From assembly GCF_006716565.1 (NCBI RefSeq), contig NZ_VFPG01000001.1, positions 4,092,001 through 4,156,000 of the forward strand: a stretch of DNA of 64,000 nt. The letters are read 5' to 3'. Positions 1-64,000 of the stretch are shown one piece after another. Made by a program: the position numbers and the translations under genes. The notes under the pieces are model-generated. The model was not told where the DNA came from, did no database searches, and saw only the letters and a program-made list of their open reading frames with translations. Every line of letters begins with the position of its first letter. The stretch's first letter is position 1. This stretch comes from Nocardia bhagyanarayanae. Its GTDB lineage: Bacteria; Actinomycetota; Actinomycetes; Mycobacteriales; Mycobacteriaceae.

Positions 1-5
1 GCGTA

Positions 6-1235
6 GTGACCACACGCATCGTCGTCGGCGTCAGCGGAGGGATCGCCGCCTACAAGGCCTGTGCGCTCGTCCGGCGCTTCACCGAGACGGGGCACGAGGT
101 CAGGGTGATCCCGACCGAGTCGGCTCTGCAATTCGTCGGCAAGGCGACCTTCGAGGCGCTGTCCGGGAACCCGGTGCACACCGACGTGTTCACGGACGTG
201 CCGGAGGTCCCGCACGTCCGCCTGGGGCAGGAGGCCGACCTCGTGGTCATCGCCCCCGCCACCGCGGACCTGATGGCGCGCGCTGCGCACGGCCGCGCCG
301 ACGACTTGCTCACCGCCACGCTGCTGACGGCGCGATGTCCCGTGCTCTTCGCGCCCGCGATGCACACCGAGATGTGGGAGCACCCGGCCACCATCGCCAA
401 TGTCGAGACGCTGCGCAGGCACGGCGCGACCGTCATGGAGCCCGCCTCCGGACGCCTCACCGGCGCCGACACCGGTCCGGGCAGGTTGCCCGAGCCCGAG
501 GAGATCTTCGGGCTCGCCGCCCTGCTGTTGGAGCGCGCCGACGCCATCCCGCGCGACCTGGTCGGCCGCCGCCTGGTGATCACCGCGGGCGGTACCAGGG
601 AACCGCTGGATCCGGTGCGCTTCCTGGGCAATCGCAGCTCGGGCAAGCAGGGCTACGCGCTGGCCAGGGTCGCCGCGCAGCGCGGCGCCCACGTCACGCT
701 GATCGCGGGCAACACGATCGAGATGGCCGCTCCGGCGGCCGTCGACCTGGTGCACATCACCACCGCCGAACAGCTCAAGACGGCGGTGGAGAAGCACGCG
801 GTCGGCGCCGACGCCGTGATCATGGCCGCCGCTGTGGCCGATTTCCGGCCGACGAACGTGGCCGCGGCCAAGATCAAGAAGGGCGCGGGCGAGCCGGACG
901 TCATCCCGTTGACCAAGACCGACGACATCCTGGCCGGTCTGGTGCAGTCGCGGCGCGACGGCCAGCTGGCGGGCACCGCCATCGTCGGCTTCGCCGCCGA
1001 GACCGGTGACGAGCACGGCGACGTGCTCACCCACGCGCGCGCCAAGCTGGCCCGCAAGGGGTGCGACCTGCTCGTGGTCAACGCGGTCGGCGAGGGCAAG
1101 GCCTTCGAGGTCGACACCAACGACGGCTGGCTGCTCGGCGCCGACGGCACCGAACAGGCCCTCGACCACGGGTCGAAGGCGCTGCTCGCCAGCCGTGTGC
1201 TGGACGCGCTCGGCCCGCTGCTGCGCGCCGGGTAA
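6..1235 (+). CDS. coaBC: Bifunctional phosphopantothenoylcysteine decarboxylase / phosphopantothenate-cysteine ligase
   Basis: Makes 4'-phosphopantetheine for coenzyme A in two steps: CoaB ligates cysteine to 4'-phosphopantothenate and CoaC (FMN) decarboxylates the product. Residues 1-180 are the flavoprotein CoaC half, with VGVSGGIAAYKAC at the N-terminus, the VPHVRLG histidine and the APAMHTEMW substrate loop. Residues about 185-400 are CoaB, with TAGGTREPLDPVRFLGNRSS, AAAVADFRP and a KIKK lysine motif. At 409 aa it has the usual length. The GTG start overlaps a TAG at 4-6 (TAGTG), so an upstream gene, by synteny rpoZ, probably ends here and is translationally coupled. Identification is secure. 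Confidence 0.97.
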   Translation: MTTRIVVGVSGGIAAYKACALVRRFTETGHEVRVIPTESALQFVGKATFEALSGNPVHTDVFTDVPEVPHVRLGQEADLVVIAPATADLMARAAHGRADDLLTATLLTARCPVLFAPAMHTEMWEHPATIANVETLRRHGATVMEPASGRLTGADTGPGRLPEPEEIFGLAALLLERADAIPRDLVGRRLVITAGGTREPLDPVRFLGNRSSGKQGYALARVAAQRGAHVTLIAGNTIEMAAPAAVDLVHITTAEQLKTAVEKHAVGADAVIMAAAVADFRPTNVAAAKIKKGAGEPDVIPLTKTDDILAGLVQSRRDGQLAGTAIVGFAAETGDEHGDVLTHARAKLARKGCDLLVVNAVGEGKAFEVDTNDGWLLGADGTEQALDHGSKALLASRVLDALGPLLRAG

Positions 1236-1414
1236 CCTTGGCCCGATCGAATTCCGTTGCCGCGCCGAGCGATCGGCGTGCCGCTCGATCCGGACGCCGA
1301 CCGCGGTGCGGTGCGCGAATGTGCGCCGCTGCCGCCGCGGGTGCGGATAATCTGGGACGGCGATAACCGGCGGATTCGTCGCGTCGTGGGTTTGGAATAG
1401 TCTGAGATGAAGGG

Positions 1415-1442
1415 TTGCGCGACGGCGGTATCGCATTACTGT
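1415..1442 (+). promoter_or_regulatory. Candidate metK promoter
   Basis: TTGCGC (1415-1420), a 16-bp spacer and TACTGT (1437-1442) resemble -35/-10 elements. Transcription from about 1449 would give a leader of about 43 nt carrying the GGGAGAGGG ribosome site before the GTG at 1492. No S-adenosylmethionine riboswitch was recognised in the 256-bp gap after coaBC. Confidence 0.35.
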
Positions 1443-1491
1443 CGCTGTGGCCATCCGATACGAGAAACCCGTTGAGGGAGAGGGAACAACT

Positions 1492-2703
<1,212 letters not shown>

Positions 2704-2718
2704 GCCGACCGGGCCGGA

Positions 2719-5148
2719 GTGAGCCGACCCGCGGCGGACTCGTCCGCCCCTCCCACGGATGATGTGTCCGTGGAACCGACGACAACAGCGGAAGCATCCG
2801 CGCGACCCATCGCGCGGGTGCTTCCGCTGTTGACGCCCGCGCACCTCGACCGCGACTTCGACTACCTGGTGCCGCCCGAGTTCGACGAGATCGCCCAACC
2901 GGGCGTGCGGGTGCGCGTCCGTTTCGCGGGCCGCCTCGTCGACGGCTATCTGCTCGCCCGCCTCACGCACAGCGAGCACGGCGGCAAACTCGTCGAGCTG
3001 GAGCGCGTCGTCTCCGCGGAACGTGTCCTCACCCCCGAGATCCTGGATCTCGCCACCGCCATCGCCGCCCGTTACGCGGGGACCCGCGCGGATGTGCTGC
3101 GGTTGGCGATCCCGCCGCGGCACGCGCGGACGGAGAACGGTGGAACGAAGAAGGGGGCAGTTCGTTCGTCCGTCGGCGAGAATGATTCTCGCACTCCACG
3201 ATCGGCGATGGCCGCGGCCGGAGACGATGCCTTCGCTGCGGCTGCGAGCGGCGCGGTGCAGGATGCGGCACCCGCCGAAGGCGGTACAGACGAAAGTGAA
3301 GGCGGGACAAACGATGTCGGCGCTGCGCCCCACAGCGCCGCACCGGCGGATGACGTGGCCGAAAGCGGCGCGGACGAGGCCGTTGCCGCGGTCAGCCGAG
3401 CGGACGCGGGCGACGGCGAAACGGGCGGCCGTAGTGGCGAGGCCGCGCCCCGTGCGGCCGCGGCCGCAGCGGTCCCGGATGCGGACGACGCATCCGGTCC
3501 GAAGACGTTGCCGCAGCGCGCATCCGGGGTGCATTCGGAGCTGAACTTCGATGCCGCGCCGTGGGGGCGTTACGTCCACGGCGAGGCGTTCCTCGCGGCG
3601 CTCGGGCAGGGCAAGGGGGTGCGGGCGGCCTGGCAGGCGATGCCGGGCGAGGACTGGGCCCGGCGACTCGCGGAACTCGCCGCGACAGTGGTCGGGGCCG
3701 GGCGCAGTGCGATTCTGATGGTGCCCGATCAACGGGACTTGAATCGCGTCCTCGCGGAATGTGTTCGGCTGATTGGGGATTCAGCGGTCGGGTTGACGGC
3801 GGGGTTGGGGCCCGCCGCGCGGTACCGGCGATGGTTGGCGGTGTTGCGTGGCAGCGCGCGGGTCGTCGTCGGCACGCGTAGCGCCGTGTTCGCACCCGCC
3901 GCGAATCTGGGTCTCATCGCGATCTGGGACGACGGCGACGACACCTACGCCGAGCCCCGCGCGCCCTACCCGCACGCGCGGGAGGTGTCGATGTTGCGAG
4001 CGCACGAGACCGGGGCGGCGTTCGTCGCGGCCGGGTTCGCCCGCACGGCGGAGATCCAAGCGGTGGTGGATTCCGGGTGGGCGCACGACCTCGTCGCCGA
4101 TCGCTCGGTGCTCCGCAAGGCCGCGCCCCGGATCAGCGCTCCCGGCGACAGCGACATGGCGATGGAGCGTGATCCGGTGGCGCGCGCGGTCCGCATCCCG
4201 GGCGTCGCGTTCGCGGCCGCGCGAGCCGCGCTGAAGGAAGGTGCCGCGGTGTTGGTGCAGGTACCGCGCCGCGGCTATGTCCCCGCGCTGTCCTGCGCGA
4301 AATGCCGCACGCCCGCGCGGTGCAGGCACTGCAACGGCCCGCTGGCACTTCCGGAAAGCGCGCCGGGCGGCGCCAACGAGGCGCACAGTCCGAGCTGCCG
4401 GTGGTGCGGCATCACCGAGACCGCGTTCCGCTGCTCGGCCTGCGGCTCCCGCGCCCTGCGCGCCGTCGTGATCGGCGCCGTTCGCACCGCCGAGGAACTG
4501 GGCCGCGCCTTTCCGGGGGTGCCGATCCGCGGTTCCGGCGGCGGCGCGGTGCTCGACACGGTCGAGCCGGGGCCGCAGGTGATCGTCTCCACCGTCGGCG
4601 CGGAACCTGTGGTGCGCGGCGGGTACGGCGTCGCCCTACTGCTGGACGGCTGGGCGCTGCTCGGCCGCGCCGACCTGCGCGCCGCCGAGGACGCGCTGCG
4701 CCGCTGGATGTCGGCCGCGGCGTTGGTGCGCCCGCACGGGCAGGTCGTGGTGATGGCCGAGCCGTCGTTGCCGACCGTGCAGGCGCTGGTCCGCTGGGAT
4801 CCGCTCGGACACGCCCGCTCCGAGGTCGACGCCCGCGCCGAGGTCGGTTTCCCGCCCGCCGTCCGTTTGGCCGCCGTGGACGGCGCCACCGAGGCCATCG
4901 ACGAACTGCTCGCCGCCGCCGACCTCCCCGCCGACGTCGAGGTGCTCGGCCCGGTCCCGCTACCCGCCACCGCACGCAAACCTTTCTCCGGCGACTCCCC
5001 GGCCGAAGTGGAACGCATGCTCCTGCGCGTCCCGCGCCGCACCGGCGCCGCCCTCTCCCGCGCCCTCACCGCTGCCCAGGCGATCCGCAGCACCCACCGC
5101 TCCGACGCCCCCCTCCGCGTCCAAATCGACCCCATCGACATCGGCTGA
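2719..5148 (+). CDS. priA: Primosomal protein N' (PriA), helicase motifs degenerate
   Basis: Replication-restart protein PriA of the actinobacterial type. Residues 30-135 form the N-terminal DNA-binding part (RVLPLLTPAHLDRDFDYLVP). Residues about 136-274 are a low-complexity Ala/Gly/Asp/Glu segment, and the core resumes at LNFDAAPWGRYVHGEAFL. Four Cys pairs (CAKC, CRHC, CRWC, CSAC) at about residues 530-580 form the zinc-binding region. The Walker A GSGKT expected before AILMVPDQ is absent, and the DEEH box is replaced by WDDGDD, so helicase activity is doubtful, as is known for actinobacterial PriA. At 809 aa it is long, mainly because of the insert. It lies directly after metK. Confidence 0.9.
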   Translation: MSRPAADSSAPPTDDVSVEPTTTAEASARPIARVLPLLTPAHLDRDFDYLVPPEFDEIAQPGVRVRVRFAGRLVDGYLLARLTHSEHGGKLVELERVVSAERVLTPEILDLATAIAARYAGTRADVLRLAIPPRHARTENGGTKKGAVRSSVGENDSRTPRSAMAAAGDDAFAAAASGAVQDAAPAEGGTDESEGGTNDVGAAPHSAAPADDVAESGADEAVAAVSRADAGDGETGGRSGEAAPRAAAAAAVPDADDASGPKTLPQRASGVHSELNFDAAPWGRYVHGEAFLAALGQGKGVRAAWQAMPGEDWARRLAELAATVVGAGRSAILMVPDQRDLNRVLAECVRLIGDSAVGLTAGLGPAARYRRWLAVLRGSARVVVGTRSAVFAPAANLGLIAIWDDGDDTYAEPRAPYPHAREVSMLRAHETGAAFVAAGFARTAEIQAVVDSGWAHDLVADRSVLRKAAPRISAPGDSDMAMERDPVARAVRIPGVAFAAARAALKEGAAVLVQVPRRGYVPALSCAKCRTPARCRHCNGPLALPESAPGGANEAHSPSCRWCGITETAFRCSACGSRALRAVVIGAVRTAEELGRAFPGVPIRGSGGGAVLDTVEPGPQVIVSTVGAEPVVRGGYGVALLLDGWALLGRADLRAAEDALRRWMSAAALVRPHGQVVVMAEPSLPTVQALVRWDPLGHARSEVDARAEVGFPPAVRLAAVDGATEAIDELLAAADLPADVEVLGPVPLPATARKPFSGDSPAEVERMLLRVPRRTGAALSRALTAAQAIRSTHRSDAPLRVQIDPIDIG

Positions 5149-5247
5149 GCGCGCTGGCCGCGAGCCAACGGGCCGGTCAGGGAGCCGAGCTGCCGCGACG
5201 CGGTCGCGCACCGCATACGGCAATTCGTCAGCTACGCGCCGAAAACG

Positions 5248-5261
5248 AGTAGTCGACTACT
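5248..5261. promoter_or_regulatory. 14-bp perfect palindrome upstream of lectin gene
   Basis: AGTAGTCGACTACT is a perfect palindrome lying about 100 bp before the tachylectin-like gene in a 213-bp gap. Its size and position fit a dimeric repressor site, but no cognate regulator is adjacent. Confidence 0.35.
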
Positions 5262-5361
5262 GGCGTCGCCCATCCAGCGTCCTGAAACCATCGCCAGGAG
5301 ATCGGCCGAGCGGCCGAATGACGACAGAAGTATCTCGCGACAGACAAGGCAGGAAACAGAA

Positions 5362-6165
5362 ATGACTCGGGTTGTCGGCACGGCGATATACGGCATCAAG
5401 CCGGATGGTGATCTGCAGTGGTATCGCCACGACGGTGTCCAGAACGGCGGCGCCTTCTGGACAGCAGGCGAAGGTGGGAAGAAGGTCAGTGGCGGCTGGG
5501 ACATCTACAGCAAAGTGGTCAGCGGCCGTGACAGCGGAGTCATCTACGGCATCAAACCGGACGGTGATCTGCAATGGTATCGCCACGACGGGTGGCAGGA
5601 CGGCGGCGCCTTCTGGACGGCCGGTGCGGGCGGAAACAGGATCAGTGGCGGCTGGGACATCTACCGCACGGTGTTCAGCATCGGCCAAGGCGTGATCTAC
5701 GGCATCAAGCCGAACGGTGATCTGCAGTGGTATCGCCACGACGGTTGGCAGGACGGTACCGCGAGGTGGACGGCCGGTGCGGGCGGTAACAGAGTCAGTG
5801 GCGGCTGGGATATCTACGACACGGTGTTCGGTGGCTACCTCGGGGTGGTCTACGGCATCAAGCCGAACGGTGATCTGCACTGGTATCGCCACGACGGGTG
5901 GCAAGACGGCACCGCGAGGTGGACGGCCGGTGCGGGCGGCATCAGGATCAGTGGCGGCTGGGATATCTACGACACGGTCTTCGGCGGCTACGACGGCGCG
6001 ATCTACGGCATCAAGCCGAACGGCGATCTGCACTGGTATCGCCACAATGGCTGGCGGGACGGCGCCGCCACGTGGACGGCCGGTGCCGGTGGGAAGAAGA
6101 TCAGTGGCGGTTGGGACATCTACGATGCGGTGTTCAGTGGCGACACCTACCTCCACCTCGTCTGA
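5362..6165 (+). CDS. Tachylectin-2-like five-bladed beta-propeller lectin
   Basis: The 267-aa protein consists almost wholly of five tandem repeats of about 51 residues. Each carries YGIKP(N/D)GDL(Q/H)WYRH(D/N)G, then a W-T-A-G-(A/E)-GG segment and SGGWDIY. This is the repeat signature of tachylectin-2, a five-bladed propeller that binds N-acetylglucosamine/N-acetylgalactosamine with one site per blade. No signal peptide or membrane segment is present, so it acts in the cytosol or leaves by a non-classical route. An AGGAAA ribosome site precedes the ATG. The repeats are also conserved as DNA (period about 153 bp). Binding specificity is inferred from the family. Confidence 0.85.
   Translation: MTRVVGTAIYGIKPDGDLQWYRHDGVQNGGAFWTAGEGGKKVSGGWDIYSKVVSGRDSGVIYGIKPDGDLQWYRHDGWQDGGAFWTAGAGGNRISGGWDIYRTVFSIGQGVIYGIKPNGDLQWYRHDGWQDGTARWTAGAGGNRVSGGWDIYDTVFGGYLGVVYGIKPNGDLHWYRHDGWQDGTARWTAGAGGIRISGGWDIYDTVFGGYDGAIYGIKPNGDLHWYRHNGWRDGAATWTAGAGGKKISGGWDIYDAVFSGDTYLHLV
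5389..6160 (+). repeat. Five tandem ~153-bp coding repeats
   Basis: The GGCATCAA that encodes each blade's start recurs near 5392, 5548, 5701, 5854 and 6007, a spacing of 153-156 bp. Identity between units is high at DNA level, indicating recent duplication or homogenisation of lectin blades. Confidence 0.85.
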
Positions 6166-6222
6166 GGGTTCCATTCAGGATTCGATGTCCGGCGATTCAC
6201 GGCCCTACTCGATTCCCGCTTT

Positions 6223-6250
6223 CGCTCCCCCGGGTTGCCCCGGGGGAGCG
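6223..6250. terminator. Bidirectional terminator hairpin between convergent genes
   Basis: CGCTCCCCCGGG (6223-6234) and CCCGGGGGAGCG (6239-6250) form a perfect 12-bp stem with a TTGC loop. It sits between the ends of the lectin gene (+) and the reductase gene (-), as expected for a shared terminator. No T-tract follows on either side. Confidence 0.7.
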
Positions 6251-6266
6251 TCGACGTAGTACCGGT

Positions 6267-7118
6267 TCAGGCGAAGACCGCCCGATTGCGTTCCGCCCAT
6301 TGGGCATACGTGCCCGCACCCCTCCCGAGCACCTTCTCGATGTCCGGGCTGATGAGCAGTTCGTCGGGGGTCGGCGAACCCAGGATCTCCAGCGTGTGGT
6401 CGACGACGGACTCGGGCATGAAGCGGAGCATGCCCTCGCGCGCCTGGGCCGGTGAAAGCTCGACGAAGCGAACTTCGGTGCCGAGGGCCGCGCCGAGCGC
6501 CGCCGCCTGCTCGCGCGGGGTGCTGAGCGCGGGTCCGGTCAGGGTGTAGATCCGACCGGCGTGCCCATCCTCGCGCAACGCCGCGGCGGCGACGGCCGCG
6601 ATGTCGGCCGGGTCCACCGAGGGCAGGCCGACCGACCCGAACGGCGCGGCGACGGTCTGCTCGCCGCGCACCGACTCCACCCACGCGTAGGTGTTGCTGA
6701 AGAAGCCGCCCGGCCGCAGGATGGTCCACTCCAAAGACGAAGCGCGAAGCGCGTTCTCGTAGGCCCGCAGGCGGTCGTAGCCCGCGGCCTCCGGCCGGGT
6801 CTGTGTGCCGACCGAGGACACGAAGACCACCCGCCGCACGCCGGCCTCGGCGACGACGCCCAGAACTTCCTCCGGCTCCGGTCCCGCGATCAACTGCTCG
6901 CCGCTGATCAACAGGAACAGCGCGTCGGCGCCCGCGAGCGCGGGGGAGAGGCTCGCGGGATCGGCGAGATCCGCCGCGACGTGACGGACTCCGTCCGGCA
7001 GGGCCATCGACCCGGCTCTCCGCGAGACGGCCGTGACCTGCGCCCCCGACGCCGCGAGCAGCGGGACGAGCGAGCTTCCGATGTTGCCGGTCGCCCCGGT
7101 CACCACGATCATGTGCAC
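6267..7118 (-). CDS. NmrA/NAD(P)-binding atypical SDR reductase
   Basis: Rossmann-fold protein of 283 aa beginning MHMIVVTGATGNIGSSLV, the TGxTGxxG dinucleotide motif of atypical short-chain dehydrogenases (NmrA / NAD(P)H-binding family). VVFVSSVGTQ and WTILRPGGFFSN are typical of this family, which includes quinone reductases and redox sensors; the classical YxxxK catalytic pair is not evident. The start could be either Met1 or Met3. It is divergent from a TetR gene with a shared promoter carrying AGTTAG/CTGACT-type repeats, so it is the likely target of that repressor. Substrate unknown. Confidence 0.8.
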   Translation of the reverse strand: MHMIVVTGATGNIGSSLVPLLAASGAQVTAVSRRAGSMALPDGVRHVAADLADPASLSPALAGADALFLLISGEQLIAGPEPEEVLGVVAEAGVRRVVFVSSVGTQTRPEAAGYDRLRAYENALRASSLEWTILRPGGFFSNTYAWVESVRGEQTVAAPFGSVGLPSVDPADIAAVAAAALREDGHAGRIYTLTGPALSTPREQAAALGAALGTEVRFVELSPAQAREGMLRFMPESVVDHTLEILGSPTPDELLISPDIEKVLGRGAGTYAQWAERNRAVFA

Positions 7119-7121
7119 TCC

Positions 7122-7194
7122 TAGTTAGTTGGCTGACTTAATCGAACGTAGTCGAGAACGGCGCGGCTGTCTATAGTCAGTTGTGTGACTAACT
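7122..7194. promoter_or_regulatory. Divergent promoter with two inverted-repeat operator candidates
   Basis: AGTTAG (7123-7128) pairs imperfectly with CTGACT (7133-7138). AGTCA (7175-7179) pairs perfectly with TGACT (7186-7190), the latter inside the first codons of the TetR gene. All half-sites are variants of AGTYAGT. This fits autoregulation by the TetR protein and control of the divergent reductase. Confidence 0.5.
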
Positions 7195-7751
7195 CAGTCG
7201 AGAAAGCGGGCAAGCGCGAGCGGCTGGTCGACGCGGCGGTGCGCGAGTTCTACGAGCGCGGCGTCGAGAAGACCACCATCGCCGACATCGCGCGCACCGC
7301 CGAGGTGCCCGTCGGCAACGTGTACTACTACTTCAAGACCAAGGACCAGCTGATCGAGGCGGCCATCGGCGCGCATGCCCATGGCCTCGACGAACTGACC
7401 AGCGGTTTGGACGCCCTGCCGACGCCTAGGGAGCGGCTGCGGGCGCTGATTCAGGGCTGGGTCGACGAGCGCGAGATGGCCGTCCGATTCGGCTGTCCGT
7501 TCGGTTCCCTGACCGCCGAGTTGCACAAGCGCGCCGACCCGCTGGACGGTCGCGCGGCCGAGGTGATGCGGACGTTGCTGGACTGGGTCGAGCGGCAGTT
7601 CGTGGAAATCGGCCGCGCCGACGCGCGGGACCTCGCGGTGGCGCTCCTCGCTTCCTATCAGGGAATCTCACTGCTCACCAACACCTTTCGCGATCCCGAG
7701 CTGATGGCCGCCGAGGGGAAGCGGCTCCAGGACTGGATCGACTCGCTGTAG
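7185..7751 (+). CDS. TetR/AcrR family transcriptional regulator
   Basis: The 188-aa regulator has an N-terminal helix-turn-helix at residues 10-55 (DAAVREFYERGVEKTTIADI and VGNVYYYFKTKDQLIEA) and a variable ligand-binding C-terminus with a TetR_C-type GCPFGSLTAEL segment. The GTG start lies within a candidate operator. It is divergent from the NmrA-type reductase, the usual layout for a local repressor of a redox enzyme. The inducer is unknown. Confidence 0.9.
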   Translation: MTNSVEKAGKRERLVDAAVREFYERGVEKTTIADIARTAEVPVGNVYYYFKTKDQLIEAAIGAHAHGLDELTSGLDALPTPRERLRALIQGWVDEREMAVRFGCPFGSLTAELHKRADPLDGRAAEVMRTLLDWVERQFVEIGRADARDLAVALLASYQGISLLTNTFRDPELMAAEGKRLQDWIDSL

Positions 7752-7756
7752 CGACT

Positions 7757-7800
7757 CGCTTCGGGCGCGCCTGTGGTGCACAGGCGCGCCCGAAGCGTTT
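7757..7800 (+). terminator. Strong intrinsic terminator after TetR gene
   Basis: A perfect 19-bp stem (7757-7775 with 7779-7797, GTG loop) is followed directly by TTT, six bases after the TetR stop codon. This is one of the clearest intrinsic terminators in the window. Confidence 0.85.
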
Positions 7801-7843
7801 CTCGGGGGAATGGTCCGAGACCTCCTTGCGTTAGATGCATTGT

Positions 7844-7860
7844 CGATATATCGTCGATAC
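7844..7860. promoter_or_regulatory. Palindromic operator candidate upstream of PadR gene
   Basis: CGATATATCG (7844-7853) is a perfect 10-bp palindrome overlapping a repeated TCGATA. It is AT-rich against its surroundings and lies about 45 bp before the PadR ATG. PadR repressors commonly bind AT-rich palindromes in their own promoters, so autoregulation is plausible. Confidence 0.45.
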
Positions 7861-7896
7861 GTGAAATGAACACGCGAGAGCCCAAGGAGGGCCGAC

Positions 7897-8559
7897 ATGG
7901 AAAACATCGAGAACATGCAGAACAGAGAGTTCGGACGCGGCGGCCGCTGGCGTAAGCCCGGCCGCGGAGAGTTCGGTCCCGGTCGCGGACCGCACCGCCA
8001 CGGCGGCAGGCACGGCTTCGGCCCAGAGTTCGGGCCCGGCTTCGGTCCCGGTTTCGGACCTGGTTTCGGCCCGCAGTTCGGCCGTGGACGCGGTCGCGGC
8101 GGCCGTGGCAGGCGCGGTGACGTGCGCGCCGCCGTGCTGCTGCTGCTCACCGAGCGGCCGATGCACGGCTACGAGTTGATCCAGCAGATCCGCGAGCGCA
8201 GCGACGACATCTGGCGGCCGAGTCCCGGATCGATCTACCCCGCGCTCGCGCAGCTGGAGGACGAGGGCTTGGTCCTCATCGAGAAGGTTGCCGGTCGCAA
8301 GACCGCCAAGCTCACCGAGGCAGGCGGCGAGTACGTCACCGCGCATCGTGAGGAGCTCGGGGACCCCTGGGCGCAGGTCAAGGCGGACGTCGGCGCGCAG
8401 GCCATCGACCTGCGCGGATTGGTCGGCGGGGTGATGGGCGCGGTCGCGCAGGTGGCCGCCGTCGGCACCCCCGAGCAGGCGGCGAAGGCGGCCGAGATCC
8501 TGAACGACACCCGCCGTTCGCTCTACCGAATCCTCGCCGAGGACGAAGCTACCGAATAG
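7897..8559 (+). CDS. PadR family regulator with Gly/Arg/Phe-rich N-terminus
   Basis: Residues about 75-150 form the PadR winged-helix domain (AAVLLLLTERPMHGYELIQQ, then SIYPALAQLEDEGLV). The C-terminal part (about 155-220) is helical and fits the dimerisation region. The first 70 residues are a low-complexity tail with repeated FGPG units and RGRGRGGRGRRG. The start is fixed by AAGGAGG six bases upstream. No adjacent target gene is obvious; the next gene is a secreted lipase on the same strand. Confidence 0.88.
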   Translation: MENIENMQNREFGRGGRWRKPGRGEFGPGRGPHRHGGRHGFGPEFGPGFGPGFGPGFGPQFGRGRGRGGRGRRGDVRAAVLLLLTERPMHGYELIQQIRERSDDIWRPSPGSIYPALAQLEDEGLVLIEKVAGRKTAKLTEAGGEYVTAHREELGDPWAQVKADVGAQAIDLRGLVGGVMGAVAQVAAVGTPEQAAKAAEILNDTRRSLYRILAEDEATE

Positions 8560-8622
8560 TAACGATCACGAAACATCGCTTGGGCGTGCGTTTTTCGAGC
8601 CGATCGGGTAGATCATTGTGAT

Positions 8623-9666
8623 ATGGAACAGCCGATTGGTATGTGGGGTTGGGGTAGATCACAGGTTTGTCGCGGCGCTATGGCGTTCGCGCTGGTCGCG
8701 GGGGTGCTGGTCGGCTCGGGTGTCGGCGGGCCGACCACCGCCGCCGCCGAACCGGGGGACATCGCCGAACCGCTCGTCGTCCGGGCGCCCGACGTGCCGA
8801 CCGTCGACGCGCCGCCGCAGCCCGACCACCTGGCCGCCGCGCGGCATCTGAAGGGGAACAAGAACGCCACGCCGCTGGGCACCAATGATTTCGGTTGCCG
8901 TCCCACCGCGGCCCACCCCCGTCCCGTCGTGCTGGCGCACGGCACCGACTCCACCGCCTACTCCGACTGGTCGGCGATCGGCCCGCAGTTGGCGGCGGCC
9001 GGATTCTGCGTCTTCGCGCTCAACTACGGCGGCGCGCCGGGCGCCGACACCTACGGCACCGAGGACCTGCGCGCGAGCGCCTACCAGATCGGTCAGTTCG
9101 TCGACCGGGTGCTGGAGGCGACCAGCGCCGCGAAGGTGGATATCGTCGGATTCTCGCAGGGCGCCAACGTGACCCGGCTCTACATCAACAAGCTCGGCGG
9201 CGCCGCGAAGGTGGCCCAGTGGATCGGCGTGGCGTCCCCGAGCTACGGCGGGGTGATGTACGGGCTGGTGCCGGTCGCGCAGGTGATCCCGGGCGCGCTC
9301 GAGGTGTTCGCCAGGGTCACCTCGACCGCGGCGGTGCAGCAGGCGCAGGGCTCGCCGATCATGCTCGAACTCAACGCGGGCGGCGACACCGTGCCCGGTG
9401 TCCGCTACGTGACCATCGGCAGCCGGGTCGACGAGATGATCCAGCCGTTCAGCAATATCGCGCTGCGCGGGGCGGGCGCGGAGAACATCGTCGTGCAGGA
9501 CATGTGCCCGGCCAACCTGACCGGTCATTTCCACATGGTCTACGACCCGTTCGTGCAGCAGCTGGTGCTGCGGGCGCTCGATCCCGTGCACGCGCCGACG
9601 CCGACCTGCGAGGCGGTGCCGCTGGGCACCGGAATCCCGCAGGTGATCATCGCGGGTAATTCCTGA
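8623..9666 (+). CDS. Secreted lipase/esterase (lipase class 2, alpha/beta hydrolase)
   Basis: The N-terminus has a hydrophobic signal segment (MAFALVAGVLVGSG) followed by TTAAAEP, a likely signal-peptidase site. The mature enzyme has PVVLAHGTDSTA (oxyanion strand), the nucleophile elbow GFSQG near residue 183, and a C-terminal GHFHM histidine. These match triacylglycerol lipases of class 2 common in Nocardia and Rhodococcus. Three in-frame ATGs (codons 1, 7, 20) could start the protein, and no clear ribosome site distinguishes them. It probably hydrolyses extracellular acyl esters; no partner gene is adjacent. Confidence 0.85.
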   Translation: MEQPIGMWGWGRSQVCRGAMAFALVAGVLVGSGVGGPTTAAAEPGDIAEPLVVRAPDVPTVDAPPQPDHLAAARHLKGNKNATPLGTNDFGCRPTAAHPRPVVLAHGTDSTAYSDWSAIGPQLAAAGFCVFALNYGGAPGADTYGTEDLRASAYQIGQFVDRVLEATSAAKVDIVGFSQGANVTRLYINKLGGAAKVAQWIGVASPSYGGVMYGLVPVAQVIPGALEVFARVTSTAAVQQAQGSPIMLELNAGGDTVPGVRYVTIGSRVDEMIQPFSNIALRGAGAENIVVQDMCPANLTGHFHMVYDPFVQQLVLRALDPVHAPTPTCEAVPLGTGIPQVIIAGNS

Positions 9667-9704
9667 ACGGGTCGGCCGGGCGGTTCACACACCGCCCGGC
9701 CCGA

Positions 9705-10136
9705 TCACCGCAGTCGCGCGCCGTAAATGTGATCGACAGCGATTGTGACGAGCACCCGGCGCTCGGCGACCATCACCGCTCGGTACTCCGCCCAATCGGG
9801 ATGTTCGCCCGCGGCGGCGCGGTAGTACTCCACCAGGGCCTCCACCTCGGGGCCGTGCGGATCCGTTCCTGGCCCGGTCAGCGTCGCGGTGCCCTCGGCG
9901 GTGGCCCACGCCCAGCCGTCCGGTCGAGTGACCTCCAGGCCGGCCCGCGGGTCGCGCCGCAGGTTGACCGTCTTCGCCGAACCCTCGTCGGTCGCGATGT
10001 AGATCCGATCGGCCGCGCGGTCGTAGTACGGCGTCACGGGCGAGAGTTGCGGGCGTCCGGACGCTTTGATGGTCGCGAGCACACCGAGCTTGCTTTCCGC
10101 CAGCAGCGCGCGAGGGTCGAACGGTTCGACGCTCAC
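9705..10136 (-). CDS. PPOX-class F420/FMN-dependent oxidoreductase
   Basis: The 143-aa split-barrel flavoprotein carries LGVLATIKASGRPQLSPVTP and DRIYIATDEGSAKTVNLRRD, matching the pyridoxamine-phosphate-oxidase-like F420-dependent family common in actinobacteria. Its GTG start overlaps the stop codon of the upstream imine-reductase-like gene (GTGA), so the two are translationally coupled. Both would be controlled by the MerR-type operator upstream. Substrate unknown. Confidence 0.85.
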   Translation of the reverse strand: MSVEPFDPRALLAESKLGVLATIKASGRPQLSPVTPYYDRAADRIYIATDEGSAKTVNLRRDPRAGLEVTRPDGWAWATAEGTATLTGPGTDPHGPEVEALVEYYRAAAGEHPDWAEYRAVMVAERRVLVTIAVDHIYGARLR

Positions 10137-11056
10137 CGCGGCGTCACCGAGTCGGCGCGGAACAGCTCGATCAAGGCCGCGTAGCCTTCGTCACCGCGTC
10201 CGGCGGCCACGGCCCGATCCGCCAATGCCTTGACGAAACTGGGTATTTCGGCGCTGACGCCCGCGGCCTCGCACTCCTCGACGACGTGCGCCATGGTGGC
10301 GAGGTGGGTGTGGATGGTGGCGTCGAGCACCGGGTAGTCGCGCGCGTCGATCTGCCGCGCGTATCCGGTCAGCCACTCGCTGACGGTGCGAACGCCGCGA
10401 GTCGCCAAGGGCGCGAAAGCATCAGCGCGCACACCCGCGGCGCCCAGCAGTGCGGCGCTGTGCAGAAACGCGTTGAGGATTCCCCACATCAGAGTGAGGA
10501 TCGCCACGTCGTGCAACGACGACAGACCGTGGTCCTCGCCGAGATAGGTTGCACGACCGAGCTTCTGGAGGGTCTCCTCGTGCGTGTCGAAGGCCCCGCG
10601 CGGGCCGCTGTAGATGATCTCGGCATCCGTCGACCCGATCGCCGCGGGGACGCCCAGGATGGCGCCGTCGAGATACACGCACCCTTGCCGCGCCGCCCAT
10701 TCGGCGGTTTGCCTGGCCTGCGCCGAGGTGCCCGAGGTCAGATTCACCAGGACGCGTCCGTCCAGCGCTCCGTCCAGCGGATCCAGGATCTCGTGCACCG
10801 AGTCGTAGTCGGACAGGCACACGATCAGAAGCCGACCGGCCGCGACCGCGTCGCCGACGGACGCCGCGAGTGTGGCGCCGTCCTCGATCAGATCCGCCGC
10901 CTTCGCCGCCGTACGATTCCACACCACGGTCCGATATCCGTTGCGCTGGAACGATTTCGCGAGTGCGTGACCCATCATGCCGAGACCGAGGACCGTCACG
11001 GTCGCGCTGCCGGATTCGTTCGTCGGCGCCTGCTCTTGTGTCGAGTTGATCGTCAT
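10133..11056 (-). CDS. Imine-reductase-like NADPH oxidoreductase (6PGDH/HIBADH superfamily)
   Basis: N-terminal Rossmann motif VTVLGLGMMGHALA plus VVWNRT, and LVNLTSGTSAQA, characterise the beta-hydroxyacid dehydrogenase/imine reductase superfamily. The C-terminal helical domain has LHDVAILTLMWGILNAFLH, whose Asp aligns with the catalytic Asp of imine reductases. An ATG at 11077 lies inside the regulatory palindrome. The ATG at 11056 is preferred because it falls where transcription from the MerR-type promoter should begin, suggesting a leaderless mRNA. It is divergent from the MerR gene and coupled to the PPOX gene. Confidence 0.82.
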   Translation of the reverse strand: MTINSTQEQAPTNESGSATVTVLGLGMMGHALAKSFQRNGYRTVVWNRTAAKAADLIEDGATLAASVGDAVAAGRLLIVCLSDYDSVHEILDPLDGALDGRVLVNLTSGTSAQARQTAEWAARQGCVYLDGAILGVPAAIGSTDAEIIYSGPRGAFDTHEETLQKLGRATYLGEDHGLSSLHDVAILTLMWGILNAFLHSAALLGAAGVRADAFAPLATRGVRTVSEWLTGYARQIDARDYPVLDATIHTHLATMAHVVEECEAAGVSAEIPSFVKALADRAVAAGRGDEGYAALIELFRADSVTPR

Positions 11057-11072
11057 GACACGATCCTCAACG

Positions 11073-11094
11073 TTCATACCGGTATGAAGGTCAA
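11073..11094. promoter_or_regulatory. MerR-type operator/promoter
   Basis: TTCATACCGGTATGAA (11073-11088) is a perfect 16-bp palindrome. On the minus strand TTGACC (11094-11089) precedes it, and a 19-20-bp spacer leads to TGAGGAT (11069-11063). The long spacer with a central palindrome is the hallmark of promoters that MerR proteins activate by DNA distortion. It lies between the divergent MerR and imine-reductase-like genes. Confidence 0.75.
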
Positions 11095-11106
11095 GGAGCG
11101 CGCGTC

Positions 11107-11505
11107 GTGCTGATCGGCGAACTGAGCAGACGAACCGGAGTCCACGCCCATCAGTTGCGGTATTACGAAGCCCAGGGTCTGCTCGAACCCGAACGCGGCA
11201 GCAACGGCTACCGGCAGTACGCCGACGACTCCGTGGTGACGGTGACGCAGATCAGGAAGCTCCTCGACGCGGGCCTGTCCACCGAGGACATCGGCTACCT
11301 GCAGCCGTGCATCACCGGCGCGGACGCCGATCTCGTACCGTGCCCGGAGCTGTTCGACACCCTGCGCGCCCGCCTCGCCGGACTCGACGAGCAGATCGCC
11401 ACGCTGACCCGGACCCGGCAAGCGTTGCTCGACTACATCGAGAGCACCGAGGAACGCGCACCCTCGGGCGACTATCCCGCGTGCGAAACCACCGCAGGCC
11501 GGTGA
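11107..11505 (+). CDS. MerR family transcriptional regulator
   Basis: The 132-aa protein has the MerR winged helix-turn-helix at residues 1-70 (LIGELSRRTGVHAHQLRYYE, then RYYEAQGLLEPERGSNGYRQY) and a C-terminal dimerisation coiled coil (residues 80-115). Two cysteines in the mid-region (QPCITG and VPCPELF) might sense a ligand or redox state, but no metal-binding signature is clear. It is divergent from the reductase gene across a classic MerR operator. Confidence 0.9.
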   Translation: MLIGELSRRTGVHAHQLRYYEAQGLLEPERGSNGYRQYADDSVVTVTQIRKLLDAGLSTEDIGYLQPCITGADADLVPCPELFDTLRARLAGLDEQIATLTRTRQALLDYIESTEERAPSGDYPACETTAGR

Positions 11506-11507
11506 GT

Positions 11508-11816
11508 TCAGAGGTATTCGGCGACAACGTGATACAGGCCGGGGTTCGCGTCGGCGAACTTCTCGGCCTCCGCCACCGAGGCCACCACCGTCTTGTTCAG
11601 CCCGGCCGCCTCGCACGCCTCGACGCTGTCCCAGTGGGCGACGTTGACCAGCTGGAATCGAGTGTCGGACAACAGCGCTCGGTGCAGGCGCACATCGCGG
11701 AATCCCGGTGCTTTCCGCATGAGGGACGCGCGTTCGCGCCACTGCTCGACGAATTCATCGATGCGGTCGGCGGGTAGTTCGATCACATTGATGAAGGTGA
11801 CGCCCTGGTCAGGCAT
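11508..11816 (-). CDS. Antibiotic biosynthesis monooxygenase (ABM)-domain protein
   Basis: A 102-aa single-domain ferredoxin-like fold: FINVIELPADRIDEFVEQW, then PGFRDVRLHRALLSD and FQLVNVAHWDSVEA, the pattern of ABM quinol oxygenases and heme-degrading relatives. It follows a TetR gene on the same strand with a 48-bp gap and is probably co-transcribed and repressed by it. It may detoxify a quinone or phenolic, but the substrate is not predictable. Confidence 0.8.
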   Translation of the reverse strand: MPDQGVTFINVIELPADRIDEFVEQWRERASLMRKAPGFRDVRLHRALLSDTRFQLVNVAHWDSVEACEAAGLNKTVVASVAEAEKFADANPGLYHVVAEYL

Positions 11817-11864
11817 GGGTGAATGTCCTTTCGGGTTCGGCGATTTCGGTCGAAGTAGGGGATG

Positions 11865-12491
11865 TCATTCGCGCAGCAGCTGACGGGTCAGCGCCTCGCT
11901 CCACCACCGTTCGACTCGGTCGGGTTGCCATCCGCGTTCGACGGTGAGCGTGGTGTAGACGTCGATGTTGCACAGCGCGGCGTAGACGTCGAGGGCGGTG
12001 GACCGGTCGACGCCGGGACGCAAGGCGTCCTCCGGCCAAGCCTCGAAGACCTCGGCGCGGACTCGGTCGGCCGCGCGGCGTACCTGCTCGTAGACGGTGG
12101 CGAAATCGGCCTCGGTGCGACCGGCTTCGCGGATCAGCGCGACGAGGTCACCGGCGCGTTCGAGGAGCCGCCGGTCGTAACCCGCCATCGCGGCGAGTTG
12201 CCGCTCGGGCGTGGGGGATTCGTCCAATTCGGTGAGCAGGCGGGGAAGGTCGGCGGACAGGTCGGCCGCGTCCACCAGCGCCCAGACCAGGCCCGCCTTG
12301 TTGCCGTACGCGGCATAGACCGTCGGCACCGAGACGCCCGCCTCGCGCGCCACGTCGCGCACGGTGGTCGGCGCCCAGCCCTGCGAGACGAACAACCGGC
12401 GAGCGGCGTCGGCGATCTCCACCCGCGTGCGCTGTGCCTGCGCGTGTCTCCGCAGGGAATCGTAGGTGCGCCGCGCGGGTGGATCTGTCAC
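11865..12491 (-). CDS. TetR/AcrR family transcriptional regulator
   Basis: The 208-aa protein has an N-terminal helix-turn-helix (residues 20-65: VEIADAARRLFVSQGWAPTT, SVPTVYAAYGNKAGLVWAL) and a divergent ligand domain. It starts with GTG. It is upstream of and same-stranded with the ABM monooxygenase. The N-terminus does not resemble ArpA-type gamma-butyrolactone receptors, so it is not an obvious receptor for the AfsA-type signal genes downstream. Confidence 0.88.
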   Translation of the reverse strand: MTDPPARRTYDSLRRHAQAQRTRVEIADAARRLFVSQGWAPTTVRDVAREAGVSVPTVYAAYGNKAGLVWALVDAADLSADLPRLLTELDESPTPERQLAAMAGYDRRLLERAGDLVALIREAGRTEADFATVYEQVRRAADRVRAEVFEAWPEDALRPGVDRSTALDVYAALCNIDVYTTLTVERGWQPDRVERWWSEALTRQLLRE

Positions 12492-12553
12492 TGGTGTACT
12501 CCGATCTGCTGCCTCATATATTGATTAGAGTACCCGTAAAGTCAATAGCGCTG

Positions 12554-12586
12554 AAAAAGGAGCCGCGGCACCCGCGGCTCCCTTTT
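12554..12586 (-). terminator. Intrinsic terminator of the DoxX-like gene
   Basis: GGAGCCGCGG (12559-12568) pairs with CCGCGGCTCC (12572-12581) around a CAC loop. On the minus strand the stem is followed by TTTTT, just past the DoxX-like stop codon. On the plus strand a CTTTT tract follows, so it could work in both directions. Confidence 0.8.
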
Positions 12587-12603
12587 CGCGTTCGGTGGTC
12601 TGC

Positions 12604-12951
12604 TCACGCCGCCAGTTGCAGCGCCAGCGTGGCGGCGGCCGGTGCCAGGTACAGCAACGGGAACACGGTGGTCTTGTACGAGTGCGCCCGAATGGTGGTC
12701 GCCGCCGCGCCCAGGAAGTAGAGGATCAGCCCGACGGCCGCCGCGATCCCCACGGCCGGCACGAAGAATCCGACCACCAGTCCCAGCGCCCCGGCCGACT
12801 TGGCCAACGCCAGCGGATTCCACCACGACCGAGGCACCCCGTACTGCTCGAGCGGTTCGACCACGAACTGCTGCCGCGAGAACAGCGAGTACCCCGAGAA
12901 CCCGATCCACAGCGCGGCAACGACTCCGACGATGTGATACGCGACGTTCAT
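12604..12951 (-). CDS. DoxX-like family membrane protein
   Basis: A small 115-aa protein with four hydrophobic segments (about residues 5-23, 50-68, 70-85 and 97-114). It carries the DoxX_2 pattern YGVPRSWWNPLALAKSAGALGL, in which a conserved K-x-x-G helix follows the PxWxxP turn. The family is linked to membrane redox or detoxification functions but is poorly defined. AAAGGGA lies five bases before the ATG, and it ends in its own terminator, so it is monocistronic. Confidence 0.82.
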   Translation of the reverse strand: MNVAYHIVGVVAALWIGFSGYSLFSRQQFVVEPLEQYGVPRSWWNPLALAKSAGALGLVVGFFVPAVGIAAAVGLILYFLGAAATTIRAHSYKTTVFPLLYLAPAAATLALQLAA

Positions 12952-13172
12952 CGCAATCCCTTTCCTTCCTCACTTGCTCCGTTGCCCTATCGACGACGCA
13001 GCCTCCCCGGGTGTGACATCACGTCCCGAAGCGCCGCCCGCCGCGCACGGCGAGCTCGTCGCGCCACCGCTTTCCCTGTGCCGGAGGCTTTCGGTCGTGC
13101 CTTTTCGAATCTCCGCAGGGTCGGTCGCCACCACCCCGAGCACCGCCTCGACCTGCAGATTCATCGACAGCG

Positions 13173-15140
13173 CTAAGTGAGTTGCTCCCACGCGGTTGCC
13201 ACTTGAACATCCGCACCATTACTCACTATCTCGGACCATTCGACGTTGCCTCCGACGGGCAATTGCCGCCCGTTCTGGTCGGTCACCGTGGTGTACCAGT
13301 CGCCGCGCTGACTACCGTCGGTGCAGATGTTCACAGCCGCCAAGTAGCTGTGTCCCACCATGAATTGCACCACTGAGAGGTACTCGCGAACTCGCGGGTC
13401 GCCATGTCGCGGTACCGAATCCCATGCGGTCGCGATGTCGAACTTGCGGACGCGCGCTGCCAGGTCGGTCCACGACATCGTTTCGTCGATCGATCCCCAG
13501 TCACCGGACGCGGTGGTTTCCCAGTGGTTGCCTCGACGCACCGCGACGTAGTTGTAGCGGCCCCGGCTCTTGTCGAATCGCACGACCGAGCCATCCGGCG
13601 GCTCCGCCGGTCGGAGCCGCGCGGCAGGACGCACCTCTGGAAGTGGGATGAGCAGCGACCGCATCGGTGTCAGGTCGTACGCCAGCGGATCCGGCAGTGC
13701 GGACCGAAGCGACGGGATGGTGGCAGGTGGCCCGTCCAGTACGTCCGTGGTGGCCTCGTTGGCTTTGATCGCGTCGATGCGGACCTTCGCGGCGACGGTC
13801 GAGCCCTTGATGTCGCCCCAGCAGGCGGCGACAAACCCGCGTTGTCCCAGGTGTCGGATCATCGGCAGATAGCGCAGGCTCATCTGCGGAGTGAGCTGAC
13901 CGATCCTCTGGTCATTGATGCGCACCTCGACGTGGGGCTTCGCCCGACCTCCTGCCGGAACGATTTCGTGCAGAGTCGCGAACAGCAGGCCGTATCCACC
14001 CGCGGGTACGAAGTCGAGGAGTACGTCGAAGTGTTCGTCTTCCTTGGTGACCTGCACGAACGCTGATCTCGGCAACATGGTGTACGGCACAGTGGGTGGT
14101 TCGTTCACCGGAAGCGCTTCGCCGGGTTCACCGAGGGCTATCTGCACGTACGCGCTGAAGTCGACACCGTCCCAGCCGTCGTACTCCCGGACCCAGATTC
14201 GGCCGGCGGTTGTGGGAATGAATCCGGAGGCGACGATGCGTCGGACGACGCCCGCCCATTTCGGCGCATCTTCCGCGCCTATGTACCCGATCGTTCGGCC
14301 TCGCGCGCGGACCGATATCGCCCAAGGGCCTCGGGTCCCGTCCGGCTCCGGAACCAGTTCGACGTCAAGCGTCAACTCAGCGCTGCCGTCGAGGAAATCC
14401 TGTGGCAGAAGGCTTCGAATCGCCGGCAGGTGCTCGCTGTCGACGGCGAGTTCGTAGTCGCACCACCCTCGTGCTTGGGTCCAGAGCCGGTACGGCGAGC
14501 CGACTGCGGGTGCGCCGGTGCCGCGAGCCCGATCGACATTGCTGTTCGAGTCCTGCGCAGGCGATGTTTCCGTTCCGGATCCTTCTTCGCTAGGTTCGGC
14601 ATCGCCACCATCGTCGATGTCCACTCCGAAATCCGTTGCGAGACCCGCCAAGCCGGTCGCCCAGCCCTGACCGACCGCTCGAACCTTCCAATTGCCGTCC
14701 CGGCGGTAGACCTCGCCGAACAGGAACGCCGATTCCGAGGCGGCGTCGCCAGCCGCATAGACTGCCAACAAATGCCCGGCCTGGTCGACGATCCGGAACG
14801 TGAGTTCGCCTAGCTGGCCGAAACTCCCGGTTACAACACTACCGGCCAATGCCACAGTTCGAACGTTGGCCGGAATCGCGGACAGGTCGATGGCGATGCG
14901 AGCCTCCGCACCGTCTTCGGTCGCGCGGACGCCGAGGAATCGGACGGAGCCATTCGGTGACTGCGGCTGGTTGTAGAAGACGAAGTCGCCATCGGAACCG
15001 ACCCTTCCATCGGCGCCGAGTAGCAACGCAGACGCATCGACCTCGATCTCCGGCCTCGCCCACCCGATGATTATGTCGATGCCGGCTAAGCCATCCGGCA
15101 ATGGAAGATTCTGTCCTTTCGACAGCTTCGGCGAACTCAC
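13173..15140 (-). CDS. TerD-domain protein fused to two HIRAN-like repeats and a novel C-terminal domain
   Basis: A 655-aa multidomain protein. Residues 1-180 are a TerD (tellurium-resistance/stress) domain: SSPKLSKGQNLPLP, VDASALLLGADGRV, FLFGEVYRRDGNWKVRAVGQGW, with acidic Ca-binding-type loops. A Ser/Asp/Glu-rich linker (about 185-225) follows. Two similar beta modules come next (about 225-345 and 350-480), each with an R-x-(I/R)-G-(Y/Q)-(I/L) strand and a W/L-x-x-(V/M)-(V/I)-R-x-(I/L) helix, resembling HIRAN-like modules of actinobacterial TerD fusions. The last ~130 residues are unrecognised. GAGGGAGG directly precedes the GTG at 15140, so this start is preferred over 15218. Divergent from a PucR regulator. 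Confidence 0.75.
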   Translation of the reverse strand: MSSPKLSKGQNLPLPDGLAGIDIIIGWARPEIEVDASALLLGADGRVGSDGDFVFYNQPQSPNGSVRFLGVRATEDGAEARIAIDLSAIPANVRTVALAGSVVTGSFGQLGELTFRIVDQAGHLLAVYAAGDAASESAFLFGEVYRRDGNWKVRAVGQGWATGLAGLATDFGVDIDDGGDAEPSEEGSGTETSPAQDSNSNVDRARGTGAPAVGSPYRLWTQARGWCDYELAVDSEHLPAIRSLLPQDFLDGSAELTLDVELVPEPDGTRGPWAISVRARGRTIGYIGAEDAPKWAGVVRRIVASGFIPTTAGRIWVREYDGWDGVDFSAYVQIALGEPGEALPVNEPPTVPYTMLPRSAFVQVTKEDEHFDVLLDFVPAGGYGLLFATLHEIVPAGGRAKPHVEVRINDQRIGQLTPQMSLRYLPMIRHLGQRGFVAACWGDIKGSTVAAKVRIDAIKANEATTDVLDGPPATIPSLRSALPDPLAYDLTPMRSLLIPLPEVRPAARLRPAEPPDGSVVRFDKSRGRYNYVAVRRGNHWETTASGDWGSIDETMSWTDLAARVRKFDIATAWDSVPRHGDPRVREYLSVVQFMVGHSYLAAVNICTDGSQRGDWYTTVTDQNGRQLPVGGNVEWSEIVSNGADVQVATAWEQLT

Positions 15141-15476
15141 GGCCTCCCTCTCATGATTCGACTTGCATGGTCGGCAAAGATCTCGGCCCGGTCGGTAAAG
15201 ACCCCTAAGACCGGCCACCGTAGACGCAGGACATCGACTGCGTTGCAGTCCTATTCGGGCCCAGCACAGGCCTTGTTACGTGCGCCTCAATATGTCGGCG
15301 CTGGCCCGCGGTGTCTTGCCGAAGCAGTTACTGGGACTGGTCGTCCTACTAATATGTCCTGGGGGACAAAGGAAGTCGGGAAGTCGCCCAGCTGCCACAA
15401 AGTCGGTTGTGAGGTGCGGGGAGCGGGGTTTCGCGGGGATACGGTGGGGAAACGTGTTCCACCAGCGGGAGGTTCG
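15141..15476. other. Divergent intergenic region between TerD gene and PucR gene
   Basis: This 336-bp stretch holds the two divergent promoters and no supported gene. The GGGAGG at 15467-15472 is the ribosome site of the PucR gene. No clear operator palindrome was found. Confidence 0.6.
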
Positions 15477-16724
15477 ATGTCCGCAGAGCAGGTCGCCGAG
15501 GACCTAACGGTGTCAGGCCGTCCCGTATCGACGCATTTGCGGGACGTTCGCACGATCTCGGAGCGGATGGTCGGTCACTTCCTGGAGACCGTCGCGCCGT
15601 GCAACACGCTGCCAGGTGACGCGCTGGGCGGCGACGTCGCCGCGGTGACGCGCGTGTGTCTCGAGCTGGCGACACGGATGCTCGACGGCGGTGAGGACAT
15701 CGATGCCGAGATCGGGCGGGTCGGCGTGGCGGCCGCGCAGTGGGCGCGCGAGGGGATCCCGATCGACACGATCCAGCACGCCATCAACGAGGGTGTCAAA
15801 CTTGGCTTCGACCTGGTCCTGGCCAACGCGACGACCAGCGACCAGCAGAGTCTGCTGAATGTGGCACGGCGGCTGATGGACATCCTGGACACCATCGGCG
15901 CGACCGTGTCGGTCGCCTATGTGCGAGAGCTCAAGGCCGTGGTCAGCGAGCATCACGCGGCGGTGCACACGCTCACCTCGGCCCTGCTCGGCGGCAACAG
16001 CACCTCCACCATGGCACGCGAGTGCGGCGTCCCGATCGCGGACGCCTATCACGTTCTGGCGCTGCATATTCCGCCGCACCGCGACGAAGCGAATCCCAAG
16101 CTGGATCCGAAGGTGGTGGCGCGGCGCAAGTTACGCCGGGTGCAGGCGGAACTGGCGACCCGGTGCGGGGAACGCGCGCTGTCGCTGTTGAGTATCGACG
16201 GCGGGACGATTCTGCTGCCCGCCAACGAATTCGACGACCCCACACTGGACTTCCTTGTGAAGTGGCTGTCGGACGCGGCCCAGGTGCCGATCAGGGCGAC
16301 CGCGGTGGAGGCCGGCCTTCGCCGGATCCCGGAGGCCGCCGACGAGGCGCACGAGCTACTGGACATCGTGCAGCGATTGCGCTTCGACTCCGGGTTGTAT
16401 CGGTTCAACGACATGGCGCTGGAATATCAGCTGACCCGCCCCGGCCCGGCCCGCGATTTCCTCGGGTCGCTGCTGGATCCTCTGGAGGAATATCCGGAGT
16501 TCTTCGAGACCCTGCAGATGTACATCGCCACCAACCTCAATCGCCAGCGAACCGCGCGCCTGCTGCACGTGCACACCAATACCGTCGACTACCGCCTCAA
16601 GCGGATCGGTCAGCTCATCGACTTCGACCCGACCCAGGCCTCGGGTCTCTGGTACCTGCGCTCGGCGATGGTGGCCCGCAGTCACCGTGACGGCGACTTC
16701 AGCGAGCGACGGGTCGCCCGGTAG
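15477..16724 (+). CDS. PucR/CdaR family transcriptional regulator
   Basis: The 415-aa protein has an N-terminal helical sensor (residues 1-150, with MSAEQVAEDL), a GGDEF-like middle region, and a C-terminal PucR helix-turn-helix at about residues 345-405 (TARLLHVHTNTVDYRLKRIG). It matches the large PucR family of Nocardia and mycobacteria. The frame is open upstream to 15153, but GGGAGG four bases before the ATG at 15477 and the low-complexity upstream translation decide the start. No target gene is evident from context. Confidence 0.88.
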   Translation: MSAEQVAEDLTVSGRPVSTHLRDVRTISERMVGHFLETVAPCNTLPGDALGGDVAAVTRVCLELATRMLDGGEDIDAEIGRVGVAAAQWAREGIPIDTIQHAINEGVKLGFDLVLANATTSDQQSLLNVARRLMDILDTIGATVSVAYVRELKAVVSEHHAAVHTLTSALLGGNSTSTMARECGVPIADAYHVLALHIPPHRDEANPKLDPKVVARRKLRRVQAELATRCGERALSLLSIDGGTILLPANEFDDPTLDFLVKWLSDAAQVPIRATAVEAGLRRIPEAADEAHELLDIVQRLRFDSGLYRFNDMALEYQLTRPGPARDFLGSLLDPLEEYPEFFETLQMYIATNLNRQRTARLLHVHTNTVDYRLKRIGQLIDFDPTQASGLWYLRSAMVARSHRDGDFSERRVAR

Positions 16725-16749
16725 GGGGCTCCGGTATGCCCTGCGCTGG

Positions 16750-17151
16750 TTACCGTTCCAGCGGCGCCGAGGAGTGCGCGGACGGCTGCTCCGCCGAGGC
16801 CCGGAAGTGCCGCCGGGCCGGGCGGGGAATCCACAGCAGCGCCAGCACCGTGGCCGAGATCGCCCAGCCCGCGATGAGGGCGAGGCGCGCTCCGGTCTCG
16901 GGGAACAGCGCCCAGACGACGAAGCGGCCTGCGAACTGGCAGCCGAGCAGCACGGTGATGACGACGCGGGCCCAGCGTCTGCCCGCCAGCAGCGGCAGGA
17001 TCAGTGCCGCGTACACCGGTGCGGCGATCAGGTGATAGACGGTGCCGACGTTCCAGTTCGTCGGTGGGAGCAGTGGCACGACCACGTGGTTGATCGCATG
17101 GATGCCGATGCCGACCACGGCGATCCGCACGGCTGCTGGTGAGGCACGCAT
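16750..17151 (-). CDS. Small four-helix integral membrane protein
   Basis: The 133-aa protein has four hydrophobic segments (about residues 8-25, 38-57, 64-82, 90-108) and a charged C-terminal tail. A histidine and proline pair (INHVVVPLLPP) lies between the first two helices. No family is recognised with confidence. AAGGGG lies about eight bases before the ATG. It follows the AraC gene on the same strand with a 45-bp gap, so it may be that regulator's target or operon partner. Confidence 0.7.
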   Translation of the reverse strand: MRASPAAVRIAVVGIGIHAINHVVVPLLPPTNWNVGTVYHLIAAPVYAALILPLLAGRRWARVVITVLLGCQFAGRFVVWALFPETGARLALIAGWAISATVLALLWIPRPARRHFRASAEQPSAHSSAPLER

Positions 17152-17196
17152 CGTGTCGTCCCCTTCCGAACCGCTTACTCCTGTCGATCGAGAAGG

Positions 17197-18192
17197 CTAG
17201 GAGTCCGCGGCCGGTGTCGTCTTGGACGAAGGGGACATGTGCCGCAACAGCAGGCGGCCCGGCGTCGTTCCGGCGAACCGGTGGAAGTCCCGGGTGAGGT
17301 GAGACTGGTCGTAGTAGCCGAGGCGGTCGGCGAGCTGTCCGAGGTCGGGTGCCCGATCCCGGTCCGCGGCGGTCAGCCACGCCAGTGCCGTATCGAACCG
17401 GGTCAGTGACGCATAGGCTTTCGGCGACAGCCCGACCTGGTCGCCGAAGCGCCGGGCGAAATGCCTTCGGCTCCAGCCGGTCTCGGCGACGAGCTCCGCC
17501 ACCGTCGCCGCACCGCGCGTGGCGTGCAGGCTGTCGACGGCGGCCGCGACGATCGGGTCGATGTCGGCGTGCGCGCCGTGGGTTCGCAGATAGTCGGCGA
17601 CCAGGGCGAATCGCTCGTCCCAGCGCGCCGTCTCGGCAAGGCGCTCGGCGAGCCCGCGCGCCGACGGACCGAACAGATCGTCCAGGCACACCGCGCTGTT
17701 GCGGAACTCCGACAACGGGACGCCGAGCAGCCGCCGAGCGGCGAGCGGGCCCAATTGCACTTGCACACTGTGCATCCGGCCGACATGCGTGGCGGTCGTT
17801 CCGCGGTCGTGCATGCCGATCACCAGCACCGACGGATCACGGCGCACGCCGTCGACGGTGCCGTCGAGTGCGAACACGATCTTCACAGTGCCGCCGGGAA
17901 TCTTGTTGCGTCGCACCGGCTCCGGTTCGGCGACATCGAACCCGAACGCACGCCGGACCCCCAGCCCCCCGAACAAGGAAGGTGGCGCGTGGACGACGTG
18001 CTCGGCGGCCACCTGGAAGACGCCCCGGATCTCCAGCAATCGGCTGACCTCCACCCGGTCAGGGTATATCTCGCGGTATCCGCGCACCGGAGTTCGCCCG
18101 CTCGCCCACCGTGCCGACCAGCGACGAAGCTCGACGGGGGTCACGCGTGGCGTAGTTTGCCGATCGCGGCCGGGCCTTGCGCCGCCGCGCAT
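17197..18192 (-). CDS. AraC family transcriptional regulator
   Basis: The C-terminal ~100 residues carry the double AraC helix-turn-helix: VAELVAETGWSRRHFARRF, then LGYYDQSHLTRDFHRFAGTT. The N-terminal part (about 1-190) is an unclassified sensor region with DDLFGPSARGLAERLA near residue 172. The exact start is uncertain: ATG at 18192 and GTG at 18144 are both open, and neither has a strong ribosome site. It is upstream of the small membrane protein on the same strand. Confidence 0.85.
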   Translation of the reverse strand: MRGGARPGRDRQTTPRVTPVELRRWSARWASGRTPVRGYREIYPDRVEVSRLLEIRGVFQVAAEHVVHAPPSLFGGLGVRRAFGFDVAEPEPVRRNKIPGGTVKIVFALDGTVDGVRRDPSVLVIGMHDRGTTATHVGRMHSVQVQLGPLAARRLLGVPLSEFRNSAVCLDDLFGPSARGLAERLAETARWDERFALVADYLRTHGAHADIDPIVAAAVDSLHATRGAATVAELVAETGWSRRHFARRFGDQVGLSPKAYASLTRFDTALAWLTAADRDRAPDLGQLADRLGYYDQSHLTRDFHRFAGTTPGRLLLRHMSPSSKTTPAADS

Positions 18193-18391
18193 CGAAGCTC
18201 ATGCTTCAACGAGAAGAACACAGCGCGCTAGGGCGATCGTTCGGTCCGGACTCTCTCGGCCGGACGGTTCCAGGGGCGGTGGCAGCGCACTTTGCGGCGC
18301 CCAGGGGCTCGAATCACACGGATTCGACGCCCGATCCGCGCCTTCAACCGCCCACCTTCGAGCGGTCATCTCTCGAGCGAAGGAGCACACA

Positions 18392-18859
18392 ATGTCCACC
18401 ATCCATTTCCAGGAGACGACCAGTTCCACACCCGAGCAGTTCTTGGCGGCGCTCACCGATTTCGGGCCGGGTCGCTCGGAGCTGTTCGGCAACAGCGCCG
18501 ACAAATACCTCGAGGTACACGACCGGGGGCGGCAGGAGGCCGACGTCACCGAAGGCTCCCGTGGCATCTGGGAACGACTGCACTACGACTGGTCGGACCC
18601 CAACCGTGTCGTCATGACCACCACCGATTCGAACGTCTGGGGCGGTCACTCCGGTCACACCTATACCTTCACGCGCCGGCCCGATGGGGCCACCGATGTG
18701 GATGTCGTAGTGGTGCGCGAGGGCAAGAACCTCAAGGGACGGATCCTCGGAGTCCTGGTCGGAACCCTCGGCAGGCCCGTTTTGACGCAGGCCTTCAGCA
18801 AGACGATCAAAGCCGTGGAAGCTCGCGACAACGGCGGGGGAACGGCCGAACGGTCCTAG
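18392..18859 (+). CDS. SRPBCC/polyketide-cyclase-like protein
   Basis: The 155-aa protein starts at the ATG preceded by AAGGAG six bases upstream. MSTIHFQETTSSTPEQFLAA and WERLHYDWSDPNRVVMTTTD fit the START-like SRPBCC fold, a hydrophobic-pocket domain used for lipid or polyketide binding and cyclisation. No catalytic residues can be assigned. It lies on the same strand about 118 bp before the ArsR-type regulator. Confidence 0.7.
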   Translation: MSTIHFQETTSSTPEQFLAALTDFGPGRSELFGNSADKYLEVHDRGRQEADVTEGSRGIWERLHYDWSDPNRVVMTTTDSNVWGGHSGHTYTFTRRPDGATDVDVVVVREGKNLKGRILGVLVGTLGRPVLTQAFSKTIKAVEARDNGGGTAERS

Positions 18860-18915
18860 GCACCCAACTGATGACCGACAGCGAGGTCATGGTGCGGCCG
18901 CGGCTGTGACGTAGG

Positions 18916-18942
18916 TACTATGACTGCCGTAGGTATGGCAGT
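18916..18942 (+). promoter_or_regulatory. Operator candidate upstream of ArsR-type gene
   Basis: TACTATGAC (18916-18924) is identical to 9 bp in the P450/MFS-monooxygenase divergent promoter (21908-21916). It overlaps an inverted repeat, ACTGCC (18923-18928) with GGCAGT (18937-18942). The site is upstream of the preferred GTG start at 18977, which suggests autoregulation. Confidence 0.45.
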
Positions 18943-18976
18943 TATCAAATCTGCCGCGGCGGAAAGGAATGGGATC

Positions 18977-19321
18977 GTGGCCGATGCCGATGGACATCCC
19001 GATCTCGAGGAATTCGATCTTTCCGCGGTGCTGGCTGCTCTCGCGGACGACAATCGGCGCAGTGTGATCGCGCAGTTGTACGCCGAGCCGGACGGCACCG
19101 AGCAATTCTGCAGCGTGTTCGGGATGCCCTGGGCGCCCTCGACCCGAACGCATCATTTCCGGGTCTTGCGCAAGGCCGGGTTGATCTGGCAGCGGGATGT
19201 CGGCAACGGCCGGATGACGAAGCTGCGGCGCGAGGATATGGAGCGGGTGTTCCCCGGGCTGCTCGGGGCGATCCTCGACGCCGACCGCGGTCGTCATCCG
19301 GCCCAGCCGGCTACCAGGTGA
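18977..19321 (+). CDS. ArsR-family winged-helix regulator
   Basis: The 114-aa protein has the ArsR winged helix: DLSAVLAALADDNRRSVIAQ, STRTHHFRVLRKAGLIWQRD, then NGRMTKLRREDMERVFPGLL. No cysteine metal-binding motif is present on helix 3, so it is probably not a metal sensor. The frame is open to ATG 18920, but that region contains the operator candidate; AAAGGAA seven bases before the GTG at 18977 supports the shorter form. Its 3' end overlaps the convergent P450 gene by 11 bp. It is the likely regulator of the neighbouring P450/MFS/monooxygenase genes. Confidence 0.82.
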   Translation: MADADGHPDLEEFDLSAVLAALADDNRRSVIAQLYAEPDGTEQFCSVFGMPWAPSTRTHHFRVLRKAGLIWQRDVGNGRMTKLRREDMERVFPGLLGAILDADRGRHPAQPATR

Positions 19322-20522
19322 CCGGGAGCGATATCGGGCGGTGTACGAGAACGCCGGTCTCCCAGCGGATCTCATGCTCCGGAACGGCGAGCTCGAGCGT
19401 CGGTAGTTCGGTGACCAGCCGACGCAGCACCTCGGTGATCTCCATCCGCGCCATGGCCGCACCCATGCAGTGGTGCATGCCGTACCCGAACTGCAGGTGC
19501 CGCTTCCCGTTGCGCGCGGGATCGATGACCGCGGGATCCGGGTACACCTCGGGGTCTCGATTCGCCGCGTGCGCGTCGGCATACACGATGTCGCCGGGGT
19601 GCAACACGCCGTGCGACAGTGTGACCTCGCGGGTGGTGACCCGGGGAAAAGTCGAGATCCGGCCAAGCGGCAGCAACCGCAAGAACTCCTCCACCGCGGT
19701 GGGGATGGCGTCCGGGTTGTGCACCAGGTACTGCCACAGCTCCGGTCTCGCGAGCGCCACATAGGCGATCTTGGTGATCACCGACAGGATGTTCTGATCA
19801 CCGCCGACCAACGAGCCGAGCAGAATGGCCGCGTACTCCGCGTCGGACACCGGCGGCGAGACCGAATCGCGCGCCTCGAGCAGGTCGATGATCAGGCCGG
19901 GTCGGAGCTCGCGCCGCCGGGCGATCAGATCCTCGATGTAGTGGAAGAGCGTCCAGAAGTCGGCGAGCAGTTGGTCGATATCGGTGTCGTGGGCCAGCTG
20001 CATCTCCCGCGAAAGATGCCGGAAATAGGCGATATCGGCGGTCGGTATGCCGAGGTAGTCCACATTGACGCCGATGGTCACCGGATCCAGCAGCGCGCGA
20101 ACGAGATCCGCCGACCCCCGCGCTCGCTGCGCACGCAGCTCGGCGAGCGCGTCGTCGAGGACCCGGTGGACCGCGGGCACCCGGCGGGTCATCGTGGCGG
20201 CGCTGTAGGCGGATGCCACGAAGCCTTTGAGCCGCCCGTGCCCCGGATGGTCGAGATTGAGCAGCATTTCCGTCGGCATGATCGTCGGCAGGAAGCTGGG
20301 TCCGTCCTCGACGTTGGTCTCCGCGCGCGCGAAACTCAAGTCGGTCAGTACCGTGTGCACGTCACGGTACGAGGTCACATGCACGGCCGTATGTCCGCTG
20401 GGCAATCTCACCTGCGGCAATCCACCGGCGGAGCGCTGCCGCAGCGGCTGGATCATGGCGGGCGGTGCGATGTTCGCGATGCCGTCGAGATCGACCCGGA
20501 CGGCGTCGAGTGCGTGGGTCAT
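19311..20522 (-). CDS. Cytochrome P450 with atypical I-helix
   Basis: The 403-aa soluble bacterial P450 has the heme loop FGYGMHHCMGAAMAR (Cys thiolate) near residue 350 and the ExxR helix EEFLRLLP near residue 285. In the I-helix the usual (A/G)Gx(D/E)T is replaced by a GGDQN run near residue 243, so the conserved acid-alcohol pair is absent or shifted; this changes expectations for oxygen activation. ATG overlaps the stop of the MFS gene (ATGA), so P450 and exporter are co-translated. Probably a biosynthetic tailoring hydroxylase or an unusual oxidase; substrate unknown. Confidence 0.92.
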   Translation of the reverse strand: MTHALDAVRVDLDGIANIAPPAMIQPLRQRSAGGLPQVRLPSGHTAVHVTSYRDVHTVLTDLSFARAETNVEDGPSFLPTIMPTEMLLNLDHPGHGRLKGFVASAYSAATMTRRVPAVHRVLDDALAELRAQRARGSADLVRALLDPVTIGVNVDYLGIPTADIAYFRHLSREMQLAHDTDIDQLLADFWTLFHYIEDLIARRRELRPGLIIDLLEARDSVSPPVSDAEYAAILLGSLVGGDQNILSVITKIAYVALARPELWQYLVHNPDAIPTAVEEFLRLLPLGRISTFPRVTTREVTLSHGVLHPGDIVYADAHAANRDPEVYPDPAVIDPARNGKRHLQFGYGMHHCMGAAMARMEITEVLRRLVTELPTLELAVPEHEIRWETGVLVHRPISLPVTW

Positions 20523-21847
20523 GAGCTGACTCCTTCTGGGGTGGAACCGATTTCCCGGTTCTCGGTGACTCGCGCGGTGCCGCGCACCACGACGATGAGG
20601 ATGGTGAGCACGACGAGCAGGGCGATGAGCACGCCGACGGTGGTGGTGAAGGCGGAGCGGTAGACGTCGGGGTGCCCGTATTGGCCCGCGGCGGTGTCGT
20701 CGGCGGCGGACCCGCTGAGCCGGCTGCCGACGACCGCGGAAAGCACGATGGCGTATCCGGCGACGAAGACCGCTTCGCTGCCGATGCGGAAGAAGTTCAG
20801 CACCCCCGCGGCGGTCCCGCCGCGTTCGGCGGGCACGACCGACAACGCGTGCCCGTCGACCAGTCCGATGGGCAGGCCGAAGCCGAGGCCGAGCAGCACC
20901 ATCGGCAGGATGATCCAGGCCACCGGACGGTCCTGTGAGAGCGCGAGAACGCCCGCGTTGCCGAGAATCAGGGCGGCCAGGCTCAGATGGACGACCTTGC
21001 CGATGGTCAGCGACGGGAAGCGGGTGACCAGCTGTCCGATGGCGACCGGTGCCACGAAGACGGGGATCGTCATGGCGAGCATGAGCAACCCGGAGGTGCC
21101 CGCCGACAGATCGGTGATGCCGCTGAGCGCCGAGGGCAGGTAGGTCAGCAGGGTGACGAAGCCGATCGAGCCCGCGACCGGCACCAGGCACATCGCCAGG
21201 AATTCCCGATTGCGCAGCAGGCCGAGGTCGAGGATCGGGCCGTGTTCGGTGGCGGCGGGCTTCGCCGCGGGCAGCAGGCGCGTACCGAGGCCCGCGGCCG
21301 CGAGGATCACCGCGTGCACCACGAACACACCCCGCCAGTCCAGCAGCGAGATCAAGACGCCGGAGATGGTCGGGCCGAGCGCGAGACCCAATCCGTTCAC
21401 CGTGCCGAAGACGGCGAAGGCTCGAATACGTTGCGCTCCTTGGTAAGCGGTCGACAACAAGGCGGTGGCGCCGGTGAGGATCGCCGCGGCGCCCACACCG
21501 GCGATCACCCGGGCCCCGTCGAGTACGAGCAAGTTCGGAGCCGCGACACTACCGACGCTGCCCGCGACGACGAGCGCGGCGCCGATCTCGAAGGTGCGCC
21601 GATGCCCGATGCGGTCACTGACCGCGCCCCACAGCAGAGTGGTGAGCGCGAAGGCGATGTTGAATCCGTTGACAACCCATTGCAGAGCGGTGGGATTCGA
21701 GCCGAGATCGTGCGAGATTCGCGGTAGCGCGATGGCGGTGCCCGCGATGGCCATGGGTGTGACGAACTGAGCGGCGAGCACCACGGGAAGCGTCGCGCTA
21801 CTGGGTGGTGCGCTCTGGGTTTCGAACTCAGCGGTGACAGTCGACAT
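20519..21847 (-). CDS. MFS transporter (DHA2-like drug/metabolite exporter)
   Basis: The 442-aa protein has about 12 hydrophobic segments. The motif-A loop LLWGAVSDRIGHRRTFEIG follows TM2, and a motif-C-like GPTISGVLISLLDWRGVF occurs near TM5, marking drug/proton antiporters. The frame is open far upstream over the divergent monooxygenase, but ATG 21847 gives the standard N-terminus (MSTVTAEFETQSAPP before TM1). It is divergent from the FAD monooxygenase and coupled to the P450, which suggests export of their product or resistance to it. Confidence 0.9.
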   Translation of the reverse strand: MSTVTAEFETQSAPPSSATLPVVLAAQFVTPMAIAGTAIALPRISHDLGSNPTALQWVVNGFNIAFALTTLLWGAVSDRIGHRRTFEIGAALVVAGSVGSVAAPNLLVLDGARVIAGVGAAAILTGATALLSTAYQGAQRIRAFAVFGTVNGLGLALGPTISGVLISLLDWRGVFVVHAVILAAAGLGTRLLPAAKPAATEHGPILDLGLLRNREFLAMCLVPVAGSIGFVTLLTYLPSALSGITDLSAGTSGLLMLAMTIPVFVAPVAIGQLVTRFPSLTIGKVVHLSLAALILGNAGVLALSQDRPVAWIILPMVLLGLGFGLPIGLVDGHALSVVPAERGGTAAGVLNFFRIGSEAVFVAGYAIVLSAVVGSRLSGSAADDTAAGQYGHPDVYRSAFTTTVGVLIALLVVLTILIVVVRGTARVTENREIGSTPEGVSS

Positions 21848-21889
21848 GAATACCCCTGTGACGGTGGGTGAGATGACTTTTGCGGCAGG

Positions 21890-21923
21890 TACTACCCGGC
21901 TAGTAGATACTATGACGTTAGTA
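21890..21923. promoter_or_regulatory. Tandem TACTA-N6-TAGTA operators in divergent promoter
   Basis: TACTA-CCCGGC-TAGTA (21890-21905) and TACTA-TGACGT-TAGTA (21908-21923) are two inverted repeats with the same half-sites and spacer, 18 bp apart. They lie between the divergent MFS and FAD-monooxygenase genes, and the second shares TACTATGAC with the ArsR gene promoter. Two helical-turn-phased dimer sites are inferred. Confidence 0.65.
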
Positions 21924-21991
21924 GCTACGCTGCTTGTCGTACAACCGCTGTCGCGGACCGGCCCCCGACCACCTCGCCCCAGGAGAATGTG

Positions 21992-23413
21992 ATGACCACG
22001 GCGTCTCGGACTCACTCGAGCACTACCGATTCCGTCGTCGACACCGATGTTCTGGTGGTCGGCGGTGGCCCGGTCGGCATGTTGGTGGCCGCCGAACTGG
22101 CGCTGCAAGGGATTCGGGTCGTCGTGATCGAAACCCGCACGGAACTCGACATTCGTCCGCGCGCGGGCACCGTGCACGCCCGCTCGCTGTCGCTGCTGGC
22201 GCGCCGCGGATACATCCCGGCGACGGCCCCCGAGGTGATTCGACGTGACCCGCACGGGAAGCGCCGGACCCCGTTCCAGTTCGCGGCGCAGCCGGTGCTG
22301 ACCATCAGCGCGCCGAGCGTCGAGCCCGGTCCGATCGCGGGCATTCCGCAGGCTCGGCTGGAGGCGGCATTCGAGGAACGAGCCCGCGCCCTCGGCGCGC
22401 GAATTCTGCGTGGTCACACCGTCGCCTCGCTCGACATCGGTGCCCACGCGGTGGTCGCCGATGTCGACGCCCTCGACGGCAAGCGTGCGCTTCGCGTCCG
22501 CGCCGAATACGTCGTCGGCGCCGACGGCGCCCGCAGCCTCGTCGCACGCACCGGCGACTTCCCGGCACGCGTCTATCCTGCGACCATGAATGCCCTTGCG
22601 GGCCTGGCCTTTTCGGATACGCCCGGTCAGATACCACAGGGCTGGAACCCGACGCCCACCGGATGGACCATGCACAATCCGAACCCGTACGGTCCAGCAC
22701 GGATCATCGCGATGGATTTCAGCGGTCCCCTCGACCACCGGCCGGAACCCTCCGTGACCGAGTACCGGCAGCGCCTGGGCTACGTGCTCGGTGCAGCGCC
22801 CGCGCTGAGCGGCGTCAGCCACCTCACTCGATTCAGCGATCACGGCCGCTTCCGCACCAGCATGCGGGACGGACGACTGTTGTTGGCGGGAGATGCCGCC
22901 CACAGTCACTATCCGCTCGGCGGCCAAGGCCTCAACACCGGTATGCAGGACGCGTTCGCGCTCGGCTGGCGGCTCGCCCGCGTGATCACCGGGCACGACC
23001 GGCCCGAAATCCTCGACGACTATTCGCGCGAACGCGTCGCCGCGGCTTCGGCGGTGGTCGGCAATACCGTGCTGCAGTCGCGGATGATGAACCCGCGGAC
23101 GCCGGAGTTGCGGGACGCGGTGGTGGCCATGCTCGCGGTTCCGGTGGTCCACGATGCCCTCGCCCAGCTCATCAGTGGCCAGTTCCAATGCGGCTTCCAG
23201 CACGATCTGGTGGTGACGGAGGCCGGGGGCCGGGAGCACACCCTCGCCGAACTGCTGCGCGCGGGCCGGTTCGTGGCGATCCGACCCGACGAACACACGC
23301 CGACACCGGACGGTCCGGCCGATGCCGTGGTGGTGACCGGCAAGGTGACCCCGGACCAGGCGTGGACCTCCGCGCTGGTCCGGCCGGACGGTTACCTTGC
23401 CGCCACCCTCTGA
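21992..23413 (+). CDS. FAD-dependent monooxygenase (group A aromatic hydroxylase type)
   Basis: The 473-aa flavoprotein has the three p-hydroxybenzoate-hydroxylase signatures: VLVVGGGPVGMLVAAELA (ADP binding), VVGADGARSLVA (DG motif) and LLLAGDAAHSHYPLGGQGLN (GD motif). A C-terminal thioredoxin-like segment as in the PheA/RdmE class follows. AGGAG lies six bases before the ATG at 21992, which is preferred over the GTG at 21989. It probably hydroxylates an aromatic or polyketide substrate. It is divergent from the MFS/P450 pair with shared operators and convergent with the HAD gene (8-bp gap). Confidence 0.9.
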   Translation: MTTASRTHSSTTDSVVDTDVLVVGGGPVGMLVAAELALQGIRVVVIETRTELDIRPRAGTVHARSLSLLARRGYIPATAPEVIRRDPHGKRRTPFQFAAQPVLTISAPSVEPGPIAGIPQARLEAAFEERARALGARILRGHTVASLDIGAHAVVADVDALDGKRALRVRAEYVVGADGARSLVARTGDFPARVYPATMNALAGLAFSDTPGQIPQGWNPTPTGWTMHNPNPYGPARIIAMDFSGPLDHRPEPSVTEYRQRLGYVLGAAPALSGVSHLTRFSDHGRFRTSMRDGRLLLAGDAAHSHYPLGGQGLNTGMQDAFALGWRLARVITGHDRPEILDDYSRERVAAASAVVGNTVLQSRMMNPRTPELRDAVVAMLAVPVVHDALAQLISGQFQCGFQHDLVVTEAGGREHTLAELLRAGRFVAIRPDEHTPTPDGPADAVVVTGKVTPDQAWTSALVRPDGYLAATL

Positions 23414-23421
23414 TCCGGTGC

Positions 23422-24087
23422 TCAGCCCGGCCATCGCTCCAGCGCCTCACGCACCTCGCCGATCGCCTGCCCGGCATCGCGGAAGCGCACCGCTGTCCAT
23501 CCCGATTCTTTTGCCGCCGCGCAGTTTTCGGCGAGATCGTCGATCAGGATGCACTGGCCGGGCTCGACGCCCGCGGTCTCGGCCGCGATGGCGAAGATCT
23601 CCGGATCGGGCTTGCGGAACCCCACCTTGCACGAATCGATCAATGCGCTCAGCACATCGTCCAGATCGATCATGGCGCGCCAGTACGGCTCCCATTCGAC
23701 GACATTGTTGCTCAGCACCCCGACGCGGGTGCCGCCCTCGGCGAGCTCGATCGCGAACTCGCGCACCGCGTCGTTCACCCGATGGCCGGCGAACCACTGC
23801 TTGCCGAAATCCGGCTCACTGCGGGACAGATCCAGCTCGGGCGCCTTGGCGCGCAGGACGGCGTGCAGCTTGCTCACCCAGGCGCGTTCGTCGAGCAACG
23901 CCAGTTCGATCGGGGCCAGCGGCGCGAGCCCGTACTGGTTTCCCACCTCGGCGATCGCGTATTTGAACAGATCCACCGGAATGCCCGCGACCTGCTCGTA
24001 CCGGAGAAACAGCTCATCCAGCGGCGGTGAGAGCACCCCGCCGAAGTCGAACCAGACGAACGGGACCGCCGTGTCCGCCGCGCTCAC
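23422..24087 (-). CDS. HAD-superfamily hydrolase, partner of AfsA-type synthase
   Basis: The 221-aa HAD hydrolase has motif I WFDFGGVLS (DxG rather than DxD), motif II VGVLSNN, motif III lysine in VGFRKPDPEIF, and motif IV CILIDDLAENC. The missing second Asp occurs in other FDxG HAD phosphatases such as the YihX group, so activity remains likely. Its GTG start overlaps the AfsA stop codon (GTGA). In gamma-butyrolactone and furan signal pathways a phosphatase removes the dihydroxyacetone-derived phosphate after AfsA condensation (for example MmfP with MmfL). That role is inferred here from context. Confidence 0.85.
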   Translation of the reverse strand: MSAADTAVPFVWFDFGGVLSPPLDELFLRYEQVAGIPVDLFKYAIAEVGNQYGLAPLAPIELALLDERAWVSKLHAVLRAKAPELDLSRSEPDFGKQWFAGHRVNDAVREFAIELAEGGTRVGVLSNNVVEWEPYWRAMIDLDDVLSALIDSCKVGFRKPDPEIFAIAAETAGVEPGQCILIDDLAENCAAAKESGWTAVRFRDAGQAIGEVREALERWPG

Positions 24088-25079
24088 TGAACCATCGTCC
24101 AGACGTCGGCCGGGCGGAACCGCAGCTCCACTTCACCGGCGGCGATCACATCCTCGCCCTGGGCGAGGCTCACCTGTGCCAGTGCGCCACCGAGGTTGCC
24201 GGGAACGGCGGCGACGGTGGCCCTGGCAATCGTGTCGCGTTCGAACTCACCGAATTTGCTGAACGCGATGCCGAGCCGATGCATCACCATGCGGCTGGTG
24301 TCCAATCCGAGGATCGCGTTCGCGGCGGCCATCGCGACCTGCCGAGCCGCCTCGAACTGCAACATGCCAGGCACGTGGTCGAGGGCGTGATCGAACAGCG
24401 AGGGGTGATTGGTGTCGATGATGGTCAACGCCGTCAGTTCGTCCCCCGACAGCACCGGGTTGGCGAGGATGGCGTTGCGCGGATTGTGCCTGCCGATCGA
24501 TCCCGGCCGCATCCGGGCGACCGGCAACTGCTCCGGAATCGCGTGCTGCGCGGGCAGACCCAGCGATTCGCGCCCGCGTACCCGGATCCGGTTCCACACC
24601 GGAGCGGGCATCCACTGGTAGACCATCACCTCTCTGGCCGCTGGATGGCCCTCGATCTCGGCGACCATCTCGAGTGAGAGCCCGATGATCTGATCGTCAC
24701 GGCGCTTCTCGCCGATCACCCGCGCCTCGATGACGCAGTGTCCCGGGCAGCTACCGATCCGCAGCGTGTCGGGATCGATGATCGCGAAATCCGCCGAACC
24801 GAAGATGAACTTCTCCGACCGGGCGACACCGACGAAGGTGTGCGCGTAATAGATCGCCACCTGACGGAAGACCTCGATCAGCAGGAGCGGATCGTAGGTC
24901 GTCGAGGTGCCCCGGTGATCACTGAAATACGAGTGATTGCGGGGTAGTTGAGCGGCGAACACAGCGCCGTCGGGTCTCGGATGCGCGTCGGTGAGGAACA
25001 CCTCGGCGATCGATTCCCGGTGCACTATGCCGCGGGGGATATTGCGATCGAAGGTCAGGGTTTGCGTTGCGGCGGTCAT
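24084..25079 (-). CDS. AfsA-family gamma-butyrolactone/furan signal synthase
   Basis: The 331-aa protein has two AfsA hot-dog repeats. The first has VHRESIAEVFLTDAHPRP, FAAQLPRNHSYFSDH and DPLLLIEVFRQVAIYYAHTF; the second has DHALDHVPGMLQFEAARQVA. These are the conserved blocks of AfsA, ScbA and BarX-type enzymes, which condense a beta-ketoacyl thioester with dihydroxyacetone phosphate to start butenolide/butanolide autoregulator synthesis. AGGAAGG lies before the ATG. It is 40 bp after the ABC-transporter receptor gene on the same strand with no terminator between, and is coupled to a HAD phosphatase-like gene. No ArpA-type receptor lies nearby. Confidence 0.93.
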   Translation of the reverse strand: MTAATQTLTFDRNIPRGIVHRESIAEVFLTDAHPRPDGAVFAAQLPRNHSYFSDHRGTSTTYDPLLLIEVFRQVAIYYAHTFVGVARSEKFIFGSADFAIIDPDTLRIGSCPGHCVIEARVIGEKRRDDQIIGLSLEMVAEIEGHPAAREVMVYQWMPAPVWNRIRVRGRESLGLPAQHAIPEQLPVARMRPGSIGRHNPRNAILANPVLSGDELTALTIIDTNHPSLFDHALDHVPGMLQFEAARQVAMAAANAILGLDTSRMVMHRLGIAFSKFGEFERDTIARATVAAVPGNLGGALAQVSLAQGEDVIAAGEVELRFRPADVWTMVQ

Positions 25080-25119
25080 GATCGAGCCTTCCTGGGGCGG
25101 TGTTTTCGGGGCAGACTGG

Positions 25120-26823
25120 TCAGCGGACGGCGATGTCGTATGCCCAGGCGTTGACGCTGTTGCGAGGCGGATCGAACAGCGAGGTCACGTGGTGGATCGC
25201 GGAACTGGCTGCGACACTGTTGCGGTCGGTGTACAGCGGTATCGCGACGGCCTTGTCGAGCAGGTAGCCGGTGATCTTGTCGAACAGCTGCTTGCGTTGT
25301 TCCCGGTCGGTCGCCTTCGTCGATTCGACGAGCCATCGGTCCACTTCCGGATCGGCCAGCTTGGACCCCGCGACGATGGACCCGATGGTGATCCCGTCGA
25401 TCTGTCCGTACTTCAGATCCGGCGAGGTCGAGCCGTAGGCGCGGTTGAACTGCAGCGACAGATCCAGACCGCCGACCTGGCGGGGGAACGCCTCGTACTG
25501 GTTGCGGGCGAGCAAGTCGTAGACCTGGGCGTTCTCGACGAATTGGAGTTCGACCTGAACACCGAGGTTCTGGCGCAGTTCGGCCTGCCAGGCTTCGAGG
25601 AAATCGTCCTCGGGATAGGTCGGCACGGTCGCGAGCAAGCGGATGGTCAACCGGCGGCCCGCGCTGTCGGTGCGGTACCCGTCGGCGTCCGTGCCGGTCC
25701 AGCCCGCTTCGTCGAGCAGAGCGTCGGCAGCGGCGATATCGGCGGTTCCTTTGTTCTCGTATTTCGGGTCGTAGTAGGCGCTGTCGGGCGAGATCAGGCT
25801 CCATGCGCGTTTCTGGGAACCCTTGGTCAGACTGTCCACCACCGCGGCGATGTCGACGCCCTTGGCGATGGCCCGCCGTACCCGCAGATCTGTGGTGGGG
25901 CCGTTGGTGAGGTTGAGCATGATCACCGTCGGCGCGGCCGCCGAGCCGATCTGCTCGTACTGGAAGCCGTCGATTCCGTCGAACAGCGGAATATCGGTGG
26001 CCTTGACGGTTCCGATCGCATCGACCTCCCCGCTGCGCAGCAGTCCCGCCCTGGTGGATGCCTCGGGGATGTATTTGACGACGACTTTGTCGACGTATGC
26101 GGCGCCTTGGTGCCGGGCGGTGGCCGGGCCCCACCGGTAGTCGGGGTTCTTACGGAATTCGAGCTCTTGGCCTTGAACCGCCTTGTCGAGGATGAACGGG
26201 CCCGTACCGACCAGCCCGGTCCCGCTGGTGACGGTCTGCTTGTCGGCGGTCAGGGTGCTGGGAGCGACGATCGCGCCGCTGAGTCCGGCGAGCGTGGACA
26301 GGAAGTCCGCGCGGGGTGTGCTCAGCGTGATCCGCACCTTGTAGGGGTCGAGCACATCGACCGAGCTGACGCTCGAGTACTGGAGCAGGCCGAGCACGGT
26401 CCAGGACGGGGAGTCCGGATTACGGAGGAGGTCGATGTTCGCCTTGACGGCATGCGCGTCGAACTTCTCCCCGTTGTGGAAGGTCACGTCCGTGCGCAGG
26501 GTGAACTCGTAGACCGTGCCGTCCGGGGAGACGGTCCATTCGGTGGCGAGCCACGGGTGGAACTGTTCGTTCCGGTCCTCGGCGACCAGGCTGTCGTAGC
26601 TGTTGCGTAGTACCTGGGAGGCGTCGAAGGCGGCTCCGTAATGCGGATTGAGGCCGCGCTGAGGGTAATTCGGCAAGGCGATGGTGAAGGTCCCGCCGGA
26701 TTGCGGTGGCGATGTCGGTCCGCCGTTGCCGCTGCCGGGCTCCGGGTCCGCCGCGCAGGCGCCTGCGGCCAAGGCCATGCCGGCGACCAGCACGGTGAAC
26801 AGTCGAGTGATGCGGTTACGCAC
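25120..26823 (-). CDS. ABC transporter substrate-binding lipoprotein, family 5 (peptide/nickel/opine type)
   Basis: A receptor of about 567 aa of the Opp/Dpp type (solute-binding family 5). The N-terminus RNRITRLFTVLVAGMALA ends in AAGAC, a lipobox that would anchor it to the outer face of the membrane. Typical motifs are NPHYGAAFDASQVLRNSYDS, WTVSPDGTVYEFTLR and NGEKFDAHAVKANIDLL. The GTG at 26823 overlaps the ATPase gene by 8 bp and is preferred to the ATG at 26883, which would add a charged 20-residue extension. Family members bind peptides, metal chelates and opines, so substrate cannot be fixed by sequence. Confidence 0.9.
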   Translation of the reverse strand: MRNRITRLFTVLVAGMALAAGACAADPEPGSGNGGPTSPPQSGGTFTIALPNYPQRGLNPHYGAAFDASQVLRNSYDSLVAEDRNEQFHPWLATEWTVSPDGTVYEFTLRTDVTFHNGEKFDAHAVKANIDLLRNPDSPSWTVLGLLQYSSVSSVDVLDPYKVRITLSTPRADFLSTLAGLSGAIVAPSTLTADKQTVTSGTGLVGTGPFILDKAVQGQELEFRKNPDYRWGPATARHQGAAYVDKVVVKYIPEASTRAGLLRSGEVDAIGTVKATDIPLFDGIDGFQYEQIGSAAAPTVIMLNLTNGPTTDLRVRRAIAKGVDIAAVVDSLTKGSQKRAWSLISPDSAYYDPKYENKGTADIAAADALLDEAGWTGTDADGYRTDSAGRRLTIRLLATVPTYPEDDFLEAWQAELRQNLGVQVELQFVENAQVYDLLARNQYEAFPRQVGGLDLSLQFNRAYGSTSPDLKYGQIDGITIGSIVAGSKLADPEVDRWLVESTKATDREQRKQLFDKITGYLLDKAVAIPLYTDRNSVAASSAIHHVTSLFDPPRNSVNAWAYDIAVR

Positions 26824-28429
26824 GCGAATGGCTTTCTGTGGGGGCCCGCGCCGGAAGGCGCGGAACGGAATCGAGGAGGGCACGGGTGTACGGGGAGGTC
26901 GGGGCGGTGAAAACCGCGTCGGCCGAGCCGGATTCGACGATCACGCCGTCGTGCAGGACGAGCACGCGGTGACAGATCTGCCGGATGACGGCGAGGTCGT
27001 GCGAGATGAAGACGATGCCGACCCGGCGGGTCCGCGCGAGTTCGGCGATCAGCGTGAGGATCTGGGCCTGTACCGAAATGTCGAGTGCCGAGACCGGTTC
27101 GTCGCACACCACCAGCCGCGGTTCGCTACCGAGCGCTCTGGCGATGTTGACGCGTTGGCGCTGTCCGCCGGACAGTTCCCGAGGGTGGCGGTCGATGCTG
27201 TCGGCGGGCAGGTGCACCGCCGCCAGCAAGCGCCGGACCTCGTCGCGGCGCTCGTGCCTGCCGACGCGGAGCGCGACGCTCTCGCCGATGATCTCGCCGA
27301 CGCGGTAGCGGGGGTCGAACGAACCGACCGAATCCTGCGCCACCAAGCCGATCTGGCCGGGCAGGCGCGTCGCGCGTGTCAACGGCGCTCCGGCGAAACG
27401 CATTTCGCCGCCGTCCGGCGCGACAAGCCCGGTGATCATCTTGGCCACCGTCGACTTTCCCGAACCGGATTCGCCGACCACACCGAGCACTTCACCGGCA
27501 TGGACATCGAACCCGATACCGGTGACCGCCGGGACCGTACGACCGCGCACCCGATACGACTTGGCAAGCGAGGTGGCGGTGAAAACCGGGTCACCGGGCG
27601 GCGCGGGCGGCGCGTCGGCCCGGCCGTGCGGAACCGCGGCGATCAGGTGCCTGGTGTACTCGTGCTCGGGGTTCTCGATGACCGTCCTGGCCGGTCCCGC
27701 CTCGACGACGCGACCCGATTTCATCACCAGGATGCGATCGGCCACCGACGCGACCACGGCCAGATCGTGGCTGACCAGAATCATCGACCTACCACCTTCG
27801 ACCTGCCGAACCAGCAGATCGAGCACCTGCGCCTGAACGGTCACGTCGAGCGCCGTGGTCGGCTCGTCGGCGATGAGAATGTCCGGATCACCGGCCAGCG
27901 CGGACGCGATCAGCGCTCGCTGACGCTGGCCGCCCGACAGCTGGAACGCCCGCTGACGCCTGCGCGCTTCGGGATCGGCGATACCGACCGAGGTCAGCAA
28001 CTGGTCGATCCGAGCCTCGCGTCGATCGCGGGGCAGCGCCCGCAGCGATTCACCGATCTCCTCGGCGATGGTGCGCAGCGGGTCGAGCGCGACGAGCGCG
28101 TCCTGGAGCACCAAACCGATTCGCGCGCCGCGGATTCGGCGCCACTGTCGTTCGGTCAGTGCCAGGGCCGAGCTACCGAACAATTCGAATCGGTCGGCGC
28201 GCACTCTGGCGCCGTCGCCGGCGAGCCCGACGAGACTGCGCGTGGTCACCGACTTGCCCGATCCCGATTCGCCGACGATGGCCAGGATCTCGCCGCGCCG
28301 AAGGTCGAAGCCGACCCCGTCGACGATGTCGCCCGCCCTCCCGGCGAAGCCGACACGCAGGTTCCGCACCCGCAGCACGATGTCGGTGCCCGTGCCCTTC
28401 GGGGGCGCGGCGGTGGCCGTGAGCGTCAT
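26816..28429 (-). CDS. Fused double ABC ATPase of the oligopeptide/dipeptide type
   Basis: The 537-aa protein is DppD and DppF in one chain. The N-terminal half has Walker A GESGSGKSVTTRSL, signature QLSGGQRQRALIA and Walker B ILIADEPTTALD. The C-terminal half has GESGSGKSTVAKMI, ELSGGQRQRVNIA and LVVCDEPVSALD. Both halves keep the catalytic Glu and the H-loop (SHDLAV), so two active sites are expected. The ATG at 28429 overlaps the permease stop (ATGA). Confidence 0.95.
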   Translation of the reverse strand: MTLTATAAPPKGTGTDIVLRVRNLRVGFAGRAGDIVDGVGFDLRRGEILAIVGESGSGKSVTTRSLVGLAGDGARVRADRFELFGSSALALTERQWRRIRGARIGLVLQDALVALDPLRTIAEEIGESLRALPRDRREARIDQLLTSVGIADPEARRRQRAFQLSGGQRQRALIASALAGDPDILIADEPTTALDVTVQAQVLDLLVRQVEGGRSMILVSHDLAVVASVADRILVMKSGRVVEAGPARTVIENPEHEYTRHLIAAVPHGRADAPPAPPGDPVFTATSLAKSYRVRGRTVPAVTGIGFDVHAGEVLGVVGESGSGKSTVAKMITGLVAPDGGEMRFAGAPLTRATRLPGQIGLVAQDSVGSFDPRYRVGEIIGESVALRVGRHERRDEVRRLLAAVHLPADSIDRHPRELSGGQRQRVNIARALGSEPRLVVCDEPVSALDISVQAQILTLIAELARTRRVGIVFISHDLAVIRQICHRVLVLHDGVIVESGSADAVFTAPTSPYTRALLDSVPRLPARAPTESHSRA

Positions 28430-29280
28430 GGCTGTGCCCTTCGTTCGAAGCGGTGGCCGGCGTATCGGCCGAGCACCGTGGTCGCCAGGACGACGACAGT
28501 GACGGCGGCGCCGGGGAAGACGACCGACCACCACGCGATACGCAGATCGCCGTGCGCCTCGGCGAGCATCGATCCCCACTCCGGTTCGGGGGGTTTCGGT
28601 CCGAAACCAAGGAAACTCAATGCCGCGGCACCGAGAATGCTGGTGCCGAGGCCGAGGGTGACCACGACCGGAAGCGAGCGCAGCGCATTCGGCAGGATGT
28701 GGCGGATCACGATCCGCGACCGCGACCTGGTGAGCAGGCCCGCCTGCGCGACGTACTCGCTGCCGCGCACGGCACGGGTTTCCGCGCGCATCACCCGCGC
28801 GAATCGGGGCGCCGCGGCGATCCCGATCGCGAGAACGAGATTGGGCGTGCCGGTGCCGGTGAAGGTGATGAGCACCAAGGCGAGCAGAATTTCCGGGAAG
28901 GCGCCGAGCAGGTCGAAGGCGCGCGAGGCGATCGCGTCGACGGCGCGTCCGCCGATACCGGCCACCAGGCCGAGCGTCACACCGATCACCACGGCCAGTG
29001 CCGTCGCCGACACCCCGATGAACAGCGACAACCGCGCGCCGTGCACGACGCGGGTGAACACGTCGCGGCCGAGTCGATCGGTGCCGAACGGGTGCGGCAC
29101 CGACGGCGGCCGATGCGCCGAGACCAGATCGGTTTGCAAGGGATCACCGGAGGCGATCAGCGCGGGCGCGATCGCGGCGAGTACCGCCAAGGCGAGCACC
29201 GCTGCCGCGAGCCACACGCCGGCGGGCCATGTGGCCGAGGGCGCGGTAAACCGTTGCCGCAGCGCGGCTGTCGTCGTCAT
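28426..29280 (-). CDS. ABC transporter permease, DppC type
   Basis: The 284-aa inner-membrane permease has about six helices. HPFGTDRLGRDVFTRVVHGA, near residue 65, is diagnostic of DppC/OppC proteins, and AGLLTRSRSRIVIRHILPNA is the EAA-type coupling loop. Its start overlaps the DppB-type gene's stop (ATGA). It pairs with that permease to form the channel. Confidence 0.94.
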   Translation of the reverse strand: MTTTAALRQRFTAPSATWPAGVWLAAAVLALAVLAAIAPALIASGDPLQTDLVSAHRPPSVPHPFGTDRLGRDVFTRVVHGARLSLFIGVSATALAVVIGVTLGLVAGIGGRAVDAIASRAFDLLGAFPEILLALVLITFTGTGTPNLVLAIGIAAAPRFARVMRAETRAVRGSEYVAQAGLLTRSRSRIVIRHILPNALRSLPVVVTLGLGTSILGAAALSFLGFGPKPPEPEWGSMLAEAHGDLRIAWWSVVFPGAAVTVVVLATTVLGRYAGHRFERRAQP

Positions 29281-30224
29281 GCGGCGGCCTCTCGCAGGCG
29301 CGGGTCGATCCAGAGATAGGCGATATCGACGATCACCGTGACTGTCAGGTAGACCGCGGCGGTCAGCAGCGCGACACCCAGAACCACCGGGACATCGGAG
29401 TAGGTGACGGCCTCGACGGTGACCCGCCCGACCCCGGCCCGGCCGAAGACCTCCTCGATCACCACGGTTCCGGTGAGCAGCCCGCTCACGGCCCACCCGG
29501 CCAGGGTCGCGGCCGGTATCAGCGAATGCCGCAGTCCGTGCCGTAGGCGCAGGCGAGTGGCGCCGATTCCCCGTGCTCGGGCGGTCAGCGCGAACGGCTG
29601 CTCGAGCGCGCGCTCGATACCCTCCCGCATGACCTGCGCGAGGACCGCCGCGATCGGCAGGGCCAGGGTGACGGCGGGAAGTATCAAGCGCTGGAACTCG
29701 TTTCCCGCGGTCACCGGCAGTACCTTCATGGTGAAGGCGAACACCCAGATCAAGATCAGGCCGGTCCAGAAGGGCGGCGCCGAGGCCACCACGATCTCCG
29801 CCGTGGCGACCGACCGGCTGAACACATCGCGCCGGCCCGCGGTGAGGACGGCCAGCAGCGGTGCGAGCACGACCGAGATGAGCAAGGCGAACCCGGCGAG
29901 CTGGGCACTGGTGCGCAATTGCTCGCCGAACAAGATGTCGGTCACCGGTTCGCCGCGGACATACGAGTAGCCCAGGTCGCCGTGCAGCAGTCGCGCGAGG
30001 TGCCGGCCGTACTGCACGACCAGCGGGCGATCCAGACCCCAATCCTGCTCGATTCGCGCACGCAAGCTCGGATCGCTGGACTCACCCATGATCGCGGTGA
30101 CCGGATCTCCCGGAGCTATATGCACCGCGAGGAATGCCAAGGTGATCGCGGCCCACATCATCGCCACTGCGGACAGGACCACACTCGCGATGCGACGGAA
30201 GACGATGTGCCGGTAGGTATTCAC
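29277..30224 (-). CDS. ABC transporter permease, DppB type
   Basis: The 315-aa permease has the DppB/OppB N-terminus with the first membrane helix and AVHIAPGDPVTAIMG, then ERALEQPFALTARARGIGA and RHGLRHSLIPA as the coupling loop, and EEVFGRAGVG. It starts with GTG three bases after the upstream rhodanese stop, so both are in one operon. Confidence 0.94.
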   Translation of the reverse strand: MNTYRHIVFRRIASVVLSAVAMMWAAITLAFLAVHIAPGDPVTAIMGESSDPSLRARIEQDWGLDRPLVVQYGRHLARLLHGDLGYSYVRGEPVTDILFGEQLRTSAQLAGFALLISVVLAPLLAVLTAGRRDVFSRSVATAEIVVASAPPFWTGLILIWVFAFTMKVLPVTAGNEFQRLILPAVTLALPIAAVLAQVMREGIERALEQPFALTARARGIGATRLRLRHGLRHSLIPAATLAGWAVSGLLTGTVVIEEVFGRAGVGRVTVEAVTYSDVPVVLGVALLTAAVYLTVTVIVDIAYLWIDPRLREAAA

Positions 30225-30227
30225 GGC

Positions 30228-31076
30228 TCAGTCCTCGATGGGCGCGCCGACCAGGCTGCCCCATTCGGTCCAGGAACCGTCGTAGACGCGGACCCGGTGA
30301 TCGCCGAGCAGGTCGGTGAACACCAGCCAGCCGAGCGCGGCGCGATGCGACAACCTGCAGTAGGCGATGATCTCCTCGGCTCGCTCGATGCCGAGCGCCG
30401 CCACACGCTCGCGAATCTCGGCTACCGGCCGCAGCAGACCGTGCTCGTCGAGCAGATCCCGCACCGGAAGACTCAGCGCGCCCGGAATGTGCCCGGCCCG
30501 TTCGGCGCCGTGATCGATCGGTTCGGTGAGCGGCGCGACGCGCAGGCCCGAATACTCTTCCGGAGAACGCAGATCCACGATCGCGGTCGGCGATTCGATC
30601 GCGGCGCGCACCTCGTCGCGGCCTACGACGAGTTCGTCATGGCGCGGCGGAATCTGGGGGAGCGGCGCGTCGACGGGCGCATGCGACCCGGCGACGGCCG
30701 CCAGGGGAGCGAACTTCGGATCGCTGTCGCGCCAGGCCGGTAGCCCGCCGTCCAAGTACCGGAGGTCGCCGCCGACACCGACGGCCGCGGCCACCCAGAT
30801 CGCGTAAGCGGCGAATTGGGTCGGCTCACCCGCGAAGACCACCGTCGACGTCGCGTTCGCGCCCAGCGCGTGCAGACGGTCGGCCAGTACCCGCGACGAT
30901 GCGAACTCGCGGCGCGAGCGATGCCAGAGCAGATCCTTCCAGTACACGGTGCGCGCACCCGCGATGGTGCTCTGATCCGGCTCGAACCCCGGCGTGTTGA
31001 TCACCTCGATGACGACGACGCCCGGGTCCGACAGACGGGACCGTAACCATCCGGCGTCGACTATGCGGCTCGTCAC
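30228..31076 (-). CDS. Two-domain sulfurtransferase (rhodanese), first of a divergent pair
   Basis: A protein of about 282 aa with two rhodanese domains. The N-terminal one (VVVIEVINTPGFEPDQ, TVYWKDLLWH, YLDGGLPAWRD) is inactive-type. The C-terminal one has AIVDLRSPEEYSG, AGHIPGALSLPVRDLL and the active loop AYCRLSHRA with its catalytic Cys. Such enzymes move sulfane sulfur, for example from thiosulfate or 3-mercaptopyruvate. The GTG at 31076, with GGGAG just upstream, is preferred over the longer frame from 31166, which would begin inside the divergent promoter. It is the first gene of the likely seven-gene operon ending in AfsA-HAD. Confidence 0.88.
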   Translation of the reverse strand: MTSRIVDAGWLRSRLSDPGVVVIEVINTPGFEPDQSTIAGARTVYWKDLLWHRSRREFASSRVLADRLHALGANATSTVVFAGEPTQFAAYAIWVAAAVGVGGDLRYLDGGLPAWRDSDPKFAPLAAVAGSHAPVDAPLPQIPPRHDELVVGRDEVRAAIESPTAIVDLRSPEEYSGLRVAPLTEPIDHGAERAGHIPGALSLPVRDLLDEHGLLRPVAEIRERVAALGIERAEEIIAYCRLSHRAALGWLVFTDLLGDHRVRVYDGSWTEWGSLVGAPIED

Positions 31077-31158
31077 GACTCCCACAGCAGCCCTCCCGCT
31101 CGAACATGCCGGGTCCGACGACCCGGCGGGGAAAACATAAAAGCGGCAACACGCTGCC

Positions 31159-31218
31159 GTGAACACAAAAAGTCACCGAGACTCGAATTATGTGTTCACC
31201 GCGTCCGGATACATATCC
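31159..31218. promoter_or_regulatory. Divergent promoter with candidate MocR sites
   Basis: GTGAACACA (31159-31167) and TGTGTTCAC (31191-31199) are a perfect 9-bp inverted repeat separated by 23 bp. Eight bases further, GGATACATATCC (31207-31218) is a near-palindrome. TATGTGTTCA and, inverted, GGATACATAT both recur in the MocR gene promoter. The region separates the two rhodanese operons. Confidence 0.6.
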
Positions 31219-31257
31219 TCGGCAGCGCGCTTCACCCGATCCGCCGAAAGGGGCCTG

Positions 31258-32112
31258 ATGTCCGGCGAACGTGCCGCCCACCTCATATCCGTCCGTCGGT
31301 TGCGCGACGATCCGCCTGAGCGGCTGGTCCTGCTCGATGTCCGGGTCGGCGTGGATGGACCGGATCGGACGAGTTTCCGGCGCGGACATCTGCCCGGTGC
31401 GCGGTTCGTCGACCTCGACGCGGATCTGGCGGGCGCCGCCACCCGGCACTCCGGCGCCCGCCCGCTCCCGGACACCGAAACCCTCACCGCCGCACTACGC
31501 CGCTGGGGCATCCATTCCGACAGCACGGTCGTGGTCTACGACGACTCCCGCGCGGTGCCCGCCGCCCGAGCTTGGTGGGTGCTGAGGTGGGCGGGACTGC
31601 CCGATGTCCGGATTCTGGACGGCGGGTTGCGGGCGTGGCGCGAGGCCGGGGGCGCCCTCGTTTCCGGCGCCGAACCGGCCGTACCGGGGACCGAGGCGGC
31701 ACAACCGGCCGGACTCCCGGTCGTCGATACCGCGGCCGTGGCGGCCCTGCCCGGACGCGGTGTGCTCCTGGATGCCCGCCCACGCGAACACTTTCGCGGC
31801 GATGGCGAGTTCGCCGGTCACATTCCCGACGCCATCAGCGCACCGGTGTTCGACGACTTCGACGAGCGTGGCCTACTGCGCGACGAGCACAGCCTGCGCA
31901 CCCGCTACCGGGATCTCGGCCTCACCGCGGGGACGGCCGCCGCGACGTACTGCGGCAGCGCCATGGCCGCGGCCCTGCAGGTATTCGTCCTCGCGACCCT
32001 CGGCCTCGACATCGCGTTGTATCCCGGAGGTTTGTCGCAATGGGCAGCCGACCCGGCCCGTCCACTCGTCCGCGGCGCATCCGCCGCGCCGCGACCCGTC
32101 CCGTCACCCTGA
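31258..32112 (+). CDS. Two-domain sulfurtransferase (rhodanese), second of the pair
   Basis: The 284-aa tandem rhodanese has VLLDVRVGVDGPDRTSFRRG and VYDDSRAVPAARAWWVLRW in the first domain, and VLLDARPREHFRGDGE, GHIPDAISAPVFDDF and the active loop TYCGSAMAA in the second. The loop resembles 3-mercaptopyruvate sulfurtransferase types (SseA-like CGSGVTA). AAAGGGG lies four bases before the ATG. It starts the plus-strand operon with the two luciferase-like monooxygenases. Confidence 0.88.
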   Translation: MSGERAAHLISVRRLRDDPPERLVLLDVRVGVDGPDRTSFRRGHLPGARFVDLDADLAGAATRHSGARPLPDTETLTAALRRWGIHSDSTVVVYDDSRAVPAARAWWVLRWAGLPDVRILDGGLRAWREAGGALVSGAEPAVPGTEAAQPAGLPVVDTAAVAALPGRGVLLDARPREHFRGDGEFAGHIPDAISAPVFDDFDERGLLRDEHSLRTRYRDLGLTAGTAAATYCGSAMAAALQVFVLATLGLDIALYPGGLSQWAADPARPLVRGASAAPRPVPSP

Positions 32113-32128
32113 TCGCCTGGAGAGCTCG

Positions 32129-33433
32129 ATGGCCGACCATCCACGACATGTCATCCTCAACGCCAACCTGATACCCGGCGGCACGATCGGCAGCCCTTGG
32201 CGGCGAGCGCCGGAGCCCGCGGCGCATTTCGTCGGCATCGAGCACTATCTCGATGTGGCGCGCACCGCGGAACGGGGCCTGCTCGATGCCGTGTTCCTCG
32301 CCGATTCGCCGGATCTCCAGGCCAAGGATTGGAATGCGCCGAGCAGGCTGCTCGACCCTTTCGTCGCCCAAGCTGTCATCGCGGCGAACACCAGCCATAT
32401 CGGCCTGATCGTCACCGCGACCACGTCCTACAACGACCCCTACAATCTGGCCCGCTCGTTCGCGGCACTGTCCGCGGTATCGGGCGGACGGGTGGGCTGG
32501 AACTACGTGGTCACCGGCGGCGACGCCGCGGCGCGCAACTACTCGATGGATCAGGCTTTGCCGAAATCCGAGCGGTATGCCCGTGCCGCCGAGTTCATCG
32601 ATGTGGTCACCGCGCTGTGGGATTCGGCGCCCGCCGACGCGATCGCCGGTGACAAGACGACCGGTCGCTACCTCGATCCGGCGATCGTGCGGCCGATCGA
32701 TCACGACGGCAAGTTCTTTCGAGTGGCCGGGCCGTTGAAGACACCGCCGCTGACCCACGGCAGGCCGGTGCTGATCCAAGCGGGCGCCTCCACACACGGT
32801 GTGGAATTAGGAGCCAGGACCGCCGACGCGGTCTACTCCGCGCATGTCGATCCCGCGTCCGCGGCCCGGCGCCGTACCGATCTGCGTAGTCGAGCCCAGG
32901 CCGCTGGGCGTCAGCCCGACAGTGTGAAACTGCTTCCGGGGCTGATCATCGTGCTCGCCGATACCGAAGCGGCGGCCCGGCGACGCGAACGCGAACTCAT
33001 CGACCTCATCCCGGACGATGTCCAGCTGATCAATCTCGCGGAACGGCTCGGCGTCGAACCCGACGCCCTCGATCTCGACGCTCCCTTCCCGTGGGACAAG
33101 ATCCCAGACGAGAACGCCGACGCAGGCTCGCGTGGGCAGCGCGCGGTGTTGCTCGAATACGTCCGATCCAGCGGCGCAGATACACGGGGCGCCGCACGGC
33201 TGCTCGCCTCCGGCAGTGTGCACGCGAAGGTTGTCGGCGGCCCCGATCAGGTGGCCGGGTTCATCGCGGACTGGTTCGAGTCCGGCGCCTGCGACGGATT
33301 CAATCTGATGATCGATGAACTGCCCGGCGGGCTGGCCGAATTCGTCGATCACGTCGTCCCGCTGTTGCGGCGGCGCGGCATCGTCCGCACAGAGTACGAA
33401 ACCGCCACGCTGAGAGGGCATTACGGGTTATGA
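32129..33433 (+). CDS. Flavin-dependent monooxygenase, NtaA/SnaA/DszA family
   Basis: The 434-aa luciferase-like TIM-barrel protein resembles the NtaA/SnaA/DszA(SoxA) group: LIVTATTSYNDPYNLARSFA, GRVGWNYVVTGGDAAARNYS, DHDGKFFRVAGPL and PVLIQAGASTHG. These enzymes use reduced FMN from a separate reductase to cleave C-N or C-S bonds, in nitrilotriacetate/EDTA, pristinamycin precursors and dibenzothiophene sulfone. GGAGAG lies before the ATG, and the gene overlaps the next by 4 bp. With two rhodaneses beside it, an organosulfur substrate is favoured, though an amine chelate cannot be excluded. No flavin reductase gene lies in the operon. Confidence 0.9.
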   Translation: MADHPRHVILNANLIPGGTIGSPWRRAPEPAAHFVGIEHYLDVARTAERGLLDAVFLADSPDLQAKDWNAPSRLLDPFVAQAVIAANTSHIGLIVTATTSYNDPYNLARSFAALSAVSGGRVGWNYVVTGGDAAARNYSMDQALPKSERYARAAEFIDVVTALWDSAPADAIAGDKTTGRYLDPAIVRPIDHDGKFFRVAGPLKTPPLTHGRPVLIQAGASTHGVELGARTADAVYSAHVDPASAARRRTDLRSRAQAAGRQPDSVKLLPGLIIVLADTEAAARRRERELIDLIPDDVQLINLAERLGVEPDALDLDAPFPWDKIPDENADAGSRGQRAVLLEYVRSSGADTRGAARLLASGSVHAKVVGGPDQVAGFIADWFESGACDGFNLMIDELPGGLAEFVDHVVPLLRRRGIVRTEYETATLRGHYGL

Positions 33434-34398
33434 CCGCGCCATCGTTGTTCGTGCAGTTGCGCAGCGGCCCACCGGCCGCCGAGGTCTACCGGCGCACCAT
33501 CGAGATCGCCGTGCGGGCCGAACAACTCGGCTACCGCACGATCTGGTTCGCGACTCGCCATTTCGAGGCGCATCACGCGGCCCTGCCCTCGGTTTTCCCG
33601 TTCGTGGCCGCGGCCGCCCAGCACACCACCAGGATTCGGCTCGGCACCGGCGTGGTGGCGCTGCCGTTCGAGCACCCGGTGCGCTTGGCCGAGGATGCCG
33701 TCGTCACCGACGCGCTCAGCGGCGGACGACTCGAACTCGGCCTCGGCAAAGGTCTGGGATTCGGGCATTCCGCCGCCAGCCACGCCGGATTCGGTGTCCC
33801 CGACACCGACCGGGAATCGCTCTACGCCGAGCGGGTAGCCGACCTGCAACGCGTACTGGCCGACGGCCGCGTCACCGAGGACATCGCCCTGTACCCGCCA
33901 CCCGGAACGCTGCGCTCTCGGATGTGGCAGTCCACCGGGAACATCGACACCGCTCGCCGCGCGGGCGCCGCGGGCGATGGCCTACTGCCACACGGGAATT
34001 CGCAGGCGCGGGCCGGTGGCAGCGTCGGCGAGCTCGTCGACGCCTACCTGGCCGAATGCCGGACCACCCCGCGGATCGGGTCGAGCGTGGCGGTGCTGCC
34101 CGCCGACAGTGAACGCGACGCACTTGCCTTGCTCGACACCGACATTCGCTCGAGTCCTGCCTTCTACCCGGAGCTGCACGGCGAATCCGACCGGCGGCGA
34201 TTCTTGGCGGACAACCGGATCTACTTCGGCTCGGCCGGGCAGATCGTCGATCGGCTACGCGCCGACCGGGACCGCGCCGCCGCCACCGATGTGTTGTTCT
34301 ACGTCCCGCTCGCGGTCGACCATCCCCGCTATCTCGACTGCCTGCACCGCATCAGCGCCGAGATCGCCCCGCATCTGCTCCCACTGCCGACCCCGTGA
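33430..34398 (+). CDS. LLM-class flavin-dependent oxidoreductase (luciferase-like)
   Basis: The 322-aa luciferase-like monooxygenase has AEQLGYRTIWFATRHFEAHH, IRLGTGVVALPFEHPVRLAE, DALSGGRLELGLGKGLGFG and WQSTGNIDTARRAGAAGDG. It is a shorter bacterial-luciferase/alkanal-monooxygenase type than its upstream neighbour and probably acts on the next intermediate of the same substrate or as a partner. It starts by ATGA overlap with the NtaA-type gene. Confidence 0.88.
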   Translation: MTAPSLFVQLRSGPPAAEVYRRTIEIAVRAEQLGYRTIWFATRHFEAHHAALPSVFPFVAAAAQHTTRIRLGTGVVALPFEHPVRLAEDAVVTDALSGGRLELGLGKGLGFGHSAASHAGFGVPDTDRESLYAERVADLQRVLADGRVTEDIALYPPPGTLRSRMWQSTGNIDTARRAGAAGDGLLPHGNSQARAGGSVGELVDAYLAECRTTPRIGSSVAVLPADSERDALALLDTDIRSSPAFYPELHGESDRRRFLADNRIYFGSAGQIVDRLRADRDRAAATDVLFYVPLAVDHPRYLDCLHRISAEIAPHLLPLPTP

Positions 34399-34443
34399 TC
34401 TCTCTCGCCAGTCGACCTCGCCGCCGACTCGGTGATCGCCCGG

Positions 34444-35802
34444 TCAGTCCAGGAACTCCCGATGCGCGGCGCCGGCGGCTTCGGCGAGCAGGCGGGCGAG
34501 CTCGGCGATCGAGGCGTCGTCGTCGGGTAGCTGCGGTACCGCCACTCGCACCGCGCCCGGCCGCGGCGGCGTCACATGGGATTTCGCGCCCGACCCGACG
34601 ACGATCCCGTGCCGTGCCAACCTGAGCAGCGCACCCTGCTCGTCGGCGACCTCGACCCAGACCACCAGGCTGTTGACCCCGGACCGTGCGGTGACGCCGT
34701 GCTCGCGCAGCGCTGAGAGCAAGCCCGCCCGCCTGGCCGCATAGCGCCCGCGCGCGGTGTCGATCAATGCCGCGGTATCGCGGTCGCCGATCAAATGCGC
34801 CAGCGCGTTCTGCAGGATTCGGCTGTTGGCGGCGATACCGTGCACCCGCGCGCGAATGGCTCGCTCGACCAGCTCCGCGCTCCCACCGATGACGCAGGTC
34901 CTGATGTCCATCCCGTAGGCCTTGCAATAGCTACGCACACGGACGCTGCGCTCGGGAAAGAAGCTGCCCAGCGACGGCGCCTGCGTGCGGGCCAGCGGAC
35001 CCACCGCGTCGTCCTCGACGATCCACGGTATCGACTTCGCCGACGACAACACCTCGGCCAGCTCGGCCGCCCGGTGCTCCGACAGCGCCCCGCCTGCGGC
35101 ATATCCGCCCTCCGGCTGGAGGACCACCACCGCTGGTTCCCGCCGCAGGGCCGAGGCAAGCGAATCCGCACGGGCGCCGTGCTCGTCGGATTCGATACCG
35201 GCCACCTCGTATCCGACATCGGCAAGGGTGTCGAGAAAGCCCGGCATCACCGGCTCTTCCACCGCGACGAGCGAGCCGGCGGGCGCGGCGGCGTCCACGG
35301 CGAGAAACAATCCCTCGGAACCGCCACCCGCCGCCACGAACGCCTCGGCCGCGAAGGGCCAGCCGTCGACCACCGCGTCGCGGAGCCGATCGGTGATGTA
35401 ATCGCGCCCGGGACGGTTGAGCCGGTCGGTATGCAACCCGGCCAGCATCGCCGGTGCCAGATCCGGCTGCAGATCGTAATCGGGACTGCCCGTCAGCAGG
35501 TCCCGGTCCGCGAGCGCGCGGCCCGCGGGTCTCTCGTCGAGTTCGGCCACCACCGTGCCACCGCGCCGGTTGGTGGCGATCAGACCTTCCTTGCGCAACT
35601 CACCCCAGGCGGCGACGACCGTGCGGGTGCTCAGCCCGCAATGCTGTGCCAGCTCTCTGATGGTCGGCAAGCGCGCACCCGCCGCGAGTGCGCCCTCACG
35701 GATCAGCTGGGCGGTCACCGCCCGCACCGACTCGGAGGTATGCGACGCGTTCGCCTCCAACGCCCGCACCAGCAGCGCAGAACCCGGCTCCGTCACTGAC
35801 AC
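34444..35802 (-). CDS. MocR-type regulator (GntR wHTH fused to PLP aminotransferase domain)
   Basis: The 452-aa protein has an N-terminal GntR winged helix (residues 20-80: SVRAVTAQLIREGALAAGA, LPTIRELAQHCGLSTRTVVA) and a fold-type I aminotransferase domain with SYCKAYG, whose Lys should bind pyridoxal phosphate. It begins with GTG and has no clear ribosome site. It is convergent with the luciferase operon. MocR proteins usually control nearby transport or amine/taurine-type metabolism. The promoter shares 10-mers with the divergent rhodanese promoter, so it likely controls that locus and itself. Confidence 0.9.
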   Translation of the reverse strand: MSVTEPGSALLVRALEANASHTSESVRAVTAQLIREGALAAGARLPTIRELAQHCGLSTRTVVAAWGELRKEGLIATNRRGGTVVAELDERPAGRALADRDLLTGSPDYDLQPDLAPAMLAGLHTDRLNRPGRDYITDRLRDAVVDGWPFAAEAFVAAGGGSEGLFLAVDAAAPAGSLVAVEEPVMPGFLDTLADVGYEVAGIESDEHGARADSLASALRREPAVVVLQPEGGYAAGGALSEHRAAELAEVLSSAKSIPWIVEDDAVGPLARTQAPSLGSFFPERSVRVRSYCKAYGMDIRTCVIGGSAELVERAIRARVHGIAANSRILQNALAHLIGDRDTAALIDTARGRYAARRAGLLSALREHGVTARSGVNSLVVWVEVADEQGALLRLARHGIVVGSGAKSHVTPPRPGAVRVAVPQLPDDDASIAELARLLAEAAGAAHREFLD

Positions 35803-35835
35803 TCCACTCGTCGTATTTCCACAGTATGACGACTA

Positions 35836-35886
35836 TATGTGTTCAGGTAAACGGTTTTGTTCCCGGTTCGCTCGATATATGTATCC
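35836..35886. promoter_or_regulatory. MocR gene promoter with shared regulatory words
   Basis: TATGTGTTCA (35836-35845) and ATATGTATCC (35877-35886) also occur in the rhodanese divergent promoter (31189-31198, and as reverse complement at 31207-31216). The region is distinctly AT-rich. MocR autoregulation is inferred. Confidence 0.55.
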
Positions 35887-36097
35887 CGCTGACGGCCACC
35901 GCCGCGGCGACGGTTCTGATCAACTGTGCGCCAATGGGTTCGCCCACGAGCACTCGGGGACGTAAAGTACCGCCGGGCGGGTGTTCAACAGCCAGCACCT
36001 CGCCGCTCGTCAGCGACCCGCCGTGTGCGGTGCCGCGCGAGTCGGCGTGCCCAGTCGGACCTCATACGGTCCGAACCGGGACGAAGCGAGGATGGCA

Positions 36098-40626
<4,529 letters not shown>

Positions 40627-40627
<1 letters not shown>

Positions 40628-43002
40628 TGACCGAATCGGACATCAGCGACTCCGTGATCCAGGACGGTCGTCCGGCCGAGCAGCCCACCGTCACCCGCCT
40701 CGCGGCCACCGTGGAGCGGCTGAGCAAGGAGGTCCAGCGGGCCCATGCCACCGCCGACGGGCGGGCGCTGATCGAGATGGCCAAAGGCGTTCTGATCGAA
40801 CGGCTTCGGTGCGGGCCCGCGCAGGCGGCGCGGCAGCTGGACACGTTGGCCGAGCAAGCCGGTGTGACGACACTGGAGTTGGCCGCCGACCTGGTCAACC
40901 AGGCGGCGCAGGACAAGGTCAGCGCGGCGGTGGGCCAGTTCCTGCTGAGCACCGCCACAGCGGGGGAGCCGACGGCGGCCGTGCGACTGCGCACGGCCGA
41001 GAGCGGACTGCTCGCGGCTGGCGACACCCAGCGCGTGGCGGAGTCGGTGCTCGAGCACGCCGTCGCGCCGCTGGGCGCCGCGGCCGTGGCGATCTGGGCG
41101 GCGGGCACCGACGCGTCGCTGACACTGGTTGCTTTCGCCGGGATCAGCCCGCACGAGGCCCAGCGGTGGCGCTACGTGCCGCCCGGTCTGGCCACCCCGG
41201 CCCGGCAGGCACTGGTGAATCGCGCCGCGCAGTGGATCGAGAACCTGAGTGAAGCCGGTCTGCCGTCGATCGGCCATCGCGGCGGCGGCCGGGCGGCGAT
41301 CCCGGTGGGTGCGGGCGGCAAATTGCTCGGCGTGCTCGAGGTGTGCTGGCCGCAGCCGCTCGAGGCGCAGCCGCCCCAGGTGCACCGGCAGTTGGAAGCG
41401 CTTGCCGAGCTGTGCGCGCACACTTTGGAATCGGATCTGGCCGCGGTGCACGCGTCGGACCGGCCTGACATCGCGGATCTGGTGCGGCTGTCCGACGGCC
41501 TGTTCGACCCCGCGCTGGTGCTGCTGCCCCATCTCGACGACGACGGCGCCCTCGCCGATTTCCGCGTCCACCACGTCAACACCTGCTTCGTCGACCCGGC
41601 CGGTCGAGCCCGCGGCCTGATCAGGGGCAAGTTGCTGCTCGAGTCGTACCCGATGTCCGCGAGCGAGGGGCAGCTGTTCGAGCGGATCGAGCACGTCTTC
41701 GCCACCGGCGAGACCTACCGCGCCGAGCGCATGACGCTGACCGAACTGGTCGACCAGGTACCGCTGACCGTCTCGGCCGCGCTCAGTATCAGCAGGCACG
41801 GCGACGCCGTGCTGATGGTGTGGCGGGTGGAGGACGAGGCGGCGCGGCTGGCGGCGTTGTTGCAGCACGCCCAGCGTCTCGGCCGGGTCGGCGGGTTCGA
41901 GGAGAACGCGGCCACCGGCGAAATCACCTGGAGCGACCAGCTTTTCGCCCTGCACGGGCTGGCGCCGACGGCGGACCCCATCCCGCTGGCGCAGCTGCCG
42001 GGGCACGTCGATGACGCCGACACCGAAGCGGTGCGACGGTTCCTGCGGACCCTGCTGCGCTATCGCCGCCCGGCTTCCGCGGCGTTCCGCCTGATCCGGC
42101 CGGACGGCGTGATTCGGCACATCCGGATCATCGCCGAACCGGTGGCCGACGCGGCCGGGCACCTGCTCGCAATTCGCGGTGCCTACCAGGACATCTCGTC
42201 GCAACACTGGACCGAGATCGCGCTGTCGGCCACGCGCGACCGGCTCACACACACCGAAGAGCACGCCGCCGAGCAGAGCCGCCTCGCGCGGCAACTCCAG
42301 CAGGCGATCATGCCCGAGGCGCAGCCGTCCACCGAGGCATTCGGTCTGCGGATCGCGGTGCGCTACCAGCCGACCGAGCAAGACCATCTGGTCGGCGGCG
42401 ACTGGTACGACGCGATCGTGTTGCCGTCCAAGAAGATTCTGGTCTCGGTCGGCGACATCACCGGTCACGGCATCGCAGCGGCCACCGGCATGGTGGTGCT
42501 GCGCAACGCTCTGCGCGGTCTGGCCGCCACGGGCGCCGGGCCGGGCCAGATGCTGACCTGGCTCAACTTGGTCGCCCACCATCTCACCGACAACATCTTC
42601 GCCACCGCCGTCTGCGGTCTCTACGACCCGCAGACACAGGTGCTGCGCTGGGCTCGCGCGGGGCACCTCCCCCCGGTGCTCATCCGCGCGGGCCGAGCCT
42701 CGTCCCTGCCCACCATCAAGGGCATGATCCTCGGCGCGGTGGCGGAGGCGGCCTACGAGGAAGCCGAACTCCAGCTGGAACCGGACGACACCCTCCTGCT
42801 CTACACCGACGGTCTCATCGAGCGCCGCGACCGGTATCTGGACGACTGCGTGGAACGACTGCTCGCGATCTCGGCGGAGTTCACCGGAACCCTGGACGAC
42901 CGCCTGGACCACCTGCTCGACGGCAGCGACGCCAACACCGACGACGACACCTGCGTGGTCGGCATCCAAGTGAGCCATGGCACCGCACACGACAGCGCCT
43001 GA
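40627..43002 (+). CDS. PP2C-type phosphatase (SpoIIE) with ANTAR, GAF and PAS domains
   Basis: The 791-aa protein has an ANTAR-type RNA-binding helical domain (about 44-95: GRALIEMAKGVLIERLRCGP), then a GAF-like sensor (about 110-275), PAS-like modules (about 290-510), and a SpoIIE/RsbU phosphatase domain (about 560-785). The phosphatase carries GGDWYDAIVLPSKK, VSVGDITGHGIAAATGM and NTDDDTCVVGI, retaining the Asp metal ligands. It should dephosphorylate a STAS anti-anti-sigma factor, and the STAS gene is next. Its ATG overlaps the kinase stop codon (TGATG). Confidence 0.92.
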
Positions 43003-43058
43003 TCGTCGCGAGCAGGGGAATGCCCGCCGCCTGTCCCAACCGGATACACTGTGCCGCT

Positions 43059-43075
43059 GGAAGGATCGTCCTTCC
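43059..43075 (+). promoter_or_regulatory. Short hairpin upstream of STAS gene
   Basis: GGAAGGA (43059-43065) and TCCTTCC (43069-43075) form a perfect 7-bp stem with a TCG loop in the 129-bp gap before the STAS gene. No T-tract follows. It could attenuate or stabilise mRNA. Confidence 0.35.
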
Positions 43076-43131
43076 GCTGGTCCTGGCTGTGACGGTCAGC
43101 AGGCGGCCGACGGTGACGAAGGAGTCCGCAC

Positions 43132-43488
43132 GTGGATGCCCCACTCGCGGTGGGTGAGTCCAATGGAGCGCCGGCCGGAACGACCGAGCTGGACGTGAGC
43201 CCGCTACCAGATCGGCCCGGGGTACGCGCTTCCGGCGAGATCACCGCGGTCACGCTCTCGTCCTGGGAAGATGCCCTGGCCGAGCTGGCGCGGCGCCACA
43301 CGGATGTCTCCTACGTCGAGCTGTCGGATGTGGCCTACATCGATGTGTCCGGAGCGACGGCGCTCGCGGTGACCGCGATGCGCTTGCCCGCCGGGCGGGT
43401 GGTGGTGGAATCCCCACCGCCGTCGCTGCCGCGGGTACTGGAGATGTTCTGGCCCAACCTGAACCGAATCGAGGTGACGCCGCGATGA
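43132..43488 (+). CDS. STAS-domain anti-sigma factor antagonist
   Basis: The 118-aa protein has a single STAS domain (about residues 25-115), with AYIDVSGATALAVTAMRLPA containing the serine that RsbW-type kinases phosphorylate (DxSG in place of DSSG). AAGGAG lies seven bases before the GTG. Its stop overlaps the start of the next gene (ATGA), which encodes an ATPase of the anti-sigma class. It is the likely switch protein between the phosphatase and the kinase. Confidence 0.87.
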   Translation: MDAPLAVGESNGAPAGTTELDVSPLPDRPGVRASGEITAVTLSSWEDALAELARRHTDVSYVELSDVAYIDVSGATALAVTAMRLPAGRVVVESPPPSLPRVLEMFWPNLNRIEVTPR

Positions 43489-44414
43489 GCGCAGTGGCCG
43501 CAACCGAGGCGTTCGAACATCCCGCCCTGTTCTATCGCACGGCACATGAGTACACCCAGCAGACGGTGTCGTTCCTGCGGGCGGGCATCGCGGCGGGCGA
43601 GCCGATGGCAGTCGCGGTACCCGGCCCCAACCTGGAACTGATCAGGAACGGCTTGGGCGCGGACGCCGAGGGCATCTTGTTCCTGGACATGACCGAGGCC
43701 GGTCGCAATCCGGGACGGATCATTCCCAAGGTGCTCAGGGGCTTCGCCGACGCGCACCCCGAGGGACGGGTGCGCATCATCGGCGAGCCGATCTGGGCTG
43801 GGCGGAGCGCGGTCGAGTACCCCGCGTGCGCGCAGCACGAAGCGTTGATCAACGCGGCCTTCGAGGGCCGGGCGGTGACGATCCTGTGCCCTTACGACGA
43901 GGTCCGGCTGGACGCGGGTGTGCTGGCCGACGCCCGGATCACGCACCCCACCCTCATCAGCGACGGGCGGGAGGCGGCCAGCGACGTCTACGACTGGCAG
44001 GCGATCGTCGCCCGCTACAACGAGTCACTGCCGGTGGCGCCGGATGCCGCCGTCTTTCCCTTCGGCGTGGACGAGCTTCGGGCGGTCCGGCACTTCGCCG
44101 TCGAGCAGGCCGGGAGGCTGGGCTTGCGGGGAGAACGGTTGCAAGATGCCGAGCTCGCGGTCGGAGAGCTGACGACCAACAGCGTGGTGCACGGCGGCGG
44201 CAGCGGGACCTGCGCGATCTGGGCCGAGCATGGACAGCTGGTGTGCGAGGTTCGCGATGGCGGGCGGCTGACCGATCCGCTGGCCGGTCGCAGGCCACCG
44301 CGGCCCGGACAGGTCGGCGGCCGTGGTTTGATTCTGGTCCACTACATGGCGGATCTGGTGCGCGTGCACACCGGTGGCGGCGGCACGGCGATTCGGTTCT
44401 ATCTCGGTCTTTGA
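43485..44414 (+). CDS. MEDS-domain and HATPase (RsbW-type) anti-sigma-like kinase
   Basis: The 309-aa protein has an N-terminal MEDS/DcmR sensory domain (about 5-175: FEHPALFYRTAHEYTQQTVS, CPYDEVRLDAG) and a C-terminal GHKL ATPase (about 200-305) with AELAVGELTTNSVVHGGG (N box), VRDGGRLTDP (G1) and GGRGLILVHYMADLV (G2). The family is common in actinobacteria as a serine kinase for STAS proteins, sometimes binding a sigma factor. Genes order and overlap complete a kinase-phosphatase-switch cassette. Confidence 0.9.
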   Translation: MSAVAATEAFEHPALFYRTAHEYTQQTVSFLRAGIAAGEPMAVAVPGPNLELIRNGLGADAEGILFLDMTEAGRNPGRIIPKVLRGFADAHPEGRVRIIGEPIWAGRSAVEYPACAQHEALINAAFEGRAVTILCPYDEVRLDAGVLADARITHPTLISDGREAASDVYDWQAIVARYNESLPVAPDAAVFPFGVDELRAVRHFAVEQAGRLGLRGERLQDAELAVGELTTNSVVHGGGSGTCAIWAEHGQLVCEVRDGGRLTDPLAGRRPPRPGQVGGRGLILVHYMADLVRVHTGGGGTAIRFYLGL

Positions 44415-45003
44415 CATCGGTCGCTTCGATGGCCGAGGGCCGCGACGACGCCTGGGAAGCCGACCGCTGGGAAAGTGGTCGAGTCGGCGAGACGTGTTCG
44501 ATCGAACCGCGTTACAACGCCGCGGTTCTGGGTAATGCCGCATCCGGCCGGGGGCTGCGGTGCACAGCGACGTGAACGAGCTCGGGACGGCTTGTCGATC
44601 GACGAAGGGGAACGCTGATGTCGCTGCTGCCGCTGTTGATGATCGTGGTCGGGCTACCGTTCGCGGCGGCCACCGCCGCGTACTCCGCCATCTTGCTCGC
44701 CTGCTGGTGGGAGCTGCGCAATGCGCCGCGACCGGCCGTGACGGTTCAGCCGAGTCGCTCGGGCAAGGTCTCGAGCGCCTCTGCCACGGTCGACCGCAGT
44801 GCGATCTGCTTGTCCAGGCCGATGACTTCGATCGCGCGCTGAACCGGAGGCGGTTCTGTGGCGTTTCACGGGTCGCGCACCAATTCCCCGCACGGGTTCT
44901 CCGGTCGCGGCCAAGGCCGGGACGACTTCGGCGCCGACCTTTGCCGGTCGATCCGGTCACGAGAAACGTCGCGTCGATTCCTCTCGCTGTCGTCGCGCGG
45001 GTT
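44415..45003. other. Intergenic region with one small ORF
   Basis: Between the MEDS-kinase gene and the convergent alpha/beta hydrolase. Apart from a possible small membrane ORF at 44618-44842 nothing recognisable is seen. Confidence 0.5.
44618..44842 (+). CDS. Possible small membrane protein
   Basis: A 74-aa ORF starting with ATG after AAGGGGA. Residues 2-32 are hydrophobic with YSAILLACWWELRNAP at the end of the helix. The C-terminal half is Ser/Arg-rich and looks non-conserved. It could be a small single-pass protein or chance; coding support is weak. Confidence 0.3.
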   Translation: MSLLPLLMIVVGLPFAAATAAYSAILLACWWELRNAPRPAVTVQPSRSGKVSSASATVDRSAICLSRPMTSIAR

Positions 45004-45876
45004 TCACAGGGTCCTGGCGAAGTGCGCGGCGACGGTGTCGAGGGCGACGGTGACTTGCGGTTCTCGGTCGTAGAAGTCGAACTGAGTGCCCTCCGTCCAC
45101 ACGATGTCCTTGGGCCCGGCCAGTCCCGCGTGGAAACGACGCGCACCGTCGGGAATCGCCGCCTCCTCGCTGTGCACGAGGACGGTGGGCTGGGTGATGC
45201 TCGGGGCCAGGGCGATGGAGTCGTAGGTCAACCAGTCGACCCAGGACATCAGCGCGAAACGATTGGGCCAGGCGGGAATTCCGCCGCGCGCGGGATTGAG
45301 ATAGAAGTCGATGTCGTAGGGCATGGCCGCGCGCTCGTCGGTGGCGCTGACCACCGGCACATAGTCGACCTCGCCGGTCTCGTCGAACCGTGAGCGCGCC
45401 TCGCGTCCGATCTTCATCTTGTCGGCGACCGCGTCGGCGCTACCGTACGCCTGCTCGCAGATGGCGGCGTCGTGCAGCCACGGTGCCACCAGCGCAAGGG
45501 ATTTCACCCGTCCGTCGGTCGCGGCGTTGCCGGACATGTACATCGCCGCCGCGCAGATACCGAGCGCGCCGAGCCGATTTCCGTCGACTGCGGAATGTCC
45601 GGCCAGAAAACTCACCGCGTGGTGGATGTCGCGGACCTTGCGGGCCGGGTTCTCGACATCTCTCGGCTCGCCCTGTGATTCACCGAAGCCGGTGAAATCG
45701 AACGACAATGCCGCGTACCCGCGCTCGGCAAGCCGCTGCGCGTAGCGGTCGGCCATCAACTCCTTGACACTGGTCCACGTCCCGGCCACGACCACACCCG
45801 GCGCCCGGTCGCGATCGGCGGGCAGGAACAGATTGCCGGTGAGTTCCACACCGTCGCTGTCGAATCGAACCTTCAT
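45004..45876 (-). CDS. Alpha/beta hydrolase with Cys nucleophile
   Basis: The 290-aa hydrolase has LFLPADRDRAPGVVVAGTW (oxyanion strand), ERGYAALSFDFTGFGESQGE, and a nucleophile elbow GALGICAAAMY in which Cys replaces the usual Ser, as in dienelactone hydrolases and their YcjY-like relatives. The C-terminus has the expected acid strand (PTVLVHSEEAAIPDGA), but the usual catalytic His near the end is not obvious (EGTQFDFYDRE). GAGGAG lies eight bases before the ATG. Substrate unknown. Confidence 0.82.
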   Translation of the reverse strand: MKVRFDSDGVELTGNLFLPADRDRAPGVVVAGTWTSVKELMADRYAQRLAERGYAALSFDFTGFGESQGEPRDVENPARKVRDIHHAVSFLAGHSAVDGNRLGALGICAAAMYMSGNAATDGRVKSLALVAPWLHDAAICEQAYGSADAVADKMKIGREARSRFDETGEVDYVPVVSATDERAAMPYDIDFYLNPARGGIPAWPNRFALMSWVDWLTYDSIALAPSITQPTVLVHSEEAAIPDGARRFHAGLAGPKDIVWTEGTQFDFYDREPQVTVALDTVAAHFARTL

Positions 45877-46043
45877 GAACGTGGCTCCTCCTCAGGGGCG
45901 CTGCCGACCGGCCCGCGTGATCGGGCCGTCGGTGATGTCGAAGCTGTCCGTGGCGCTGAATCCATCACTGTCACAGGGATGGAAGCGCTCGACCACAAGA
46001 CACCGGGGAACCGAGAAACATGACAACATATGACGCGAATCAC

Positions 46044-46691
46044 TCATCCCGCAGGAGTCTGCACGGCTATTTCGCCGCCGAGTTCGTAGCCGCCGCTCAG
46101 CTGCAGTCCGTCACCACTCCAAAACCGACCCGGGTCATACCAATTGGGGCTTCGGTATGGTGGCAGCAGTCCCATCGACTGGTAGGTCGCGGCCACGATC
46201 TCCGCGCAGTACGCGCTTTCCAGATTCGGGGCGGCCGCTCGGCTCGATCGGCGTCGCGGGAGCCGTACTCGGCCGCGTAGCCAGCGACCGGCGAGACCCG
46301 CGGTGGAAGGGAACGGCGTTCCGTCGAGCCGGGCGATGGTACGCAGCAAGCTGTCTTCCATCTCTCTGGTTGCCGGACGGTTCAATTGGCGCAACCAGGC
46401 CTGCTGACCGTAGCGGTGTGCCCACACCAGTACCGCGTCGCGCAGGTTGTGCAACTGGACGCCGCGGTGCGCGGCCCCCGTCCACATGTCGGGCAGCGAT
46501 CGGCCGAGTTCCGCGTGCCAGATCAGCGCGGGCAGATCGTCGAGCACGACCGACATGCCGACATGGTTCACCGGACTGTTCGTCGTCATGCGAATCGCAC
46601 GGTCGGCTGCCGAATGGCCGCGGAACAGCCAGATGTCGCCGGTTCTGGTGATCTCGAGCGCTCGATCGAGACTGATGCTCGTACCCGTCAT
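46044..46691 (-). CDS. Permuted NlpC/P60-like (YiiX/YaeF-type) thiol hydrolase
   Basis: The 215-aa protein shows the circularly permuted papain-like pattern: N-terminal GDIWLFRGHS, the HVG motif NHVGMSVVL (catalytic His), WHAELG, and a late Cys in YCAEIVAATYQSMGLLP. Members act on peptides or lipids at the cell envelope. No signal peptide is present. It is divergent from a small membrane protein gene with only an 18-bp gap. Confidence 0.72.
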   Translation of the reverse strand: MTGTSISLDRALEITRTGDIWLFRGHSAADRAIRMTTNSPVNHVGMSVVLDDLPALIWHAELGRSLPDMWTGAAHRGVQLHNLRDAVLVWAHRYGQQAWLRQLNRPATREMEDSLLRTIARLDGTPFPSTAGLAGRWLRGRVRLPRRRSSRAAAPNLESAYCAEIVAATYQSMGLLPPYRSPNWYDPGRFWSGDGLQLSGGYELGGEIAVQTPAG

Positions 46692-46709
46692 GGACGTAGC
46701 CTATTCGGC

Positions 46710-46946
46710 ATGAGGTGGTGGAAGGCAGTGGGATTGGCGGGTGCGGCCGGTGTGGTCGCGACCGGTGTGGTGATCGTGCGCGCCGAGCGCCGTCGCCGTG
46801 CCTACACTCCGGACCAGGTCCGCGAACAACTACACAGGCGACTCGCGGAGGCGACCTCGTCCGAAGCGGCCGCCGAAACCGCCGCGCCAGAATCTCGGGA
46901 CGCCCTCGGCATCCGCGGGCGCATCCGCCGTTTGTTTCGACGCTGA
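46710..46946 (+). CDS. Small single-pass membrane protein
   Basis: The 78-aa protein begins MRWWKAVGLAGAAGVVATGV, a single N-terminal transmembrane helix. A positively charged RAERRRR stretch follows, then a helical cytosolic tail rich in Arg/Glu. Proteins of this form are conserved in mycolic-acid actinobacteria without known function. It is divergent from the permuted NlpC/P60 gene; the 18-bp gap implies overlapping promoters or leaderless starts. Confidence 0.65.
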   Translation: MRWWKAVGLAGAAGVVATGVVIVRAERRRRAYTPDQVREQLHRRLAEATSSEAAAETAAPESRDALGIRGRIRRLFRR

Positions 46947-47214
46947 TCACAGCGGGGGAGAACGGCCAGCGATCGCGTCGATGTTGCCTCTCCACCACGA
47001 TGGAGTAGGCCGCCAGTTCCATAGCGGGGCCCAGGATTCCGACCTGCGCGCAGGCGCCCTCCACCACAGACTCGGGATAGGAATGTCTGTGACAAAGCGC
47101 CATACCTTTCACCGATAGGCGGCGCCGAACTGGCATTTTCTGGTAGCGCGGCAGCGCTACTGTCACCAATTCGGCGACCTCGTTGTCACTGGATGCGGCC
47201 GTTCGGTCATCGGA
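46947..47214. other. Intergenic region before NACHT gene
   Basis: Contains an inverted repeat at 47143-47160 and three competing reading frames near 47180-47460, so the NACHT N-terminus is not certain. No other supported gene. Confidence 0.4.
47143..47160. promoter_or_regulatory. Inverted repeat upstream of NACHT gene
   Basis: GTAGCGC (47143-47149) and GCGCTAC (47154-47160) form a perfect 7-bp inverted repeat with GGCA between, about 55 bp before the NACHT start. It could be an operator or an mRNA hairpin. Confidence 0.4.
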
Positions 47215-49386
47215 GTGGGCGTGGATGCGGTTTGGCGCGGACCTATCTGGACCGTTGGTCGACTTCTGTCAGAGATCTGCCGAGTTGGCCACACGACCGG
47301 TGGCTGGTTCTTCTGCGGTCGTTCTGTCGACAACCGCATGTCGAGATGTACGGGCTGGCAGTCTATTCATGTGTCAGGTTTCGAAGCTGCTGGAGCAGTG
47401 CGTGCGGGTGCAGCGGTGGTTACCCCGTTGACGGCGTTGTGGCGGTGGTGGAGGCCTAGTACCGACAAGGCGGCACTCGCGGTCGCGGCAGATCAACTAG
47501 CCGAACAGGTCAGAGTTGGTGAGCAGCGTCTCCTCGAAGGGTTAGGAGCCGGTCGATCCTCGTTGATGAACGTGGAATGTCGCACAATGGATCGAGGCGA
47601 GCCTCGCCTCATCCCGATCGCGGATATTCCCGATTACTACGGTCAGCTCGCGCAATTGCCGCAGAGGATGGTGATGATCGGTGGGGCGGGCAGCGGCAAG
47701 ACCGTGGCCGCCGCGACTTTGGTTCTGGGGAGATTGCGGGCGCGTCGCGATTTGGCTCGCGGACGTCGGTCCGAGGAGCCAGTGCCCGTGCGGGTCAACG
47801 CGGCAGGGTGGGACGGCAGGCGAGATTTCCGCCAGTGGCTGACGAACCGTCTGGGCTACGACTACGGCGTGAACACTCGGCTGGCGCAAGCATTGGTCGA
47901 CGCCAGACTCATCCTGCCGGTGATCGATGGACTCGATGAAATGGACACTGTCGAGACCGGGGTATCGAGGGCTCGTGCGATGTTGGATCGTCTCAACGAA
48001 GGCCCTTGGCGTGATCGACCGGTAGTCGTTGTATCTCGCAGCGAAGTATTCGATCAACTGGTGCGCCTTACCGGCGATAGAGGGCTGCATGGATCAGCAG
48101 CGATCGCATTGCACGCATTCGATCCTGCGCAGATCTTGGATCACCTCACCGAGCGCAGGGATCGCCTCGGCGATCCCGGACCCGCCTGGTCTGTGGTCCT
48201 CGATCGGATCGCCGACCAACCCGATGGCCCTCTCGCCAAGGCTCTCGCCACTCCGTGGCTGTTGGGACTGGCAATGACGACGCTGCAACATGACCCTCGT
48301 ACCGCACGACGACTTGCCGATTGCACCGACGAGGGCTCTGTCACCGAGTTGTTGTTCGACGCTCAAATACGAACAGCGGTGGAGAGTAGCAAAGGAATCG
48401 ACCGATACGAAGACTACACTGTCGAGAACGTAGAGAAATGGATGAAATCGCTTGCCGTCGGCATCGAACGGCGACATGGGAACCCAGACGGGGAAACTGC
48501 GGTTCGTCTCGATGAAGTCTGGGAGATCGCGGGCTCACGGTTGTGTCGGATGCTGCACACCGTCGCAGTTACCTTCCTACTGACAATCGGGTTGGCGGTG
48601 GTAGTGGACTCCGCAACAACCGGTCCGGATCGCGGGATCGGCAGCTCGATAGGGGGACTGGCCTGTGCAGCGGTAGTGATCGGCTTCGTCGTCCAATCCT
48701 CTGATATCTCGAGTCGCGTGTTGACCGCGAAGCGGATGGCGTGGATTGTCCCCGAGCTTTCCGCGTTCAAGAGGTTGAAGCTGGTAGTAGGCGACGACAG
48801 AGCCGGCGCTGCTGTCGGTGTCGGCGCGCTGATCGGCGGTCTTTCCGGGTGGACGCTCGGCGGATTGCTTGGCGTTGTTCCCGGTGCGCTGTTGGGCGCA
48901 GTGGTGGTCGGTCTATGGATCGGGCTACCCGCATGGCTCAACGTCAGCACTCGCACCCAGCTCGGTCTCGTCACCAACGAGACCAGATTGATTCGCCACG
49001 ATCTCGAGTCCACTGTCGTGAACAGCCTCATCACCGGATTCGGGGCCTGCCTGGTGCTACCGATGGTCGTATGGGTATCGATCGACGGAGCACCAGCACG
49101 ACCAGAGCTTTTCAGCGGAGAGTTGGCTGTGATGCTCCCGACCATGTCTATAGGACTCATCGGCGGATTGATCTACGGAATCATCCGCGGCGTGGTGTGG
49201 CAGCGACATTTCGTTGCCACGCTGGTTTTTCGTGTGACGAAAGCGTTTCCTGGTCGCCCCGCGCTGTTCCTGGACTGGGCCCGCCGCAGCGGTTTGCTAC
49301 GCGTGACCGGTGCCGCCTACCAGTTCCGGCACGAAACCTACCACCGTTGGCTTCTCCAGAAGGCGGCTGGCGACACCAAACGATAA
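47215..49386 (+). CDS. NACHT-domain NTPase with multiple membrane helices
   Basis: The protein of up to 723 aa has a NACHT/STAND module: Walker A MIGGAGSGKTVAAATL near residue 160, and Walker B LILPVIDGLDEMD near 238 with the NACHT-type acid run, then VVVSRSEVFDQL. Between residues 440 and 680 there are about six hydrophobic helices (for example FLLTIGLAVVV, LGALLGVVPG-like segments, TMSIGLIGGLIYGIIRGVV), and the C-terminus has YQFRHETYHRWLL, common in actinobacterial NACHT proteins. The N-terminal ~50 residues are doubtful; GTGs at 47221 and 47371 are alternatives. Base composition is less GC-rich than neighbours, suggesting acquisition. STAND NTPases often act in defence or regulated cell death. 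Confidence 0.82.
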   Translation: MGVDAVWRGPIWTVGRLLSEICRVGHTTGGWFFCGRSVDNRMSRCTGWQSIHVSGFEAAGAVRAGAAVVTPLTALWRWWRPSTDKAALAVAADQLAEQVRVGEQRLLEGLGAGRSSLMNVECRTMDRGEPRLIPIADIPDYYGQLAQLPQRMVMIGGAGSGKTVAAATLVLGRLRARRDLARGRRSEEPVPVRVNAAGWDGRRDFRQWLTNRLGYDYGVNTRLAQALVDARLILPVIDGLDEMDTVETGVSRARAMLDRLNEGPWRDRPVVVVSRSEVFDQLVRLTGDRGLHGSAAIALHAFDPAQILDHLTERRDRLGDPGPAWSVVLDRIADQPDGPLAKALATPWLLGLAMTTLQHDPRTARRLADCTDEGSVTELLFDAQIRTAVESSKGIDRYEDYTVENVEKWMKSLAVGIERRHGNPDGETAVRLDEVWEIAGSRLCRMLHTVAVTFLLTIGLAVVVDSATTGPDRGIGSSIGGLACAAVVIGFVVQSSDISSRVLTAKRMAWIVPELSAFKRLKLVVGDDRAGAAVGVGALIGGLSGWTLGGLLGVVPGALLGAVVVGLWIGLPAWLNVSTRTQLGLVTNETRLIRHDLESTVVNSLITGFGACLVLPMVVWVSIDGAPARPELFSGELAVMLPTMSIGLIGGLIYGIIRGVVWQRHFVATLVFRVTKAFPGRPALFLDWARRSGLLRVTGAAYQFRHETYHRWLLQKAAGDTKR

Positions 49387-49964
49387 GCAGTCCAGCCGTA
49401 ACCGAGGTAGGCCGCCACGCCCCGACCAAAGCGCGGCGAGTGAAGGCGCAAACGCTGCCCGCGGGTTGGCGCGGGTTTCGCTGTGCCATTTCCTCATGGT
49501 GTGTGCCGCCCCACGGCGCGCCTCACCCGGCCAAGACCGATTGACTTCCTTGGCAACCAGGCTGCTGACCACCGCGACGGACGAAGTAGTACGGCGACTT
49601 CAAGACCTCGCAGGGGCGGCAGGGCGCCACCCATTCCTGACGACCTGCAGTTTTGGTGGTGACGCCGTCACTAATCCGTCGGTGTGCCCTCCAGTGACCT
49701 GCGTGTCGAGACGGGGTCGCAGAGAACGGCTGCATTCGGCCGTGAATGCAACGATGTGTCCTGAATCGGCGGCTGAGCAGCGGGTCAGGGTAGTCGTCGA
49801 GTGCTGACCAGACCTTTCCGGGCGGCCGGGCGGGGGGACTGAACACCCCGCCCGGTCCGCATGTGAGTTGTACCAGGTCGGGCGGGTTGGGTCGGGGAGA
49901 TCGGGGTGATCGGCGCCGCTCTCTAGAATGAATCGACCGTATTCATCCGCTTCGGGGAGCCGCC
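49387..49964. other. Intergenic region between NACHT gene and def
   Basis: This 578-bp stretch has no supported gene. It marks the right edge of the accessory block, and its only clear structure is the hairpin at 49826-49855. Confidence 0.55.
49826..49855 (+). terminator. GC-rich hairpin upstream of def
   Basis: CCGGGCGGGG (49826-49835) pairs perfectly with CCCCGCCCGG (49846-49855) around a 10-nt loop. No T-tract follows, so termination is possible but unproven. It lies at the boundary between accessory DNA and the def-fmt core operon. Confidence 0.45.
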
Positions 49965-50522
49965 GTGACCATTCAGCCCGTTCGCCTGTTCGGCGATCCG
50001 ATTCTGCGCGCCCGTGCGGCGGAGGTCACCGAATTCGATCGTGAGCTGCGCCAGCTGGTCGCCGACCTGACCGACACCATGCACGACGACGGCGGTGTCG
50101 GCATGGCCGCGCCGCAGATCGGCGTCGGGCTGCGGGTGTTCGTCTACGACACCGGCGACGCCGCGGGGCACCTGGTGAACCCGACCTACACCGTGGTGGG
50201 TGACGAGGAGCAGGTCGGTCCGGAGGGCTGCCTGTCCATTCCCGGGCTGCGCTACGACACCCGCCGCGCGCTGCGGGTGCGAGCGTCCGGTGTGGACATG
50301 CACGGCGAACCCGTCGAGTTCGTCGCGGAGCAGCTGCTGGCGCGCTGCGTGCAGCACGAGACCGATCACCTCGACGGTGTGCTCTTCATCGACCGGCTCG
50401 ACCCGGCGTCCCGCAAGGAGGCGATGCGCACCATTCGGGAATCCGACTGGTTCAACGCGGGTGTCACCGTGCGCGAGTCGCGCGGTGCGGGTCAGGCCGG
50501 ACCGTTCGGACGGGGTCGCTGA
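49965..50522 (+). CDS. def: Peptide deformylase
   Basis: Removes the formyl group from N-terminal formyl-Met of new proteins. All three motifs are present: [19 protein letters not shown] and the metal-binding QHETDHLDG. At 185 aa with a Gly/Arg-rich tail it fits actinobacterial Def. The GTG start begins the def-fmt-rsmB operon, and its stop overlaps the fmt start (TGATG). Confidence 0.96.
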
Positions 50523-51445
50523 TGCGCGTCGTCTTCGCAGGCACCCCCGAACCCGCCGTGCCCTCGCTGCGCAAGCTGATCGAGTCGGAACGCCACGAGG
50601 TGGTCGCGGTGGTGACCCGGCCCGACGCGGTCGCCGGCCGCGGCCGCAAGGTGACGCGGTCGCCGATCGCCATGCTCGCCGACGAGCACGGCATCCCCGT
50701 GCTCACCCCGCGCCGCCCCAGCGAACCCGAATTCATCGAGCAGCTCACCGAATTGGCGCCCGACTGCTGTCCGGTGGTGGCCTACGGCGCGCTGTTGCCG
50801 CAACAAGTGCTCGACATCCCGCGCTTCGGCTGGATCAATCTGCACTTCTCGCTGCTGCCCGCTTGGCGCGGCGCGGCGCCGGTGCAGGCCGCCATCGACG
50901 CGGGTGACGAGATCACGGGCGCATCCACCTTCCAGATCGAGGCGGGTTTGGACACCGGGCCCGTGTTCGGAGTGGTCACCGAGAAGATCGCGCTGACCGA
51001 CACCGCGGGCTCGCTGCTCGCCAAGCTCGCCGAGACCGGCGCCCACCTGCTCGCCACCACCTTGGACGGCGTGGAGGACGGCACCCTGCACGCCGTGCCA
51101 CAGCCCACCGATGGCGTCTCGTACGCGCCGAAGGTGGCCGCGGAGGACGGTCACATCCGCTGGGATCTGCCCGCGCTGGCCATCAGCAGGCGCATCCGCG
51201 CCGTCACCCCCGCGCCCGGCGCCTGGACGGAGGTGAACGGCACCCGCCTCAAGCTCGGCCCCGTCGAGATGGTGGAGGAGGTGCTGCCCGAACGCGTGAT
51301 CGAGGTGCGAAAGACCGGCGTCTTCGTCGGCACCGCGACCACCGCCGTGCGCCTGAATCAGGTGCAGCCGCAAGGCAAGCGGATGATGGCGGCTCTCGAC
51401 TGGGCGCGCGGCGCCCGTCTGCAGCCCGGCGCGGTGGTCGAATGA
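50522..51445 (+). CDS. fmt: Methionyl-tRNA formyltransferase
   Basis: Formylates initiator Met-tRNA with 10-formyltetrahydrofolate. [16 protein letters not shown] starts the Rossmann domain, with [20 protein letters not shown] as the catalytic loop (Asn-His) and an OB-type C-terminal domain from about residue 205. Length 307 aa is normal. It overlaps rsmB by 4 bp (ATGA). Confidence 0.97.
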
Positions 51446-53466
51446 GCCCCGCGGATCGCCCGCGTAAATCCGACGACATCGACGGCGGGTGGGCCAAACG
51501 CGCCGCCCGCAAGCAGGAGACCCGGCGCGACGCCGCGTCGGGGAAGTCGGCCGACCGAGACTCGGCGTCGGCCGGAAACCGTGGCGGACAAGGGAATTCG
51601 GAGTCACGCCAGCCGTACCGTTCCGATCGGGATACGACTGGCTACCGGGGACGAGCCGACCGCCGCTTCGAGGGCAAACCGCGGCGGACGGAGAAGCCGG
51701 TCGATCGCACGTCACGCGAATCCGGCTATGGCGCAGGGCGTTCCGAGTCGGGTCGGACCGGCTACGGTCGCGCCGACCGGTCGGCGCAGGCGCCCGGCGG
51801 TAAGGGCGCCCGGGCTTGGGACGACAAGCGGACAGGACGGCCGGAAGGGCGCGGGTACAAGTCCGACGCGGAGGACTTCGGCCGTCGCCGGTCGTCGGAG
51901 GGGGACTCGTTCGGCGGCCGCCGGTCGAGCGACGCGGGGCGTTCCAGCGGCGGATACCGGTCCGACGCCTCCGGCCGTGGCGCGGACCCGGGTTCGGGAT
52001 CGCACCGCAGGCGGGGAGCGGACGACGTCGGCGGGCGCCCCGAGCGGCCGTCGAGCGCACAGCGGTCCGCCCGGAGTGCGGCGAAACCCGTTGGGGCGGA
52101 AAAGACCTCCGGCAAGCGGGCCCGCCGCACCGGCTCGGTCGACCCCGCACGCGAGGTCGCGCTCGAGGTCCTGCGCGCGGTGCGAGAACGCGACGCATAC
52201 GCGAATCTCGTTCTGCCCGGCCTGCTTCGCGACCGGCGCGTCTCCGGACGGGACGCCGCGCTGGCGACCGAGCTGGCCTACGGCGCCTGCCGGACCCAGG
52301 GTCTGCTCGACGCGGTGATCGCGCACGGTGCGGGCCGGTCGGTCGAGGAGATCGACGGACCGCTGCTCGACGTGCTGCGCCTCGGCGTCTACCAGCTGCT
52401 GCGCACCCGCATCGGCGCGCATGCCGCGGTCGATACCTCCGTGGCGCTGGCCAGAGCCGAATTCGGCGCGGGCAAGTCCGGTTTCGTGAACGCCGTGCTG
52501 CGGCGCGCGGGGGAGAAGACCGCCGAGGAATGGGTCGAGGAGCTGGCGCCGGAGGATCCGGTGGGACGGCTGGCCTTCGAGTACGCGCACCCGACGTGGA
52601 TCGCCCAGGCGTTCGCCGACGCGCTCGGCGCCCGCGCGGGTGAACTGCGCGACTTGCTGGCCGCCGACGACGACCGGCCGGTCGTGCACCTGGTCGCCAG
52701 GCCGGGCGAGATCACCGCCGAGGAGCTGGCACTGGTCACGGGCGGCGAGGAGGGGCGCTGGTCGCCCTACGCGGTGTACCTCGAGGGCGGTGATCCGGGC
52801 AAGCTGGAGCCGGTCCGCGAGGGCATGGCCGCGGTGCAGGACGAAGGCAGTCAGCTGGTCGCGCTGAGTCTGACGCGGGCACCGCTGGAGGGGCCCGACG
52901 GTGGCCGCTGGCTCGACCTGTGCGCGGGTCCGGGCGGTAAGGCCGCGCTGCTCGGCGCGCTCGCGGCGATCGACCGCTTCCAGGTGGACGCCGTCGAACC
53001 CGCGGAACACCGCGCCGAACTGGTGCGCAAAGCCACCCACGACCTGCCGGTGCGGGTGCACGTCGTCGACGGCCGCGACAGCGGACTCGAGCCCGGCTAC
53101 GACCGCATCCTGGTCGACGCACCGTGCACCGGCCTCGGCGCACTGCGGCGCAGGCCGGAGGCCCGCTGGCGGCGCAGCCCCGCCGACGTGCGCGACTTGG
53201 TCGTGCTGCAACGCGAACTGCTCACCGCCGCATGGGATCTGCTCCGCCCCGGCGGCGTGGTGGTGTACTCGACGTGCTCGCCGCACTTGGCCGAGACCGT
53301 GTCGATCGTGGCCGACCACGTCCGTCGCACGGGCGCGGTCGAACTCGACACCCGCGACCTGCTCCCCGGCGTCACCGACGTCGGCGACGGCCCCGCCGCC
53401 CAGCTGTGGCCGCACCGCCACGGCACCGACGCCATGTTCATGGCGGCGCTGCGCAAACCGAGCTGA
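51442..53466 (+). CDS. rsmB: 16S rRNA m5C967 methyltransferase RsmB with long disordered N-terminus
   Basis: Methylates cytosine 967 of 16S rRNA. Residues about 230-360 form the NusB-like RNA-binding domain ([20 protein letters not shown]). Residues 400-670 are the SAM methyltransferase with [19 protein letters not shown] (catalytic Cys) and YSTCSPH (second Cys). The first ~228 residues are low-complexity, rich in Arg, Gly, Ser and Asp with RRSS, GRRSSD and YGRADR units, far longer than usual actinobacterial RsmB. The last gene of the def operon; partial copy of its 3' end lies downstream. Confidence 0.95.
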
Positions 53467-53698
53467 ACGTCCGCCGAGCCGGTTGCGTCGACTGCGGCCA
53501 ACGCGTCAGCGCGACCGGCTCGGCGACGCTCGCGAGCGGCCGCCGGGCAACCGAGGCGGCGCAGTCCCGGTCCGTGCCGTCCGGCACCGAGCTGCGTGGC
53601 GGCACAGTGCCCGAAGGCGGGCGGCCGCCACGGCCCCGAACCACGTTTATGGCGGCGCTGGGTAAGCCGAGCTGAACGTCCGCCGAGCCGGTTGCGTA
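53430..53698 (+). repeat. Direct repeat of the rsmB 3' end
   Basis: TGGCGGCGCTG ... CCGAGCTGAACGTCCGCCGAG continuing to GGTTGCGT occurs at 53441-53488 and again at 53651-53698, offset exactly 210 bp, with only a few mismatches. Similarity extends upstream (CCGCCACGGC on both sides). The second copy is a duplicated and decayed rsmB end. Confidence 0.8.
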
Positions 53699-54074
53699 GG
53701 CCGTGTCCAGCCCGCCCGTCCAACCGGCTCGGGACGGTCCGCGCCTAGCGCTTCGCAATCCGGGATGGGTGCCCCCGACCGCCTCGCGATCGGGATGGCC
53801 CGCGTCCGGCGGGGACGGGATCAGGGTGGCCCGCGCCCGGCTACCTCGTAATCGCGATCGCTATGTGCCCGGCCAAGTAATCGCGATGGTCCGCGACGGC
53901 CGCCGATGCAGCTGCGGTGGCTACGTGAGCGCGGTGGCACGGTGGTCTCGGGTCGAGCGGAGCTGCCCGCACCGACCTGAGCACGGTTCCCGGCGGCGGC
54001 ACCGTGGTCCTGGTGGAGCCGAGCGGTTCCATCCGTCCAATCCACGGCGCCACCCACCGGCGCACACTGTTCGC
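53467..54074. other. Intergenic region of decayed duplications
   Basis: Beyond the rsmB-end repeat, this 608-bp stretch has degenerate direct repeats of RTGGYCCGCG near 53794, 53825 and 53886. No convincing gene was found. Confidence 0.5.
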
Positions 54075-54419
54075 ATGACCCTGACGTGGCAAGACGTGGT
54101 GACGATCGCGACCGAACTCCCGGCGGTCGAGGAGTCGACCTGGTGGCGCAGCCCGGCGCTGAAGGTCGGCGGCAAGGGGTTCGCGCGGCTGCGTTCGGAG
54201 GCCGAGGGCGGGCTCGTGCTGCTGTGCGAGATGGTGGAGAAGGAGGCGTTGCTCGCCTCGGGCGATCCCGCCTTCTACACCACGCCGCACTACGACGGCT
54301 ATCCGTACATCCTCATAGATCTCGACCGGGTCGCGCCGGATCACCTGCGCGAACTGATCGATGCCGCCTGGTGGCTCTCGGCGCCCGCGAAGGTCCGCAA
54401 ACAGCGCGCGGCGGGCTGA
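54075..54419 (+). CDS. MmcQ/YjbR family DNA-binding-like protein
   Basis: The 114-aa protein begins MTLTWQDVVTIATELPAVEE and carries STWWRSPALKVGGKGFARL and TTPHYDGYPYILIDL, the YjbR (MmcQ) fold pattern with a double-wing structure. The frame is open far upstream (53703), but that region is the decayed repeat DNA. The function of the family is not established. It is convergent with sigF. Confidence 0.82.
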   Translation: MTLTWQDVVTIATELPAVEESTWWRSPALKVGGKGFARLRSEAEGGLVLLCEMVEKEALLASGDPAFYTTPHYDGYPYILIDLDRVAPDHLRELIDAAWWLSAPAKVRKQRAAG

Positions 54420-54422
54420 CCG

Positions 54423-55283
54423 TCAGTCCCGGCTCGACAGCTCCCGCAGGCGGGCAAGGGTTTTCGCCAGAATCCGGGAGACGTGCATCTGGGAGATGCC
54501 CATCTGCTTGGCGATCTGGGTCTGGGTCATGGATTCGAAGAACCGCATGGTGAGGATCCGGCGTTCGCGTTCCGGCAGCCCGGCGAGCAGCGGCCGGATG
54601 GCGACGTACTCCTCGACCCGGTCGAACTGTGATTCCTCTTCGCCGAGCGTGTCCAAAAGCGAGGCCTCGGTGTCGCGGCCGAGCGCCGCCGCGTCGATGG
54701 AGCTGGGCTGATAGGCGTTGCCGGCGATGACCGCCTGGGTCACCTCGTCGGGATCCACGTCCAGCTCGGCCGCGATCTCCTTGGCGGTGGGGGAGCGGCC
54801 GAGGGTCTGCGAAAGGGTGTCGATGGCCGCGCCGATGCGCAGGTGGGTTTCCTTCACCCGGCGCGGCACTCGCATGGCCCAGGTGTTGTCGCGGAAATAG
54901 CGGCGGACCTCGCCCATGATGGTCGGCACCGCGAACGACAGGAAGTTCGATCCGCGTGAGATGTCGAAACGGTCCACCGCGTGCACCAGCCCGACTCGCG
55001 CCACCTGGGTGAGGTCGTCGAACGGTTCGCCGCGGCCGCTGAACTTGCGCGCGATGTGGTCGGCGAGCGGGATGCAGCGGCTGATCAGCTCGGCGCGCGT
55101 CGCGGCGTGCTCGGCCGTGCCGGGCTCACACCCGGCCAGCCGCTCGAACAGCGCGTTCAGATCGTCGTATCCGGTGACCGATCCCGCCTCGGCGACCGCC
55201 TCCGCGTCCTCGGCGGCGTCGGTGGGCTCGGATTCGGCGTCCTCATCACGTTCCTGGTCGAACACGGTGTCCTCGTCCGCCAC
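54423..55283 (-). CDS. sigF: SigF/SigB-type general stress sigma factor
   Basis: The 286-aa sigma-70 of the SigF/SigB group has an acidic N-terminal segment (about 1-40), region 2 with FSGRGEPFDDLTQVARVGLV and FLSFAVPTIMGEVRRYFRD, region 3, and region 4 with MRFFESMTQTQIAKQMGISQ and a helix-turn-helix before the end. The start is the GTG at 55283, which overlaps the stop of the upstream rsbW-type gene (TAGTG). The pair forms a sigma/anti-sigma operon as in mycobacteria and Nocardia. Confidence 0.94.
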   Translation of the reverse strand: MADEDTVFDQERDEDAESEPTDAAEDAEAVAEAGSVTGYDDLNALFERLAGCEPGTAEHAATRAELISRCIPLADHIARKFSGRGEPFDDLTQVARVGLVHAVDRFDISRGSNFLSFAVPTIMGEVRRYFRDNTWAMRVPRRVKETHLRIGAAIDTLSQTLGRSPTAKEIAAELDVDPDEVTQAVIAGNAYQPSSIDAAALGRDTEASLLDTLGEEESQFDRVEEYVAIRPLLAGLPERERRILTMRFFESMTQTQIAKQMGISQMHVSRILAKTLARLRELSSRD

Positions 55284-55723
55284 TACGCCTTCCCCCGGAC
55301 CCGACGGAACTCCACCGTCGTCGGATATCCGGAGACCGCCGAATCGTACGAACTTTGTGTCGCCTCCACCGCGTCGGTGAGCGTCCGCAGCACATGCCAG
55401 CCGAAGCTGCGCTGGTCCGGCATCCCTTCGGACCCGGCGACGCCGGTGACCTCCACCCGCAGTTCGGTCTCCCCGATGGTGAATCGGCAGTCCAGGCTGG
55501 TGCCGGGCGCGGCGAGCGCGATGAGGGTCGAGCACACCTCGTCAACGGCCAACCGGATGTCGGCCACTTCGTCCAGGGTGAAATCGCTGAGCAGCACTAG
55601 AGTTTCGGCGAGCCCGCGAACGATGGGCAGCTGTGTGACCGATGCGGCCACCCGAATCTCCACCGGGGTGCTGTAGAGCCCCTGTTCCGCCGAAATGTTG
55701 ATCACTCTGCCCAGGCTACCCAC
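55283..55723 (-). CDS. rsbW: RsbW-type anti-sigma factor / serine kinase for SigF
   Basis: The 146-aa GHKL-fold protein has [20 protein letters not shown] (N box) and [20 protein letters not shown] (degenerate G2), matching the mycobacterial RsbW (UsfX) class, which binds SigF and keeps it inactive. It directly precedes and overlaps sigF. The start may be GTG 55723 or GTG 55705. The switch proteins that release SigF are not beside it. Confidence 0.9.
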
Positions 55724-55779
55724 TGGAGGCCGCCGACAATCAACGATTCCCTGCGGTACGGCATGTGATCCGGGCTCGG

Positions 55780-55785
55780 TACACT
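55780..55785 (+). promoter_or_regulatory. -10 element of a leaderless rpe transcript
   Basis: TACACT lies 8 nt before the GTG at 55794, so transcription would start at or next to the start codon. No ribosome site is present. Confidence 0.5.
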
Positions 55786-55793
55786 CCCGGGCT

Positions 55794-56483
55794 GTGTCCT
55801 CTCCGACGTTTTCCCGCCCTGTCCAGCCGATGATCGCACCGTCGATCCTGTCCGCCGACTTCGCTCATCTCGCGGACGAGGCCCGCCGGGTGGAAGGCTC
55901 GGACTGGCTGCACGTCGACGTGATGGACGCCCATTTCGTGCCGAATCTCACGCTGGGCCTTCCGGTGGTGGAGAGCCTGCTGAAGGCGACCGACATCCCG
56001 CTGGACTGCCACCTGATGATCGAGGATCCGGGCCGCTGGGCTCCGCCGTACGCGGAGGCGGGCGCGCACAACGTCACCTTCCACGCCGAGGCGACCGACG
56101 ACCCGATCGCCGTGGCTCGTGACATCCGCGCGGCGGGCGCGAAGGCCGGCCTCTCGGTGAAGCCGAACACGCCGATCGAGCCGTACCTGGAGATTCTGCG
56201 CGAGTTCGACACCCTGCTGGTGATGAGCGTGGAGCCGGGCTTCGGCGGCCAGTCGTTCATCGCGCACGTGCTGGACAAGGCGCGCACGGTGCGCAGACTG
56301 GTCGATGCCGGTGAGCTGCGGCTGATCGTCGAGATCGACGGCGGCATCAACGCCGACACCATCGAGCAGGCGGCCGAGGCGGGCATCGACTGCTTCGTCG
56401 CGGGCTCCGCGGTCTACAACACCGCCGATCCCGGCGCCACGGTGCAGAAGTTGCGGCGGCAGGCGGCCGCTGTCTGGCACTGA
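55794..56483 (+). CDS. rpe: Ribulose-phosphate 3-epimerase
   Basis: Interconverts ribulose 5-phosphate and xylulose 5-phosphate in the pentose phosphate pathway. [54 protein letters not shown] and EIDGGIN are the conserved blocks with metal-binding His/Asp residues. A GTG at 55794 directly after a TACACT -10 gives 229 aa, close to mycobacterial Rpe; ATG 55830 is the alternative. It lies in the classical rpe-rib neighbourhood. Confidence 0.95.
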
Positions 56484-56541
56484 GAGCGGACGCCGCGGCA
56501 CTCGCGTCACCTGTGGGCAAGTGCCGCTTGGTCGAATTCGC

Positions 56542-57012
56542 TTATGACATTCGGGTTTTCGGGGCTCCGAGGGCCCGCGTCGACTCGATGACGACGTTCA
56601 GCGGCGGCAGCGTCGTCGCGCTCTCCGGCGGCCGTACCCAGACGCGGTAGCCGGTGCGCTCGTCGTCGGGCGAAGGCAGCACGACCTGGCTTCCGGTGCA
56701 GGCGACCGTCGCGTAGAGCCGGAAGAGTTCGGCTGAGACGGCGACGGTGAGCGAATCGGGCCGGGCGGGGCCGGTGATGAACGTCCAGCGTCGGGCGCGC
56801 GGATGGTGGACGACCGGCGCGGCGATCTGCGCACGGCTGAGCTCGAGTTGCACCTGTTCGCCGAGATCGGCGGGCATCGTGATGGCGCCGAAATGGGTGC
56901 CGATGTGCAGCAGGATGCGGCGTGACGTGGGATCGATCGATGCGGGCATGTGGAACTCGCGCCGGTACTGCACGCAGCGGACTTCCAGTGTCGAATCGAG
57001 AAGCGTGGTCAC
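56542..57012 (-). CDS. Conserved hypothetical protein
   Basis: The 156-aa soluble protein has SRRILLHIGTHFGAITMPAD near residue 35, then HHPRARRWTFITGP and a GYRVWVRPP strand near 120. No family was recognised with confidence; the alternating basic and hydrophobic strands suggest an alpha/beta fold. It starts at GTG. It sits between rpe and ribE where mycobacteria carry ribD and lprG. Function unknown. Confidence 0.6.
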   Translation of the reverse strand: MTTLLDSTLEVRCVQYRREFHMPASIDPTSRRILLHIGTHFGAITMPADLGEQVQLELSRAQIAAPVVHHPRARRWTFITGPARPDSLTVAVSAELFRLYATVACTGSQVVLPSPDDERTGYRVWVRPPESATTLPPLNVVIESTRALGAPKTRMS

Positions 57013-57704
57013 GCGGTACCCCCATCTGTGTCGAACTCGTGTTGACCCACTGTGTTGTTCCGACTTCCTCGAGTGGTGGATTTCCCGGTGTCGAACTCCT
57101 CGAGCGCTACCAGGCGACGCGGGCGTCGGCCTGATCGAGGCTTTCGACGGCGAACTGCTCGGAACAGAAGTTGAACGGTAGGAATCAGCTACATAACAAT
57201 ATTGGTTCCATCTTCGGCCGCGCGCAAGAGTTGGTGTATCTGTGTTGCGAGCTGGGTATCAGGCCGAGTTCGAGGTTACGCGGACGGGCCTGAAAGGACC
57301 GGGGGATACCCGGAAAATCCGACTGAACAATTGTCGTCTACGGGGAAACCGGGAAATTCCGGTATGACCGTACAGAATTGTTTGCGAATAATGTCGTCAT
57401 ACGGTCCGGAGGTCGACCGGAAAAGTCCGCCGGGATGTTTTCCCGGTGTGTCGCAGAATTGCGGTTTCCGATGCCGGGAGCAGGTGTGCCTGCTCATGGT
57501 GTGGTTCTCGGCGTGAGTACCTGCCAACGGATAAGACCGGGTTCTCCGTGCGCCTGCTACGCACATGAGCACCTGCCGGGAGACCAGCCGCGCCGGGTTC
57601 GCTACGACCTGCGTCGTTACCCTGGGGGGCGCCGGACGCGGGAATAGCGGCCGGGGTCACGGCTGTTCCGCAACCGTACGTACACACGCGACAGGGAGTC
57701 ACGC
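57013..57704. other. Hairpin-rich non-coding region before ribE
   Basis: This 692-bp stretch is less GC-rich and has several inverted repeats: ACCGG-6-CCGGT (57348-57363), GACCGTA/TACGGTC (57366-57372 with 57400-57406), CCGGGA/TCCCGG (57430-57446) and GAGCAGG/CCTGCTC (57478-57495). No FMN riboswitch core and no convincing ORF were found. AGGGAG (57693-57698) is the ribE ribosome site. Confidence 0.6.
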
Positions 57705-58328
57705 ATGTTCACAGGCATCGTCGAGGAGCTGGGCGAGATCGTCGCCACCGAGCAGCTGGCCGACGCCGCGCGACTGACCATCAGGGGCAAGCTCGTCACC
57801 TCCGATGCCGGACACGGCGATTCGATCGCGGTCAACGGCGTGTGCCTCACCGTTGTCGAGGTCGTCGACGGCGACTCCTTCACCGTCGACGTCATGCAGG
57901 AGACGCTGAACCGGTCCTCGATCGGCGGGCTCGGCGCGGGCTCGCGCGTCAATCTCGAACGGGCCGCCGCGCTGAACAGCCGCCTCGGCGGACACCTGGT
58001 ACAGGGCCACGTCGACGGCACCGGCACCGTGCTCTCGCGCACGCCCTCGGAGAACTGGGAGGTCGTGCGCATCTCGCTGCCCGACTCGATCGCCCGCTAC
58101 GTCGTGCAGAAGGGCTCGATCACCGTCGACGGCATCTCGCTGACCGTCTCGGGCCTCGGCATCGCCGACGAGCCCGCCGCCGACGGCAACCGCGACTGGT
58201 TCGAGGTGTCGCTGATCCCGACCACGCTCTCACTGACGAATCTGGGCTTCGCGGCCGCCGGGACCACCGTGAACCTCGAGGTCGACGTCATCGCCAAGTA
58301 CGTCGAACGCCTCCAGCAGCGCGGCTGA
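57705..58328 (+). CDS. ribE: Riboflavin synthase alpha chain
   Basis: Dismutates two 6,7-dimethyl-8-ribityllumazines to riboflavin. The 207-aa protein has two lumazine-binding repeats: MFTGIVEELGEI with VNGVCLTVV and LGGHLVQGHVDGTG, and the second with VDGISLTVSG. AGGGAG lies six bases before the ATG. Named ribC in mycobacteria. It begins the ribE-ribBA-ribH cluster. Confidence 0.96.
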   Translation: MFTGIVEELGEIVATEQLADAARLTIRGKLVTSDAGHGDSIAVNGVCLTVVEVVDGDSFTVDVMQETLNRSSIGGLGAGSRVNLERAAALNSRLGGHLVQGHVDGTGTVLSRTPSENWEVVRISLPDSIARYVVQKGSITVDGISLTVSGLGIADEPAADGNRDWFEVSLIPTTLSLTNLGFAAAGTTVNLEVDVIAKYVERLQQRG

Positions 58329-58415
58329 GCCCACGCGTGCGGGTGCGCCGCCGGGGGCGCACGGGACAGGCCTTACTGTAGTGAGGCACCTAATTCGAGA
58401 TGGAGCACAGCAGAC

Positions 58416-60168
<1,753 letters not shown>

Positions 60169-60170
60169 TC

Positions 60171-60689
60171 ATGCCGGTCGTCCGCATCTGGAGGAGAAAC
60201 GACGGCGCGCCGCCGGCCGGTGCCCCGGCCGAGGGCGACTGGGACTTCGAGGTGCGCCCGCGCCGGTCGGTGCTGACCGCGCGGATCGTCGCCGCCGTGA
60301 TCGTGGTGATGTTCGCGGTGGGCGGCATCTGGTTGCGCACCGGCTCGACCGGCGTGAACTTCCGGCTCGCCGACCAGATCGCGATGGTCACCATCGGCGT
60401 GCTCATCGCGGGCGGAGTACTGATGCTGACCCGGCCGCGACTGCGGGTCGGGCACCGTGGAGTCTCGGTGCGCAACATTCTCGGCGACCATCTGTTCGCC
60501 TGGGAGCACATCCGTGGCGTGACCTTCCCGGACAAGAAGTCCTGGGCGCGACTGGAATTGGTCGACGACGACTACGTGCCGCTGCTCGCGATCCGTTCCA
60601 ACGACAAGGCCCACGCCGGGCGCGCGATGGATCGGCTGCGCGAACTCGGCGCGAAGTACACGGGATCGGAAGAGCCCGAGCGAGACTGA
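60171..60689 (+). CDS. PH-domain-containing membrane protein (Rv1417-like)
   Basis: The 172-aa protein has two transmembrane helices (about 36-55 and 70-90) followed by a bacterial PH-like domain (VSVRNILGDHLFAWEHIRGV, VPLLAIRSNDKAHA). It is the downstream neighbour of ribH as Rv1417 is in M. tuberculosis, two bases after ribH, so it is probably in the operon. No enzymatic function is known; involvement in flavin transport or regulation has not been shown. Confidence 0.85.
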   Translation: MPVVRIWRRNDGAPPAGAPAEGDWDFEVRPRRSVLTARIVAAVIVVMFAVGGIWLRTGSTGVNFRLADQIAMVTIGVLIAGGVLMLTRPRLRVGHRGVSVRNILGDHLFAWEHIRGVTFPDKKSWARLELVDDDYVPLLAIRSNDKAHAGRAMDRLRELGAKYTGSEEPERD

Positions 60690-60735
60690 CTTTCGCCACC
60701 CGTCGCCCCCCGCGGCGGGCCGGTAGTCTCGCGGC

Positions 60736-61275
60736 ATGACGCCGGGTTCGCACGTCCTCGCCGCCGCCTTCGCCGACGATCCCCTCATGAGCCTGTTCTG
60801 GCCGGATCCCGTGCGCCGCCGAGAAGCCTTGCCGCGCTTCTGGGATTCCCGCATCGCGTCCCGGCACCGGCGCGGTCTGGTCGATCTCGCGCACGACGAG
60901 GCCGGGGAGATCGCGGCTGTCGCGCTCTGGGAGCCCGCGGGTGTCGAGTCACCGATCGCGAAGCCGTTCACCCTGGTGCGCGCGCTCGGGCGTGGTCTGG
61001 TCAAGGCGCTGCCCGCGGTCCGCAGGATCGACGCGACCAGGCCCGCCGAACCGCACCTCTACCTCGCCGCCATCGGCACCCGGCCCGAGTCGCAGGGGAA
61101 GGGATACGCCACCGGCTTGCTCGAGCAGCGGCTTGGATCCGACGCTGAGCGCGTCTTCCTGGTCGCGACCCGATTCTCGAACGTGGCGTTCTACGAGCGT
61201 TTCGGTTTCGCGCGGGACGAAGACCTGCGCTTGCCGGGCGGTCCGGTGCTGTATCCGATGACGCTGTCGCGCTGA
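60736..61275 (+). CDS. GNAT-family N-acetyltransferase
   Basis: The 179-aa protein has the acetyl-CoA loop IGTRPESQGKGYATGLLEQR (motif A) and FSNVAFYERFGFARDE (motif B). The N-terminal part HVLAAAFADDPLMSLFWPD is typical of actinobacterial GNATs. Acceptor unknown. It is convergent with the gamma-glutamyltransferase gene. Confidence 0.88.
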   Translation: MTPGSHVLAAAFADDPLMSLFWPDPVRRREALPRFWDSRIASRHRRGLVDLAHDEAGEIAAVALWEPAGVESPIAKPFTLVRALGRGLVKALPAVRRIDATRPAEPHLYLAAIGTRPESQGKGYATGLLEQRLGSDAERVFLVATRFSNVAFYERFGFARDEDLRLPGGPVLYPMTLSR

Positions 61276-61301
61276 CCGGACGGACGCACCTGCCGCCGCT
61301 A

Positions 61302-63254
61302 TCAGCGGGTGTCGCCGAGGACCGCGCCCTCGCGCCTCGGGTCCGCACCGCCGATCAGACCGGTCCCGTCGCGGCGCAGCGCGCTCAACCCGCTGGATTG
61401 GGGCGCCACGGATACCTGATGGCCGAGTTCTCGCAGACGTAGCACGAGCGGGTCGTGGTCGCCGTTGTCCCTCGCGTCGATGGCCGGGTGTTCGCCGCCG
61501 ACGCCGGTCGTGGGGGTGTTTCCCGCGCCGAACGAGACCGCCGAGACCGCCTGCTGCGGGTCGAGGCCCCAGTCCAGCATGCCGACCAGCGTTTTCACCA
61601 CGAACTGGATGATGACCGAACCGCCCGGCGAGCCCGTGACGTGGGTGAGCTCGCCGCGTGCGCCGTCGGGCGCGCGATCGAACACCAGGGTGGGCGCCAT
61701 CGAACTGCGCGGACGCTTGCCGGGCTGCACCCGATTCGCCACCGGCGTGCCGTCCGGGTCCATCGGGTCCGCGGCGAAGTCGGTGAGCTGGTTGTTCAGC
61801 ACGAAGCCGTCGACGAGGTGGAAGGAACCGAACGCGGACTCGACCGTGGTGGTCATGGCCGCGGCGTTGCCGTACTCGTCCACCACCGAGATGTGGCTGG
61901 TGCCGTGCTCGGGCGGCTGCGGACCGACGCCCACCGGAACCGGGCCGAAGTCGCCCGGTTTCGCGGTGCCCATGCTGCGGCCGGGATCGATCAGGGACGC
62001 GCGCTGCTTCAGGTAGTTCTCGTCGATCAGGGTCTGCGCCGAATTGCCGGGCAGCGGAACGAAATCGGTGTCGGCCACGTACTTGTTGCGGTCGGCGTAG
62101 GCGAGCCGCTCGGCCTCCGAGATCAGGTGCACCGCCTCGGCTCGCGGCTTGCCGCCGTTGCGATCGACGGAGTCCGGCTTCAGTGCGGCCAGGTCGAAAT
62201 TCTCCAGAATGCCCAGCGTTGCCGCGACGGTGCTGCCGCCCGAGGAGGGTGCGGGCATGCCGCAGATCTCGTGCCCGCGGTAGCCGCCGCACAGCGCGGC
62301 GCGCTTCTTGGGTTGGTAATTCGCCAGGTCCTGGGCCGTGAGCAGGCTCGGAGTGCGCCCGCCGGACCCCGCGGTGGCGGCCTCGACGATGTCCTCGGCG
62401 ATGGCGCCGGTGTAGAAGGCGTCCGCGCCCTCGGAGGCGATGGCGCTCAACGTCTTCGACATCGCGGGGTTGGTCAGCTTGGTGCCTGCCGGTTTCGGGG
62501 AGCCGTCCGGATTCAGGAAGTACTGTTTCGCGGCCTCGTCCCTGGCCAGATCCCGCGCCGATTCCGCGATCTGTCCTGCGAGCCGGGGGCTGATCGTGAA
62601 ACCTTCGTCGGCCATCGCGACGGCCGGATCGAACAATTCCCGCCAGCCGGTCTTACCGTGCTCGCGGTGCGCGAGCTCCAGCATCCGCAGCACGCCGGGC
62701 ACGCCGATCGAGCGTCCGCTGGCGCGCGCGTTCGGCTGCGGCTCGGTGCGGTCGGTGTCGCTGATCCAGCGCAGATAGTTCTCGGTGGCCGCGGCCGGCG
62801 CGACCTCGCGGCCGTCGTAGGCCTCGACCGTCTTGGTGGCGCCGTCGTAGTACAGCAGGAACGCGCCACCGCCGATGCCGGACGCCTGCGGCTCCACCAG
62901 GCCGAGCACGAGCTGCGCGGTGACCAGCGCGTCGGCCGCGGTGCCGCCGTCGCGCAGCACCCGGCAGGCCGCCTCGGTGGCAAGGGGATTCGCGGTGGAG
63001 ACGGCGTACGAGCCGGTGCGCACCGCGGTCATCCCACTGCGGTAGCCGGAGGCGATCTCGGGGTTGGTGCTGAGGTTCTGGGTGGTCGCCGTGCCCGCCG
63101 CGGTCGGCGGCGCCGCGACGACCGGCGTGCCGTTGGGGGCGCTGGTGCATTCGGCGGTGGTCGTCTCGTCGGTGGAGGTACATCCGGTGAGAAGTCCGAC
63201 CGTGAGCATCGTGGCCGCGGCGGCTCCGCTCCAGATGTGTCGCGCGCGCGTCAT
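61302..63254 (-). CDS. ggt: Gamma-glutamyltransferase lipoprotein
   Basis: Cleaves glutathione and transfers the gamma-glutamyl group. The 650-aa protein starts with a short signal (IWSGAAAATMLTVG) and lipobox LLTGC, so it is a surface lipoprotein. SGIGGGAFLLYYDG and a small-subunit start with HGTSHISVVDEYGNAAAMTT contain the nucleophilic Thr that becomes N-terminal after self-cleavage. The C-terminal GSPGGSVIIQ motif is present. The frame is open upstream to 63425, but the ATG at 63254 is where the signal begins. Confidence 0.94.
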   Translation of the reverse strand: MTRARHIWSGAAAATMLTVGLLTGCTSTDETTTAECTSAPNGTPVVAAPPTAAGTATTQNLSTNPEIASGYRSGMTAVRTGSYAVSTANPLATEAACRVLRDGGTAADALVTAQLVLGLVEPQASGIGGGAFLLYYDGATKTVEAYDGREVAPAAATENYLRWISDTDRTEPQPNARASGRSIGVPGVLRMLELAHREHGKTGWRELFDPAVAMADEGFTISPRLAGQIAESARDLARDEAAKQYFLNPDGSPKPAGTKLTNPAMSKTLSAIASEGADAFYTGAIAEDIVEAATAGSGGRTPSLLTAQDLANYQPKKRAALCGGYRGHEICGMPAPSSGGSTVAATLGILENFDLAALKPDSVDRNGGKPRAEAVHLISEAERLAYADRNKYVADTDFVPLPGNSAQTLIDENYLKQRASLIDPGRSMGTAKPGDFGPVPVGVGPQPPEHGTSHISVVDEYGNAAAMTTTVESAFGSFHLVDGFVLNNQLTDFAADPMDPDGTPVANRVQPGKRPRSSMAPTLVFDRAPDGARGELTHVTGSPGGSVIIQFVVKTLVGMLDWGLDPQQAVSAVSFGAGNTPTTGVGGEHPAIDARDNGDHDPLVLRLRELGHQVSVAPQSSGLSALRRDGTGLIGGADPRREGAVLGDTR

Positions 63255-63525
63255 GGCCTGGACTGTAGCCCTCGGGGCCGACAGCGGTGCGGCTTTCGGG
63301 CGAGGCCGTCGGTCGGCTCGGCGATCAGTCCACCCTGACCGGCTCCGACAGTCGGCCAGGTCGTAGCGGAAGCCGGCCCCGCAGTCGTAGGCGAAGCGGT
63401 AGTGGTAGATCACATTGCCTGCCAACGGATCCGGCGCCGCCGTGGCCGGCGCTCGGCAAATCTACGACGCGCGGCCCGCCCGCGCTCGACCGGACCGTTC
63501 GCCTCGGCGTCGGTACGCTGGTCGG
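63255..63525. other. Divergent intergenic region between ggt and HAD gene
   Basis: This 271-bp gap holds the divergent promoters; no supported gene. TACGCT (63514-63519) lies six bases before the HAD GTG and looks like the -10 of a leaderless transcript. Confidence 0.5.
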
Positions 63526-64000
63526 GTGGATATCGAGGCCGTGCTGTTCGACTTCTCCGGGACGATCTTTCGATTGGAGGAAGACGAGTCGTGGGGCGAT
63601 GAGCTGGTCGGCGCCGACGGCGCCGATTTCGACGTCGAGGCCAAGGCCGAGATCTTGCGGCGGATGACGGCGCCGGTCGAGCAGTTCATGACCTTCGACG
63701 CCGCGGGCCAGCACGCTTGGGACAACAGGGATTTGGACCCGGCGCTGCACCGGCACGCGTACCTGGAGGTGCTGCGTTCCTCCGGCGTGCCGACCGAGGA
63801 GCAGGCCGAACGGCTCTACGGCAGGCTGATCGATCCGCTCGCCTGGACGCCGTATCCCGATACCGGTCCTGTGCTGGAGTTCCTTGCGGCACAGGGCGTT
63901 CCGGTGGGCGTGGTGAGCAATATCGCGTTCGACGTGCGCCCGGCGTTCCGCACCAGGGGTTGGGACCGGCTCGTCGGCGCGGTGGCGCTCTCGTTCGAGG
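63526..64000 (+). CDS. HAD-family hydrolase, cut by the window end
   Basis: A partial gene of at least 158 codons running off the right end. Motif I is AVLFDFSGTIFRLEED (DFSGT, with Ser in place of the second Asp), and motif II is GVPVGVVSNIAFD. This is a subfamily IA-type HAD protein. The cap domain (about residues 20-110) is helical. Substrate unknown; Ser at the acid/base position makes ordinary phosphatase activity uncertain. Confidence 0.85.
   Translation, partial: MDIEAVLFDFSGTIFRLEEDESWGDELVGADGADFDVEAKAEILRRMTAPVEQFMTFDAAGQHAWDNRDLDPALHRHAYLEVLRSSGVPTEEQAERLYGRLIDPLAWTPYPDTGPVLEFLAAQGVPVGVVSNIAFDVRPAFRTRGWDRLVGAVALSFE

Follow-up and report, generated by a model that had tools for sequence, protein, structure and literature searches.

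In the 64,000-nucleotide stretch of Nocardia bhagyanarayanae DNA analysed here (the window), seven minus-strand open reading frames lie head to tail at positions 23422-31076, exactly where the original prediction had placed them. They encode a rhodanese/sulfurtransferase with a rhodanese domain and a CRLSHR loop (rhodanese 1, 30228..31076), two permeases with BPD_transp_1 domains (permease B, 29277..30224; permease C, 28426..29280), a fused two-domain Opp/Dpp/Nik-type ATPase with two ABC_tran domains (26816..28429), a solute-binding protein with an SBP_bac_5 domain match and, by eye, a lipoprotein-like N-terminus (25120..26823), an AfsA-type double-hotdog synthase (24084..25079), and a HAD hydrolase (23422..24087). 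From the rhodanese to the HAD gene the junctions measure +3, -4, -4, -8, +40 and -4 bp. The domains agree with the prediction of an AfsA-type synthase and HAD partner closing an Opp/Dpp/Nik-type import operon, and the distances with an AfsA gene following the binding-protein gene by 40 bp, a HAD gene overlapping it, and overlaps or gaps of a few bases elsewhere. Rfam gave no match across the window.

The synthase contains two PF03756 stretches (145.8 bits, cut-off 24) and falls just below the NCBIfam NF041195 ScbA/BarX equivalog cut-off (189.8 versus 200 bits). An E..RQ motif occurs in both repeats (E69 R72 Q73 and E243 R246 Q247) and is invariant in 22/22 sequences; they are presumed equivalents of ScbA active-site residues, a match on which a search of the open-licence literature yielded nothing. 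No credible relative of AfsA was found among PDB sequences. The HAD protein, a probable butenolide-phosphate phosphatase, carries its domain as named and the phosphatase motifs D14, K159, D183 and D184 (invariant in 11/11), with a motif I of the form DxG, not DxD.

The gene set extends beyond the HAD gene, where it had been supposed to close: genes for an FAD monooxygenase, an MFS, a P450 and an ArsR-type protein go together with the AfsA-HAD pair. The FAD monooxygenase (PF01494; 21989..23413, plus strand, with a possible alternative ATG start at 21992) is convergent with the HAD gene, 8 bp apart. The efflux-type MFS exporter (20519..21847, minus strand) has a stop codon overlapping the start of the cytochrome P450 gene (19311..20522, minus strand), whose product has an atypical I-helix, GGDQN, without the usual acid-threonine pair (motifs were tallied in loci L107-L186, over matches with 34% identity or more). 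The last gene encodes an ArsR-type winged-helix regulator of 133 aa (18920..19321, plus strand). A minus-strand ORF at 18887-19762 was rejected as a gene, its matches stemming from the strand opposite the ArsR gene.

On the other side of the importer lie, on the plus strand, a second rhodanese/sulfurtransferase (31258..32112, CGSAMAA loop) and two luciferase-like monooxygenases (32171..33433, start not settled, and 33430..34398), followed on the minus strand by a MocR (GntR/aminotransferase) regulator (34444..35802) that is conserved alongside the importer block. The divergent rhodanese promoter holds an inverted repeat, GTGAACACA-N23-TGTGTTCAC (31159..31199); because a GTG at 31159 falls inside it, 31258 is the likelier start of rhodanese 2. 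The first monooxygenase exceeds the TIGR03860 (NtaA/DmoA) cut-off (430.9 versus 279.7 bits); the second is TIGR04027-like, below that cut-off (201.4 versus 412.9 bits). For the TIGR04027/TIGR04028 (KPN_01858/KPN_01854) system both family scores stay below their cut-offs, the other being 203.8 versus 468.5 bits. The transporter has the constituents of an Opp/Dpp/Nik importer, namely an SBP_bac_5 protein, two permeases and two ATPase domains. Its ATPase exceeds both the NikD (361.4 versus 318.7) and the NikE (343.9 versus 332.55) cut-offs, and the binding protein (200.8 versus 393, NikA) and permeases (197.2 versus 447, NikB; 200.7 versus 358.45, NikC) stay below theirs. From this gene content, the importer with the rhodaneses and luciferase-like monooxygenases forms a separate block that perhaps scavenges sulfur, and its substrate is probably organic sulfur, although the ATPase scores leave a metal-type substrate as open as sulfur. 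In the accessible part of one report, a luciferase-like monooxygenase and rhodaneses are raised on an organosulfur substrate (PMC5157978); these enzymes come from separate loci and therefore lend the organosulfur reading little weight.

The ArsR protein has a winged-helix fold like that of the redox sensor RexT, scores 21.0 bits against Pfam HTH_20 (cut-off 27), and contains a single cysteine, Cys64, which is invariant (alignments A3 and A4 were made without L112, L132, L141 and L143, with a stop in one row, and A4 also without L092). A palindrome, TAGTANNTACTA, with an 18-bp spacing, marks both its start codon and the exporter/monooxygenase promoter. The copy at 18909..18920 (2 mismatches, 16.4 bits) extends to the ArsR start codon and is a predicted autoregulatory operator, and a predicted operator array in the divergent MFS/FAD-monooxygenase promoter (21883..21930) pairs a perfect copy at 21901 (0 mismatches) with one at 21919 that has 2 mismatches, at a spacing of 18 bp and behind a half-site recognised by eye. 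Because of the position and conservation of the palindromes, the ArsR gene and this divergent promoter are likely targets of the ArsR protein. Against this, a site scoring 9.9 lies before ArsR in no more than 8/16 loci with assumed starts, or in 11/16 if L057, L058 and L060 are included. Palindromes of this kind are absent from the 40-bp binding-protein/AfsA junction and from the divergent rhodanese promoter.

The absence of a receptor from the window, originally claimed, holds only for the ArpA/ScbR TetR type, the window's NF041196 matches being far below the cut-off (41.6 and 36.9 versus 150 bits); a regulator of another kind, the ArsR-type protein with its conserved palindromes, is there. 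Nor did a search of the genome for an ArpA-type receptor, in which 150 of 235 candidates were scored, reach that cut-off, three candidates outside the window giving 143, 138 and 127 bits.

The cassette (ArsR - P450 - MFS - FAD monooxygenase - HAD - AfsA) also turns up, with no importer, in Rhodococcus, Gordonia, Streptomyces and others. The clusters found here in which it is joined to the importer number 13: 11 among 150 genomes of the genus, one in Williamsia and one in Gordonia. The AfsA orthologue (75-100% identity) occurs in 11/150 genomes, the binding-protein orthologue (68-100%) in the same 11, and the two genes are adjacent in 11/11, so that the arrangement is not due to chance. Among 40 named loci with AfsA and HAD (at least 44% identity), an importer gene is present in 11 and lacking in 29; most of the 29 have the P450, FAD monooxygenase and MFS, and nine are without ArsR on the stretch examined. 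Conversely, the importer block occurs without AfsA in L092 and L093, and in L094-L096 at 47-48% identity, where it retains a luciferase-like monooxygenase and MocR and, in all but L092, a rhodanese. The importer was therefore rejected as a standard partner of the AfsA-HAD pair. A rooted tree supports one joining of cassette and importer. The AfsA tree included 14 hand-picked distant loci, carried a long-branch warning and did not resolve the branching within the joined group; the concatenated tree, under a simpler model and with the same warning, covered 10 of the 13 joined clusters (without L108, L113 and L055), four importer-less and 10 hand-picked distant loci. Among the open-licence matches listed for Nocardia and AfsA, no title concerned this cluster.

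AfsA-type hormones are known chiefly from Streptomyces, with TetR receptors. The importer-AfsA arrangement, with its junction conserved in 13 clusters, differs from the gbl/scb loci, in line with the contrast to Streptomyces drawn originally. The Streptomyces rochei SRB locus, in the part of its description available, comprises the srrX synthase, srrP phosphatase, srrO P450, srrG dehydrogenase and srrH thioesterase; like the present cassette it has butenolide synthase, phosphatase and P450 genes adjoining, whereas the present cassette has in addition an FAD monooxygenase, MFS, ArsR and fused importer, and no dehydrogenase, thioesterase or ScbR-kind TetR repressor was seen in it (PMC7564063). 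The methylenomycin furan and AHFA loci, as far as their description is accessible, share an AfsA-type synthase (MmfL/AhfaL), with a proposed DHAP condensation, a phosphatase (MmfP/AhfaP) and a flavin-dependent enzyme (MmfH/AhfaH, MmfH being likened by description); they have two TetR-type repressors where the present cassette has ArsR, and a P450 and MFS are absent from the three biosynthetic genes described (PMC7037778). In the Nocardiaceae, gblA of the Rhodococcus gblA-gblR-gblE locus is likewise an AfsA-type gene with two PF03756 repeats, but there a TetR receptor and an epimerase adjoin it, and the accessible text reports flanks that are not conserved and a phosphatase that is not pathway-specific (PMC5735094). 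Plasmid pFiD188 of Rhodococcus fascians (NZ_CP015236.1) has AfsA, HAD, MFS and FAD monooxygenase in a row, as here (35, 29, 35 and 30% identity to the window's proteins), with an aldo/keto reductase and without a P450; TetR and MMPL genes lie nearby and the importer is absent in the 17 kb examined.

Drawing on gene order and its conservation, the separability of the two parts, their single joining on the tree and the palindromes, we consider it probable that a cassette for butenolide-type biosynthesis and export was attached to the 3' end of an import operon of the scavenging type, splitting the regulation of the cassette; chemistry, regulator binding, co-transcription and import substrate we infer from sequence. 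The joining would date back to an ancestor of those clusters that some Nocardia, one Gordonia and one Williamsia carry today. The protein families suggest the following course: AfsA would join a beta-ketoacyl thioester and dihydroxyacetone phosphate by condensation and the HAD protein would strip the phosphate, after which modification of the product would fall to the FAD monooxygenase and the unusual P450, and its export to the MFS protein. The palindrome occurs before AfsA in a weak form in two of three testable importer-less relatives (two loci, scoring below the trained sites, which have 15.2 or more) and in none of the 13 joined clusters, and because of this control of AfsA-HAD may have passed from ArsR to the importer, provided that the tail of the binding-protein gene conceals no promoter. 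The entry enzymes would then stand mainly under the importer promoter, with tailoring and export left to ArsR; synthesis would start with nutrient state, and maturation and export would depend on a further signal, probably sensed through a thiol or through the product. This suggests that nutrient state could switch on hormone synthesis via the importer operon. The relatives with and without the importer operon before AfsA constitute a natural experiment, so that nutrient gating of hormone synthesis is directly testable by comparison. The AfsA cassette itself is widespread and has a regulator of ArsR type, an unusual P450 and a predicted operator. No open-licence paper was found on ArsR and butenolide together, nor, in titles and listings, any tie between ArsR-type receptors and AfsA products.

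A more specific and rather improbable version is a circuit with two keys, nutrient (sulfur) limitation and a cysteine-modified ArsR receptor, gating hormone synthesis, tailoring and export. Sulfur limitation, acting through the importer promoter, would yield synthase and phosphatase; an electrophilic product or linked redox signal would modify the single ArsR cysteine and release the tailoring and export genes; and the P450 without the acid-threonine pair would perform unusual chemistry on the product. Redox regulators of the RexT (Nostoc)/CyeR type have, in the portion of the source available, a Cys40-Cys41 sensor; the present protein shares the winged-helix fold, a Cys at Cys41 and an Arg at Arg61, but lacks Cys40 and has Gln for Thr68 and Ala, Thr or Val for Asn77, so that of the RexT set (Cys40-Cys41, Arg61, Thr68, Asn77) two equivalents are present (PMC8960804).

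It is quite conceivable, if short of probable, that what the cassette produces is an antibiotic or another end product instead of a signal, ArsR being a regulator of the exporter, which would be compatible with the proposed wiring. An MFS and a small regulator beside tailoring oxygenases are typical of self-resistance; no ScbR-type receptor was found nearby; and the other two AfsA genes of the same genome also lie among biosynthetic-looking genes. Nothing decisive opposes this reading, although the AfsA-phosphatase pairs with products described in the accessible literature make signals.

Mere neighbourhood of independent units, in which the binding-protein gene would house a promoter for AfsA-HAD at its 3' end and the importer would have no regulatory role, appears doubtful. 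The last 25 binding-protein codons have a silent-site conservation of 0.80, compared with 0.66 as the mean over windows (z 2.5, 7 rows in each test), the highest in any part of the gene so compared, which would fit such a promoter, and cassette and importer block are found apart elsewhere. Against this, the binding-protein/AfsA gap stays at 29-59 bp in the 12/12 joined clusters measured, 13/13 lack the palindrome that an AfsA promoter under ArsR control should carry, and, as claimed originally, the minus strand has no terminator-like site from 25120 to 25079. The terminator scan gave 4 sites in 17.5 kb versus 5.4 in shuffles, both minus-strand sites lying elsewhere (28635-28616, inside the permease C gene, and 31159-31144). 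The 40-bp junction (25080..25119, minus strand) has a Shine-Dalgarno-like AGGAAGG; the promoter scan gave 0 sites versus 1.2 in shuffles and therefore cannot exclude a promoter. The original proposal, in which the butenolide or a precursor of it enters through the importer or the signal serves to report that the importer's substrate is being taken up, is very improbable: it agrees with the co-occurrence and adjacency, strict in all 11 genomes having either orthologue, but gene content points to scavenging, AfsA-less importers keep a luciferase-like monooxygenase and MocR, importer-less cassettes are commoner among the named loci, and the cassette carries its own MFS for export.

As to the reach of the palindrome, it is not enriched genome-wide at up to one mismatch (9 places per strand versus 33 for a reversed-pattern control), and its matrix, with a control drawn only from training and test loci, also matches inside the AfsA gene of L071 (19.3 bits) and far from the cassette in L100 (12.9). 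It is absent near the cassette genes of the distant cassettes L063-L066 and L097-L104 and of 15 loci of L122-L147, and an exact-arm search before cassette genes yielded no element common to distant loci. Separately, GTGGCNTNCGCCAC-like repeats occur near -100 of AfsA in L128, L129, L131 and L133.

The seven minus-strand genes proposed in the original prediction were borne out by ORF and domain checks, in the claimed order from the rhodanese to HAD. Downstream of HAD, four genes are tightly packed: the FAD monooxygenase gene is convergent with the HAD gene, with 8 bp between them, and divergent from the MFS gene, the P450 start overlaps the MFS stop, and the ArsR-type gene is convergent with the P450 gene. 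On the far side of a divergent promoter upstream of the importer are another rhodanese, a pair of luciferase-like monooxygenases and a MocR regulator. The window occupies positions 4092001-4156000 of contig C1 in a 7.56 Mb genome of two contigs (G000), and its closest named relatives are Nocardia (named AfsA loci, best 80 of 164).

The AfsA-HAD pair belongs to a recurrent cassette. In the best 80 of the 164 named AfsA loci found, a HAD with 44% identity or more lies within 9 kb in 40 cases, and 11 of these have a linked importer, which at L113 is represented solely by the binding protein and the ATPase. The remaining 29 are importer-less and span Streptomyces, Kitasatospora, Glycomyces, Rhodococcus, Williamsia, Nocardia and Corynebacterium, among others; they carry the P450 in 27 cases (L125 solely by a 27% match), the MFS gene in 25, the FAD monooxygenase in 24, ArsR in 20 and all four together in 19, several of the misses falling at contig ends. 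Most of the other 40 loci, where such a HAD is absent, resemble different kinds of AfsA locus; ArsR is nevertheless matched at L130 and L138, and in six a HAD at 33-39% accompanies a FAD monooxygenase at 29-33%. P450s usually carry the motif [AG]-G-x-[DE]-T. In the window gene (19311-20522) and in all 35 related cassette P450s tallied at 34% identity or more, the I-helix reads G-[GA]-D-[QNH]-N and the usual acid-threonine pair is missing; these proteins may carry out unusual oxygen chemistry or may not act as oxygenases. The predicted chemistry of the cassette follows the precedents of the SRB (PMC7564063) and MMF/AHFA (PMC7037778) loci.

Within the genus, AfsA orthologues (75-100% identity) occur in 11 of 150 genomes, window counted, and the binding-protein orthologue (68-100%) occurs in the identical 11, where it adjoins AfsA. 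A twelfth genome, G015, retains, without the importer, a remnant of about 45 last AfsA codons, HAD and a partial FAD monooxygenase (L062). Among 401 genomes sampled from the family, five outside the genus have AfsA at 67% identity or more (G295, G212, G211, G251, G155) and three have a binding protein at that level (G251, G282, G380); only Williamsia deligens (G251) has both, joined. Its locus (L090, 8200-10939) shows an AfsA match split over two frames and a stop within the binding-protein match, reflecting either decay or sequencing error. The named AfsA loci add Gordonia sp. ABSL11-1 (L115), giving 13 joined clusters, 11 of them in that set (G125 and the window lie outside it). The importer is missing from four close relatives: Rhodococcus sp. 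HNM0569, R. yananensis (its contig stops 1.6 kb short of AfsA), R. maanshanensis (AfsA unmatched over its first 43 residues) and Gordonia jinhuaensis (contig end inside AfsA); no binding protein at E 1e-95 or better was found in these four genomes. AfsA-free importer blocks also exist (L092 to L096). In L092, from G282, the importer is still flanked by ArsR (80%), MFS (73%) and two palindromes, but the position expected for P450, FAD monooxygenase, HAD and AfsA holds one TetR-like and one hydrolase-like gene, as judged by eye.

In the AfsA tree, which like the two trees below carries long-branch warnings toward distant rows, the four importer-less sequences split from the 13 joined ones at 94/100 with the order inside open, so AfsA alone leaves the direction unsettled. 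When six cassette proteins are concatenated and 10 distant cassettes lacking the importer serve as the root, 10 joined clusters group in one clade (98/99) beside the four importer-less ones (100/100), and a single joining from an importer-less state is therefore the simplest reading. In the binding-protein tree L092 is nested among joined clusters (98/97), implying at least one later loss; the position of L093 is open.

Should the importer promoter drive AfsA-HAD, the hormone entry steps would track nutrient state, while tailoring and export would track ArsR. The rooted tree speaks for this main explanation, and the Nik cut-offs and the whole-genome count of the palindrome pattern speak against it. 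Also against transcription from the importer promoter are the conserved silent sites at the end of the binding-protein gene: its last 25 codons (25123-25197) have the highest silent-site conservation of the gene (0.80 vs 0.66, z 2.5), and among 12 genes only MFS, which overlaps the P450 start, has a higher z (3.45). An AfsA promoter may thus lie within these codons.

The divergent promoter of the importer block holds an inverted repeat, GTGAACACA-N23-TGTGTTCAC (31159-31199), unlike the cassette palindrome; its exact 8-bp arms are intact in four of 10 loci (the window, L107, L112, L114) and broken in six (L108-L110, L115, L118, L119). The gene content suggests organosulfur use, because an NtaA/DmoA-type monooxygenase over cut-off and two sulfurtransferase-type proteins accompany an Opp/Nik-type importer. 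A point against this is that the ATPase exceeds the NikD and NikE cut-offs; the binding protein and permeases fall below those of NikA, NikB and NikC.

G000 carries two further AfsA genes (L017, C2:327094; L018, C1:4304655). Judged by eye from translations, one lies amid genes resembling those for ligases, carrier proteins, reductases and prenyltransferases; the other adjoins polyketide-synthase-, thioesterase-, FAD-monooxygenase- and MMPL-like genes. Three TetR genes (C1:2570583, C1:719675, C2:499254) reach 143, 138 and 127 bits against an ScbR-type receptor model with a cut-off of 150; none of them is near any of the three AfsA genes. An AfsA-type gene also occurs on a gammaproteobacterial plasmid, in Klebsiella michiganensis (L086), where HAD-IB phosphatase, AfsA-type, acyl carrier protein and asnB genes are consecutive near insertion sequences. 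Finally, window positions 35981-43002 encode a histidine kinase that combines seven HAMP stretches with GAF and receiver domains, and the end of its gene is overlapped by the gene for an ANTAR/GAF/PAS/SpoIIE protein.
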